Source: Bacteroidales bacterium (GTDB lineage Bacteria > Bacteroidota > Bacteroidia > Bacteroidales > JAIPAP01). From it: a DNA stretch of 46,374 nucleotides. Shown piece after piece: positions 1-46,374 of this stretch. The DNA lies in assembly GCA_021740045.1 (NCBI GenBank), contig JAIPAP010000001.1, positions 75,817-122,190 on the forward strand, read 5' to 3'. The position numbers and the translations under genes were made by a program. How positions within the stretch are numbered: the stretch's first letter is position 1; each line of letters starts with the position of its first letter. The notes under the pieces were generated by a model, which was given only the letters and a program-made list of their open reading frames with translations, ran no database searches and was not told the origin of the DNA.

Positions 1-123
1 CTTGATGCGACGTAGCCTTTGAAAATAAGGATGTTCGATTATACCGAAAATTATATTCCGGGGAATTGTAATAAATCCGTATACCGGGTCATTAATGATT
101 TTTGACTGTGTTTGATCTCCCAA
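1..123 (-). CDS. HD-domain phosphohydrolase, N-terminal fragment (cut by window edge)
   Basis: The minus strand from 123 to the window edge is open and encodes about 41 residues containing KIINDPVYGFITIP, then an IIEHPYFQRLRRIK segment. This opening is typical of the dGTPase-like HD-superfamily phosphohydrolases common in Bacteroidota. I chose the TTG at 121-123 as start because AAGGA lies six bases upstream of it and no in-frame ATG is visible nearby; a different start is possible. The metal-binding HD residues lie outside the window, so the family call rests on the N-terminal signature only. It is transcribed divergently from porX. Confidence 0.62.
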   Translation of the reverse strand, partial: MGDQTQSKIINDPVYGFITIPRNIIFGIIEHPYFQRLRRIK

Positions 124-297
124 AGTGTTCCTTGATTTAAAAAAAGTTAAAATTCCGCTATTTGTACAATCTTTATACAATTCAATGTATTCTTAACGTT
201 TTCAAATGGTAAATTGTATTTTTCAGCTAAGTTGAACGATATTCGCAGTGCGAATACCTGTTTAATCGTCTGCCGGCAAGCAGTCACCAAAAAATAG

Positions 298-319
298 TGA
301 GCGAGAGTCGCTCATTTTT
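298..319 (+). terminator. Hairpin with T-tract, possibly bidirectional
   Basis: TGAGCGA-GAG-TCGCTCA forms a perfect 7-bp stem and is followed directly by ATTTTT on the plus strand. On the minus strand the same stem is followed by CTATTTTTT, so it could stop transcripts from either side. It lies between divergent genes, where the only transcript it could terminate would begin within the gap or be an antisense read. Confidence 0.55.
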
Positions 320-381
320 GAGTCTCACAAATAAACAACTATCATAAAGCACATTTACCCATTTTAGTTAATATTTTGATG

Positions 382-389
382 TAGTTTTG
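382..389 (+). promoter_or_regulatory. Candidate Bacteroidota -7 box for porX
   Basis: TAGTTTTG matches the Bacteroidota -7 consensus TANNTTTG exactly and lies 20 bases before the porX start, predicting a leader of roughly 14 nt. No TTTG is seen at the usual -33 spacing, so the assignment is tentative. Confidence 0.4.
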
Positions 390-409
390 AACCACGTAAA
401 ATTGTATTT

Positions 410-1984
410 ATGAAGCAAAAGAACAATGAGAACGCCAGTATTTTATGGGTTGATGATGAAATAGATATGTTAAAGCCTTACATATTGTTTCTCGAAGAAA
501 AAGGCTATACCGTATATACTTCCAATAATGGGGATGAAGCCCTCGATTTATTGAAAGATGAAGCTGTTGATGTTGTTTTCCTCGATGAAAACATGCCGGG
601 GATGTCGGGGATTGAAACCCTCGAGGAAATGAAGAACGACTTTCCCAATCTTCCTGTTATCATGATCACCAAAAGTGAGGAAGAAAGCATTATGGAAGAA
701 GCTATCGGCTCGAATATTTCCGATTATCTCATCAAGCCGGTTAATCCAAAGCAGATTTTGCTGGCCTTGAAAAAGAATTTGGAAAACAAAAAATTGATCA
801 GTGAAAAAACCACTCACAGCTATCAGCAGAAATTCACGCAAATAGGTATGGAATTGAGTGGTAATTTGGGGTATAATGATTGGGTCAACATTTACCGCAA
901 GCTGGTTTATTGGGAACTTGAGCTGGAAAAATCGAGTGACGAAAGCATAGGTGAGGTGCTCAAGATGCAGAAAGAAGAGGCCAACCAGGTGTTTTCAAAA
1001 TTTATTGAGAAAAATTATCTTAATTGGTTAAATGACGGGGGTTCCGACCGCCCTGTACTCTCGCATAATCTGGTTAAGGAAAAGTTGTTTCCGCTGCTCG
1101 ATGATGACAGGCCCACTTTTGTGTTGCTGGTCGATAATTTGCGTTACGATCAGTGGAAAATATTGCAGCCGGTTATTGAGCAGTTTTTCAGGGTGGAAAA
1201 GGATGATATTTATTGCAGTATTCTTCCCACTACTACACAATATGCCCGTAATGCCTTGTTTGCCGGTTTGTTACCGGAAACCATCCAAAAACGCTATCCC
1301 GCAAAATGGCTTAATGAGAGTGATGAAGGAACCAAAAATCAATTTGAACACTTTTTCCTTGGCGAGTTGCTAAAGCGTTATGGCAAGAATGTGAAGCATT
1401 CTTACAATAAGATCTTAAACTTAACGGCCGGCCGTAAATTGGTGGAAACCATGCCGAATTTAATGAACAACAAGCTGAATTTTATTGTCTACAACTTTGT
1501 GGATATGCTTTCCCATGCGCGTACCGAAATGGAGGTGATAAGAGAACTTGCCGATGATGAGCCCGCTTACCGTTCCATTACGCTTTCATGGTTTGAACAT
1601 TCTCCGCTACGCGAAATGATTAAATACCTGGCCGATCAGGATGTAAACCTGGTGATCACTTCCGATCATGGTTCTGTGAGGGTACAAGACCCGGTAAAAG
1701 TCATTGGCGACCGGAACACCAATACCAACTTGCGTTATAAGATTGGGAAGAGCCTTAACTACAACCGCAAGGAAGTGTTCGATGTGCGTGATCCACATGA
1801 TGCCTATTTGCCCAAAACCAATGTGAGCTCTACGTTCATCTTTGCCCGTAAAAACGATTTCTTCGCTTATCCGAATAATTTTAACTACTATGCCAAGTAT
1901 TATAAAAATACTTTTCAGCATGGAGGTATCTCCCTTGAAGAAATGCTGGTACCGTTTATCAAACTGAAACCAAGGAATAGATAG
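410..1984 (+). CDS. porX: PorX-type response regulator with PglZ domain
   Basis: This 524-residue protein has an N-terminal receiver domain (about 10-125) and a C-terminal PglZ/alkaline-phosphatase-like domain (about 215-520). Receiver residues visible are the acidic pair D15/D16, phospho-acceptor D59 in FLDENMP, T87 and K109. The PglZ part shows the metal-site segments VDNLRYDQ, a TTTQYARNA stretch with the likely catalytic Thr, TSDHGS and FQHGG. PorX is the T9SS regulator of Porphyromonas gingivalis and relatives; in that system it works with the histidine kinase PorY and sigma factor SigP, and its PglZ domain is a phosphodiesterase on cyclic or linear oligonucleotides. The several T9SS cargo genes in the window fit this role. 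It stands alone, with no kinase gene adjacent. Confidence 0.92.
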   Translation: MKQKNNENASILWVDDEIDMLKPYILFLEEKGYTVYTSNNGDEALDLLKDEAVDVVFLDENMPGMSGIETLEEMKNDFPNLPVIMITKSEEESIMEEAIGSNISDYLIKPVNPKQILLALKKNLENKKLISEKTTHSYQQKFTQIGMELSGNLGYNDWVNIYRKLVYWELELEKSSDESIGEVLKMQKEEANQVFSKFIEKNYLNWLNDGGSDRPVLSHNLVKEKLFPLLDDDRPTFVLLVDNLRYDQWKILQPVIEQFFRVEKDDIYCSILPTTTQYARNALFAGLLPETIQKRYPAKWLNESDEGTKNQFEHFFLGELLKRYGKNVKHSYNKILNLTAGRKLVETMPNLMNNKLNFIVYNFVDMLSHARTEMEVIRELADDEPAYRSITLSWFEHSPLREMIKYLADQDVNLVITSDHGSVRVQDPVKVIGDRNTNTNLRYKIGKSLNYNRKEVFDVRDPHDAYLPKTNVSSTFIFARKNDFFAYPNNFNYYAKYYKNTFQHGGISLEEMLVPFIKLKPRNR

Positions 1985-2055
1985 GCGCACGTCCTTACGT
2001 CTTAAACTTTATTGGCACGATGGTGGTTTGGTTAAAAATTACTATCTTGCATTCT

Positions 2056-2063
2056 TATTTTTG
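2056..2063 (+). promoter_or_regulatory. Candidate -7 box for tsaE
   Basis: TATTTTTG is a full TANNTTTG match only seven bases before the tsaE ATG at 2071, so the transcript would be leaderless or nearly so. A TTTG at 2027-2030 could be the upstream element, but the 25-bp spacer is longer than usual. Confidence 0.38.
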
Positions 2064-2070
2064 CTAAAAA

Positions 2071-2517
2071 ATGAAGGCTTTATTAACTATGCATAGATGC
2101 CATTCAGTTGAGGAACTCGATAAGGCGGCTACTCATTTGCTGGAGGATAATCCCGGTAAACGGGTGTTTGCTATTTATGGGAATATGGGGGCCGGAAAAA
2201 CCACCCTTATCAAAGCATTATGCCGTTATTTACAAGCTGTTGACGTGATCAATAGCCCTACTTTTGCCATTGTGAATGAATATAAAACCCAAGCCGATGA
2301 TAGCCTGTTTCATTTTGATTTTTACCGTATTAAAAATGAAAAGGAGGCCTTGAGCATAGGCTTTGATGAATATATATACAGTGGAGCGTATTGTTTTATG
2401 GAGTGGCCGGAAAAGATCGAGGCGCTATTACCGGAAGATACGGTTATTGTTAAGATTGAGGTGGATGAGCGTGATTACAGTCGTTTAATAAGTTGGGAAC
2501 AGGGTTTAGATAATTGA
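2071..2517 (+). CDS. tsaE: tRNA threonylcarbamoyladenosine synthesis ATPase TsaE
   Basis: TsaE is the small P-loop ATPase that works with TsaB and TsaD to place the threonylcarbamoyl group on A37 of ANN-decoding tRNAs in the cytoplasm. The 148 residues match the usual family length. Visible features are the Walker A motif GNMGAGKTT at 37-45, the SPTF motif at 62-65, HFDFYR at 81-86, and a C-terminal FMEWPEKIEALLP segment typical of TsaE. An in-frame Met at residue 7 is an alternative start. It lies 7 bp before the dehydrogenase gene downstream, so the two are probably co-transcribed. Confidence 0.93.
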   Translation: MKALLTMHRCHSVEELDKAATHLLEDNPGKRVFAIYGNMGAGKTTLIKALCRYLQAVDVINSPTFAIVNEYKTQADDSLFHFDFYRIKNEKEALSIGFDEYIYSGAYCFMEWPEKIEALLPEDTVIVKIEVDERDYSRLISWEQGLDN

Positions 2518-2524
2518 TCAAGAT

Positions 2525-3748
2525 ATGAATGAGGGCAGCAATGATATTTTAAAGTACGGTACGGGCAGCAAGATGCTACCCCGGGAAGAGATGCTGGAGG
2601 TATCGAAACATCATCAAAGCCTTTCGATAGGCATTCCAAAAGAGATCACTTACCAGGAGCATCGCATTGCGTTGGTCCCCGATGCCATAGGTTTATTGGT
2701 CGCCAATGGGCATCAGGTGCTTATCGAGTCAGGCGCCGGAGCGGGAGCTTCTTTTAATGATAAAGATTTTGCCGAGTACGGTGGAAAAATTGTATATAGT
2801 TCAAACGAGGTTTATAAGGCCAATATCATTCTTAAAGTTGCTCCAGCCTCATTGCCCGAAATCGATAAACTCGATTCCCGCCAAACCATCATCTCATCAT
2901 TAAATCTTACCGAGGACAAAGAAAAATACTTTAAGAAGCTGGTATCGAAAAAAATGACGGCTATTGGGTTTGAATACATCAAGGATAAGGTGGGTTCATT
3001 TCCGGTGATTAGGGCTATGAGCGAAATTGCCGGCAACACCAGTATTTTTATTGCTTCCGAATACCTGAGCAACTCCAGGTATGGTAGAGGCATTATGCTC
3101 GGGGGATTTCCGGGAATCAATCCTACGGAGATTATGATTATTGGTGCCGGAACCGTTGGTGAATACGCTGCCCGCGTAGCCCTGGGAATGGGGGCCCTGG
3201 TCAGGGTGTTCGATAATTCCCTTTATAAGCTGCGCAGGCTTCAAAATACGTTGGGAATGCGTTTATATACCTCAGTGCTTCAGCCTAAAGAATTATTGCG
3301 CTGTATGAAAACCGCCGATGTTCTTATTGGCGCCATGCATGCCCATGAAGGCCGCACACCTTGCATTATATCGGAAGATTACGTGCAGCAAATGAAAGAA
3401 GGATCGGTTATTATTGATGTGAGCATCGATCAGGGAGGATGCATAGAAACCTCACGGGTAACCGATCATAAAAATCCGGTTTTTCAAAAACACGGGGTTA
3501 CGCACTATTGTGTTCCAAACATACCCTCAAGGGTACCCTACACGGCTTCATATGCACTGAGTAATTTCTTTGCCCCTGTTCTCTTGCGAATAGGGCAAGA
3601 GGGTGGCGTGGCCAGTATGCTTAAAAGCGATTTCGGAATGCGAAACGGCGTTTACATATTTAATGGAATCAGCACTAAACGCTACATCAGTGAATATTAC
3701 AAGGTGCCGTTCCAGGATATTGACCTACTGATGGCTGCTTTCCACTAA
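2525..3748 (+). CDS. ald: Alanine dehydrogenase/PNT-family dehydrogenase
   Basis: The 407-residue protein belongs to the AlaDH/PNT superfamily. Residues 35-170 form the AlaDH/PNT N-terminal domain, with PKEITYQEHRIAL (R47 in the substrate-arginine position) and K104 in ILKVAP. Residues 185-360 carry the Rossmann domain with GAGTVG at 207-212 and an Asp at the end of beta-2 (VRVFD) favouring NAD(H). A conserved DVSIDQGG segment follows. Alanine dehydrogenases interconvert L-alanine and pyruvate plus ammonia. Odd point: the catalytic His of well-studied enzymes (H96 in M. tuberculosis, in YLHLA) aligns with Asn127 in SSLNL, so the substrate may differ. The 3' end overlaps the convergent proline dehydrogenase gene by 24 bp. 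Family is certain; exact substrate is less so. Confidence 0.8.
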   Translation: MNEGSNDILKYGTGSKMLPREEMLEVSKHHQSLSIGIPKEITYQEHRIALVPDAIGLLVANGHQVLIESGAGAGASFNDKDFAEYGGKIVYSSNEVYKANIILKVAPASLPEIDKLDSRQTIISSLNLTEDKEKYFKKLVSKKMTAIGFEYIKDKVGSFPVIRAMSEIAGNTSIFIASEYLSNSRYGRGIMLGGFPGINPTEIMIIGAGTVGEYAARVALGMGALVRVFDNSLYKLRRLQNTLGMRLYTSVLQPKELLRCMKTADVLIGAMHAHEGRTPCIISEDYVQQMKEGSVIIDVSIDQGGCIETSRVTDHKNPVFQKHGVTHYCVPNIPSRVPYTASYALSNFFAPVLLRIGQEGGVASMLKSDFGMRNGVYIFNGISTKRYISEYYKVPFQDIDLLMAAFH

Positions 3749-4924
3749 CTGTTTTTTATCGCCTTGTTTCCTGCGGCTCTTTTCCTCGCTGATCAAACGG
3801 AGTTCCCGGCCGGTTTGTCCGGCTATGGAGGTGTTTTCTTCGGCTCTCCTCAGCAGATAAGGCAATACCGATTTTACCGGGCCGTATGGAAGATATTTAG
3901 CCACATTGTATCCGGCATTAGACAGGTTAAAGCTTATGTGGTCACTCATGCCATATAGCTGTGAGAACCATATACGATTATCATCCGGGCTTATGTTGTG
4001 CTTCTCCATTAACTCGGTCAAGTACCGGTTGCTGTACTCGTTGTGGGTTCCGTTAAAAATGCTGATACGGTCGAGGTGCTCCACGGAAAACTGAAGTGCT
4101 TCGTTATAGTCTTTATCCGTGCTGGTTTTGTTCGGGTGGATAGGTGAGGGGTAACCGTATAGCTTAGCTCTTTCGCGTTCCTTTTCCATGTATGCTCCCC
4201 GTACAAACTTGATACCCAGGTAGTATTTACCTTCCACTGCTTTTTGCAGGGCTTTTTTAAGGAAGTTAAGCCTGTCCCATCGGTACATTTGAAGCGTATT
4301 AAAAACAATGGCTTTATCGCGGTTAAAGGTGCCCATCATTTCGGTAACCACATGATCGATGAAATCCTGGAAAAAACTATCTTCGGCATCGATCATTATG
4401 GGAACGTTTAAGTCGTAGGCCGCCTGACAAAGACGGTTTACACGTGCCCTGAAATTCCGGGCTTCCTGTTTTTCATCCTTATTCATGATCTCGCCTGAAC
4501 TGGCTTTTTCGAGAACCCGGTTTTGTGCGAATGCCGTGGGCTTGAAAACCGCAAAGGGGATATTGCTGTCATGGGCGGCGTTTTGCACCGTGCGTATTGT
4601 TTCCTCCAGGGCTTCTTCTATCTTATCCGGGTCTTCCGAGCCTTCAACAGAATAATCCAGGACTGCTTTCACATTGTACTTTTCAAGCTCCCGTACCACC
4701 GGGATGCATTGATCAATAGTTTCGCCGCCTACAAACTGCCGGTAAAGCGTGGGCTTTACAATCCAATTCATTGGCAGATTCATCTTGAGTGCCGCTTTCG
4801 CCAGTGAATTCCCGGTCCTTACCAGTTTGTTTTTACTAATGGCCTTGAATAGCGTATAAGCACGCTGAAGGTCCGCATCGCTCTTGCTTTTAAAAGCTAT
4901 TTCCGTATTATCAAATGAAAGCAT
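3725..4924 (-). CDS. putA: Proline dehydrogenase (monofunctional)
   Basis: This is a 399-residue FAD-dependent proline dehydrogenase, which oxidises proline to pyrroline-5-carboxylate and passes electrons to the quinone pool. The TIM-barrel signatures are clear: VLDYSVEG at 88-95, IDAEDSFF at 178-185, KFVRGAYM at 239-246, SQLYGMSDHISF at 321-332 and the substrate-binding YLLRRAEEN at 356-364. There is no C-terminal P5C dehydrogenase domain, so that step must be encoded elsewhere. It is convergent with and overlaps the preceding dehydrogenase gene by 24 bp, and is divergent from aroB. The gene symbol is the conventional one; prodh is also used for monofunctional forms. Confidence 0.9.
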   Translation of the reverse strand: MLSFDNTEIAFKSKSDADLQRAYTLFKAISKNKLVRTGNSLAKAALKMNLPMNWIVKPTLYRQFVGGETIDQCIPVVRELEKYNVKAVLDYSVEGSEDPDKIEEALEETIRTVQNAAHDSNIPFAVFKPTAFAQNRVLEKASSGEIMNKDEKQEARNFRARVNRLCQAAYDLNVPIMIDAEDSFFQDFIDHVVTEMMGTFNRDKAIVFNTLQMYRWDRLNFLKKALQKAVEGKYYLGIKFVRGAYMEKERERAKLYGYPSPIHPNKTSTDKDYNEALQFSVEHLDRISIFNGTHNEYSNRYLTELMEKHNISPDDNRIWFSQLYGMSDHISFNLSNAGYNVAKYLPYGPVKSVLPYLLRRAEENTSIAGQTGRELRLISEEKSRRKQGDKKQLVESSHQ

Positions 4925-5026
4925 AGTGTGCTAAATTTTAACCGTCGATTTTTTAATAATTTTACCGACTCAAATTTGTATCAAATTAACAAATCAATGT
5001 GGCCCTTTGTTGGCTGAACCAAAGTT

Positions 5027-6139
5027 ATGACCATGAACACTGATTCGCTTAACGCGTCAAAGATACATATTACCGATCGATTTTCGGGAAACGATCTTGA
5101 TGAGCTGATCAACGGACTTGAAGGCAAATATTCAAATGTATATGTATTGGCCGATGATAACACCTGGCATTATTGTTATCCCGTTATCGAAGAGGGCGCA
5201 GCAATCCTGGGAAGAGCTGCAAAATTAATCGTCCCGGCAGGAGAGGTTTCAAAGAGCCTGGAGCAAGCGCAGGATTTGTGGCTGCGACTGCTTACTTCCG
5301 GGGCCGATCGTAATTCCCTGCTGATCAATCTTGGTGGAGGTATGATCACCGATCTGGGGGCTTTTGTTGCCTCTACCTTTAAACGTGGTATACCTTATTT
5401 GCATATTCCCACCAGCCTGCTTGGACAAATCGACGCTGCCATAGGTGGGAAAACAGCCGTTAACCTCGGGAGCTACAAGAATCAAATAGGAACATTTGCC
5501 GTTCCTGAGATGATCGTGATAGTCCAGGATCTGTTAAAAACTTTGCCCGAAAGGTATTTGTTATCAGGCTATGCCGAAGTTATAAAGCATGCCCTGATTG
5601 CCGACCGGGGATTTTTTAATTGGCTGAAAAAAAAGCCATTTCATTCCATTAAACAGGTAAGCAAAAACCATGAAACCTGGAAAGGCCTGATTGCCGAATC
5701 GATAAGCGTGAAGGCGGGGATTTCCGAAAGAGACCCTTATGATTGGGCCGAGCGCCGTTTATTGAATTTTGGCCATACCATCGGCCATGCCTTTGAATCG
5801 TTTTCACTTCAAAACGACAAAAACCCGATAACTCATGGCGAAGCTGTGGCGGCCGGCATGGTGGTAGAAACTATACTATCAAGAGAAGTACTTGGACTTT
5901 CAAGTGGGGAGGCCCAGGAAATAAATAGTCAATTATTACAAAATTTTCCCATGTTCCGGATTGATGATGTAATCGAGCAAACCATTATTGATTCCCTCAG
6001 GTTTGATAAAAAGGTAAGCGCTGAGGATTTGAATTTTACGCTCATCAGCGAAATCGGTAAAGGGGAATATAACCGTCAGTGCTCCATGAAGGTGGTAAGC
6101 AAAGCTTTAAAGGAATATCGCGAAATGATAAAGCAATAA
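5027..6139 (+). CDS. aroB: 3-dehydroquinate synthase
   Basis: AroB converts DAHP to 3-dehydroquinate, the second step of the shikimate pathway, using NAD and a divalent metal. The 370 residues show the NAD-binding GGGMITDLGAFVAS (103-116), DAAIGGKTAVN (136-146), a metal-ligand Glu in GYAEVIKHALI (181-191), and the metal-ligand histidines in NFGHTIGHAFE and THGEAVAAGM. The protein starts MTM, so the second Met (5033) is an equally good start. It lies 4 bp upstream of aroA, forming a two-gene shikimate operon. Confidence 0.94.
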   Translation: MTMNTDSLNASKIHITDRFSGNDLDELINGLEGKYSNVYVLADDNTWHYCYPVIEEGAAILGRAAKLIVPAGEVSKSLEQAQDLWLRLLTSGADRNSLLINLGGGMITDLGAFVASTFKRGIPYLHIPTSLLGQIDAAIGGKTAVNLGSYKNQIGTFAVPEMIVIVQDLLKTLPERYLLSGYAEVIKHALIADRGFFNWLKKKPFHSIKQVSKNHETWKGLIAESISVKAGISERDPYDWAERRLLNFGHTIGHAFESFSLQNDKNPITHGEAVAAGMVVETILSREVLGLSSGEAQEINSQLLQNFPMFRIDDVIEQTIIDSLRFDKKVSAEDLNFTLISEIGKGEYNRQCSMKVVSKALKEYREMIKQ

Positions 6140-6143
6140 AACT

Positions 6144-7412
6144 ATGGAAGCATTACATTTAACTCATCCCACAAAAGTAATCGATACACAGGTGGCCTTG
6201 CCTTCTTCCAAAAGCATCAGCAACCGCTTGCTGATCATTAAAGCTCTTTGTCCTTCTGTTGAAATTGATGATCTTTCGGAAGCCAATGATACGGTTGTTC
6301 TTTCCCGTGAATTGAAACGCCTTGCTGAAAGAAGGGCAGAGCGTGAAGATATATTCACCGTAAATGCAGAAGATGCCGGTACGGCCTTCCGTTTTTTGGC
6401 GGCTTGCCTGGCAACAATCCCCGGTAAATTTTTACTAACCGGTTCGGAACGTATGAAATTGCGGCCTGTAAAACCCTTGGTGGAAGCTCTTGAGTTTTTA
6501 GGAGCCGGCATTTCATATGAAAATAAGATGGGTTATCCCCCTATACGGATCAGTGGCGGCAAATTGCAACGAAAAGACCTTACCATCGATGCTTCCATAA
6601 GCAGCCAATTTATTTCTGCCTTGTTATTGGTGTTGCCTCAGATACCCGGAGATGACATAAGTATAAGGCTTGAACAGCCATCTTCATTGCCTTACATCGA
6701 TATGACCCTCAATCTTATAAAGCATTTTGGAGTTGAGGTTAAAAGGAATGATAATGTACTAGTGATTCCTGCTCAAAGCTACCGCCCTGGCCGGATTACT
6801 GTAGAACCCGACTGGAGTGCTGTTCAGTATTGGCTTGAGATGGCTGCCCTGGCAAAGCAAGCAAACATCACCATAGGGAAACTAACAAAAAACTCCATGC
6901 AAGGCGATGCCGTGCAAGTGGAGTGGTATCGTAAAATGGGCATGAATTGTACATTTAATGATGACGGCATGCATATATCTAAGGGACATTTTAGCAGCGA
7001 TGGCTATTTCCCGGAAGACTTCACCCACAATCCCGACCTTGTTCCCTCAATGGCAGTAGTTGCGAGTATGAGCAGAAAGCCGCGGCGATTTAACGGCGTG
7101 CGCAATTTACGGATCAAGGAAACCGATCGCCTGGAAGCCCTTAAGAATGAACTGGAAAAAACCGGTGCACATATTTCTTTTCCCGATGATGATAGCATGC
7201 TGGTTGAACCGCTTACAAATGAACTGCCCACTGCAATAAACTTCAATACCTATAACGACCACCGCATGGCAATGGCCTTTGCACCATTGGCTCTAACTGG
7301 CATGAGGGTTATCATCAACAATCCCGGTGTTGTCAGGAAATCATTTCCGGGATTCTGGGCTGAAATGACTAAAGCAGGCTTTACAACCGGTCTTCAAGAA
7401 ACTTACCGATAG
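6144..7412 (+). CDS. aroA: 3-phosphoshikimate 1-carboxyvinyltransferase (EPSP synthase)
   Basis: AroA transfers enolpyruvate from PEP to shikimate-3-phosphate, the penultimate step to chorismate. The 422-residue length is normal. Visible signatures are KSISNR near the N terminus (23-28), EDAGTAFRFL (PEP loop, about 76-85), SSQFISALLL, RIKETDRLEAL and NDHRMAMAFA near the C terminus. It follows aroB after 4 bp and is probably translationally coupled to it. Its 3' end overlaps the convergent TlpA-like gene by 32 bp. Confidence 0.94.
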   Translation: MEALHLTHPTKVIDTQVALPSSKSISNRLLIIKALCPSVEIDDLSEANDTVVLSRELKRLAERRAEREDIFTVNAEDAGTAFRFLAACLATIPGKFLLTGSERMKLRPVKPLVEALEFLGAGISYENKMGYPPIRISGGKLQRKDLTIDASISSQFISALLLVLPQIPGDDISIRLEQPSSLPYIDMTLNLIKHFGVEVKRNDNVLVIPAQSYRPGRITVEPDWSAVQYWLEMAALAKQANITIGKLTKNSMQGDAVQVEWYRKMGMNCTFNDDGMHISKGHFSSDGYFPEDFTHNPDLVPSMAVVASMSRKPRRFNGVRNLRIKETDRLEALKNELEKTGAHISFPDDDSMLVEPLTNELPTAINFNTYNDHRMAMAFAPLALTGMRVIINNPGVVRKSFPGFWAEMTKAGFTTGLQETYR

Positions 7413-8751
7413 CTTTCACGGTTTGTGGCTTAGCTACAATCTCCCGATTATTATTCACAATGAAGTAAGTAGGGGTGCCAAAAACATTGTAATCACGTGC
7501 TGCCTGGGTTTCCCAGCCGGCAAGTTCCGATACATTGATCCAATCCAGCTTGTTTTCTTCCACGGCCGCAGTCCATTCTTCTTTGGTGTTATCAAGTGAA
7601 ACGGCGTAAATTTCAAAACTTTTGTCCCGATAGTCATCATAGAGCTGCTTCATGTCGGGTAACATTTTGGTGCAATGCGGACACCACGATGCCCAGAAAA
7701 TCACGAGGGTGTATTTGTTATTAAGGGATGAAAGGGCGATTTCCTTGTCCTGCGGGTTTTCGAGCTTGATTTCTTTCGCTTTGCTCCCAATGGATGTCTG
7801 TTGGATGGACCTAACCTTTTGTTGCATCTCTTTTTTCATTTTTTCATTGGTGCAGGAACCGCTTTGCTGGTATGTTTCGGCAATGTAGGTTACTACATTG
7901 TTGAAGCCGTATCGCTCAAAACCACCTATCAGGTAATCGACCACATATTCATAGATCTCAGCATTTTCTTCCGCTGCCAGCATAACCCGGTCGGCGGCAT
8001 CAAGAAATTCCAATTCCTGTTTTGAACGCTCAAAGTTGGGATTGCGGTATAGCCAGAAATAATTGATCACACGCGACGAAATAGCCGGGCTTCGCAACAA
8101 GCTGGTGTCGTTAAAGGTGATATTATCGAAATAATGCTCCCGTAAATATGCATTGCGTTCTTCGATGGAGATGGTGGTATCTACATAAGGATACCGTTCC
8201 ATATTGATAAGCGCTGCTGCAAAAGTACCCTCATTCTCTTCGATAAGCCTGTTGAATTCTTGATTTTCTTCCCATTGTATTTTATCGTAACGTGATTTTA
8301 TGTTATCGTAAAGCGGATCGTCGGTTGGATAATTAAGAACCAAGGGGTGTAACATCTCCAGCTTGGTTTCGCTCTCCTTCCGTTGTGCCAGGAAATCAAA
8401 ATAAATCCGGTTTTCTTCCGATTTTACCACTTCCATGCTATCGATGGGGTGAAACAGATTGGTTTGGAGGTGAATGTCATTTTTGTTGAAAATGAAATCG
8501 ATGCCGTTATTTCCCGAGGGTTTGAGATGATACAATCCAGTAGCCTTGCTTTGGGGCAGGGTAAAATGCACCATCCCGTTTTCACCTGACATGGTCGAAT
8601 CTACCGGCCGCTGGGCACTTCCATAATATTCCTGTAGATAGACTTTACGGTTTTTCGATAGCCCCTTTAATTGTACGTTAATGTTGTAAGATTGTGCCAC
8701 CAGCAGTGCCGGCAGCATGATCAGTGCTGTAAATATGAATTTTGATTTCAT
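7381..8751 (-). CDS. TlpA-type thiol-disulfide protein with DUF4369-like N-terminal domain
   Basis: The 456-residue protein has a signal peptide ending around LLVAQ (residue 20), a beta-rich DUF4369-like domain (about 22-120), a helical middle region, and a C-terminal thioredoxin fold (about 320-456). The active site WCPHC is at 356-360 and the cis-Pro loop GTPTYF at about 425-430. Such proteins act in the periplasm as reductants or disulfide exchangers, often for cytochrome c maturation or for surface proteins. With so many CXXCH proteins in this genome, a role in keeping haem-binding cysteines reduced is possible but not shown. It is monocistronic and convergent with aroA. Confidence 0.85.
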   Translation of the reverse strand: MKSKFIFTALIMLPALLVAQSYNINVQLKGLSKNRKVYLQEYYGSAQRPVDSTMSGENGMVHFTLPQSKATGLYHLKPSGNNGIDFIFNKNDIHLQTNLFHPIDSMEVVKSEENRIYFDFLAQRKESETKLEMLHPLVLNYPTDDPLYDNIKSRYDKIQWEENQEFNRLIEENEGTFAAALINMERYPYVDTTISIEERNAYLREHYFDNITFNDTSLLRSPAISSRVINYFWLYRNPNFERSKQELEFLDAADRVMLAAEENAEIYEYVVDYLIGGFERYGFNNVVTYIAETYQQSGSCTNEKMKKEMQQKVRSIQQTSIGSKAKEIKLENPQDKEIALSSLNNKYTLVIFWASWCPHCTKMLPDMKQLYDDYRDKSFEIYAVSLDNTKEEWTAAVEENKLDWINVSELAGWETQAARDYNVFGTPTYFIVNNNREIVAKPQTVKAIGKFLEDRL

Positions 8752-8814
8752 AGTGATGATATTCCTGTTAACGATTCTGCTAACGAGTTAATTTTTTAAT
8801 TGTTTGGTTTATGA

Positions 8815-8822
8815 CAAATCTA
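8815..8822 (-). promoter_or_regulatory. Candidate -7 box for the TlpA-like gene
   Basis: On the minus strand TAGATTTG matches TANNTTTG exactly, 64 bp before the ATG at 8751. No clear -33 TTTG is seen at 19-21 bp. Confidence 0.38.
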
Positions 8823-8857
8823 CAAAAAATCAGGATGCCATTCTGTAACTTTCAACA

Positions 8858-8865
8858 TACCTTTG
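8858..8865 (+). promoter_or_regulatory. Candidate -7 box for the methyltransferase gene
   Basis: TACCTTTG is a full TANNTTTG match 37 bp before the start at 8903. Together with the box at 8815-8822 it forms a plausible divergent promoter pair in this 151-bp gap. Confidence 0.4.
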
Positions 8866-8902
8866 TATTCTTGGAATGATTTTAGCATTTGATACCGGAT
8901 AA

Positions 8903-9583
8903 ATGAAGGCCTTGATCGATTATTGGAAATACATTAACAGTTTTTTCACCGAACAACACGTCGATAGTCGTAGCACAGAGATCAATCCCACATTGGAGGT
9001 GAGTTATATCAACGGTCGCCTTATGTTGAATGCAGAAAAATCCAATTATTCTTATGGGAATCTTCACAGGGCCTTTCAAACGGTTTTCCGGGAAATTGAC
9101 TTTTCAACCGAACTTCCTAAAGATGTCCTTATACTTGGTTTTGGCGCCGGAAGTGTCGCTTCCATTATTGTGCATGAGTATGGCAAGCAATGCTACATCA
9201 CCGGGGTTGAAAAAGATAAGGTGGTGATCGATTTGGCCCGGAGGCATTTTTTGTTGAGCAAATTTAAAAATCTCGATATCCTGATAGCCGATGCCTATGA
9301 TTTTATGATGGATAATAAGCGCCAATTCGACTTGGTGGTATTTGATGTGTACAAAGATCAGGATATTCCCATCAAGTTTGAAACTACGGAATTCCTTGAA
9401 AAACTAATAGAAAGTTTGAGGGAGCATGGTTTCTTGATCTTCAACAAGTTCATCCATAACGATCAAACCCATAAAGAAGCGGAAACACTCATGCAATTTT
9501 ACCGGAAAAAGAAAGGAACCGTTCAATTTATTAAAACCGAAAGCCATTTGAACAATGGCATGATCGTATATCGAAAAACATAA
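8903..9583 (+). CDS. Spermidine-synthase-like methyltransferase-fold protein
   Basis: The 226-residue protein has a Rossmann methyltransferase fold. Motif I is ILGFGAGSVAS (about 77-87), an acidic residue follows in GVEKDKVVIDLARRHF, and a DLVVFDVYKD stretch corresponds to the active-site strand of spermidine synthases. It lacks the full set of polyamine-binding residues that would justify calling it SpeE, so the substrate is unknown. The following T9SS gene starts 12 bp downstream, suggesting co-transcription, but I see no functional link. Confidence 0.7.
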   Translation: MKALIDYWKYINSFFTEQHVDSRSTEINPTLEVSYINGRLMLNAEKSNYSYGNLHRAFQTVFREIDFSTELPKDVLILGFGAGSVASIIVHEYGKQCYITGVEKDKVVIDLARRHFLLSKFKNLDILIADAYDFMMDNKRQFDLVVFDVYKDQDIPIKFETTEFLEKLIESLREHGFLIFNKFIHNDQTHKEAETLMQFYRKKKGTVQFIKTESHLNNGMIVYRKT

Positions 9584-9595
9584 AATTCAAATACT

Positions 9596-10792
9596 ATGAA
9601 AAAGAACATCTTATTAATGATCAGCTTGGTTTTGGGCGTGCTTTCCATGCAGGCTCAAACCGGCAATGAAAGGCATGCTGTAATTCCGGCCGCCAGCCCC
9701 AATGAATTAACCCCTGATTTTTCGGCATCGCCCCGCTCAGGGGAACCCCCATTGGAAGTTCAGTTTACCGATGAAACCGAAGGCGGAACACCTGATTCAT
9801 GGCTTTGGGAATTTGGCGACGGTGATACCAGCAACGTTCAAAATCCCACGCATGTATATGATTCGGCCGGTACTTACTCGGTAAAATTAACCGTAACCGA
9901 TAGTGCGGGCAGTTATGCGCTATTGAAAGACGATTATATCTTTGTTGAGGGGGCACCTGCAAATTGCGATACCTTGAGTTACCCACTTAACGGGAGTTAT
10001 ACCGTTTACATTTCACAAGATCAGGAAACCGGCGAATTCCGGGGATATGTCTCAGGGAACAATGCATTTAATGATCAGGCAAAGGCCAACTATTTCGAAA
10101 AAACCTCTACGGCAAATTTCCTCACCGGTGTTCTTATCGATTTTGCAATTGCTACCAATGCTTCAGGGGAAGGAACTGCCAAGATAAAAGCCTGGACGGG
10201 GACGCAGTCGGGCGGGCCCCAAAACCAGGTCGCATCCGAGAATGTTTCGGTACAATCCATTATTACCAGCATACAGAACGAGGAATCCTACTATATTGAG
10301 TTCTCGCAGCAACCGGAGCTTACCCAGGATTTCTTTATAGGAGTTACCTTGCCGCAAACCGAAGGTGATACCGTGGTACTGTTCACCAATGAACAAAACG
10401 ACGCTGAGGAACTCATTGGCTGGGAAAAATGGGACAATGGCAGTTGGTTTGCTTACTCAGATGGTTCCGATGGCTGGGGGCTGAATATTGCTAACGCCAT
10501 ATTCCCAGTAGTATGCGAAAGTGTTGGCATAGATGAGAATCCTTTAAACGATGAATTATCAGTATACCCGAATCCGGCCGGGAAACAGCTTACCCTTATT
10601 GCGGGTAACATAGGCGATGCTGAATTGGTTACTTTATACAACTTGCAAGGTCAGATGGTTAGGGCTTTTGAAAATGTTTCGCTCAACAAACCGTTAAGAA
10701 TAAATATCTCGGGCTTGGATCAGGGGGTGTATTTCCTGGAGATAAGCACCACCAAAGGCAAGGTAACCCGGAAGATCGTGAAAAACCGGTAG
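9596..10792 (+). CDS. Secreted PKD-domain protein with T9SS sorting domain
   Basis: The 398-residue protein has a signal peptide (MKKNILLMISLVLGVLSMQA), a PKD domain (about 40-118) with the hallmark WEFGDGDTS and HVYDSAGTYSVKLTV segments, a beta-rich middle domain of about 190 residues that I do not recognise, and a C-terminal type A sorting domain (about 320-398) with SVYPNPAGK, a GQMVR core strand and GVYFLEIS. T9SS cargo of this type is exported across the outer membrane and anchored or released. The function is probably adhesion or binding, but no enzyme motif is visible. A degenerate octamer array begins right after its stop codon. Confidence 0.85.
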   Translation: MKKNILLMISLVLGVLSMQAQTGNERHAVIPAASPNELTPDFSASPRSGEPPLEVQFTDETEGGTPDSWLWEFGDGDTSNVQNPTHVYDSAGTYSVKLTVTDSAGSYALLKDDYIFVEGAPANCDTLSYPLNGSYTVYISQDQETGEFRGYVSGNNAFNDQAKANYFEKTSTANFLTGVLIDFAIATNASGEGTAKIKAWTGTQSGGPQNQVASENVSVQSIITSIQNEESYYIEFSQQPELTQDFFIGVTLPQTEGDTVVLFTNEQNDAEELIGWEKWDNGSWFAYSDGSDGWGLNIANAIFPVVCESVGIDENPLNDELSVYPNPAGKQLTLIAGNIGDAELVTLYNLQGQMVRAFENVSLNKPLRINISGLDQGVYFLEISTTKGKVTRKIVKNR

Positions 10793-10793
10793 G

Positions 10794-10845
10794 GATGATG
10801 TGGTGATGTGTTGATGTGATGATGTGATGATATGCTGGTGTGTTG
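10794..10845. repeat. Degenerate 8-bp tandem array at the 3' end of the PKD gene
   Basis: Six octamers of the form GNTGATGT run from 10794 to 10841, starting one base after the TAG stop of the upstream gene, with a partial seventh. Units differ at one to three positions but the 8-bp phase is kept. Confidence 0.75.
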
Positions 10846-10905
10846 TTTTTGAACAATCCCATCCTTGGGGATACACACCCGGTAGGCCGACAAATAGCAA
10901 GTTAG

Positions 10906-10985
10906 CCAATTAACAAATTAACGAATCAACCAATTAACTATTAAACGAATCAACCAATTAACCATTAAACGAATTAAACAACTGA
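10906..10985. repeat. Degenerate 8-bp array upstream of tex
   Basis: About ten octamers such as CCAATTAA, CGAATCAA and CCATTAAA run in phase. Within them a 24-bp higher-order unit is repeated at 10921-10944 and 10945-10968 with one mismatch. The array ends 16 bp before the tex start codon, so it lies in or over the tex promoter or leader. Confidence 0.75.
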
Positions 10986-11001
10986 CTACTTAACAAACGA
11001 C

Positions 11002-13158
11002 ATGAAAGAAGAACACATTCGGATAATTGCTTCGCGCACGGGTTTAAGTCACCGGCAGGTTGAGAATACCTTGTCGCTGCTGGCCGAGGGCGCTACCATT
11101 CCTTTTATTTCGCGTTACCGCAAGGAGATGACCGGAAACCTGGATGAGGTGGCCATTGCTGAGATCAGGGATATGTGGAAACAGCTTAAGGAGCTGGACA
11201 AACGCCGCGAAACCATCCTCAGCACCATAGAGGAACAGGGTAATCTCACCGATGAGCTTAAGGAAAAGATCGAAAAGGCTTCAACCATGGCCGAGTTGGA
11301 AGATCTATACCTGCCCTATCGTCCTAAAAAGAAAACCCGTGCCACAGTTGCCCGTAGCAAAGGCCTTGAACCACTTGCCAAAATGCTGATGGCCCAAGAT
11401 CCCGGCGATCCTGTTAAAATGGCTGAACGCTTTATTGACCCCGAAAAAGAGGTGGTCTCAGCCGAAAATGCCCTGGCCGGGGCAAGGGATATCATTGCCG
11501 AATGGGTTAACGAAAGCCAGAAAGCCCGCGCCCGCATGAGGCGGTTGTATCTGAATGAGGGAATGATATCATCAAAGGTGGTGAAGGAAAAAGAACAGGA
11601 AGGTAAAAATTACCGCACTTATTTCGATTGGGAAGAACAACTGAAAAAATCGCCCTCTCATCGCATATTGGCTATGTTACGTGGCGAAACCGAAGGGTTT
11701 CTCCGCATTCACATCGCCCCCGACCGCGATAAAGCCCTGGATTTACTGGATGACATTTTCCTCAAATCCGATAATGCTTCAGCCGATGAAGTGGCAACGG
11801 CCATAGAAGATGGCTACAAGCGCCTGATGCATCCTTCGATGGAAACCGAAATGCGGCAATGGGCCAAGGAAAAAGCCGATGAGCAGGCTATTAAAGTGTT
11901 TTCCGAAAACCTTCGGCAACTCTTGTTATCACCGCCACTTGGCGGAAAACGTGTGCTTGCCATCGACCCGGGCTTCCGCACCGGTTGCAAGGTGGTTTGC
12001 CTCGATCAACAGGGGAAACTGCTGTATAACGAAACCATCTATCCGCATCCGCCACAACGGGAAGTGCGACAGGCTTTGAAGAAAATGCAATCGCTTGTAA
12101 ATGCGTATAACATCGAAGCTATCGCTATTGGCAATGGGACGGCCGGACGTGAAACCGAGGAATTCATCCAGCGCGTTCCCTTTGATAAGGATGTGATTGC
12201 CGTAATGGTGAATGAAAGCGGCGCTTCTGTATATTCAACATCTACGGTGGCCCGCAAGGAGTTCCCCGATTATGATGTTACGGTAAGAGGGGCGGTTTCC
12301 ATCGGCCGCCGTTTGATGGATCCCCTGGCGGAATTGGTAAAAATAGAGCCCAAGTCTATCGGCGTGGGGCAGTATCAGCATGATGTGAATCAAAGCAAAC
12401 TCCACCAAAGTCTCGATGACACGGTGATGAGCTGTGTGAATGCGGTTGGAGTAGAGGTGAATACCGCCAGCGAGGAACTGCTTACCTACGTTTCGGGTGT
12501 TGGCCCTGGGTTGGCTAAAAACATTGTAACACACCGTAATGAGAACGGACCTTTTGCTTCAAGGCAAGGACTGAAAAAGGTAAAGCGTTTCGGAGATAAA
12601 GCTTTTGAGCAAGCTGCCGGATTTTTACGCATCTATGGCGCCAAAAACCCTTTGGATGCCAGCGCGGTTCACCCTGAGAGCTACCATGTAGTAGAAGAAA
12701 TGGCCGGCTCCCTGGATTCAACTATCAATGACCTGATCAAACAAAAGGAGCTTCGTCAGCAGCTTAAGCTGGAAAATTTTGTGAATGAAAAGGTGGGTAT
12801 GCCTACCCTTAAAGACATCATGAGTGAGCTGGAAAAGCCGGGACGTGACCCCAGGGAGCGTTTCGTGGCTTTTGAATTCGATGAAAGAGTCCATAGCATC
12901 AACGATTTGGAAGAGGGCATGATACTACCGGGCATCGTGACCAACATTACCAACTTCGGGGCCTTTGTGGATGTAGGGGTGCATCAGGACGGGCTGGTTC
13001 ACATCAGCCAGATGGCCGATAAATTTGTTAGCGATCCCAATGAAATTGTACGATTGCAGCAAAAGGTATTGGTGAAAGTAATCGACGTGGACTTCGATCG
13101 AAATCGAATTCAATTTGCCATGAAGGGCATTGACCAGCGAAAACATATCAAGGAATGA
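11002..13158 (+). CDS. tex: Tex family RNA-binding transcription accessory protein
   Basis: Tex is a cytoplasmic nucleic-acid-binding protein related to eukaryotic Spt6. The 718 residues show the usual order: the helical Tex N-terminal region (1-~190), a YqgF/RNase-H-like domain opening with VLAIDPGFRTGCKV (about 315-328), helix-hairpin-helix repeats (about 490-560, including YVSGVGPGLAKNIV), and a C-terminal S1 domain (about 635-710) with GIVTNITNFGAFVDVGVHQDG. Length and domain order are normal. It stands alone behind an octamer-repeat region, with a separate promoter candidate for the next gene. Confidence 0.94.
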   Translation: MKEEHIRIIASRTGLSHRQVENTLSLLAEGATIPFISRYRKEMTGNLDEVAIAEIRDMWKQLKELDKRRETILSTIEEQGNLTDELKEKIEKASTMAELEDLYLPYRPKKKTRATVARSKGLEPLAKMLMAQDPGDPVKMAERFIDPEKEVVSAENALAGARDIIAEWVNESQKARARMRRLYLNEGMISSKVVKEKEQEGKNYRTYFDWEEQLKKSPSHRILAMLRGETEGFLRIHIAPDRDKALDLLDDIFLKSDNASADEVATAIEDGYKRLMHPSMETEMRQWAKEKADEQAIKVFSENLRQLLLSPPLGGKRVLAIDPGFRTGCKVVCLDQQGKLLYNETIYPHPPQREVRQALKKMQSLVNAYNIEAIAIGNGTAGRETEEFIQRVPFDKDVIAVMVNESGASVYSTSTVARKEFPDYDVTVRGAVSIGRRLMDPLAELVKIEPKSIGVGQYQHDVNQSKLHQSLDDTVMSCVNAVGVEVNTASEELLTYVSGVGPGLAKNIVTHRNENGPFASRQGLKKVKRFGDKAFEQAAGFLRIYGAKNPLDASAVHPESYHVVEEMAGSLDSTINDLIKQKELRQQLKLENFVNEKVGMPTLKDIMSELEKPGRDPRERFVAFEFDERVHSINDLEEGMILPGIVTNITNFGAFVDVGVHQDGLVHISQMADKFVSDPNEIVRLQQKVLVKVIDVDFDRNRIQFAMKGIDQRKHIKE

Positions 13159-13173
13159 GATTTTAAAATTGTA

Positions 13174-13181
13174 TATTTTTG
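13174..13181 (+). promoter_or_regulatory. Candidate -7 box for the outer-membrane protein gene
   Basis: TATTTTTG matches TANNTTTG and sits between the tex stop and the next start. A start site near 13188 would give a leader of about 10 to 22 nt, depending on which Met is used. Confidence 0.38.
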
Positions 13182-13209
13182 CCCCCTACTTTTTGAGATG
13201 ATCTTGACT

Positions 13210-13863
13210 ATGAAAAAACTATTCATTTACATAATGATCGCCTTCCTGGCATTGACCCTACAGCAGGTAAATGCCCAGCGTATCATAGGATCAGTGATCG
13301 GTGGGATGAACCTGGCCCAGGTGGATGGCGACGAGGTTTATGGCTTTAATAAATTCGGCCTTAATGTGGGAGCCTCGGCTACCGTGCCTTTGGGTAATAA
13401 TTTTTCGGTTACCCTCGAAAACATTTATAACCAAAAGGGCGCCTACCAGAGCGAACAATATTCCGATTCACTGAATGGCGCTTATCGCCTCAAATTGTAT
13501 TACCTGGAAGTCCCCTTATTGATACAATATACTGATAAAGATTTTTTTACAGCCGGTGCAGGTTTTTCATGGGGACGCCTTGTTGAATCATCGGAAGTGG
13601 AAAACGGTGGCGCCAGCGAGCCATACATCGATGAGGTTCCGTTTGATAAAAACGATTACAACATCATCGCCGATTTGCGATTTCCACTTTATCGGCGGTT
13701 AAAGGCTAATATTCGCTATTCCTATTCGGTCAGCAAGATCAGGACACGAGAATTCAACCCACCCTTCAGCAACGACCAATGGACACGTGATCAGTTCAAC
13801 AATTACCTCAGCTTCCGGGTGATCTGGATGTTTAACGAAAAACTGGAAAACAAGCAGGATTAA
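13210..13863 (+). CDS. Outer-membrane beta-barrel protein, PorT-like
   Basis: I take the start at 13210 (MKKLFIYIMIAFLALTL), because the residues before it (MILT, from 13198) precede a standard signal peptide. Cleavage is likely after VNA-Q. The mature part of about 195 residues is made of alternating amphipathic strands with turn motifs such as GGMNLAQVDGDE and a YYLEVPLLIQY strand typical of small PorT-like or OMP_b-brl_2 barrels. No catalytic motif is visible. PorT itself is a T9SS component, but this fold family is large, so I do not assign that function. The cupin gene starts 2 bp after its stop, so the two are co-transcribed. Confidence 0.72.
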   Translation: MKKLFIYIMIAFLALTLQQVNAQRIIGSVIGGMNLAQVDGDEVYGFNKFGLNVGASATVPLGNNFSVTLENIYNQKGAYQSEQYSDSLNGAYRLKLYYLEVPLLIQYTDKDFFTAGAGFSWGRLVESSEVENGGASEPYIDEVPFDKNDYNIIADLRFPLYRRLKANIRYSYSVSKIRTREFNPPFSNDQWTRDQFNNYLSFRVIWMFNEKLENKQD

Positions 13864-13865
13864 GT

Positions 13866-14366
13866 ATGCGTACAATTCAATATTGGGTGGACCATCTCAG
13901 GTTGAAGCCTCACCCCGAGGGAGGCTATTTTCGCGAAACATACCGTTCGGACGAAGTGTATGGAAAGGAAACGCTTCCCGGTCGCTATGATGCACCCCGC
14001 AGTTGTTACACAGCCATTTATTTTTTGATAACCGCCAACAGCTTTTCGGCATTTCACCGCCTGAAAAGTGATGAAATCTGGCATTTTTACGATGGCGATT
14101 CCCTGGAATTGATCAGGATCGATGATTCGGGCAAGCTGGTTGAGCAAGTGCTGGGCAATGATCCCGAAAAGGGTGAAAATCTGCAAATCCGTATGCCCCG
14201 TGGGCAGTGGTTTGCCGCCAGGGTAAAGCCAGACCACGAATTTTCATTGGTCGGGTGTACCGTGGCCCCCGGTTTCGAGTTCGCCGATTTTGAACTGGCC
14301 GATACAGCAAAGTTAAAAAAACAGTTCCCTGAACATGGCGAGATCATTGATGAGCTGACGAGGTAA
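13866..14366 (+). CDS. Cupin superfamily protein (DUF985)
   Basis: The 166-residue protein fits the DUF985 cupin family. Typical stretches are LKPHPEGGYFRETYRS near the N terminus, TAIYFLI, HRLKSDEIWHFYDGD (cupin motif 1 with its His residues) and SLVGCTVAPGFEF (motif 2 region). Members have a double-stranded beta-helix barrel and usually no proven function; some bind metals or sugars. It is coupled to the upstream barrel-protein gene. I infer a small cytoplasmic protein because no signal peptide is present. Confidence 0.85.
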   Translation: MRTIQYWVDHLRLKPHPEGGYFRETYRSDEVYGKETLPGRYDAPRSCYTAIYFLITANSFSAFHRLKSDEIWHFYDGDSLELIRIDDSGKLVEQVLGNDPEKGENLQIRMPRGQWFAARVKPDHEFSLVGCTVAPGFEFADFELADTAKLKKQFPEHGEIIDELTR

Positions 14367-14712
14367 GGAAGCTCGAAAGCGTGGTTATCTTATCCCGGGC
14401 AAAAAGCCACTCAAAATTCTTCACTTTCCACTTTCAAAGCCCCAAACATAAATTTTCAACCTTTCCAAAGTGCGTTTTTATCTTGATTTTATGAATGAAT
14501 ATAACTAAAGGTGCTGATTATAGCGCTATTCATGCAGTTTCTGGCAAACCGTTTTAAAATCTCGTTCAAAACGAGGGAAATACTTCGGCACGCGTTAAGC
14601 CGGTATTTGCCGAGGTCGTAGTACAATTACTATATCATTTGCAGTTTGCTTAAAACGCGCGCCAGCGAGCGACTGTGCAGGTTATTGGGTAGGCTTCGAT
14701 TAGCCGGATGTA
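14367..14712. other. Intergenic, nothing recognised
   Basis: This 346-bp stretch has no credible ORF. It contains a short hairpin, CTCGTT-CAAA-ACGAG, near 14563-14578 and a GC-rich patch around 14655-14680 that differs from its AT-rich surroundings. It may be a decayed gene or element remnant, but I cannot identify it. Confidence 0.3.
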
Positions 14713-15324
14713 TTAATAGCGTTTTGGCTTAAAATCATCGGGATTCATTACGGCAATGTTGTCCCCGGTTTGGGTTAGGATGAGAAGGCCATGATCGGCG
14801 GCAAGCTCATAACTGGCTTTGGGGATACTCATGCCGGCCATAGCCCCGATAATTTCCTTGTCGTGGTATTCCTTAAACAGCTTCTTGAAATTGGGTAATT
14901 TGCGTTTCACAAAATCATCCACATCCTTGGGGTGCAGCTTGTATTTCACTTCAATAACAATCAATGCTTCACTGTTGTGCAGTACAATATCATATTCGCC
15001 TTGTAAATTCTTCGAACGCCTGGCCAGATGCGATACTTCATTATAGGTGATCCCGAAGATGGAGCTCCGGTTTTCGAGTCCTCTTCTGAAAAATTCCTCG
15101 GCCATATCCCGGCTGTTTTCTGATACGCCGCCATACAGTTTAGCCAGTTTATCGATTTTCCGTTCCGTTTCCTTCGAATTCTCACGGATTTCTTTCATAT
15201 CCCTGGCAGCCTCTTGAAACATCTTATCGGTTTCCTGAAACATTTCCCAAACTTTCTCAAAAGTAAGCGGCTGTTCATAATTTTCCAGGGGTTCATTGGC
15301 CTTGTTGTTATCCTTATCGCTCAT
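14713..15324 (-). CDS. PD-(D/E)XK nuclease-like protein (DUF3782-type)
   Basis: The 203-residue protein has a charged N-terminal helical region (about 20-65, rich in heptad-like Met/Phe/Lys/Glu) followed by a compact alpha/beta domain. The segment EYDIVLHNSEALIVIEVKYK at 110-129 carries the D112 and E125-x-K127 of a PD-(D/E)XK nuclease core. DUF3782-type proteins of this size are common and often multicopy in bacteria, and their role is unknown. It is monocistronic with no toxin-antitoxin or restriction partner nearby. The nuclease fold is well supported; activity is not shown. Confidence 0.68.
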   Translation of the reverse strand: MSDKDNNKANEPLENYEQPLTFEKVWEMFQETDKMFQEAARDMKEIRENSKETERKIDKLAKLYGGVSENSRDMAEEFFRRGLENRSSIFGITYNEVSHLARRSKNLQGEYDIVLHNSEALIVIEVKYKLHPKDVDDFVKRKLPNFKKLFKEYHDKEIIGAMAGMSIPKASYELAADHGLLILTQTGDNIAVMNPDDFKPKRY

Positions 15325-15352
15325 AACCGGTCATTTATTAATAGAACACCTA

Positions 15353-15360
15353 CAAAGGTA
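15353..15360 (-). promoter_or_regulatory. Candidate -7 box for the PD-(D/E)XK-like gene
   Basis: The minus strand reads TACCTTTG, an exact TANNTTTG match, 28 bp before the ATG at 15324. No -33 element is obvious. Confidence 0.4.
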
Positions 15361-15633
15361 CAAATATTATTTAAGGGGTTGGGTGTCATTTTGTTGGATA
15401 CAGATGGCCTTATAATAGATAATTCTACAAAAAATGTTGATACTATCTTATATGGGCCTGATTTTTCAAATTCAAATAAGTGAATTGAGCATTGAAGAAT
15501 ATGAACTAGATAATAGTAGTGGTTACATAGTGGATGGAGTTTATCCTGTTTACCCAGCGTTTGGTATAATTTCCGGGTTTTACAAGCTGACATTGGATTT
15601 ATGTATGTTGGCTAGTTCTTAAATTACAATGAA

Positions 15634-15677
15634 TAACCACCCCGGCTAATTTTTTAATGGGCCGGCCAGGGTGGTTA
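15634..15677 (-). terminator. Terminator-like inverted repeat after the T9SS operon
   Basis: TAACCACCC (15634-15642) pairs perfectly with GGGTGGTTA (15669-15677), and CGGC (15643-15646) with GCCG (15661-15664), around an A/T-rich loop. It lies 8 bp past the stop of the last gene of the minus-strand operon. It lacks a long T-run on the minus strand, so it may be a weak terminator or a 3'-end stabiliser. Confidence 0.45.
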
Positions 15678-15684
15678 TAAGAAG

Positions 15685-17799
15685 CTATTCGATAATTACC
15701 AGTTTGCTGCTTTGGATGTTATTCAAGGAGATTATGTAAATACCGGGTTTAAGGTGTTGAATATTGATTGGGTGTTTTTCTCCTCTCTTAAGAATTCCAT
15801 AAAGAATTGTTTTCCCGGTCAGGTTGCTGATGGTATAATGAACCTTGCTTTTCACCGGGTATTCCACCATCACTTCATCTTTTGCAGGATTGGGATAGAT
15901 TTTCAATTTGCCGGGTTCCTGCCCTGTGCCGGGTTCCTCTATTCCTACCGGCCTGGCCTGCAATGCCAACAGGTCTTCATTATCCACTTTAGCCAGCAAG
16001 CTGTCGATACGGCTTTTTAGCAGCTCCACCGAACCGGTTTCGCCGGTGTAATCACGGGCGAAGGTGAAAGCAAAGTCGAGTTGATGGGTGCTTCCGGCCG
16101 CGAAGGTAAAGGGGCCGCTGGTCGCTATTCCCCTGCGGTCATGTGGGGCATTGCCGGCGGTTTCTTCCGTCCAGTTTACAGGGCCATTGGGTGTTTCACC
16201 ACCTGTACCCCAGTTGCAGGGATCGGAGGTTGCGGGGAATATGAACCTGCATTCCGGTCCATAACCGCCTGTTTCAATATGTCCGTTTCCACCATATATA
16301 GCAGGCGTGTTGTCTTTCCAGATGTTTTTCATATATAAATAGTACTCCGGGGCATAATCAGGATCGGTCATGTGGTTTGGTACACCTGAACTCTGGAAAT
16401 ACATAAAGCTGCTCATGCCCAAACGTTCGTTATCCACAGTGCCATCTCCAAAATTCACTCCGTTAATGGCATGGCCGTAGTTGGGATCATCAATACCGGT
16501 GCTCCAATCGAAAATTCCGCAATCGCCCGTCCATTCAGGATTATCTTCATTATCATCATCCAAATAAGGGCCTCCAAGCAAAGTTAGCGATTGGGCCGGC
16601 GGATGTTCGCCATAGGCTTCCGGTTCCCCTTCGCCATAGCCATCAATAGAGTCGCCATTATAGCAAATCACGCTTCCTCTTTCCACATCACAACCGATAT
16701 AATCATCATAGGCGCTGCCCAGGTCGAAGTCAGTGAAGACGGTGGCATAAGTATCGGTGTAGCTGGAGGTGGAACGGTTGATCATGTCATAATGGAAAAA
16801 CAGGGTATTGTTCAGGGCCGAGTCTCCGGACTGGTTAAAGCCATATGCCATACCATGAACTTCAACCCCAAGGGCCACACCTTCACTTTCGGTATGCGGA
16901 TAGGCATCATCATTAAAAATAAAGAAAACAGCTTCATCGCCCCTGATTAAGGGATGATCGCCTTCCATTGGCTCATAAACACCGTTTTCATTGTGATCAT
17001 AAAAAGGGGCCAGTTGTTCGGGCATGCCATAATCCGGATCGCCGTTTCCGGGCCAGGTGGCAATGGTTTCTATGGGAGAGTATTCTTCATCCTGGTAATG
17101 GAGTGCGTGGTAATTAATCTGTTCCTGGCTTACTTTCCATAGCTTATACCAATCGGCTTTATAAGCCGAATCGTAATGCGTGGCAACGGGCCCCGGCCAA
17201 TAATCGGCACCTTTGCTAAAATCAGGGCCCTGCCGGTAACGCTCGCCGGCAAAATGCAGCATTTCATTTTCATCCAAGCCGCCTATCCATAAGCTGGAAT
17301 TAAAAATGGTGCCTTTACCCGAATGCGCAGGAACTTCAAATCCTGTATAGTCTCCTGTAAAATCAAAGTTCCAAAAATGGTTCCCGAAAGCGTTGATATG
17401 GGCATTTATATTATTGGTACAAATGCTGTCATAAACTTTACTGTTAAACAGAATAACCACATAGGCAAAGGATTCTGCTCCCATATTACCGTGCTCATCT
17501 TTAATCCGGTAATAATTGGAATACGAGCCGTTAAAAAACATGTAAATACTTTGATCGAAATAAAAAGTAATACTGCTGTCGGTATGACTGACGTAATGTT
17601 GATCGTCAGTAACCGTGCTTATGTAGATGCTGTCTCCGTCGGGATCATAGTCGTTCCAAAGTGCATGAACGGTAATGGTATCTGTTGATAAATGCTGGAG
17701 TACCAGAGTGTCATTAACCGCCACCGGCGGGTGGTTTTGAGCAAAGCTTAGCATTGGTAGTGCAATGCAGCTAATTAAAAGGGTAATCATTGTTTTCAT
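15685..17799 (-). CDS. T9SS-secreted surface protein, third of three related proteins
   Basis: The 704-residue protein has a signal peptide (cleavage after SFA, about residue 20), an Ig/cadherin-like N-terminal domain opening PPVAVNDTLVL and containing the acidic NDYDPDGDS loop, a large central region, and a C-terminal T9SS sorting domain (about 630-704) with IYPNPAKDE and GIYIISL. The central region shares signature segments with the two upstream proteins: LAPFYDHN, FFIFNDDAY-HTE and YDDYIGCD. The repeated aspartate-rich turns suggest calcium binding. No hydrolase motif is seen. It is the last gene of the operon, 38 bp after its neighbour. Function is unknown; surface structure or adhesion is the likely class. 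Confidence 0.78.
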   Translation of the reverse strand: MKTMITLLISCIALPMLSFAQNHPPVAVNDTLVLQHLSTDTITVHALWNDYDPDGDSIYISTVTDDQHYVSHTDSSITFYFDQSIYMFFNGSYSNYYRIKDEHGNMGAESFAYVVILFNSKVYDSICTNNINAHINAFGNHFWNFDFTGDYTGFEVPAHSGKGTIFNSSLWIGGLDENEMLHFAGERYRQGPDFSKGADYWPGPVATHYDSAYKADWYKLWKVSQEQINYHALHYQDEEYSPIETIATWPGNGDPDYGMPEQLAPFYDHNENGVYEPMEGDHPLIRGDEAVFFIFNDDAYPHTESEGVALGVEVHGMAYGFNQSGDSALNNTLFFHYDMINRSTSSYTDTYATVFTDFDLGSAYDDYIGCDVERGSVICYNGDSIDGYGEGEPEAYGEHPPAQSLTLLGGPYLDDDNEDNPEWTGDCGIFDWSTGIDDPNYGHAINGVNFGDGTVDNERLGMSSFMYFQSSGVPNHMTDPDYAPEYYLYMKNIWKDNTPAIYGGNGHIETGGYGPECRFIFPATSDPCNWGTGGETPNGPVNWTEETAGNAPHDRRGIATSGPFTFAAGSTHQLDFAFTFARDYTGETGSVELLKSRIDSLLAKVDNEDLLALQARPVGIEEPGTGQEPGKLKIYPNPAKDEVMVEYPVKSKVHYTISNLTGKTILYGILKRGEKHPINIQHLKPGIYIISLNNIQSSKLVIIE

Positions 17800-17837
17800 A
17801 ATGCTTGTTTTTTGATTATTAATTAAGGTTAACTGGT

Positions 17838-19790
17838 TTATTGTTTAATGAATTTCATACTATTGCGCTGTTTTTCAGTGTTTAATGTTATGAGATACAG
17901 TCCCTTGGAAAGCCTTTTGAGCTTGATTGAATTTTTGCCGCTTTGGATGCTGCCGCTTAAAACCTTTTTCCCGTGCAGGTTATAAACAGCATAACTGGCC
18001 TCTTTTCCATATTCGATATAAAGTTGGCTGGTTGCCGGATTGGGATAAACCTTTAATTGATGTGTCTCCGCGGGCCGAGGCTTTTCCTCTATCCCCGTGA
18101 AACTTCCCCCGGGCACGGAATCTTTATCGTAAAAGGTTTGTATGGTGGCCATGCGTTCTTTGAGCAAGTCCACGCTGGAAATATGGTCGCCCTCATAATC
18201 GCGGGCGTATACTATGGCAAAGTCGAGGGTGAGGGTATCACCGGCCGGAAGATCAAAGGGGCCGGTGGAGCCCAGGCTGAACTTGGTTTGAGGCTCATTC
18301 CCTGCCGAAAGCTCCGACCATTCATCGGGATTATGCAAATCGCCGGGAAAGGCATGGTTGACGGGGGTGTTTCCTCCTGCACCTATTCCACCATGTGTAA
18401 TACTAGTGTTATCCAACCATTTGCCTTGAAGGTTCATATAGTATTCAGCAGGATACCTGGGTTCATACATATCAATACTATCAGGCATATCGTAAAAGTT
18501 GAAATAATAATGGTATAAAAAGTGATCCAGAGAATGATTTAAAAACTTAATCCCGATGGCCGGTGGATGATCACCGAATATGGTTATTGTATTTTCCCCA
18601 TCATGCTCATCGGCATTGTAAGCGAAAAAAGCATTGAGTGATGTGTCACAACCAAGGTAATCGTCATCTCTTATGCCCGAAAAGATAGCTGACCAATTAC
18701 CAAGGTACACATCATGGTAATTGGTATCAGACCGGTTAATAATTATATAACGAAAAAACAGGGAATGGTGTAAGGATGAATCTGCAGGAGTATTAAAAGC
18801 ATAGGTCATCCCATGTATCTCTATGCCTAGCGGTATGCCTTCGGTTTCGGTATGCTCATAAGCATCATCATTAAAAATAAAGAAAAAGCAACTATCGCCC
18901 AGAATTTCAGGATAATCACCCATTTCCGGGTCGTATTGTTCGTTTTGATTATGATCATAGAATGGGGCAAGCAAGGGGGATTGTCCTGCATTAGCATCTC
19001 CGTTTCCCGGCCAGCTAGCAATAGCTTCAGGTATCTCATAGGAGGGCTCGTTGTAATGATCTTTTAAATATTCGATTTCATCCCTGGTGATCGCCCACAT
19101 ACGATTCCAGGGTATTTGATGATTATATATGGTATCGTTTATTTCACTGTGCACCGGACCAAGAAAGAAGTCAGCCCCATATGGGGTGCTAAAATGAAAT
19201 AAGGCGGGTCCTATACGGTATCGTTCGGCAGAAACATGAAGATTGCCCTGTTCATCTTTTCCGGCAATCCAAAGAGAAGATTTATCACATAAAGTTCTAT
19301 TTGGATTTCCGTTAACTTCAAATAAGGAGAATTCGGTTGTATTAAGAAATGGGTAAGTTGTTGAAATGTTCCAAAACTGCGTTCCAAAAGGATTAAGAAG
19401 TGTTTTATAACTATTTGGATGAATGATATTATATTCTATAGAATCGCTTAGCATAAGGATATGGCCTGGCTCAGAGAGTAAACCATTACCATTATCGATA
19501 ACTGTATAATAGACTTCAATTGGGTTAATGTTTCTAGGAGGGGGTATCAAGGTAACAAAACTATCATTTCGTATAACTTCGCAATGAGTTGATGACATAA
19601 CATTAAATACTTTTACTTCGTGGTCAGCCATATGGATATCATTCTCCAACACATTCACCGTTACCGGATATCCTCCAATGGTTCGTACGGTATCGGTTAC
19701 GGCAATAGGTGGCTTCTCCTGCGCCATGATATTGAAGGGAAACAAAACGAATAAAATGTAAAGCAGTGATGCAATAAATTTTCTGTTCAT
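17838..19790 (-). CDS. T9SS-secreted surface protein, second paralogue
   Basis: The 650-residue protein has a signal peptide ending MAQ (about residue 24), an N-terminal domain opening EKPPIAVTDTVRTIGGYPVTV, the shared central region (LAPFYDHNQN, FFIFNDDAYEHTE, DDYLGCD), and a C-terminal sorting domain with VYPNPATSQ and GLYLITL. Its start codon overlaps the stop of the 657-residue paralogue by ATGA, so translation is coupled. In 18106-18370 its DNA is nearly identical to the upstream paralogue (about 15 differences in 265 bp by eye, no indels), while the flanking parts are much more diverged, which suggests gene conversion. Function is unknown. Confidence 0.8.
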   Translation of the reverse strand: MNRKFIASLLYILFVLFPFNIMAQEKPPIAVTDTVRTIGGYPVTVNVLENDIHMADHEVKVFNVMSSTHCEVIRNDSFVTLIPPPRNINPIEVYYTVIDNGNGLLSEPGHILMLSDSIEYNIIHPNSYKTLLNPFGTQFWNISTTYPFLNTTEFSLFEVNGNPNRTLCDKSSLWIAGKDEQGNLHVSAERYRIGPALFHFSTPYGADFFLGPVHSEINDTIYNHQIPWNRMWAITRDEIEYLKDHYNEPSYEIPEAIASWPGNGDANAGQSPLLAPFYDHNQNEQYDPEMGDYPEILGDSCFFFIFNDDAYEHTETEGIPLGIEIHGMTYAFNTPADSSLHHSLFFRYIIINRSDTNYHDVYLGNWSAIFSGIRDDDYLGCDTSLNAFFAYNADEHDGENTITIFGDHPPAIGIKFLNHSLDHFLYHYYFNFYDMPDSIDMYEPRYPAEYYMNLQGKWLDNTSITHGGIGAGGNTPVNHAFPGDLHNPDEWSELSAGNEPQTKFSLGSTGPFDLPAGDTLTLDFAIVYARDYEGDHISSVDLLKERMATIQTFYDKDSVPGGSFTGIEEKPRPAETHQLKVYPNPATSQLYIEYGKEASYAVYNLHGKKVLSGSIQSGKNSIKLKRLSKGLYLITLNTEKQRNSMKFIKQ

Positions 19791-21760
19791 GGTCTTTTAA
19801 TAAATTTTTGGGTGTAGATGAATTTATCGGTGTTGATTTTTAAAAGGTAGATACCCGGCTTTAGCTTTTGTGTATTCAACCGAGCATAGCCTGATGTAAT
19901 GCTTTGTGGTAATCTGATTTCTCTACCCTGCATCGAAATAATACTGACGGATTTTGTTTTCTCATTTTGAGGTAAATCAATGTTAAGCTTGTTAGCGCAA
20001 GGGTTCGGGTAAATTTTTACCGTATTATATTCCCCGGGTTTTTCCTGTTCTTCTAGTCCCGTAAAACTGCCCCCGGGCACGGAATCGTTGTCGTAATAGG
20101 TTTGTATGGTGGCCATGCGTTCTTTTAGCAGGTCCACGCTGGAAATATGGTCACCATTATAATCGCGGGCGTATACTATGGCAAAGTCGAGGGTGAGGGT
20201 GTCGCCGGCCGGAAGATCAAAGGGGCCGGTGGAGCCAAGGCTGTACTTGGTTTGAGGCTCATTCCCTGCCGAAAGCTCCGACCATTCATCGGGATTATGC
20301 AAATCGCCGGGAAAGGCGTGGTTAACGGGAGTGTCGCCGCCGTATCCGGTGCCGCCGTATGTGAGATGGGTTGTGTCCAGCCATTTGCCCTGAAGATTGA
20401 GATAATATTCATATGGCTCGATGGGCGTATACAAGTCAATGCTGTCGGGAGGGTCGAAGTAATCGTACTTAAAATTGTAAATGAAATGATCAAGTTCCTG
20501 GTTCAGGAATTTAACCCCAATAGAGGGTGGGTGATCTTCGAAGTTTGTGTGGGTACCTTTTCTGTCATATGCCTCGGCATTGTATGTGAAAAATGCATTT
20601 AAGGCCGTATCGCAACCCACATAATCATCCGAAGCATTTCCGATGTACATATCGGCCCAGTTTCCCAAATACACTTCATGGTAGTTGGTATCGGATCGGT
20701 TAATAATGGAATAGCGGAAAAAGAGGGTATTATATAAGGCCGAATCTTCGGGAAGACCAAATGCATAAACCATTCCATGCACTTCAAGACCCAAGGGTAT
20801 TCCACCGGTTTCGGTATGCTCAAAGGATTGGTCATTAAAAATAAAAAAGTAACAGCTATCGCCCCGGATTTGCGGATAATCTCCCAGTTGCGGTTCAAAT
20901 TTTCCATTTGCGTTCTGATCATAAAAAGGTGCTAATATAGGCTCCTGTCCTGTTGATGTATCACCATTTCCCGGCCAGTTGGTAATTGCTTCAGGGATTT
21001 CGTAGCCCGGGTTTTCATAATTTTGGTAAAATTGCTCAATGTCATCCCGGCTTATGATCCACATGCGATTCCAATTAATGGAATGACTAATGACCGTATC
21101 ATTTACCAGGTTTTGTTTTTGAACGGGTCCTAGGAAAAAATCATTTCCGTACCGCGAACCGAAATGCATACGAAAAGGCCCATGGCGCATTCGTTCGGCA
21201 GAAAGATGCAGATTATTTTGTTCATCCTTTCCTGCTATCCAAAGTGAATTAACATCACATAAAGTTCGATTGGGGTTATCATTAATCTCAAAGATCGAGA
21301 ACTCATTGGGTTTTAGAAAAGGATAAGTTGTCGAAATATTCCAAAATTGTGTTCCAAAAGGATTTATAAGAGTTCTAAAGCTGTTTGGTTTAATTAGCTT
21401 ATAATCAATCGAATCGAACAGAACCAAAACGCGTCCGGGTTCGGACATCATATAATTGTCATGATCCCTTAAAGTATAATGTATCTCTGATGGATCATGA
21501 TAACGAGGAGGCGGGGTAATGGTAACAATACTATCTTTTCTGGTTACATCCCAGGAATAAGGATAATCAATCTTAAAAACACTCACATCGTGCCCCTCCA
21601 TGTAAATATCATTTTTCATCACATTTACCGTTACCGGGTAACCTCCGATGGTTCGTACGGTATCGGTTACTGCAATGGGAGGTTTTTCCTGCGCTTGCCC
21701 GAATGAGACCACCGCAACTAAGCTTAATAAAATCAGTAGCCTGGAAATTGATCTAATCAT
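19787..21760 (-). CDS. T9SS-secreted surface protein, first paralogue
   Basis: The 657-residue protein has a signal peptide (MIRSISRLLILLSLVAVVSF, cleavage near GQAQ), an N-terminal domain almost identical to that of the next gene (EKPPIAVTDTVRTIGGYPVTV), the shared central region with LAPFYDQNAN, FFIFNDQSFEHTE and DDYVGCD, and a C-terminal sorting domain with IYPNPCANKLN and GIYLLKI. It overlaps the C10 protease gene by 8 bp and the next paralogue by 4 bp. The order protease, then three related surface proteins suggests co-expression, perhaps with the protease processing or co-assembling with them; this is inference. Confidence 0.8.
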   Translation of the reverse strand: MIRSISRLLILLSLVAVVSFGQAQEKPPIAVTDTVRTIGGYPVTVNVMKNDIYMEGHDVSVFKIDYPYSWDVTRKDSIVTITPPPRYHDPSEIHYTLRDHDNYMMSEPGRVLVLFDSIDYKLIKPNSFRTLINPFGTQFWNISTTYPFLKPNEFSIFEINDNPNRTLCDVNSLWIAGKDEQNNLHLSAERMRHGPFRMHFGSRYGNDFFLGPVQKQNLVNDTVISHSINWNRMWIISRDDIEQFYQNYENPGYEIPEAITNWPGNGDTSTGQEPILAPFYDQNANGKFEPQLGDYPQIRGDSCYFFIFNDQSFEHTETGGIPLGLEVHGMVYAFGLPEDSALYNTLFFRYSIINRSDTNYHEVYLGNWADMYIGNASDDYVGCDTALNAFFTYNAEAYDRKGTHTNFEDHPPSIGVKFLNQELDHFIYNFKYDYFDPPDSIDLYTPIEPYEYYLNLQGKWLDTTHLTYGGTGYGGDTPVNHAFPGDLHNPDEWSELSAGNEPQTKYSLGSTGPFDLPAGDTLTLDFAIVYARDYNGDHISSVDLLKERMATIQTYYDNDSVPGGSFTGLEEQEKPGEYNTVKIYPNPCANKLNIDLPQNEKTKSVSIISMQGREIRLPQSITSGYARLNTQKLKPGIYLLKINTDKFIYTQKFIKRP

Positions 21761-24200
21761 GTTGAACTATTATTTTAGTATAATAGGATTGGTTTTCACC
21801 TTGAAGATGAAGAAAGTAGATGCCTTGCTCCAATGGTAAGGTGGAGAAATGCAATTCCCCTTGATCCTTATAAACCGGCATTAAGGTGATTTCCCTGCCC
21901 GAAGCACCATAGATGCCGGCACTCACAAACTCTTCTCTTTCCGGCAAGCTCACCTTAAACTGATTGCGGCAGGGATTGGGATAGGCTTGCAAGCGGGTTT
22001 TCCTCTTTTCATCTATACCCACGGTAATGGACCAGTATTCTGCCTCAAATCCGTCGAAATTGGTCACAAAGTCCGAATGAAACTGAACCAGCATCCTGCC
22101 GCTCGGCGATTTCACATCGGCAGGCAACACATGTCCCGAATATTGCGCGATAAGATAATCGGGTACCGGTTCGGGATCGTATATCCGCACATGATCATAG
22201 CCCGGTTCCATATCGAATTTGGTAAAATGCAACACCACGGTGTCGGCATTTTCAGGATTGATGTACCACGAGCAATCCGTATCGGATTGGTAATCATTCG
22301 TTCCGCTTCCATCGGAAAAGGTGCCTGAGGGGTTGTTAAGGGTAACCGTTCCTTGGCAGTAGCGGTATGAGGAAATATCATAGGTCAGGGTGAATCCGTC
22401 ACGGGTATATTGCTCATCGGAAGTAAAGTGCAGTAGCACCTGGCTTTCCTCAATGTCCACGGTGTCAGGGTCGATATTCCCGGTAAACTGATAGGCTACC
22501 GGGTAATCGGTGGTAGGGCCTTTGTAGATAGTTAGAAAATCCTTGCCTTCCTCCAGGTCGATCTCTACAAAATTCAGGGTGATCTTACCGATGGTGTCTG
22601 TTTGCTCGCTTTCCGGGGCTATCAGCCATTTACAATCGGAATTGTTCAGGTAGTTATAAGGGCCGCTTTTATCGTTAATGTAAAAGGATTCTTTGGTGAT
22701 GGTTTGGAGACCATTACAAAAACCCTCATCAAAGGCATAATAGGTGAGGTGCCAGCCTAAATCCGTTCCTTCACCGTTCGTCTTGAAATGTACGAATACT
22801 TGGTCTTGGGTTGAGGTTACGGCATAGGTTGAATCGATACCGGAAAAGGCTGCTAAGATAGGGTAGGAGGGGTCAGGGCCGTCATAGAGAATAAGGGAAT
22901 CACTCTCATCAGCCAGCCTAAGCCTCTCGAAAGTGATCTGCATTTGCTGTATGGCGTTATCTTCGGGTGCGATCAGCCATTTGCCTTCAGCATTATTAAG
23001 GTAATTTTCAGGACCGCTGCCATCGGTAATGGTGCCGGTAAAAAAGTCGAGGGTATCAACCTGAGCATTGCAATAGGGGGGATAGTCATTTTCGGGCATG
23101 ATGTTGAACACAGCACCCTGTTGGGTGTCGAAATGATAACCACCCGGGTTCAGATAATCGATGGTATAATAGCCGTTCCACCAGCCTTCCCAACCCCAGT
23201 TAAGATGGAAAAACCCATTTCCGTCATAACCGTCGACTACAAAGCAGTGACCCGAAAAGCCGCTTGATCCATGATAAATTACCGGCCGCTGATCGTAAAT
23301 ATTGTTCAGCAACATATCCATCCATTCAGCATTAGCTGTAGTGTCTCTCATAGCATATTGAATGGTGTCGGCATAACGGAAGTAGGTTTTAAGGGCATTG
23401 GCCGCGTCTTTGGTGTATGCTCCCGATCCGCCGTATGAGTAACCGGTTTCCACCGATACGCCGGCATGGAACAGCAAAGTAGCTATGGCCGGGATACTTG
23501 TATTATGGATTTGTGGGACCATTTCATTCCACCGGTATGCTGATTCTCCAAAATTGGCGGAAATGGTATCGAACATACCCGAATAGTATGATTTGGAGCT
23601 GTCGCCTACAGGCGGATACCTGAAATAATACATGGTTTGTCCCATAGCTGTGGCCACACAACCTGTCAGGGCATGTTGCCCTGGTTTGTCAGGTAGTTCC
23701 GGACACATTTCATTGTAAAAATGATCCTGATGCCAGGTGCACATTAACAGCGGCTCAACCGCTTCACCCTTTCGTTCCGGTCTCCGGGCCCCTGTTTTCA
23801 ATTGTTGCCATTCGCGTTTTATCGCCGGCGTGGGCTTTATTTTATTTTTCCTTATTTCACCTATTTGAGCTGAAAGCGTATTGATCCACGATTGCATATT
23901 TACCGGGATGGATTCCGAAAGCTGAGCCCCCGAGCCATACCCAAGTATGGGTTTGGCTGCATATTCGGCCGATATTAATAAATAATCACGGTTTTGAAGG
24001 ATGAGCAGGTAAACCGCGGCTTTATCATGATCGCTATAAGTCCTTATTTCATTTAATTTAAAATCTTTATCCGGATGAAGTCCGGCGTAAAAATTCATAG
24101 CAACCGTTTGAGCCGTTTTCTTGTCAACAGTTTGAGCGTGTAATGAAAATGAGGCGAATATTACACAGAACAGGAGCGGTAACAGGTAGTGTGATCTCAT
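21753..24200 (-). CDS. C10 (streptopain-like) cysteine protease with CUB-like domains and T9SS sorting domain
   Basis: The 815-residue precursor contains, in order: a signal peptide (1-22), a Spi-like inhibitory prodomain (about 23-145), a C10 catalytic domain (about 150-370), three CUB-like modules (about 377-495, 496-612 and 613-730), and a C-terminal sorting domain (about 740-815). The nucleophile is C181 in LTGCVATAMGQ. The catalytic His is H318 in SGHCFVVDG, followed by FHLNWGWEGW. Each CUB-like module starts with a Cys and has a (S/N)DCxW or GKWLI strand plus LxIYxGP. Streptopain and the periodontal proteases PrtT and interpain belong to this family and degrade host or environmental proteins. 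It heads a four-gene operon of T9SS cargo. All key residues are present, so activity is likely. Confidence 0.9.
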   Translation of the reverse strand: MRSHYLLPLLFCVIFASFSLHAQTVDKKTAQTVAMNFYAGLHPDKDFKLNEIRTYSDHDKAAVYLLILQNRDYLLISAEYAAKPILGYGSGAQLSESIPVNMQSWINTLSAQIGEIRKNKIKPTPAIKREWQQLKTGARRPERKGEAVEPLLMCTWHQDHFYNEMCPELPDKPGQHALTGCVATAMGQTMYYFRYPPVGDSSKSYYSGMFDTISANFGESAYRWNEMVPQIHNTSIPAIATLLFHAGVSVETGYSYGGSGAYTKDAANALKTYFRYADTIQYAMRDTTANAEWMDMLLNNIYDQRPVIYHGSSGFSGHCFVVDGYDGNGFFHLNWGWEGWWNGYYTIDYLNPGGYHFDTQQGAVFNIMPENDYPPYCNAQVDTLDFFTGTITDGSGPENYLNNAEGKWLIAPEDNAIQQMQITFERLRLADESDSLILYDGPDPSYPILAAFSGIDSTYAVTSTQDQVFVHFKTNGEGTDLGWHLTYYAFDEGFCNGLQTITKESFYINDKSGPYNYLNNSDCKWLIAPESEQTDTIGKITLNFVEIDLEEGKDFLTIYKGPTTDYPVAYQFTGNIDPDTVDIEESQVLLHFTSDEQYTRDGFTLTYDISSYRYCQGTVTLNNPSGTFSDGSGTNDYQSDTDCSWYINPENADTVVLHFTKFDMEPGYDHVRIYDPEPVPDYLIAQYSGHVLPADVKSPSGRMLVQFHSDFVTNFDGFEAEYWSITVGIDEKRKTRLQAYPNPCRNQFKVSLPEREEFVSAGIYGASGREITLMPVYKDQGELHFSTLPLEQGIYFLHLQGENQSYYTKIIVQHD

Positions 24201-24443
24201 AATTCAAAGTAATATGTTCGACTTGACTTAAAACACTTGTAAAGGTAATAAAACACCCTGGAAAATTTATGAATAAATGGTAATTTTTTTTCGGTTTTCT
24301 TAAATGGATGTATAAAGATATTCCTAAAAACCTTATTAACCGCTTAAATTTTTTTAATTTTAAGCCAACTTTTGCAAGCATCAGTGATCTATAAATGCTG
24401 ATGCAAGGTTACAGAACCAAATGCAAAACATAAAAACGTGACC

Positions 24444-26909
24444 ATGACAAATACCTTGCTAAGACTCCGGTTTTCGGTGGTGGCATCATTGGGATTGATC
24501 CCTGGCGCCGAAAAGATTGAAGAAAAGAACAATGCACTGCAGCAAGAACTAAACCGCCTCGGGGAGATCGCTTCCTCCGAAAAACTCAACCGTTATCTGG
24601 AGCTTGAAAAATTCATTACCTCCCCTGAGTTTAAGCGCCGGAAAAAAGATATCAATGCGCAACGCTTTAAAGGTACTCCCCAATATGAGAAATACAAGCG
24701 GTATCAAGAATTGAAGCGATCCAGCGATGTTAAAACCTATTACCGGGTAAAAGATTCAAAGGAGCTTAAGCAGTTTGAGGAAACTTCCAACTCCAAGGAA
24801 CTGAAACGCTTTGAAGAGCTGGAGCTGTTCTTCAATTCCGATAAGTTTACCGAGTTTCTAAACAAACTAAAGGAAGATAAAAAGCAACGTAAAGAAGAGA
24901 TCAAAAAAACCGAAAAGCGCTACAAGTCGCTAAAAAAGGAACTGAAACCCTATTTTAAAATTGAAGGCTCGGAGGCTTTAAAGCGTTTTAACGAAGTAGC
25001 CGGTTCCGATAAGCTTAAGCGCTATGAGGAGTTAAAGGATTTTGTCGATCAAACTGATTTTGAAAAGTTTAAAAAAGATTTAGCCACAAAGCAAAAGGAA
25101 CTTAAAGATACTTATAAAAAGAATCATAAGCGGCTTCAAACGCTCGAAAAGCTTAAGCGCAAGCTGGAAATGAAAAAACCTGAACCTAAGCTGGATGAAC
25201 AGGAGCTTGAGGAATTAAGGCAAAAGGTGAATAAAGCCGATTTCCAAAAACAAATGGATGAGTTGCAACCGGCCAAACAGGATGCTTTTAAGAAACTGGA
25301 GGAATTCAATCAGCTTAAGAAATATCCTGATATTAAGGAATATCATAAGGTAAAGGATAAAGATAAGGTCTCCTCCGAACATAAAAGCCATGAACGTATC
25401 GACCGTTTTGTGGAGTTGAAGGAATTTGTCGATAAAACGGATTTTAACCGGCTAAAAGATGAGCTGAAAGCCAAGCGCAAAAAGCTGGAGAAAGCCTATC
25501 GCGAAAATGAAAAGCGCCTCAAAGAGCTTGAAAAGATCAAGCGTAAGCTCGAGAAGAAAAAGCCCGATCCCATCGTGGATGAGGAAGAATTGAAGGACTT
25601 ACGGAAAAAGGTGGATAAAATGCAGCTTGATGAGCAGCTTAAAGCGCTCAAACCCGAAAACCAGGAGGCTTTCCAAAAGCGGGAAGAGTTTCGTAAGCTT
25701 AAAAAGGACAGCGACATCAGGCATTATTTTAAATTTAAGGAGCGAAAAGATTACAGGCAATACCTTGACCTGAAAGATTCCGATAAGCTCAAGGAATACA
25801 GGGAACTGGACGAAAGGATCAAGGCCGGAGAACTGCAAAAGATGAAAGACTCGCTTAAAAACTATGAGTTTAAAAATACAGATGAACACAAGCAATACCA
25901 GGAACACAAGCAGTTAAAGAAATCAAAAAAGCTCAGGGATTATTTCCGGTTTAAGCAATCGAAAAAATACAAGACCTATACTGAATTGCATAACTCGCAA
26001 AAAATTGAAGAGCTCGAAGAGCTTCAGGAGTATGTTAATTCACAAGAGTTTATCGACTTCAAGAAGTATATGGAAACCCGCAACAAATTCAAGCTTTCCG
26101 AAGAATATAAGCAACTGCAGGAGTTTAACAAGCTAAAGAAAGACCGGGACATCAAATGGTATTACCAAAACAAAGATTCGCGCAAGTATGATGAGATCAG
26201 GAATTGGGAGCTTACCTTCGAAGATAATTTTGAACAGCCTGTGCTCGACAGCGAAAAGTGGATTACTTCCTACTATACCGCCCAAAAATTTCTAAAAGGG
26301 AATTATGTTACGGGTCATGCCCATCATTTCTTTAACCCCAATGAGAATCTGCAAATAAAGGAAGGGTGCTTGCAACTGATTACCCGTAAGCAACAGATGC
26401 AAGGCCTGGCATGGAATCCGGATTTTGGCTTTTTACCCAAAGATTTTGAATATACCTCGGCCATTATCAGTAGCGGGGATCATTTCAGCCAGAAATACGG
26501 GCGGTTTTCCGTTAAGGTTCGTATGGATTATGTGTGGCCTTTAATGCATGCTTGCTGGCTTTCAACCGGAACCCAGCTTCCTGAGGTGGACATTTTCAGC
26601 TTAGACCGCAAATCGAAGAAAAAACTTTCAATGGCCCTGCATCATAACGGAAATCAACCCCAAAGCCTGAAAAGCAAGGTCTCTGGCTATAACTTTGCCC
26701 GCGACTTTGTGATCTTTTCCTTGGACTGGCAGCCCGGTGAAATGATCTGGAAAATCAACGATAAGAAGGTTAAGGTTGAAAAGCAACATGTACCCGACCA
26801 GCCGCTGTTTATTAACCTGAGCTCCGGCATCTATTCCAATCACCGGCCCGCCACCCTCCCGGCTAGTATGGAGATTGATTGGGTGAGGGTGTATAAGAAT
26901 AAAGATTAA
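24444..26909 (+). CDS. Long coiled-coil repeat protein fused to a GH16-like domain lacking the acid/base Glu
   Basis: I start at the ATG at 24444, although an in-frame GTG lies two codons earlier. Residue numbers below count from that GTG. Residues 30-585 are extremely rich in Lys/Glu and predicted helical. Two short motifs recur: (E)ELxxFVxSxxF, six times at about 54, 126, 197, 326, 456 and 527; and DIKxYYxxKDS, five times at about 97, 298, 426, 499 and 571. Residues 588-820 match the GH16 (laminarinase/kappa-carrageenase clan) fold, including LTFEDNFE, KYGRFSVKVRM, FSLDWQPGEMIWKIND and the final MEIDWVRVYK. The active-site strand reads EVDIFS (716-721) where GH16 enzymes have E-x-D-x-x-E, so the acid/base Glu is Ser. 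No clear signal peptide is visible. It could be a carbohydrate-binding structural protein rather than an enzyme. Confidence 0.78.
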   Translation: MTNTLLRLRFSVVASLGLIPGAEKIEEKNNALQQELNRLGEIASSEKLNRYLELEKFITSPEFKRRKKDINAQRFKGTPQYEKYKRYQELKRSSDVKTYYRVKDSKELKQFEETSNSKELKRFEELELFFNSDKFTEFLNKLKEDKKQRKEEIKKTEKRYKSLKKELKPYFKIEGSEALKRFNEVAGSDKLKRYEELKDFVDQTDFEKFKKDLATKQKELKDTYKKNHKRLQTLEKLKRKLEMKKPEPKLDEQELEELRQKVNKADFQKQMDELQPAKQDAFKKLEEFNQLKKYPDIKEYHKVKDKDKVSSEHKSHERIDRFVELKEFVDKTDFNRLKDELKAKRKKLEKAYRENEKRLKELEKIKRKLEKKKPDPIVDEEELKDLRKKVDKMQLDEQLKALKPENQEAFQKREEFRKLKKDSDIRHYFKFKERKDYRQYLDLKDSDKLKEYRELDERIKAGELQKMKDSLKNYEFKNTDEHKQYQEHKQLKKSKKLRDYFRFKQSKKYKTYTELHNSQKIEELEELQEYVNSQEFIDFKKYMETRNKFKLSEEYKQLQEFNKLKKDRDIKWYYQNKDSRKYDEIRNWELTFEDNFEQPVLDSEKWITSYYTAQKFLKGNYVTGHAHHFFNPNENLQIKEGCLQLITRKQQMQGLAWNPDFGFLPKDFEYTSAIISSGDHFSQKYGRFSVKVRMDYVWPLMHACWLSTGTQLPEVDIFSLDRKSKKKLSMALHHNGNQPQSLKSKVSGYNFARDFVIFSLDWQPGEMIWKINDKKVKVEKQHVPDQPLFINLSSGIYSNHRPATLPASMEIDWVRVYKNKD

Positions 26910-26934
26910 AGTTTAAAGTTTAAAGTTTAAAGTT
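26907..26934. repeat. 7-bp tandem repeat starting at a stop codon
   Basis: Four exact TAAAGTT units. The first TAA is itself the stop codon of the coiled-coil/GH16 gene. Confidence 0.85.
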
Positions 26935-26975
26935 AACGGGTTATCTGGGGTTTTTGCAATATTCATAGGTATAGG

Positions 26976-27046
26976 TTCCAGGTTCTATGTTTCAAGTCCC
27001 AAGTTGGCATGCCGATAACTTAGAACTTGGAACATGAAACTTGGAA
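26976..27046. repeat. Imperfect inverted repeat built from 7-bp units
   Basis: Arms of 30 bp at 26976-27005 and 27017-27046 are inverse complements with about six mismatches, around an 11-bp loop containing GGCATGCC. Each arm is made of degenerate heptamers (AACTTGG, AACATGA and so on). It lies between two convergent genes and could act as a two-way transcription barrier. Confidence 0.7.
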
Positions 27047-27080
27047 CTACCTCAAAACAGTGCAAACCAGAAACTTTAAA

Positions 27081-27866
27081 CTATTTATTGCTATAGCTTT
27101 CCACCGCCTCCACAAACGCCCGCGCTATGCAGGTTGAAAAGGTATTATCTTCGGGGAGGCGCTCGGGATGCCATTGCACGCCCAGGAGAAAGGGGTGGCC
27201 TTTGGGCTGTTTCCATTCGATGGCTTCGATCAGGCTGTCGGGGCTGTAGGCGCCCACCTTTAACGAGGGGGCAAGCATATCCACCGCCTGATGATGGTTC
27301 GAGTTTACTTCTTCGCTGGGATCATGGGTGATGGAAATCAGGTGGGAATCTTCCGTTGTCCTAACAAGGTGGTTGGTAGGACCTTCCGGGGTGCGGTGCA
27401 GAACTTGCTTTCCAAAATCAGTAGGAATATCAATAAGCAGGGTGCCGCCAAGATGCACGTTTAGTATCTGTTCTCCCCGGCAGATGCCTAATATGGGAAT
27501 GCCTTCCTTCAGTGCTGTCTTGATAAGCGATAATTCAAGAGTATCGCGCCGCCGGTTGAAGCTGCCGCATTTGGCTGTGTCTTTTTCCTGTCCATACCAA
27601 CCCGGATAAACATCGGGGCCACCGGTCACTAATAAGCCATCACTTGCTTTTAGCGCATTAATGGCCGAATCAAGAGAAAGGGTGGACATGTTCCGGGTGA
27701 TGATAGTAGAATCAGCCCTTTTAAGAAATTTTCCATAATACTGGTAATGCTCGCCCGGCCCTGCCTTAGAAATAGCTATTTGTAAGACTTCCCTGGCTGT
27801 TTGTTGCTGACAGGCCGAAACGATCAGCAATAGAATAACCGTTAAAATGTTGAATGTTCTCCGCAT
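27081..27866 (-). CDS. Class I glutamine amidotransferase-like hydrolase (peptidase C26), lipoprotein form
   Basis: The 261-residue protein resembles gamma-glutamyl-GABA hydrolase (PuuD) and related C26 enzymes. The nucleophile C129 lies in GICRGEQ and the catalytic H233 and E235 in GVQWHPERL; TGGPDVYP (81-88) is the oxyanion/substrate-loop signature. Unlike cytoplasmic PuuD it has a lipoprotein signal with a lipobox ending IVSAC19, so it should sit in the cell envelope. This suggests a role on peptide, gamma-glutamyl or peptidoglycan-derived amides outside the cytoplasm rather than in putrescine degradation. No polyamine genes are adjacent. A TAGTTTAAAGTTT heptamer-like sequence begins at its stop codon. 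Confidence 0.82.
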   Translation of the reverse strand: MRRTFNILTVILLLIVSACQQQTAREVLQIAISKAGPGEHYQYYGKFLKRADSTIITRNMSTLSLDSAINALKASDGLLVTGGPDVYPGWYGQEKDTAKCGSFNRRRDTLELSLIKTALKEGIPILGICRGEQILNVHLGGTLLIDIPTDFGKQVLHRTPEGPTNHLVRTTEDSHLISITHDPSEEVNSNHHQAVDMLAPSLKVGAYSPDSLIEAIEWKQPKGHPFLLGVQWHPERLPEDNTFSTCIARAFVEAVESYSNK

Positions 27867-28331
27867 GGTAATTGATGTTGGTTACATTGGTAAAGATAAG
27901 AATTATTAATGGAATGAATATATATTTAACACCGGCTAAAGGCGATAATGTGTTTGCGTGGTTAAATTTTACCTGATATGCTGATAAGTTATTGATAAAT
28001 GGATGTATGAATGAATGATTGAATGAATGATTGGATGGATGATTGATTGGATGAATGATTGATTGGATGAATGATTGATTGGATGAATGATTGATTGGAT
28101 GAATGATTGATTGGATGAATGATTGATTGGATAAATGAATGATTGGATGAATGATTGAATGAATGATTGAATGAATGATTGATTGAATGAATGATTGATT
28201 GAATGAATGATTGATTGAATGAATGATTGATTGAATGAATGATTGATTGAATGGGTTATGAATAGCAATTGTCCCCATCCTCATCATTAGTATTGCGTAA
28301 TAATGTGTGGCTCAATGAATAATTCGATGGT
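27867..28331. other. Intergenic region dominated by a tandem array
   Basis: This 465-bp gap between the C26 gene and trmN6 consists of about 130 bp of AT-rich DNA, the 16-bp array at 28001-28256, and about 75 bp before the trmN6 stop. The long ORFs running through it on the minus strand are a by-product of the repeat. Confidence 0.6.
28001..28256. repeat. 16-bp tandem array (GATTGATTGRATGAAT)
   Basis: Five exact GATTGATTGGATGAAT units at 28041-28120 are followed by one variant unit. After a less regular stretch, four exact GATTGATTGAATGAAT units lie at 28177-28240, with a partial fifth. The two halves differ by G or A at one position, showing local homogenisation. Because 16 is not a multiple of three, all frames cycle through the same codons and stay open, giving spurious His/Asn/Gln/Ser-rich ORFs. 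Confidence 0.92.
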
Positions 28332-29039
28332 TCAGAAATCAAGATAAAAATCACTGGTAAATTCCATGTATTCCCGGTGAAAGGAGCCGTCTTCATTGCG
28401 CAGGGTAATGGTATGGCATTCCATGCGGTTGGTTTTTTGCTTGGTGAATTCCATCAGGATGCGATTGGGCCGGCGATACAGGCGAGGGATAACAATGAGT
28501 TCCCGCTCGATGTACAATCCCTGCAATCTTGCCATTTCGATAAAATTGCGCCCCTCATCCACCGGCAACACCACGCTGAATCTTCCTTCGGAAGTCATTA
28601 AACGGTGGGCATTTGCAATCAAATCTCCAAAACTCAGGTTATCGGTATGGCGGGCAAGATTACGCCGGTCATCGGGCGCTTTATGGAAATTGGTGAAATA
28701 AGGGGGATTGGAGACGATGAGATCATAACCGCTTTCTGGTCCTTCAAAATTCTGCAAGCGTGTGTGATTAGCGTTCAATTGATTTTTCCAGGGGGAACGG
28801 TTAAAATTTTCCCGCGCTTCTTCAACCGATTCTTTATGAATATCGATGGCATCGATCCTGGCTGAGGAACGCTGGGCCAGGCACAAAGCAATAACACCGC
28901 AGCCGGCACCAATATCTAAAACATGCCAGGCTCCTTCAACATCGGCCCAAACTCCCAACAGCACCCCATCAGTTCCCACTTTCATAGTGGAGCGGTCATC
29001 GGTAACACTGAATTGCTTAAAGTGAAAGAATCTGGCCAT
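28332..29039 (-). CDS. trmN6: tRNA1(Val) (adenine37-N6)-methyltransferase
   Basis: TrmN6 (YfiC) uses SAM to methylate A37 of tRNA-Val. The 235 residues show the SAM-binding motif LDIGAGCGVIAL (41-52) and the N6-adenine methyltransferase catalytic motif NPPYF (111-115). The N-terminal KVGTDGVLLG segment is typical of the family. It follows rimM by 14 bp on the same strand, so the two probably form one unit of RNA-maturation genes. Confidence 0.9.
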   Translation of the reverse strand: MARFFHFKQFSVTDDRSTMKVGTDGVLLGVWADVEGAWHVLDIGAGCGVIALCLAQRSSARIDAIDIHKESVEEARENFNRSPWKNQLNANHTRLQNFEGPESGYDLIVSNPPYFTNFHKAPDDRRNLARHTDNLSFGDLIANAHRLMTSEGRFSVVLPVDEGRNFIEMARLQGLYIERELIVIPRLYRRPNRILMEFTKQKTNRMECHTITLRNEDGSFHREYMEFTSDFYLDF

Positions 29040-29053
29040 TATTGCTAAGTTGA

Positions 29054-29584
29054 TTATTGTTCAAGGTAGATATCGATCAGTCCCTCAGGTGTTTCTACCT
29101 TAATGCGTTTGTTTTCCCGGTCCACTTCCTGTATGATATCATCATGCACCGGGATCAGAATTTCCTTGTCGTTATATAGTACCCGGAAAAGATCCTGTTG
29201 CGGCATTTCCATTACGTCATCGATTATACCAACGTCGCCGTGTTTCACATCTTCTACCCTGAAGCCTTTTATCTCATGGTAATAAAATTGATTGCCAGTG
29301 AGTGGAGGTAAGGCTTCTACAGGGAGGTACAATTCGCAGTTCACATACATATCAGCTTCTTCATGATCATCGATATCCTCGAGGCTCACCACAGCCGTAT
29401 TATTATTCCTGAGATTTAATTCCTCAATAAAAAACGGAATGTAATCTTCATTGACCTTGATGAAAACCATATCAAGTCCATCATACTGTGAGGGCTCGTC
29501 CACATCCAGGTAAACCAGCAGGTCAGTGCCGGTCCCATAGGTTTTCACGATCTTGCCCAGGTAAAATAATTGATCCTGTTCCAT
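29054..29584 (-). CDS. rimM: 16S rRNA processing/ribosome maturation factor RimM
   Basis: RimM binds ribosomal protein S19 and helps mature the 30S head domain. The 176 residues have the N-terminal RimM beta-barrel (LGKIVKTYGTGTDLLVYLD) and the C-terminal PRC-barrel-like domain (about 100-176) with GFRVEDVKHGDVGIIDDV and the end motif VETPEGLIDIYL. In most Bacteroidota and many other bacteria rimM lies next to rpsP; here rpsP is almost 10 kb upstream, with a cytochrome module between them. A promoter-like element sits directly before the start. Confidence 0.93.
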   Translation of the reverse strand: MEQDQLFYLGKIVKTYGTGTDLLVYLDVDEPSQYDGLDMVFIKVNEDYIPFFIEELNLRNNNTAVVSLEDIDDHEEADMYVNCELYLPVEALPPLTGNQFYYHEIKGFRVEDVKHGDVGIIDDVMEMPQQDLFRVLYNDKEILIPVHDDIIQEVDRENKRIKVETPEGLIDIYLEQ

Positions 29585-29588
29585 GCCG

Positions 29589-29617
29589 CAAAAATAAGGA
29601 ATTCAACGCCTTTCAAA
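29589..29617 (-). promoter_or_regulatory. Candidate promoter of rimM-trmN6
   Basis: On the minus strand TTTG (29614-29617) is followed after 17 bp by TATTTTTG (29589-29596), close to the Bacteroidota TTTG-N19-21-TANNTTTG pattern. The -7 box ends only four bases before the rimM ATG, predicting a leaderless transcript. Confidence 0.45.
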
Positions 29618-29728
29618 TAAACCTTGGTATTATTTACAAATATTGTTTCCAAAAACCTTAAATTAGTTCCTGTGTTATAATGGCATTGGTTTTTTTCATT
29701 ATTTTGTATAAAATTTAAAGATATAACT

Positions 29729-30460
29729 ATGCGAATACTTACATTTTTAACCGCGATTGTTTTTATGTTGGCCTCATGTCAGTCGGGTCAGGAAAAGGCT
29801 TCCAATGATGAAAATCTGGCCGAAGGAGTTCATAAAGTAACGGCCAGGGAGGCCATCGATGCCGGTGGCTACACCTATTTAAAGGTTGAAGAAAACGGCC
29901 GGGAATACTGGACTGCCATTACCAGGCGACCTATCGAAGAGGGCGAAACCTACTATTTCACCGGTGGCATGGAGATGAAAAATTTTACCGGAAAAGAACT
30001 CGATCGCACTTTCGAGTCCATTGTCTTTATCCAGAATTTCAGCGACAAGCCCATCAAGCGTGTGGCTAAAAAGGGCATGCAGAAAGGGCAAAAAGGAAAT
30101 CCCCATGAAAAAAGGCTTAAACCAAAGATGGAGGATATCAATGTGGAGCCCGTTTCCGGTGGTGTTACACTTAAGGAATTATTTTCCAATAAGAAAGATT
30201 ACAAGGGCAAAGAAGTTTTGGTACGGGGAAAAGTGGTGAAGATCAACAAAAAAATCATGGACCGCAATTGGGTGCACATACAGGACGGAACCCAGCACAA
30301 TGATCATTTCGACCTGACCATCACCACCGAAAATCCCATCGATTTCAAAACCGGTGATGTGGTTTCCTTCAAAGGTACCCTTACGTTGAACAAGGATTTC
30401 GGCTTTGGGTATGAATATGATTTTATTCTTGAAGATGCGGTAAGGCAGCAAGAGCTGTAG
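29729..30460 (+). CDS. Lipoprotein with NrfJ-like and OB-fold domains
   Basis: The 243-residue protein has a lipoprotein signal with lipobox LASC17. Residues 35-105 follow the pattern of NrfJ-type proteins found beside multihaem cytochromes: AGGYTYLKVEENG, then an aromatic-rich WTAI strand, then GGMEMKNFTGKELDRTF. Residues 145-243 form an OB-fold-like domain with VLVRGKVVKIN, MDRNWVHIQDGT and a GDVVSFKGTLTL strand. The function of this family is not established; its context suggests help in cytochrome or copper/haem maturation, or a partner role in electron transfer. It is transcribed towards the cytochrome operon and may belong to it functionally. No ligand residues can be assigned. Confidence 0.7.
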   Translation: MRILTFLTAIVFMLASCQSGQEKASNDENLAEGVHKVTAREAIDAGGYTYLKVEENGREYWTAITRRPIEEGETYYFTGGMEMKNFTGKELDRTFESIVFIQNFSDKPIKRVAKKGMQKGQKGNPHEKRLKPKMEDINVEPVSGGVTLKELFSNKKDYKGKEVLVRGKVVKINKKIMDRNWVHIQDGTQHNDHFDLTITTENPIDFKTGDVVSFKGTLTLNKDFGFGYEYDFILEDAVRQQEL

Positions 30461-30560
30461 GCTCATCTTGCCGGAGCCAGCTTGGTATAAAGTTATTGAA
30501 ACAGGGGGTGGGGTTGCTACAAAAAAGCATCCTCTGCTACCTCAGGCTCGCCAGGGCCGG

Positions 30561-30617
30561 AATATCGGTAGAACCAACGGTAAATCACTACAAAAGTCCT
30601 GGTAGGGACAAAATATG
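30561..30617. repeat. Candidate REP-like intergenic element
   Basis: The stretch with ATATCGGTAGAA, AACGGTAAATC and AAAAGTCCTGGTAGGGAC resembles a dispersed intergenic element I have seen in several Bacteroidota genomes. The GTCC-TGGTAG-GGAC part can form a short hairpin. It lies between convergent genes. Only one copy is in the window, so the call is tentative. Confidence 0.3.
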
Positions 30618-30639
30618 GAAACGCCATGTTAGCCTTTTC

Positions 30640-32292
30640 CTAAAACCGTTTCGTTAACCGGAGATATACGCGGTTGTAGGTGTTGTCCTCTTCAAAGGTG
30701 GTTTCCGTATCCAGCGAAAAGGAAAAATCCTTGATGATGCGCCAGGTAAGGCTTAGCTGGGCACTGTTTTGCAACAGCTTAAGCTCGTTGCTTACAAAAC
30801 TGTAATCCACATACTTGTATTGTAAACCCCCATAAAGCTTTCCCCTGATGATGTCGCGGTTCAAGCGGGCACCGTATATGCTGCCCGAAATATAGCTGGT
30901 TTCCATGAGGGTGCTGTATAAAGTGGCCGAAACACCCACTACCGGAATCCGGCTATAGGTGATCCAGGCATATAAATTTTTCGATGGCCTTTCGTCGGCC
31001 GGGCGATAACGATAACCGGCCCTTGCCCCGATAGATAGCTTGTTAATGGGGCGGTAATGGACCGAAAAGCGGTAACCTTGCAGGGTTTCCCGCTCAAGCA
31101 ATTGCTCCAGGATGCTTTTATAGGTTTCGTAATAAATAATATTGTCACGGGCGCTGTAGGAAACCGAGAACCTTAGTTTTTGAAAAGGCCTGTAGCGAAG
31201 CATCAGGTAAAGGTGCGTTAGGTTGAAGGTACTTTCCTTGCTCCCATCCATGTTTTGCTTATACAGATCGACCTCTCCTGAGCCAAAGAAATATAGCTTG
31301 TCAATCAGCATGTTCATATGCTGAAAATAAACAAAGCGGCGGTCGGTATTGCCGCTATTTCGCTGCTCCATAAACGACAGCGTGCTTTGCATATGCCCTT
31401 GATCCGTTTCATGCCTGTGGCTTACATAGGCGCCTGCCTGGAACAGGCTGGTGTTAAAGCTGTAATCTTCCCAATCGGGACGTGAACCGGCAACGACACC
31501 CGTGGTGAAGGCACCGAACTGTTTCTCGAATTGCAAGCCATCAATGGCTCCTACGCTTGAGAGATTGCGGTTGATCTTTCGGCCGAACAGCAAGCTTGTA
31601 TTTGCATTAAAATCATAGCTGATATCCAGATTATAAAGCTTTAGCCCGTTGAACAGGTTATCCTGTATCTCGCTCCATTCATTATTGCGATGACTGAATG
31701 AAATATAAGTTTCGGCCGATAGTTTTGAATTGTTGATGTTTTCGGCATCAAATGATACCACATAGCGCATGCGCTGGGAATTATCGGCCAGGGTATTGGA
31801 AAAATTGGAGTAGGAAGCCGTGGTGATGCGTCCCGAAACATCCTGCTCGGGTGTTCCCTCTTCCTGTTCTTCATCTGTGGCTATTTCTTCGGGTTCCGTT
31901 TGAATGTCAGATTTTTTCTCCTCAGGTTTTTTTTCCATTTCCGCAATAGCTTCATCCGGCTTTTTTTCTTTCGATGGTTTATCAGGCTTACTCTTTCTTT
32001 TTTCCGCAAAAACCTTCTGATCTATTTTAAGTTCTCTATCAATTATGGGAATGCATACGCAAGAGATGGAGGAGCGATTGTTAACCTTAAGGGCTGGCAC
32101 TTTTTCCCCATCTTCCGTGATGAACAGGGTATCGCCCACATCAATACCGGTAGTGTTTTCAAATTTCACATACACGTGTTGTGATGTTATGTAGGAAACT
32201 TTACCCTGTTTCATTTGGGGTTCATCCTGCGCGCTAAGACTTCCCAAAAGGAAAAATAAAGAGATTATGGTTACAACATGTTTCATGATCAA
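30640..32292 (-). CDS. Outer-membrane beta-barrel protein of the cytochrome operon
   Basis: The 550-residue protein has a signal peptide (cleavage near LSAQ, about residue 20), a small beta-rich domain (about 28-92) with GKVSYITSQHVYVKF, a Lys/Glu/Pro-rich charged linker (about 95-150), and a C-terminal region of about 390 residues made of alternating strands such as TSLLFGRKI, LSFMEQRN and LYGGLQYKYVDYSF. It ends in a terminal aromatic LTKRF, as outer-membrane barrels do. The start overlaps the stop of the 40-haem gene by 4 bp. In Shewanella-type conduits a barrel (MtrB) sheathes a cytochrome across the outer membrane; this protein is the natural candidate for that job here, by position and fold only, as no sequence similarity to MtrB is claimed. 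Confidence 0.7.
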   Translation of the reverse strand: MIMKHVVTIISLFFLLGSLSAQDEPQMKQGKVSYITSQHVYVKFENTTGIDVGDTLFITEDGEKVPALKVNNRSSISCVCIPIIDRELKIDQKVFAEKRKSKPDKPSKEKKPDEAIAEMEKKPEEKKSDIQTEPEEIATDEEQEEGTPEQDVSGRITTASYSNFSNTLADNSQRMRYVVSFDAENINNSKLSAETYISFSHRNNEWSEIQDNLFNGLKLYNLDISYDFNANTSLLFGRKINRNLSSVGAIDGLQFEKQFGAFTTGVVAGSRPDWEDYSFNTSLFQAGAYVSHRHETDQGHMQSTLSFMEQRNSGNTDRRFVYFQHMNMLIDKLYFFGSGEVDLYKQNMDGSKESTFNLTHLYLMLRYRPFQKLRFSVSYSARDNIIYYETYKSILEQLLERETLQGYRFSVHYRPINKLSIGARAGYRYRPADERPSKNLYAWITYSRIPVVGVSATLYSTLMETSYISGSIYGARLNRDIIRGKLYGGLQYKYVDYSFVSNELKLLQNSAQLSLTWRIIKDFSFSLDTETTFEEDNTYNRVYLRLTKRF

Positions 32293-35200
32293 TCCAGTCT
32301 TTTATCCATTTTCCTGAACATTTTCATTACTTCTTCGCCATTGGGATGGCATTCGTAACAAGCTGTGCTTTCGTATACATAACCCGGTACCTCATCATGC
32401 TCCTCATCCATATCCTGTTGGTTGTGCTCATGACAGTCGATACAGCTAAAGATGCTATAATTGTTCGGGTTGGTGTGACACTCGCTGCAGGTATTCCATT
32501 CACCCTCATGTTCACCCGAATAAATGGGGAAGTACTGTGCATCATGTTCAAAAGTGGAGGGTATCCAGGCATCTTGCGTATGGCATAGTTCACACTCGGT
32601 GGGGAATTGAGCAGATGCATGCGGCGGGTCGGTGGTTTGGTTGTAATCCTCCTCATGGCAGCCAAAGCAGGTGTTTGGAGTATTGTTATAATCACCTTCA
32701 TGACAGGTGTTGCAATTGTCAGCTATTTCAGCATGCGCTCCAACCAGCTCATAAAAATCATCATGAATGGGGAAAGTAGCGGGCTCCCATCCTGGATCGG
32801 TAGTATGGCAAGTGGCGCATTCATAAGGCAATCCCAGCTCGTTGTGGTTCGGGTTGGTCGATTCCAGGTAAGCTTGGCTGTGGCAGTCGGAGCAAACAGT
32901 GGTAGTGCCTTCATAGCCATCCTCATGGCAATCGATGCATTCGGTTGTGGTGTGTGCACCGGTTAACGGAAAATCCGACTGGTTATGATCGAATGCGCCG
33001 TCACCTTCTCCGGTCGGATGACATTCATAACAAGCCTGGCTCTCATACACATATCCACCAACCCCTTCGTGCTCTTCATCCATATCCTGCTGGTTATGTT
33101 CATGGCAATCGATACAACTGAAGAGGGTATAATTATTCGGGTCGGTATGGCATTCGCTGCAGTCATCCCATTCACCGTTATGTTCTCCGGAATAAATGGG
33201 GAAATACTGCCCGTCATGATCGAAGGTGGAAGGTTCCCAGGAATCCTGCGTATGACAGGACAAACAATCTGTTGGAAATCCCACAGCTTCATGGTTGGGA
33301 TCGGTGGTTTGGTTGTAATCCTCCTCATGGCAACCGAAACAAGTGTTTGGCGTGTTATTATAATCACCGCCATGGCAAGTGTTGCATTCGTTTGAAATGG
33401 AAGCATGTGCCCCCAGCAACTCATAAAATTCATCGTGTATGGGGAATGAAGCCGGTTCCCAGCCTGGTTCGGTGCCATGACAGGTGGCGCATTCCATCGG
33501 TAATCCCAGGCTGTTGTGATCGGGGTTGGTGCTCTGGTTGTAGTCATTGGTATGGCAGGATGAACAAGCGGTTGGCGTGCCCTCGTATCCTTCTGAATGG
33601 CAATCTTCACAAGCGGTTGTAGTGTGCGCTCCTGTCAGGGCGAAATTGGATTGATCGTGATTAAATGCTCCGTCACCCTCTCCTGTTGGATGACATTCGA
33701 AGCAAGCCTGGCTTTCATAAATATATCCCCCTACGCCCTCATGCTCTTCGTCGGTGTCGGGCTGGTTATGTTCGTGGCAATCAGTGCAGGTGAAAATGGC
33801 ATAATTGGAGCTGTTGGTGTGGCAGTCACTGCATTCATCCCACTCCCCCTGGTGTTCACCGGAATAGATGGGGAAATACTGCCCGTCGTGTTCAAAGGTA
33901 GCCGGCTCCCAGGCATCTTCGGTATGACAGGTAATGCAATCCGTCGAAAACTGGGCCTGCTCATGAGTGGGGTCGGTGGTTTGGTTGTAATCTTCTTCGT
34001 GGCAACCGAAACAAGTATTCGGGGTATTCACATAATCACCGTCATGGCAGGAAGCACATTCATTGGCGATTTCACCATGGGCGCCATTCAGGGCATAATA
34101 ATCATCATGTACCGGAAATTCGGCCGGTTTCCATTCAGGTTCCGTGGTATGGCATGAAGCACAATCATCGGGAAGCCCCAGGCTGCTGTGATTGGGATTG
34201 GTCGATTCATTGTAATCATTGATGTGGCACGAAGCACAATCTGAGGGGGTTCCAGCATAGCCTTCCGCATGGCAATCTGCACATTCGGTAGTAGTATGTG
34301 CCCCAGTTAATGGGAAATTCGATTGATCATGGTTAAAAATATTTTCTTCACTTCCCGTGGGATGACATCCCAGGCAGGCCGTGCTTTCATATGTATAGCC
34401 GCTCACCTCATCATGTTCCTCATCCATGTCGGGTTGATTATGTTCATGGCAATCAGTACAAGTATAAAGCGAGTAATTGGAAGCATTTTTATGACAATCG
34501 GCGCAATTATCCCACTCCCCGTTATGTTCGCCCGAATAAATGGGGAAGAACATGCCATCGTGTTCATCAAATTTTGCGGGCTTCCAGTCGGGAACAGTCG
34601 TATGACAATCCTGGCAGGTGGTTGAAAAATTCAGGGAGACATGATTGGGGTTTGCTGAAGTATTGTAATCTTCCTGGTGGCAGGATAAACATTCACTGGA
34701 AACATCATTAAAATTAGCGCCCTCGGTGTGGCATTGGAAGCAATTGTCGATTTCGTGGCCTTTTGTCAGGGGGAAAAAACTATGATCGAGCCCGGCACCC
34801 CGCCAGGTGAACGCATTATGCTGATGGCAATCGGTACATTCGGTTGAAAAACCGGCTTCAACATGGTTGGGATCGGTGGCAGCCCGGTAATCCTCCTGAT
34901 GGCAATCGATACATTCAATGCCCAGCGGTTCAAAATTCAGATCATTGGCCGAGGTATGGCAATCGATACAATTAGCCATGGAATGAGCGCCTAAAAGTGG
35001 AAAGCGGGTTTGCTCATGGAGTTCGGTAATGTCATTCACAATCCATGATTCGGAGGTATGACATCGGCTGCAATCCATTCCTAAGGACTGCTGATGTACG
35101 TCGGTGTGACAGGTGGAGCATTCACTTTGCGCCGCTGAAAAAACCAGGGTAGTATGACAACTCCTGCAATCCACATCGCGATGTTGCCCGGTGAGGTTAA

Positions 35201-35372
35201 ACTCTGTCATGGTGTTATGGTCGAAGGTGTAGGTGCCCTCGATCATTTTCCAGCCCTGCGTGGTGTGACAGTCACCACAACTAATGGCCAGGTCTTCGCC
35301 ATGAGGAGATTCCTGTGCCGGCGTGCTCATAGCAAGTGCCAGCAGCCAAATTATTGATGACAGTCTTCGCAT
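32289..35372 (-). CDS. Secreted 40-haem c-type cytochrome with three 224-residue repeats
   Basis: The 1027-residue protein has a signal peptide (1-19, cleavage at PAQ) and 40 CXXCH motifs by hand count. Residues 285-508, 509-732 and 733-956 are three tandem repeats of exactly 224 residues, each with nine CXXCH motifs, with no insertion or deletion between copies; 957-1027 is a truncated fourth copy with three. Each repeat is itself three modules of about 75 residues and three haems, opening GEHxGEW or GAH. Residues 20-284 hold ten more motifs in diverged modules. No sorting domain or membrane anchor is seen. The family resembles cytochrome c3-like multihaem proteins. Its likely role is long-range electron transfer across the periplasm or outer membrane. 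It overlaps the 20-haem gene by 22 bp and the barrel gene by 4 bp. Confidence 0.9.
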   Translation of the reverse strand: MRRLSSIIWLLALAMSTPAQESPHGEDLAISCGDCHTTQGWKMIEGTYTFDHNTMTEFNLTGQHRDVDCRSCHTTLVFSAAQSECSTCHTDVHQQSLGMDCSRCHTSESWIVNDITELHEQTRFPLLGAHSMANCIDCHTSANDLNFEPLGIECIDCHQEDYRAATDPNHVEAGFSTECTDCHQHNAFTWRGAGLDHSFFPLTKGHEIDNCFQCHTEGANFNDVSSECLSCHQEDYNTSANPNHVSLNFSTTCQDCHTTVPDWKPAKFDEHDGMFFPIYSGEHNGEWDNCADCHKNASNYSLYTCTDCHEHNQPDMDEEHDEVSGYTYESTACLGCHPTGSEENIFNHDQSNFPLTGAHTTTECADCHAEGYAGTPSDCASCHINDYNESTNPNHSSLGLPDDCASCHTTEPEWKPAEFPVHDDYYALNGAHGEIANECASCHDGDYVNTPNTCFGCHEEDYNQTTDPTHEQAQFSTDCITCHTEDAWEPATFEHDGQYFPIYSGEHQGEWDECSDCHTNSSNYAIFTCTDCHEHNQPDTDEEHEGVGGYIYESQACFECHPTGEGDGAFNHDQSNFALTGAHTTTACEDCHSEGYEGTPTACSSCHTNDYNQSTNPDHNSLGLPMECATCHGTEPGWEPASFPIHDEFYELLGAHASISNECNTCHGGDYNNTPNTCFGCHEEDYNQTTDPNHEAVGFPTDCLSCHTQDSWEPSTFDHDGQYFPIYSGEHNGEWDDCSECHTDPNNYTLFSCIDCHEHNQQDMDEEHEGVGGYVYESQACYECHPTGEGDGAFDHNQSDFPLTGAHTTTECIDCHEDGYEGTTTVCSDCHSQAYLESTNPNHNELGLPYECATCHTTDPGWEPATFPIHDDFYELVGAHAEIADNCNTCHEGDYNNTPNTCFGCHEEDYNQTTDPPHASAQFPTECELCHTQDAWIPSTFEHDAQYFPIYSGEHEGEWNTCSECHTNPNNYSIFSCIDCHEHNQQDMDEEHDEVPGYVYESTACYECHPNGEEVMKMFRKMDKRLD
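32505..34520 (-). repeat. Three 672-bp tandem coding repeats in the 40-haem gene
   Basis: The repeats occupy 33849-34520, 33177-33848 and 32505-33176 (first to last in translation). Each is 672 bp, encodes nine CXXCH motifs, and begins at a GEW codon triplet. A partial fourth copy runs to 32292. The copies differ by many substitutions but have no indels. Confidence 0.92.
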
Positions 35373-36943
35373 TTGAATTCCTCTATTTTATATTCCGTAA
35401 ATGTGTTTCCTTCAATGGTTTTTTCTTCATGGCATTTATAGCATGCTACATCTTCGTGTTTGCCGTCAAGCGGAAACAGCGTGTTATCATGATCGAAACG
35501 GCTGGCCTCCCAGTTCTCAAAGGCGTGGCAGCGTGTACAATCCGTGGTTCCGCTTTTTTCAAATTGTCCGTAATGAATATCCTGATGGCAATTGGTACAT
35601 TCACTGTTGAGTTCCGAAAATCGCTGCATGGAATTGCCGTTGCGTTCTTCAAAATGACAATCACGGCAGCTTTGCTCACGGTGTGCTCCCTGTAATTCAA
35701 ATTCGGTGATGGAATGGTTGAAGTCAATGGTGCTCCACATGTCCACGCTGTGGCAGCTTTCGCAGCCCTCATCTTCATAATAGCTTTGGTCCAGGTATGG
35801 GTCGTGTATATTTTCATGGCAATCAATGCAGGTTTCGCCCATATTGGCAAAGTCCCATTTCTTACCGGTTTTATGGCAGGCAATACAGGGTGTGGCCAAA
35901 TGAGCACCTTCCAGCGGAAAATCCGTTTTGTTATGTTCCTGTATGGAAAAGGAGGTTTTTTCAAAGCCATTCACATCATGGCATTCTGCACAATCGTGGG
36001 ATGTGCCGTTTTCTGCGAATTGCCCTTGGTGATAATCTTCATGGCAATCGCTGCAACGGCTGTGTTCGATGGGGGCAGTGTAATTATTCTGATGACACGA
36101 CCGGCAATCCAGGAAGCTGTGTTTGCCCTCCAGTTCGAATCCTGTTTTGCTGTGGTCGAATTGATCAATGCCTTTTACTTTAAAGAAGGATTCTTCGGTA
36201 TGGCAGCGCTGACAGTTTTGTCCGAATTTGTTGTCATGAACATCGGTGTGGCAATCGGCGCAGCTATTATGGTCAACACCGGCAAATTCATGGAATTCTT
36301 TTCCGCTACGGGTGGTCACCTCATGGCAGTCATCGCATTCCACTTCGCGGTGTTTGCCTTTTAAGGTGAAATCGGTTTCATCGTGATTGAAATTCACCGC
36401 CGGTTCAAAGGCCTCAAACCCATGGCAATCGGAACAGGCGCTGGCTAGAGTGTTTTGATGATAATCGGTGTGGCAGGTAAGGCATTCGCTATTCAAACCC
36501 AAATAGGAGTATTCTTTTTCCCTGATCTTTGGATTTTCTATATGTTCGTCTTTATGGCATTCCCCGCAATCAGTATTGGCATGAGCTCCTTTTAATGTGT
36601 AACCGGTAAGATCATGATTAAAAGTATCTTTTTTGAACCGGATGATCTCAAAATCCCTTCCGTGATGGTCGCTATGGCACTGAATGCAGGGCTTCCCAAA
36701 AACCTTTTCCGAGGCATGGTAGCCAAGTTTTTGATCGATGCGGTTTTTAAGCAAGGTATGACAATCAAGGCATTTTTTGTTGGTGATCTTGGCACCCAGG
36801 GTATGGCACTTGGTGCAATTGGAAAGTCCTTCGAGGTGGGCGTGTGCTTCAACCAATTTGCCGGGCGAAAGCTGGGCAAGACCTGTGAGGGTGTACATCA
36901 GGTTCACCAGTATAATCGCTACTATTTTTGCTAGCCCGTTCAT
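35351..36943 (-). CDS. Secreted 20-haem c-type cytochrome
   Basis: The 530-residue protein has a signal peptide (cleavage near GLAQ, about residue 24) and 20 CXXCH motifs by hand count, spread evenly from residue 43 to the C terminus, where the last motif CEDCH ends one residue before the stop. Repeated elements such as FxLEGKH, HNKTDFPLEGAH and CxDCHxDxHxGQF show that it is built from two- to three-haem modules distinct from those of the 40-haem protein. It has no membrane anchor, so it is probably periplasmic and links the inner-membrane proteins encoded upstream to the 40-haem cytochrome. It starts 9 bp after the Fe-S/flavoprotein gene and overlaps the next gene by 22 bp. Confidence 0.9.
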   Translation of the reverse strand: MNGLAKIVAIILVNLMYTLTGLAQLSPGKLVEAHAHLEGLSNCTKCHTLGAKITNKKCLDCHTLLKNRIDQKLGYHASEKVFGKPCIQCHSDHHGRDFEIIRFKKDTFNHDLTGYTLKGAHANTDCGECHKDEHIENPKIREKEYSYLGLNSECLTCHTDYHQNTLASACSDCHGFEAFEPAVNFNHDETDFTLKGKHREVECDDCHEVTTRSGKEFHEFAGVDHNSCADCHTDVHDNKFGQNCQRCHTEESFFKVKGIDQFDHSKTGFELEGKHSFLDCRSCHQNNYTAPIEHSRCSDCHEDYHQGQFAENGTSHDCAECHDVNGFEKTSFSIQEHNKTDFPLEGAHLATPCIACHKTGKKWDFANMGETCIDCHENIHDPYLDQSYYEDEGCESCHSVDMWSTIDFNHSITEFELQGAHREQSCRDCHFEERNGNSMQRFSELNSECTNCHQDIHYGQFEKSGTTDCTRCHAFENWEASRFDHDNTLFPLDGKHEDVACYKCHEEKTIEGNTFTEYKIEEFKCEDCHQ

Positions 36944-36952
36944 TACATAAAA

Positions 36953-38308
36953 TTAGTTTTTCTTCCGATGACTCATTACGGCCTCGCCGAATTTCTTAGT
37001 GATCTCTATACCTGCCTTTTGCAGGAACTGTGTTGGCAATTCCCCTCCGATAAAAATATAGACCAGATCATTTTCCACTTCAAGGGTCTCCCCGTCATTG
37101 GTTTTTAACATTACCTTATCCTCTTCAATAGCAGTAGGGTTGGTGTTGAATTTCACATCCACCTTACCCTCGTTCATAGCATCTTTGATCTTTTGAAGGT
37201 TTTTGGGTTTCAACCGGCCAAAGGCATCCTTACGGTATGATATGGTCACCTCATTTTGTTCGGCCAGCATAAGGGCCGATTCAACAGCCGAATCACCGCC
37301 ACCAACCACCATGATCTTTTTATTGCTGATATCTTCCGGCTCCAGCAGGCGGTAAGCCACCTTTTGACTGGTTTCGCCGGGAATATTAAGTTTTCGTGGC
37401 GTTCCCCGCCGGCCTATTGCAATCAGTATCTTGGCGGCCGTGATCTCCTCTCCATTCAGTACATCCAATTTAAAATGCCCGTTTACCGGGGTGATGGTAT
37501 CTACCTTGGAGTTTTCCCGGATGGAAAGCCGGTTTTTATTCAATGCCTCGTTCCATACCTTCAGTAATTCGGTTTTACTGGTTTCCGAAAGTTTCACCTT
37601 GCCGTAAAGCGGGAGGTCCATGGGAGAGGTCATTACAATCTTGGAACGGGGAAAAGTAAATACCGTACCGCCTAAGGAATCTTGCTCAAGAGTGAGGGCC
37701 TTAAGACCGTGCTTTTTGGCGGTAAGGCTGGCTGAGATGCCGGCAGGGCCTGCCCCCACAATGACCATATCGTAATCGGCCCGGTGATTTTTTTGGATTT
37801 TTTTGGAGGCATTCACCGCTGCTTGCCGGCCCTGTTCCACGGCGTTTTTGATCAACCCCATGCCACCAAGCTCTCCGGCAATATAAATGCCTTCCACATT
37901 GGTTTCAAAATTGGCATCCACGTGCGGCAAGTCAACACCCCTTGTCTCCGTGCCGATCACCAGGGTAATGGCCTCGGTGGGGCAAGCGTGAAAGCAGGCG
38001 CCATGGCCCACACAGCGTGAGGCATTAATAGTGGTGGCTTTGCCGTTGCGGATACCCAGGATATCTTTCTCCGGGCAGGCAGCTATACAGGCTTCCGACT
38101 TAATGCAACGGTGTTTGTCAATTCGGGGATGTAAGGAAGCCGGCTCATAGGTACCTTCTTCCTTGGCAATACCGATCTTTTCTTCCGTCGACCGGGATTG
38201 CTTCCGAAGTTTCCGGATATAGAAAAGGATGGCCGCAAGGCAAATAACCCCGACCAGTCCGTAAATGAGTATTTTTTCAACCAGTAGTTCCATCGTTAAA
38301 AGATCCAT
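36953..38308 (-). CDS. Membrane-anchored ferredoxin-type/FAD-NAD(P) oxidoreductase
   Basis: The 451-residue protein has an N-terminal membrane helix (about 10-31), a ferredoxin-like segment (65-115), and a thioredoxin-reductase-like flavoprotein domain (178-445) with FAD motif VGAGPAG (184-190) and NAD(P) motif VVGGGDSAVES. The two Fe-S motifs read C68-x5-C74-x3-C78-P and C99-x5-C105-x3-C109-P, so the second Cys of each canonical CxxCxxC is replaced by Ser71 and His102. A GIYIAGELGGMGLIKNAVEQ segment (140-159), normally at the end of such flavoproteins, lies before the FAD domain. No redox-active CxxC is seen. It probably moves electrons between NAD(P)H or ferredoxin and the neighbouring cytochrome b. 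It may start at the second Met (38293), which would remove the 13-bp overlap with the preceding gene. Confidence 0.8.
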   Translation of the reverse strand: MDLLTMELLVEKILIYGLVGVICLAAILFYIRKLRKQSRSTEEKIGIAKEEGTYEPASLHPRIDKHRCIKSEACIAACPEKDILGIRNGKATTINASRCVGHGACFHACPTEAITLVIGTETRGVDLPHVDANFETNVEGIYIAGELGGMGLIKNAVEQGRQAAVNASKKIQKNHRADYDMVIVGAGPAGISASLTAKKHGLKALTLEQDSLGGTVFTFPRSKIVMTSPMDLPLYGKVKLSETSKTELLKVWNEALNKNRLSIRENSKVDTITPVNGHFKLDVLNGEEITAAKILIAIGRRGTPRKLNIPGETSQKVAYRLLEPEDISNKKIMVVGGGDSAVESALMLAEQNEVTISYRKDAFGRLKPKNLQKIKDAMNEGKVDVKFNTNPTAIEEDKVMLKTNDGETLEVENDLVYIFIGGELPTQFLQKAGIEITKKFGEAVMSHRKKN

Positions 38309-39105
38309 CTGTATCCTAAAATCGTGACCACTACCACATGTATGATCATAATCACCAACATAATGAGTGCAAAGGGTAAATGTACCACATGCCAGTATTT
38401 GAACAGGTTTTGCATGGTATTTAATCGCTCTATACGTTTGTTGAGCGAAATCTCATGGTTGACCAATTTGAGGGCATTTTTAAAATCTTTCTGCGGCAGC
38501 TTGCCTTTTAGCAGTGATTTTACCTTGCTCTTGTTTTTGTTGTCGGCGGCCTCTTCGGTAAAGCGGGTGGTTTCTTCGTCCAATTGGTATTTTTCGGTGA
38601 GGATGGCTTTAAGGTCGCTTTTCATGTTTTTCACCTCGTTAAGGCTGAGCTCCCTTCCTTGGATCGTCCGTGGGATTTGCAGGTAGATAAACCGTCCGAT
38701 AATACCACTAACAAAAACCGCCACCATAGCCCAAAAGCTAATGGCTACAATACCGCCAAATTTAAAAGCTGTGTGGAACAAGATGAGCAACGGCCCCAGG
38801 GTGCAAAGGAAAATATGAAACTCCAGCCAGTGTTTTAAAACACCCACTTTCGACAATGTACGCCAGCGTTTACGGGCCATATAGCTTCCCACACCGATGA
38901 GGAGAGCCAATGATCCCATGATGCCATAACCATGACCAAAAACACCGCTGGGTTTTAGTTGTTGATGATCATCATGATAGAAACGCTCCTTCAAGGCCAC
39001 CTGGTAATAATCCTGTCCCGTGTATATCAGCCATGCCAATATAATTAAAACAATAGCCGATAATGTAAAAATATAGGCCCTATGAGTACCCTTCGACATC
39101 TGCAT
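38296..39105 (-). CDS. Cytochrome b-like integral membrane protein
   Basis: The 269-residue protein has five likely membrane helices: about 10-28, 58-75, 93-112, 118-137 and 245-266. Histidines are placed as b-haem ligands: GHGYGIM before helix 2, HWLEFHIF and LFHTAF around helix 3, and YWHVVHLP plus IIHVVVV around the last helix. A long charged cytoplasmic loop (about 150-235) lies between the last two. This is the first gene of the cytochrome operon. I infer it passes electrons between the membrane or flavoprotein side and the periplasmic 20-haem cytochrome, perhaps via quinol. The exact family is not certain; similar proteins are annotated cytochrome b or ferric-reductase-like. Either Met1 or Met3 could be the start. 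Confidence 0.72.
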   Translation of the reverse strand: MQMSKGTHRAYIFTLSAIVLIILAWLIYTGQDYYQVALKERFYHDDHQQLKPSGVFGHGYGIMGSLALLIGVGSYMARKRWRTLSKVGVLKHWLEFHIFLCTLGPLLILFHTAFKFGGIVAISFWAMVAVFVSGIIGRFIYLQIPRTIQGRELSLNEVKNMKSDLKAILTEKYQLDEETTRFTEEAADNKNKSKVKSLLKGKLPQKDFKNALKLVNHEISLNKRIERLNTMQNLFKYWHVVHLPFALIMLVIMIIHVVVVTILGYRWIF

Positions 39106-39123
39106 GCTTTTACAACAATTTTG

Positions 39124-39160
39124 TCCCGGAAAATCCTAACAGGATTGTTAATATCCGGGA
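39124..39160 (-). promoter_or_regulatory. Two-tier hairpin in the leader of the cytochrome operon
   Basis: TCCCGGA (39124-39130) pairs perfectly with TCCGGGA (39154-39160), and nested inside it AATCCT (39132-39137) pairs with AGGATT (39141-39146) around an AAC loop. The structure ends 18 nt before the cytochrome b start codon, so it would sit in the 5' untranslated region. It has no T-run, so a role in translation or mRNA stability is more likely than termination. Confidence 0.5.
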
Positions 39161-39227
39161 ATTTATCGTTACGCTGGCTGTGTGCATGTTTATTAAAAAC
39201 AGCAACGTATTTAAATATATCGGTTTT

Positions 39228-39235
39228 CAAATATA
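39228..39235 (-). promoter_or_regulatory. Candidate -7 box for the cytochrome operon
   Basis: The minus strand reads TATATTTG, an exact TANNTTTG match about 120 bp before the first gene. Transcription from here would include the two-tier hairpin in the leader. A -33 element is not clear. Confidence 0.4.
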
Positions 39236-39312
39236 AGGAATTAATCCATAGGATTTGGGAGAGCGTATAATTTGTAACTATTTTAAACAATTCAGCTAGT
39301 TGTTAGTAAACT

Positions 39313-39350
39313 AAAAAAGCCAAACCCGGAATGCCGGATTTGGCTTTTTT
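39313..39350 (-). terminator. Rho-independent terminator after rpsP (bidirectional)
   Basis: AAAAAAGCCAAACCCGG and CCGGATTTGGCTTTTTT form a 17-bp stem with one mismatch around an AATG loop, with T-runs on both strands. It lies 20 bp past the rpsP stop and separates rpsP transcription from the cytochrome operon downstream. Confidence 0.9.
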
Positions 39351-39369
39351 TATAATTACAGGAGTGTGA

Positions 39370-40293
39370 TTATTGATCTTTCTTTTCGTCTTCGTCTTCC
39401 GGTTTTTTTTCTTCCTCTTTTGCTTCAGGTTCTTTTTCCTGCTTTTCTTCTTCCTTAGCTTTCTCCTGTTTGGCTTCGGCTTGCTTCTCTTCTTTTACCT
39501 CGTCCTTGGCTTCTTCCTGTTTAGCTTCAGGTTTTTCCTCTTCCTTAGCTTCAGCGGGCTGCTCTTGCGGAGCTTCTTCCTGTTTGGCTTCGGATTGAGT
39601 TTCCTCCTGTTTTGCCTCGGCCTTTTCCTCTTCTTTAGCTTCCGGCTTTTCTTCTTCCTTGGCCTCAGCTTGCTCCTCTTCTTTCACCTCGTCCTTGGCT
39701 TCTTCCTGTTTGGCTTCAGGTTTTTCTTCTTTCTTAGCTTCAGCGGGTTGCTCTTGCGGAGCTTCTTGCTGTGTGGTTTCAGCTTCGGCAGAGGAAGCTT
39801 CCTCGTTTTGGGCCTCTCCGGCTTCGGCAGCAGCGGCCTGCTGTTTCTTGGCTAATTCGGCAGCACGGGCCTCGTTGATTTTGGCCTCGGCTTCTTTCTG
39901 CTTTTTAACCTGTTCTTTTTCCGAAAGAAGAACGTCCTTACGCTTTTGCTCGAGCTTATCCTCTTTTTCACGCAACCACTCGTTGAATTTGGCATCGGCT
40001 TCGGCCTGGGTTAAAGCGCCTTTGCGAACACCACGTTGCAAGTGGTTTTTGTACATTACTCCTTTGTTCGAGAGGATGTTACGCACGGTGTCGGTGGGTT
40101 GGGCTCCATATTGGACCCATTCAAGGGCACGGTCGAAGTCGAGTTCGATTTGTGCGGGATGTGCCACCGGATCGTAGGTTCCTATACTTTCGATGAACCG
40201 TCCGTCGCGCGGTGCACGAACATCTGCAATTACGATGTGGTAAAAAGGTCTAGCCTTTCGGCCACGTCTCTGTAATCTGATCTTTGTTGGCAT
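39370..40293 (-). CDS. rpsP: 30S ribosomal protein S16 with very long acidic/basic tail
   Basis: Residues 1-80 are a standard S16 domain ([32 protein letters not shown], and [17 protein letters not shown]). S16 assembles early into the 30S subunit. Bacteroidota S16 proteins usually have a C-terminal extension bringing them to roughly 180-200 residues; this one is 307. Residues 81-175 are a typical helical extension, and 176-307 is low-complexity Glu/Lys/Ala/Gln/Pro sequence with a 63-residue internal duplication ([10 protein letters not shown] at 178 and again at 241). The tail must project from the ribosome surface and has no known role. It is monocistronic, with its own terminator; rimM, its usual partner, is 9.8 kb away. 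Confidence 0.93.
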
Positions 40294-40485
40294 AAAGTTT
40301 CGTTTATGTTATTTAGTTTATCAATTAGCTTCCGGGAAACGATAATCCTATCGGTTTCAGTATTCCCAAAAGGGGTGCAAATATCTGATTTTTATTGGAA
40401 ATATAAAAGTGAAGTTGAAAAATGTTCTAAAAATTATCTATGATATCAGTATAGGTTGCGGTATGGGCTGAAAATTTGAAAATAG

Positions 40486-40514
40486 AAATCCCGGCTAATC
40501 TTTAGCCGGGATTT
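40486..40514 (-). terminator. Rho-independent terminator (bidirectional)
   Basis: AAATCCCGGCTAA-TCT-TTAGCCGGGATTT is a perfect 13-bp stem with T-rich flanks on both strands. It lies 65 bp past the stop of the YCF48-like gene and upstream of rpsP, so it ends that transcript before rpsP. Confidence 0.85.
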
Positions 40515-40579
40515 TTAATTCAATTGATACTTTTTACCTGAGCAACTCCATCCGGAATCAGATTGATCTTGCTTTAAGC

Positions 40580-42049
40580 CTATTCCGGGTAAATCAACTC
40601 ATCATCGTTGTTCATCCTCACCAGGTAGCCTTCGCCGGGTTCCATGTCGCCGATGTTATTCACCCAATTAGGTCCCACCTTTTGTAATGAATTACCCTCG
40701 GAATCACGCATGAAATCGAGGTTATCCAATACATTGTCCATCGCTTCCAGTGCGTCCATGGGGGCCTGGGGCAGGTAACTGATAAACTGATAGCCTGCTC
40801 CCACCGGTATTGGCATTTGCGGATTGGCCGGAGCACCTTCGATGGTGAACATATCATCTGCGTTCATCTTAAAGAGATAACCTTCGATGGTTTCCCATTC
40901 ACCGATGTTGTTTACCCATTCAGGCCCGATCTTTTGAAGCATGTTGCCATCGGAATCGCGGACAAAATCGAGGCTTTCGTTGTTCATCAGGTCTTCCAGA
41001 ATAACCGTCATGTCATCTGATCCTTGAGGTTGCAGGTTACTGGAAACCAGATCATAACCGGTGCCTAGCCCATACTCATGCATCTGGGCGTTGGAATAAT
41101 GGATAATGGTTCCATCGAATCCTACGGCCCAGCCATAATATTCATTCACAAAGTGCACTCCGCTTAGGTACTTGTCAACGGGTGAAGATTGCTCAGTCCA
41201 GCTTTCACCACCATCAGTAGTATGCAATATCAATTCACCGTCATTGTCGCCTCCTACAACCCAACCTGTGTTTGGGTCTACAAAAGAAAGGTTGGTCAGG
41301 GTTAATGAGGTTCCTGAAGGGAGCTCTGCCCAGGTATCGCCACCGTCGGTGGTTTTCAAAATCAGGCCTTGCTGCCCAATGACAATGGCCGTTTCCGGCC
41401 CTGGCATGTACACATCTTCCAAATGCGTAATTTCGGAATAATCTTTAGTTTGCCAGGTATTTCCACCATCACTGGTATACATCACCCCACCGAATGATCC
41501 GACGACCATACCATGATCAGCATCATAAAAATCAACTGCTCCCAATGGCCGTTCGTTATAGCCGTAGTACTGTGAGTTCCAGTTTTCGCCACCATCGGTT
41601 GTGTAGATGACCTCACGGATAGGGTCGTTGTTGAAGCCTTCGGCAACACCGCAAGCTGCCCAACCGGTATCGGCATTGATGAAATAAATTCCGCCTATTC
41701 CACCGTAGTTGTTTGATTCCTGTACCGTCCATGTTTCCCCACCGTCGGTGGTGCCGTCGATCTTCCCATGACTTCCGCAAGCCCAGCCGGTTTGATCGTC
41801 AATAAAAAACACCCCGGCATAATTTGAAGTGGGCGTTACTTCTTGCTGCTCCCACGTTTCCCCGCCATCATTCGTATGAACAATTGTGTTGGTAGCGCCA
41901 ACGGCCCAGCCATTGTTCATGTCGCTAAAATAAACATCGGAGAAAAAGGTGTTTTCGCCCCAGGTTTGTTGTGTCCATTCGCCCTGAGCGTATCCCCACT
42001 GCAGGCCGAAAGTAATCATAGAGATAAAAAGAATTAAAAGAATTCGCAT
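40580..42049 (-). CDS. Secreted YCF48/BNR-repeat protein with two C-terminal WVNNIG modules
   Basis: The 489-residue protein has a signal peptide (cleavage near GYAQ, about residue 22) and about seven YCF48/BNR-like beta-propeller repeats (25-335), each with an xTTDGGxTW Asp-box-like turn and a GWAVG-type strand. The C-terminal part (about 340-489) contains two copies of a 70-75-residue module ending (Q)K(I/V)GPxWVNNIG and GEGYLxRM. Propellers of this kind are common in secreted Bacteroidota proteins; in cyanobacteria YCF48 assists photosystem II assembly, which is not relevant here. Unlike most such proteins it ends without a T9SS sorting domain, finishing ELIYPE. Role unknown; likely surface or periplasmic binding. 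Confidence 0.8.
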   Translation of the reverse strand: MRILLILFISMITFGLQWGYAQGEWTQQTWGENTFFSDVYFSDMNNGWAVGATNTIVHTNDGGETWEQQEVTPTSNYAGVFFIDDQTGWACGSHGKIDGTTDGGETWTVQESNNYGGIGGIYFINADTGWAACGVAEGFNNDPIREVIYTTDGGENWNSQYYGYNERPLGAVDFYDADHGMVVGSFGGVMYTSDGGNTWQTKDYSEITHLEDVYMPGPETAIVIGQQGLILKTTDGGDTWAELPSGTSLTLTNLSFVDPNTGWVVGGDNDGELILHTTDGGESWTEQSSPVDKYLSGVHFVNEYYGWAVGFDGTIIHYSNAQMHEYGLGTGYDLVSSNLQPQGSDDMTVILEDLMNNESLDFVRDSDGNMLQKIGPEWVNNIGEWETIEGYLFKMNADDMFTIEGAPANPQMPIPVGAGYQFISYLPQAPMDALEAMDNVLDNLDFMRDSEGNSLQKVGPNWVNNIGDMEPGEGYLVRMNNDDELIYPE

Positions 42050-42664
42050 AATGAACCTCCCAATTTATTTGTTAAAAATTATGTGATCACCATCCGGTGA
42101 ATCACTTGATTTATTTAAACTCCATGATAACTCGTATCAAGGAGAACCCATATCGTGAAAATTGGAGGGAGGTATTCCCGTGCGTTTAGTGAGTGTGTTT
42201 AGCTCCTGTGAGTTCCGGATAATTAAGCATTTTTAATACATAATTATCTGATATTGAACATCATTAACCAAACGTAAGCACATTTTATTTGTTCATTAGA
42301 ATTCCAAAATTTTCGCAAAAAGGAAATGGATGTCAAGGTTGTTCCGGCTTATGTGGTTGTTAATAGTTAAAATGATAAAATTTCAAATAGGTATGGCCCA
42401 CATGTGTACAGAAAAATCAACACATTTTCCCTTATTACTTTCGATTAATTTAGATTCAAAATAAATTCACCATATAATCAGCAAGATAGAATCATTGTTT
42501 ATAACTGTAAATCAATTTTTTGATTATATATACAACTTAAAATGATTGAATATGAAATTTATTTTTGTGAAATATGGGGTGAAATTTGCTAAGGGATTAC
42601 TAAATTTAAAGGGTTGAGCCTTACTTGTTTAGGAAATTCAGTACATGTTTAAAACAATATAACC
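42050..42664. other. Long AT-rich divergent intergenic region
   Basis: This 615-bp gap lies between two divergent genes. It has no credible ORF. One bulged hairpin (GTGAT-CACC with GGTGA-ATCAC, 42083-42105) lies 34 bp upstream of the YCF48-like gene and could be a leader structure or operator. The remainder is AT-rich and probably carries the promoter of the pentahaem cytochrome operon, which I could not place. Confidence 0.4.
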
Positions 42665-44023
42665 ATGAGGAATCATTCTAAAACTTTCGTTTTTGTGGGA
42701 CTGATATTATTGTTCAGTTTCAGCTTTATTATTCCCCAAAAGGAAGGGAGTAATGAATTGGGTGCTTTTGAATATGATGATTTCGAAACGCCTGAATTTT
42801 GCAAATCCTGCCATAATCAGTTTTACCAGCAATGGAGTCAGGCGATGATGTCGAAGGCTTATACGCATCATTGGGATGAGATTGAGTATTTCAAGCTGGC
42901 TGTAGCCCATTCCAAAGCCGATCCGGAAATGGCCGATGCTCATAAGGGCTGCAACGGTTGTCATACACCTATGGCTTTTTTGGCCGGCGATGTGCCCCCA
43001 CCCCGGCCGAAAGAGGAAAGGCGTGCAAATGAAGCGGTTTCCTGCGAGGTTTGCCATTTAATAAAAGGGATAGCGGGCGATACTGCCTATAACCATAATT
43101 TTATAATGAAGCCCGGCCATACCAAGTACAGTTCCCGCAAAGGCGAGAAGGAATCACCCGATCATAAAATCGTGCCCATCGATTTGCATAGCGATACCCG
43201 TTTGTGCGGAAGTTGTCATAATGAGAAAAGTCCTTTTGGGGTTTGGGTTAAAAGTACACAACTGGAATGGCAAAACGGCCCCTATTCCGACGAAGGGGTT
43301 ACCTGCCAGGAGTGCCACATGCCCGACACCAAGATGAAAACGGCCAAGATGGGCACCACCTATCCCGATGCCCGCATGCATCTTTTTAACGGCGCTCATG
43401 ACAAGGGCAAGGTAAGGGGAACCATTGAGGTACGTATCCAGCCCGATATTCGAGAAACCGTACCCGGCGAAGTTGTGGTTCTTACGGCTACCTTGTTCAA
43501 TCAAAAAACGGGGCATAAATTCCCCACCGGTTCTGTCGAAGACCGCATTGTGTGGTTGCATGTTGAAGCCGAGGATGAAAAAGGCAACACCTACCATATC
43601 CCCGTTGATAAAAAAGGTTTTGAGGGCGAGCAATACACCATTGCCAGTGATGATCTGGCCTACCAGGATATGGGTATTCCCTTGGGCATAGAGGATTTTA
43701 AAGGCATTAAACGCGAAGATGTTCCCATGGGTGACCGTATTTTCCGCATGCCTTTCTTCGATCCGCAAGGCCGCATGACCATCATGCAGTGGAACACCGC
43801 TTCGCTGGGAGTGGATTATCGCATAGGACCACGCGAAACGAAGACGGAGACCTATACCTTTAACCTGCCTTATGAAATTGAACCGGGCAAGGTGAAGATA
43901 ACGGCTTCTTTATACTACCGGCTCTTGGTAAAGCCGGTGGGAGAATACCTCGATGTTCCCGCGGAGGAATATGAAAAGCTATTGGTCAACCAGCATTCAA
44001 CTGAAATAACCGTATATCCTTAA
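42665..44023 (+). CDS. Pentahaem c-type cytochrome (cytochrome c554-like)
   Basis: The 452-residue protein has an N-terminal hydrophobic signal or anchor (about 8-24) and five CXXCH motifs, with first Cys at residues 46, 96, 127, 181 and 214. The haem domain (about 40-225) follows the cytochrome c554/multihaem pattern (FCKSCHNQFYQQWSQ at the start, CQECHMPD at the end). The C-terminal half (about 230-452) is beta-rich without haem motifs and contains the NQKTGHKFPTGSVEDR segment common in this family. It probably acts in the periplasm as an electron carrier. The cytochrome-porin gene follows after 13 bp, so the pair likely exchanges electrons. Confidence 0.88.
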   Translation: MRNHSKTFVFVGLILLFSFSFIIPQKEGSNELGAFEYDDFETPEFCKSCHNQFYQQWSQAMMSKAYTHHWDEIEYFKLAVAHSKADPEMADAHKGCNGCHTPMAFLAGDVPPPRPKEERRANEAVSCEVCHLIKGIAGDTAYNHNFIMKPGHTKYSSRKGEKESPDHKIVPIDLHSDTRLCGSCHNEKSPFGVWVKSTQLEWQNGPYSDEGVTCQECHMPDTKMKTAKMGTTYPDARMHLFNGAHDKGKVRGTIEVRIQPDIRETVPGEVVVLTATLFNQKTGHKFPTGSVEDRIVWLHVEAEDEKGNTYHIPVDKKGFEGEQYTIASDDLAYQDMGIPLGIEDFKGIKREDVPMGDRIFRMPFFDPQGRMTIMQWNTASLGVDYRIGPRETKTETYTFNLPYEIEPGKVKITASLYYRLLVKPVGEYLDVPAEEYEKLLVNQHSTEITVYP

Positions 44024-44036
44024 AAAATTGAATACC

Positions 44037-45236
44037 ATGAGACAAAAAGTACTATTTGCATTGTTTCTGATGACCGGGATGATTTTCCTGATCGAGCAAA
44101 GCAATGCTATTCCGGCATTTGCCAGGAAGTACCGCCTGAGTTGCCGTACTTGCCATACTCCGGCTGCTCCAAAATTAAAGGCATTTGGCGACACCTTTGC
44201 AGGTGATGGCTTTAAGCTTGAAGATGAAAAGGCTCCCCGGTATTATGTGGAAACCGGTGATGAAAAATTATCGCTGATAAGGAATTTTCCATTGGCGGTG
44301 CGCCTTGATGGTTTTGTAGCCTACAATATGGCAGGAAATGAGAAAAGTGATTTTGAAGCCCCCTATCTAATGAAATTTCTTTCGGGGGGTGAAATATCGG
44401 AACATCTTTCCTATTATTTCTATTTTTATGCGAATGAGAGAGGGGAGGTGGCCGGTGTTGAGGATGCCTTCCTGATGTATGATAACCTGTTTGGTACTGA
44501 TTTCGATATCTACCTGGGACAGTTCCAGGTATCCGATCCCTTGTTTAAGCGGGAGCTAAGGCTGCAACTCGAGGATTATAGGTTATACACCTCACAAATC
44601 GGGACTTCCAGCATTAATATGACATATGACAAAGGGGTGATGTTCACCTACGGATTGCCTACCGGCACCAGCTTTACCCTGGAAGTGCTGAACGGAAACG
44701 GAATAGGGGAGGCCCGCAATCATGTGTTCGATAAAGATAAGTACAAAAATGTACTGGGACGGGTTTCACAGGACATAGGTGAAATGCTCCGAATAGGAGC
44801 TTTTGGTTACGTGGGTAAAGAAAAACTAAGCAGTGGCCCGGTAGGAGAAATAACCAATGAAGCTGTGATCTGGGGCCCGGACTTAACCTTTAGTGTTACA
44901 GACCGCTGGGAACTGAACTTCCAGTATCTTCACCGTGAAGATTCCCAGGTGTTTCCAGCCTCAAATGCCATTGATTATTTAGAGGATGTATCCACTGATG
45001 GCGCCATGGCCGAACTGATCTTTATGCCCGATGGCGATCAAAGTGACTGGTATTTACTGGGCATGTATAATTACGTGGATTCCGATTTCGAGCCGGCCGA
45101 TTATCAATCGGCCACCTTTCATGCAGGCTACTTGCTGCGAAGAAACGTAAGGCTGGCCGGGGAATACACCCTCGACTTCACCGATAGCGACAATACCATT
45201 AGCAAGTTCAGTTTCGGTTTTGTTTCGGCGTTTTAG
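44037..45236 (+). CDS. Cyc2-like fused cytochrome-porin (one haem)
   Basis: I start at the ATG at 44037; an in-frame TTG lies three codons earlier. The product is about 399 residues: a signal peptide ending near SNA, then IPAFARKYRLSCRTCH with one CXXCH (C36, C39, H40), then APKLKAFGDTFAGDGF, then about 330 residues of beta-strand-rich sequence ending in FVSAF, an outer-membrane barrel C terminus. One c-haem just after the signal peptide followed by a porin barrel is the Cyc2 architecture, known from iron-oxidising bacteria, where the haem plugs the barrel and takes electrons from outside. The AFARKY...CxxCH...LxxFGxxF pattern fits that wider superfamily, which also has members of unknown function. 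Iron oxidation is not implied. Confidence 0.78.
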   Translation: MRQKVLFALFLMTGMIFLIEQSNAIPAFARKYRLSCRTCHTPAAPKLKAFGDTFAGDGFKLEDEKAPRYYVETGDEKLSLIRNFPLAVRLDGFVAYNMAGNEKSDFEAPYLMKFLSGGEISEHLSYYFYFYANERGEVAGVEDAFLMYDNLFGTDFDIYLGQFQVSDPLFKRELRLQLEDYRLYTSQIGTSSINMTYDKGVMFTYGLPTGTSFTLEVLNGNGIGEARNHVFDKDKYKNVLGRVSQDIGEMLRIGAFGYVGKEKLSSGPVGEITNEAVIWGPDLTFSVTDRWELNFQYLHREDSQVFPASNAIDYLEDVSTDGAMAELIFMPDGDQSDWYLLGMYNYVDSDFEPADYQSATFHAGYLLRRNVRLAGEYTLDFTDSDNTISKFSFGFVSAF

Positions 45237-45545
45237 TTCAATTCTTAATGTCGATAAATTTATTTCAGGTTTTTGCTGCTAAATAGGCTATATTCAGCTT
45301 AAGCAGATTAAGTTGGCAATTGGCAATTACTGTGCGAGATGCAATTGATTTTTCCAATTTAGGAAGGGATTAAGCGCAGGGTTGTAAGGATAAGCAATAA
45401 CTTTCGCTGCTTTACACAACTACGCCCTGTCCTCTATGCTCTAGGCTCTCTGTTCTGCACTCTATGCTCTGTGCTCTGTGCTCTGTGCTCTTTGCTCTTT
45501 GCCCTATGCCCTGCGCTCTATGCTCTATGCCCTTCGCTCTGCGCT
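45237..45545. other. Intergenic, partly a heptamer array
   Basis: About 190 bp of AT-rich DNA with no ORF is followed by the 7-bp array at 45425-45549, which runs into the stop codon of the minus-strand gene. No terminator hairpin was recognised. Confidence 0.5.
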
Positions 45546-45549
45546 CTAC
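45425..45549. repeat. Degenerate 7-bp array (CTCTNNG) anchored at a stop codon
   Basis: About 18 consecutive heptamers such as CTCTATG, CTCTGTG, CTCTTTG and CCCTGCG keep phase without interruption. On the minus strand the array begins with the TAG stop (45546-45548) of the adjacent gene. Confidence 0.88.
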
Positions 45550-46374
45550 AAATACTCCTCAATATACCTATAATCCGGAGTTAACTCCCCTTTGTGGACG
45601 ATAACGGCTCGCTTGATAGGGCCTGGAAGTTCCAATTCCTCAAACGACTTATTGTAATCTGCTTTGGCTATGGCTTCTACGAATGGAAACAAGGCATCAC
45701 CAAAACTAATGGAGGATTCCCTGGGCAACTCACTGGGAAGAATATCCACGGCCATGATCAAAATGCCCTTTCCCTTGTGGCCCATTTGGGGTTGCCGCTT
45801 AAATGGCTCATACACGAAAATGGGATCTTCGATCTCTGTGCCTTTATGGGTGGCCTCGATGGAACCGTCCGGGTCGCAGGTGACATCGCCGATGACTTTG
45901 AGCTTAGGTTCGCCTTCCGAATAAACCTTTTCCAGGTAGTCCTTGGTAATCAGTCGCGGATAGCGGTCATCCCAGTACATACAGTTCATCAACACCGACA
46001 GGTGGGGAATGTATTTCTCAAAAGTTCCATTGAAGCGCTCAGGATGATGATAATAGTCCTGCAATTCGAATTCCGTATTCTTATCCCTGGGCTCGGCGAG
46101 GTGTTCTTCCTTAAAAACCGTTTTATAGATCACATTTCCGGGGAGATGATGACGGTCATTTAAAGTGAGCAATTCATCGGGGGCAATTTCCTTTACCGGC
46201 AACAGGTTGCAAATTTCCTGGGCGCCCATTGAAACATTACCGTAGCCGGTAAAGCCAATGGTGAGGGGTTGTAGCTCTTCCGGTAAGCCATTGCGGGCAA
46301 TATCGAATCCTACTTCGGAGATCACTTTTTTGGCCCCGGCCAACGAATCGTATTTATGCGCCTGCTTAATCTCC
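45546..46374 (-). CDS. Lysine-oxoglutarate reductase/saccharopine dehydrogenase-like protein, C-terminal part
   Basis: The frame is open to the window edge, so the N terminus is missing; about 276 residues are present. GFTGYGNVSMGAQEI is a Rossmann-type nucleotide-binding loop. The segment VIGDVTCDPDGSIEATHKGT closely follows the signature of the lysine-ketoglutarate-reductase domain of aminoadipic semialdehyde synthases, and DPIFVYEP with ILPSELPRESS fits the end of that domain. The family is related to alanine dehydrogenase. Bacterial homologues are often annotated saccharopine-dehydrogenase-like without proof of lysine catabolism, and no other lysine-degradation gene is visible here. It ends at the heptamer array. 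Confidence 0.72.
   Translation of the reverse strand, partial: EIKQAHKYDSLAGAKKVISEVGFDIARNGLPEELQPLTIGFTGYGNVSMGAQEICNLLPVKEIAPDELLTLNDRHHLPGNVIYKTVFKEEHLAEPRDKNTEFELQDYYHHPERFNGTFEKYIPHLSVLMNCMYWDDRYPRLITKDYLEKVYSEGEPKLKVIGDVTCDPDGSIEATHKGTEIEDPIFVYEPFKRQPQMGHKGKGILIMAVDILPSELPRESSISFGDALFPFVEAIAKADYNKSFEELELPGPIKRAVIVHKGELTPDYRYIEEYL

Follow-up and report, generated by a model that had tools for sequence, protein, structure and literature searches.

A probable trans-envelope electron conduit of Bacteroidota with a near-constant and a length-variable multihaem cytochrome

Many Bacteroidota have a set of five genes that probably forms an electrical link between the inside of the cell and its surroundings. 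In the window, the whole stretch of 46,374 nucleotides analysed here, this set is encoded on the minus strand. In order, its products are a cytochrome b-like protein (CytB), an FeS-flavoprotein, two multihaem cytochromes (MHC20 and MHC-X) and an outer-membrane barrel (Table 1). The reading that we favour, at a probability of roughly 0.7, is that they form a trans-envelope conduit of the PCC3 layout, fed by NAD(P)H or quinol, in which a fixed periplasmic wire is joined to an outer wire of variable length. It is based on gene content, conservation, haem motifs, a b-haem signature, a predicted barrel and a rule governing the haem number of MHC-X (1+3m, below).

Table 1. Features of the conduit locus (positions are those of the window)
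Feature	Position	Strand	Basis or remark
Lipoprotein-like protein	29729..30460	+	weak OB-fold/GW matches; opposite strand to the conduit genes
Outer-membrane protein, 548 aa from ATG	30640..32286	-	AlphaFold2 barrel
22-strand beta barrel, residues 149-547	30643..31842	-	AlphaFold2
Small N-terminal beta domain, residues 25-95	32002..32214	-	AlphaFold2
MHC-X, 1027 aa, 40 haems	32289..35372	-	motif count, module analysis
Nine-haem super-repeat copy 3, 216 aa	32292..32939	-	72% to copy 2, 65% to copy 1
Nine-haem super-repeat copy 2	32940..33611	-	74% identical to copy 1 (aa)
Nine-haem super-repeat copy 1, 224 aa	33612..34283	-	first copy, within MHC-X
MHC20, 530 aa, 20 CXXCH	35351..36943	-	motif count; start hydrophobic, signal-like
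FeS-flavoprotein	36953..38308	-	hydrophobic N-terminal segment; pair of ferredoxin-type motifs; FAD/NAD(P) domain similar to YpdA
FAD/NAD(P)-binding part, YpdA profile positions 1-269	36977..37774	-	profile match
Segment aligning with YpdA profile positions 269-315, ahead of the Rossmann domain	37793..37927	-	profile match
Two Fe-S motifs, C-x5-C-x3-CP	37982..38107	-	sequence motifs
CytB, 269 aa	38296..39105	-	hydropathy and PCC3/PCC4 inner-membrane signature

The five genes are separated by -13, +9, -22 and +2 bp, in keeping with the tight, operon-like packing described in the initial annotation; the last distance is measured to an ATG at 32286, the ORF program having started the barrel gene at a TTG at 32292. 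A promoter and terminator scan was uninformative: promoter-like sites numbered 22 against 15.5 expected, and terminator-like sites, which all lie on the plus strand, numbered 6 against an expected 10.0. Relatives of the neighbouring lipoprotein-like protein adjoin the barrel or CytB gene in 14 of 80 loci, and on an Emticicia plasmid one directly follows the barrel gene (39% over 204 aa), so this protein is a possible accessory to the conduit.

Conservation was followed from the flavoprotein, using the best 80 of its 502 relatives (set 1) and a second, independent set (set 2). CytB is encoded next upstream in 77 of the best 80 loci, at a median distance of -13 bp, while the other three loci start 137-334 bp from a contig end. 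Wherever at least 9 kb of downstream sequence was available (47 loci), MHC20, MHC-X and the barrel follow in every case. The co-conservation proposed earlier is thus found, and a phylum-wide sample of 395 genomes, 35 of which have the flavoprotein at E 1e-120, extends it. Among the 21 type I genomes besides the one studied here, 16 carry the complete set on a single stretch, contig ends interrupt it in four, and one has no recognised CytB. A type II lineage has the same genes in an altered order with the flavoprotein last; all five are present in 10 of 13 loci, and the incomplete ones comprise one with no recognised CytB, one with no recognised barrel and one with only the flavoprotein, at a contig end. 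In type II loci the barrel gene adjoins that of MHC-X wherever it is recognised. Only four of nine Labilibaculum genomes have the barrel. Beyond Bacteroidota the search covered plasmids; the plasmid searches returned the conduit system on a plasmid of Emticicia oligotrophica DSM 17448 and elsewhere only distant matches to CytB or the flavoprotein, and they yielded no PCC3 sequence. Emticicia and Phaeodactylibacter, both hosts of the system, are aerobes, and anaerobic metal respiration therefore cannot be the whole story.

The window's CytB has five hydrophobic segments (by hydropathy, with our own threshold), two W-x3-H-x13-H pairs (W93/H97/H111 and W238/H242/H256) and an SGxxG motif at residue 133. 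Two b haems are expected from this sequence, which agrees with its initial description as cytochrome b-like. The same combination is the published signature of the PCC3 and PCC4 inner-membrane protein, which in PCC3 has about 300 aa and five transmembrane segments, with SGxxG on the fourth (PMC5566968). It is present in all 70 set 1 sequences, the window's included and four shorter pieces left out, and in 27 of 33 in set 2, where the other six have both H-x13-H pairs and lack the first Trp. A comparison of the CytB profile with solved structures gave only two chance matches.

The second protein had been annotated as an Fe-S/flavoprotein. Both cofactor assignments stand, and the description can be made more exact: the protein is an oxidoreductase resembling YpdA, and its N-terminus includes a hydrophobic segment. 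Its Fe-S motifs are unusual in that the second Cys position is occupied by Ser in the first (Ser or Thr among type I relatives) and by His in the second; the only cysteine outside them is Cys23. Judged from profile matches, the protein is apparently circularly permuted relative to YpdA. It scores 170 bits against TIGR04018 (YpdA), below the curated cutoff of 339.9, and by profile its domain order is not collinear, which places it outside YpdA proper. The best solved match is 7a7b. YpdA-type flavin disulfide reductases share the FAD/NAD(P) domain, whereas here it is fused to a hydrophobic segment and an Fe-S domain. Second flavoproteins in three loci (L020, L032 and L064) were considered as paralogues and rejected, as they resemble other FAD enzymes and align over only 45-67 residues.

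MHC20 and MHC-X contain exactly the 20 and 40 CXXCH motifs first counted, with no further cysteines in either. Chance was rejected as their source by 1000 shuffles of each protein, which gave a mean of 0.22 and a maximum of 2 motifs for MHC20 and a mean of 0.55 and a maximum of 4 for MHC-X. In 42 chosen rows of the MHC20 alignment, all 20 motifs and exactly 20 further histidines are invariant; across all 72 rows of at least 500 aa, 19 of these histidines remain invariant and the twentieth is present in 71. The length of MHC20 is mostly constant at 20 or 23 haems. Of the 76 complete ORFs in set 1, 63 encode 20 haems and six encode 23 (exceptions: 19, 17, 11, 11, 10, 7 and 6), and in set 2 the corresponding numbers are 29 and 2 of 36 (exceptions: 19, 19, 16 and one gene split into pieces of 5 and 14). 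The predicted structure is weak (pLDDT 75, pTM 0.35), and a fold search with this model found no significant match. By profile, the best solved structure is 3ov0, a 318-residue cytochrome (E 1.5e-9) that we take to be the 12-haem GSU1996 of Geobacter, compared with 20 haems in MHC20. GSU1996 is a chain of three-haem units, and we know of no operon partners of GSU1996 like those of the conduit.

In the window, MHC-X has one initial haem and then a row of 13 three-haem modules, each about 65-79 aa long. Among MHC-X proteins the haem total equals 1+3m in 100 of 103 complete sequences, ranging from 10 to 82. Totals leave a remainder of 1 on division by 3 in 63 of 64 set 1 sequences and 34 of 35 in the independent set; outside both sets, three sequences from loci L010 and L011 have 34, 34 and 12 haems and that of Emticicia has 40. 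The exceptions are L022 (30, with CX3CH once), L169 (15) and L011 (12). These counts leave out, from set 1, an 8-haem ORF of another family (L013, 24% identity) and ORFs touching contig or stretch ends, and, from set 2, nine cytochrome ORFs, of which eight touch an end (L133 twice, L145, L146, L147, L148, L149 and L169) and one with 9 motifs lacks a profile match (L150); L009 and L012, which duplicate the contigs of L052 and L053, were counted once. A binomial test of the rule, with 41 groups each represented by its first member, assumes an equal chance for the three remainders, which is no real mutational null. Because the spacing order of the module, 15-25-35, is not that of c7, a c7 assignment was rejected and we speak only of a three-haem module. 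A phmmer search of MHC-X against solved structures gave a single chance match.

The content of T, S, A and G is higher in MHC-X than in MHC20 in all 58 pairs, a bias that He et al. (2017, PMC5566968) also report in the extracellular PCC3 cytochrome. Across 99 sequences the last haem motif lies only 2-54 residues from the C-terminus, so MHC-X has no T9SS-like tail; a T9SS C-terminal sorting domain was not found in these 99, nor matched by models in the proteins of the window. A lipobox-like match other than the first haem cysteine itself occurs in one (L074), and no surface export signal was found in the other 98. To lie outside the cell, MHC-X would have to be inserted through the barrel or exported in some further way.

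For the 548-residue outer-membrane protein, Pfam gave nothing at E 0.1 and NCBIfam a single match at chance level, and no separate plug domain is apparent in its sequence. AlphaFold2, run with 56 homologues, predicts 22 beta strands over residues 149-547, most ten-residue blocks of that region exceeding pLDDT 86, and the suggestion that a protein of about 550 residues forms the barrel survives on this account. Its N-terminal beta domain is presumably periplasmic. The fold matches listed (TonB-receptor, Occ, usher and other barrels; Z 14.9-18.2) reflect the common barrel shape and give no functional clue; the absence of MtrB among them proves nothing about kinship with MtrB.

MtrCAB, MtoAB and PioAB likewise combine a barrel with a periplasmic multihaem cytochrome in a trans-outer-membrane role, and are characterised by decahaem cytochromes, a quinol-fed CymA and a 26-strand barrel. 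With 20 and 40 haems and 39 bits against TIGR03508 (cutoff 192), the present cytochromes fall outside the decahaem DmsE/MtrA family, and also differ from the 8- and 12-haem proteins of Geobacter Pcc (OmbB-OmaB-OmcB). The closest design is that of predicted PCC3, of which the Bacteroidota conduit is a relative when compared, by published description, on layout and CytB signature. PCC3 comprises a porin, a periplasmic MHC with a median of 21 haems, a second MHC with a median of 34 and up to 85, and the inner-membrane protein (PMC5566968); 40 haems in one chain are thus not as unusual as first thought, and the claim that no described system matches holds only for the flavoprotein, which is absent from the PCC3 gene set as listed there. 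Both systems also have few residues per haem and a T/S/A/G-rich second MHC of variable haem number. CytB carries the signature of the PCC3 inner-membrane protein, and the cluster of a porin and two MHCs agrees in gene content. PCC3 was reported from Proteobacteria, and its porins have up to 42 predicted strands (by another predictor) compared with 22 here. In Gallionellaceae the periplasmic MHC of PCC3 has 21, 24 or 27 haems rather than 20 or 23, and the second has 10-18, 26, 28, 29, 33 or 35, which does not follow 1+3m (PMC5566968; Hoover et al. 2023, PMC10734462). As the published descriptions read, the Bacteroidota hosts, the apparently permuted flavoprotein with its unusual Fe-S motifs and the 1+3m rule are new with respect to PCC3.

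Other systems share single traits. PCC4 and related clusters have the inner-membrane signature, further redox proteins and, in one subgroup, an Fe-S gene, but the PCC4 MHCs have 4, 5 and 10 haems and the other clusters with this inner-membrane protein mostly lack a porin (PMC5566968). An OmbB-like PCC of Burkholderiales has two large MHCs (24 and 49 haems) before the porin, the larger of which differs among close relatives by entire domains that contain CXXCH; it is described from three genomes, in an account that mentions no flavoprotein and states no unit of change in its available parts (Arbour et al. 2020, PMC7399161). Cytochromes with more than 100 motifs from Bacteroidota of activated sludge (mostly Saprospiraceae) are called undescribed, and the corresponding passages give no operon, rule or mechanism (PMC11495043). 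The passages found in an open-literature search do not name this operon, or PCC3, in Bacteroidota. A Bacteroidetes seven-gene cluster of six MHCs and a porin (PMC8258643), and a 51-haem MHC in a putative conduit reported with novel PCC types in Bacteroidetes (PMC6344600), may be earlier sightings of relatives.

In the proposed conduit, the cytoplasmic flavoprotein would pass electrons from NAD(P)H (or ferredoxin) through FAD and two Fe-S centres to CytB, which may also exchange electrons with quinol. The two b haems of CytB would take them through the inner membrane, where they would reach MHC20, a bis-His wire of fixed length spanning the periplasm, and from there to MHC-X, an end of which would enter or dock at the 22-strand barrel. 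We infer these contacts and placements, the outward direction and, as the partner outside the cell, Fe(III), Mn(IV) or humics. MHC-X would lengthen or shorten by whole three-haem modules, so that its reach could vary while the haem chain stays unbroken. The more specific proposal of a quinone-independent, NAD(P)H-fed wire, its outer part a single polypeptide that grows in three-haem steps from 10 haems to 82 or more, genetically tunable without polymerisation, Bacteroidota-wide and at least once plasmid-borne, is in our view doubtful.

The strongest competing explanation, to which we give a little over one chance in three, is an outward conduit driven by quinol, in which CytB oxidises menaquinol and the flavoprotein is an accessory for redox repair, regulation or bypass. 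He et al. suggested quinone activity for the b-type protein and list PCC3 without a flavoprotein (PMC5566968), but here the flavoprotein gene overlaps or abuts that of CytB (median distance -13 bp in 77 pairs) and is retained in the type II set, at the opposite end. It is rather unlikely that the conduit would run inward, from Fe(II), Mn(II) or partner cells to the quinone pool or, via the flavoprotein, to NAD(P)H. Some hosts are MAGs from Lac Pavin, which is ferruginous, and 5 kb from the conduit lies a barrel-like protein with one N-terminal CXXCH, presumably resembling Cyc2. This gene does not track the conduit, however: 60 genomes gave two strong matches and one weak, its own genome included, and none came from the four other conduit genomes of that sample. 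The genome itself appears by eye to be that of a heterotroph, with a bd oxidase, alternative complex III and NrfHA-like genes, and the flavoprotein suits low-potential donors, although PCC3 has been modelled as inward (PMC5566968). A periplasmic electron store or redox buffer, with a barrel serving another purpose and electrons staying in the cell, is improbable: capacitor roles have been suggested for giant Bacteroidota cytochromes (PMC11495043) and MHC-X has no recognised surface export signal, but the barrel gene lies downstream of MHC-X in 47 of 47 loci and beside it in the type II loci where it is recognised, and the nearly constant length of MHC20 would be needless in a store.

For the favoured trans-envelope conduit, the flavoprotein suggests an NAD(P)H entry that bypasses quinol. 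To our knowledge the Mtr and Pcc systems include no such entry, and the available PCC3 text describes none (PMC5566968). Labilibaculum has been shown to reduce Fe(III) and Mn(IV) in a study that linked no gene to the activity (PMC5760507), and the text of a Black Sea paper on the genus mentions no cytochrome (PMC11129491). The five-gene operon is a concrete candidate for this metal reduction, though only four of nine genomes carry it. Under the 1+3m rule, the length of a haem wire becomes a variable that can be measured in nature, and related operons already differ in it: pairs with 96%, 89% and 86% flavoprotein identity have MHC-X proteins of 31 and 34, 61 and 73, and 22 and 13 haems, respectively. 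Such pairs offer a natural length series for asking how far a single cytochrome chain conducts.

The five genes proposed in the initial annotation as an electron conduit form a real and conserved set that is partly known in kind. They were found in the order claimed, encoding a cytochrome b-like protein (CytB), an Fe-S flavoprotein, a 20-haem cytochrome (MHC20, P0003), a second cytochrome of variable length (MHC-X, P0004) and an outer-membrane barrel, and they are tightly packed, with intergenic distances of -13, +9, -22 and +2 bp. The haem counts also held: P0003 contains 20 CXXCH motifs and P0004 contains 40, with zero spare cysteines, and the maximum among 1000 shuffled versions of each protein was 2 and 4 motifs, respectively. 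Both cytochromes match the Pfam families Cytochrome_C7, Cytochrom_c3_2 and Cytochrom_CIII, the 40-haem protein also matches MtrC/F domain II/IV above the cutoff, and the flavoprotein matches Fer4 and Pyr_redox families. The barrel protein had no Pfam matches, and those of CytB were all sub-threshold (best: DUF4405).

Features of the window discussed in the text
Positions	Strand	Feature	Remarks
24438-26909		823 aa ORF: long charged repeat region, then an apparent glycoside hydrolase domain	by eye
27766-28287	minus	ORF of NQSFIQSIIHSI-like repeats; resembles a short tandem repeat more than a gene	by eye; overlaps a glutamine amidotransferase-like gene
29729-30460		lipoprotein-like protein	weak GW/OB-fold matches
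39105 to 30640	minus	five-gene set, CytB to barrel	
39370-40293		ribosomal protein S16-like gene; its repeat tail is long, acidic and rich in Ala/Lys/Gln	by eye
42665-45236		five-haem c554-like cytochrome, then an outer-membrane-like protein (400 aa) bearing one CXXCH in its N-terminal part	

When 60 genomes from one order were searched with the barrel, it was found in 5, our own among them, and the other four show identical neighbours, identically ordered. Of these four, L009 is cut off by a contig end before CytB and L011 has two MHC-X genes. In a sample of 395 genomes from the phylum, the barrel was present in 34 and the flavoprotein in 35 (flavoprotein threshold E 1e-120). These 35 split by score into 22 genomes including the window's (681-871 bits) and 13 others (453-495 bits). 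On reading the DNA, the higher-scoring group (type I) was found to have the window's gene order, whereas the lower-scoring group (type II) has the order CytB, MHC20, MHC-X, barrel, flavoprotein. Synteny across Bacteroidota, proposed earlier as a check, was complete on one stretch in 16 of the 21 type I genomes other than our own (four of the remaining five are cut by contig ends and one lacks a recognized CytB) and, in the changed order, in 10/13 type II genomes. An alignment scan of named genomes was also made with the flavoprotein. Among the best 80 of its 502 relatives, CytB is the next recognized upstream gene in 77 loci, the other three start 137-334 bp from a contig end, and MHC20, MHC-X and the barrel are present in every one of the 47 loci whose downstream sequence extends for 9 kb or more. 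Record titles for these best 80 name hosts including Labilibaculum euxinus, Draconibacterium aestuarii, Maribellus luteus and Phaeodactylibacter xiamenensis; most of the records are MAGs. In 14 of the same 80 loci (best 80 of 502), a relative of the lipoprotein-like protein is adjacent to CytB or the barrel, and a homologue (39% over 204 aa) lies directly downstream of the barrel on Emticicia plasmid pEMTOL02; this protein is possibly a sixth component.

Judged by sequence, MHC20 is a putative wire of nearly fixed length. Complete ORFs of the first sequence set have 20 haems in 63/76 cases and 23 in 6/76; in the independent second set these numbers are 29/36 and 2/36. Across 42 selected homologues, the 20 CXXCH motifs never vary, and neither do exactly 20 further histidines; bis-histidine ligation of every haem would give this pattern. 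Across all 72 aligned rows of at least 500 aa, 19 of these 20 histidines are invariant and the 20th is present in 71; the few motif columns that fail do so because some ORFs have fewer than 20 motifs. The best relative of the MHC20 profile among solved structures is 3ov0 (E 1.5e-9), which we take to be the 12-haem GSU1996 of Geobacter.

MHC-X appears instead to be a modular wire. Its haem total (CX2CH, CX3CH and CX4CH motifs combined) equals 1+3m in 63 of 64 complete first-set sequences (window included; range 13 to 82). Grouping at 80% flavoprotein identity gave 41 groups, and in every one of them the first member follows the rule. In an independent set from other genomes, whose flavoproteins are at most 68% identical to the first set (two Labilibaculum excepted), 34/35 complete sequences conform (range 10 to 64). 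Of three further sequences (L010, L011), those with 34 and 34 haems obey and one with 12 does not; the Emticicia protein (40) fits, giving 100/103 overall. Collapsed repeats are ruled out as the source of the rule because all six second-set conduits on chromosome-sized contigs (3.5-5.7 Mb) obey it, with 28, 34, 22, 37, 43 and 19 haems. The first five motifs are spaced 36-16-16-34 in 51/64 sequences, the others deviating by at most 2 at one or two places, and the final two spacings fall at 14-15 and 26-29, with four exceptions among 63 tallied sequences. Between these ends, the sequences printed have 15-25-33/35 modules, and close relatives differ by whole modules. In the window protein, a single haem is followed by 13 modules, and the nine at the end make up three copies of a super-repeat that spans nine haems and 224 residues (protein identity 65-74%). 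Some loci have two MHC-X genes: L011 (34+12 haems), L025 (16+13), L061 (31+13), L067 (25+13), L082 (16+13), L134 (40+10) and L160 (34+19); all except the 12 of L011 keep the rule.

YpdA profile positions 1-269 align with residues 180-444 of the flavoprotein, and positions 269-315 with residues ~128-174 (E 4.8e-4); the C-terminal FAD segment appears to have been moved ahead of the Rossmann domain. The second cysteine is absent from both ferredoxin motifs in 104/104 type I proteins, where motif one has Thr or Ser instead and motif two has His; 11/13 type II proteins retain it in motif one. In P450 ferredoxins, the clusters in such motifs are of the [3Fe-4S] or His-ligated kind. Inspection of the cysteines in the window protein revealed no dithiol outside the ferredoxin motifs, which makes disulfide reduction by it unlikely.

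The barrel suggested previously is supported by an AlphaFold2 model (56 rows, pLDDT 85), in which residues 149-547 form a predicted 22-strand barrel preceded by a small beta domain (25-95) and a low-confidence linker. Among the matches listed by fold comparison are TonB receptors, Occ porins, ushers and others. A plugless barrel of this size may have room for a narrow protein chain.

Elsewhere in the window, the single-CXXCH protein has an architecture known from Cyc2. Across 60 relatives (own included), two strong matches and one weak match to it were found, and the other four genomes of this sample that carry the conduit have none.

According to the available text of He et al. (2017), their inner-membrane protein is defined by five membrane helices, with W-x3-H-x13-H in helices three and five and SGxxG in helix four (PMC5566968). 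This signature is present in all 70 first-set CytB proteins of at least 260 aa (of 74) and in 27/33 of the second set, the other six being without the first Trp. By signature, CytB is an inner-membrane protein of the PCC3/PCC4 kind. The initial annotation held that no described system known to it matches; this is only partly right, as PCC3, a predicted conduit of Proteobacteria, shares both the layout and the inner-membrane signature. The flavoprotein, the Bacteroidota host range, the 1+3m rule and the type II order are absent from the PCC3 descriptions in the text available, and PCC4 and other clusters with such an inner-membrane protein include other redox proteins (PMC5566968). We therefore describe the set as PCC3-like; it is probably related to PCC3 through CytB, with the porin and cytochromes as candidate members by layout. 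In the portions available, He et al. (2019) had already reported new types of conduit from Bacteroidetes as well as a component with 51 haems (PMC6344600), and Arbour et al. described a large cytochrome varying domain-wise beside a constant one (PMC7399161). As far as our searches of the literature go, three features are new: the 1+3m rule, the fifth gene, and how widely the set occurs in Bacteroidota.

On paper, the set works as PCC3 does. NAD(P)H, ferredoxin or quinol would probably supply electrons, which would pass through the inner membrane via the two b haems of CytB, be carried through the periplasm by MHC20 and exit by MHC-X at the barrel. A constant MHC20 and a freely varying MHC-X fit one protein spanning a fixed gap and one without that need; a periplasm-spanning argument was made for PCC3 in the available text of Hoover et al. 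(PMC10734462). The T/S/A/G-rich composition of MHC-X would point to an outer location only on the PCC3 analogy, and no known signal for export to the surface was found in 98 of 99 MHC-X sequences, which counts against an outer place.

In Emticicia oligotrophica DSM 17448, the whole set is on plasmid pEMTOL02, with conduit cytochromes of 23 and 40 motifs. A CcsA cytochrome c maturation gene is directly upstream (L172:10899-13985). The conduit and its own haem attachment protein may thus travel together.
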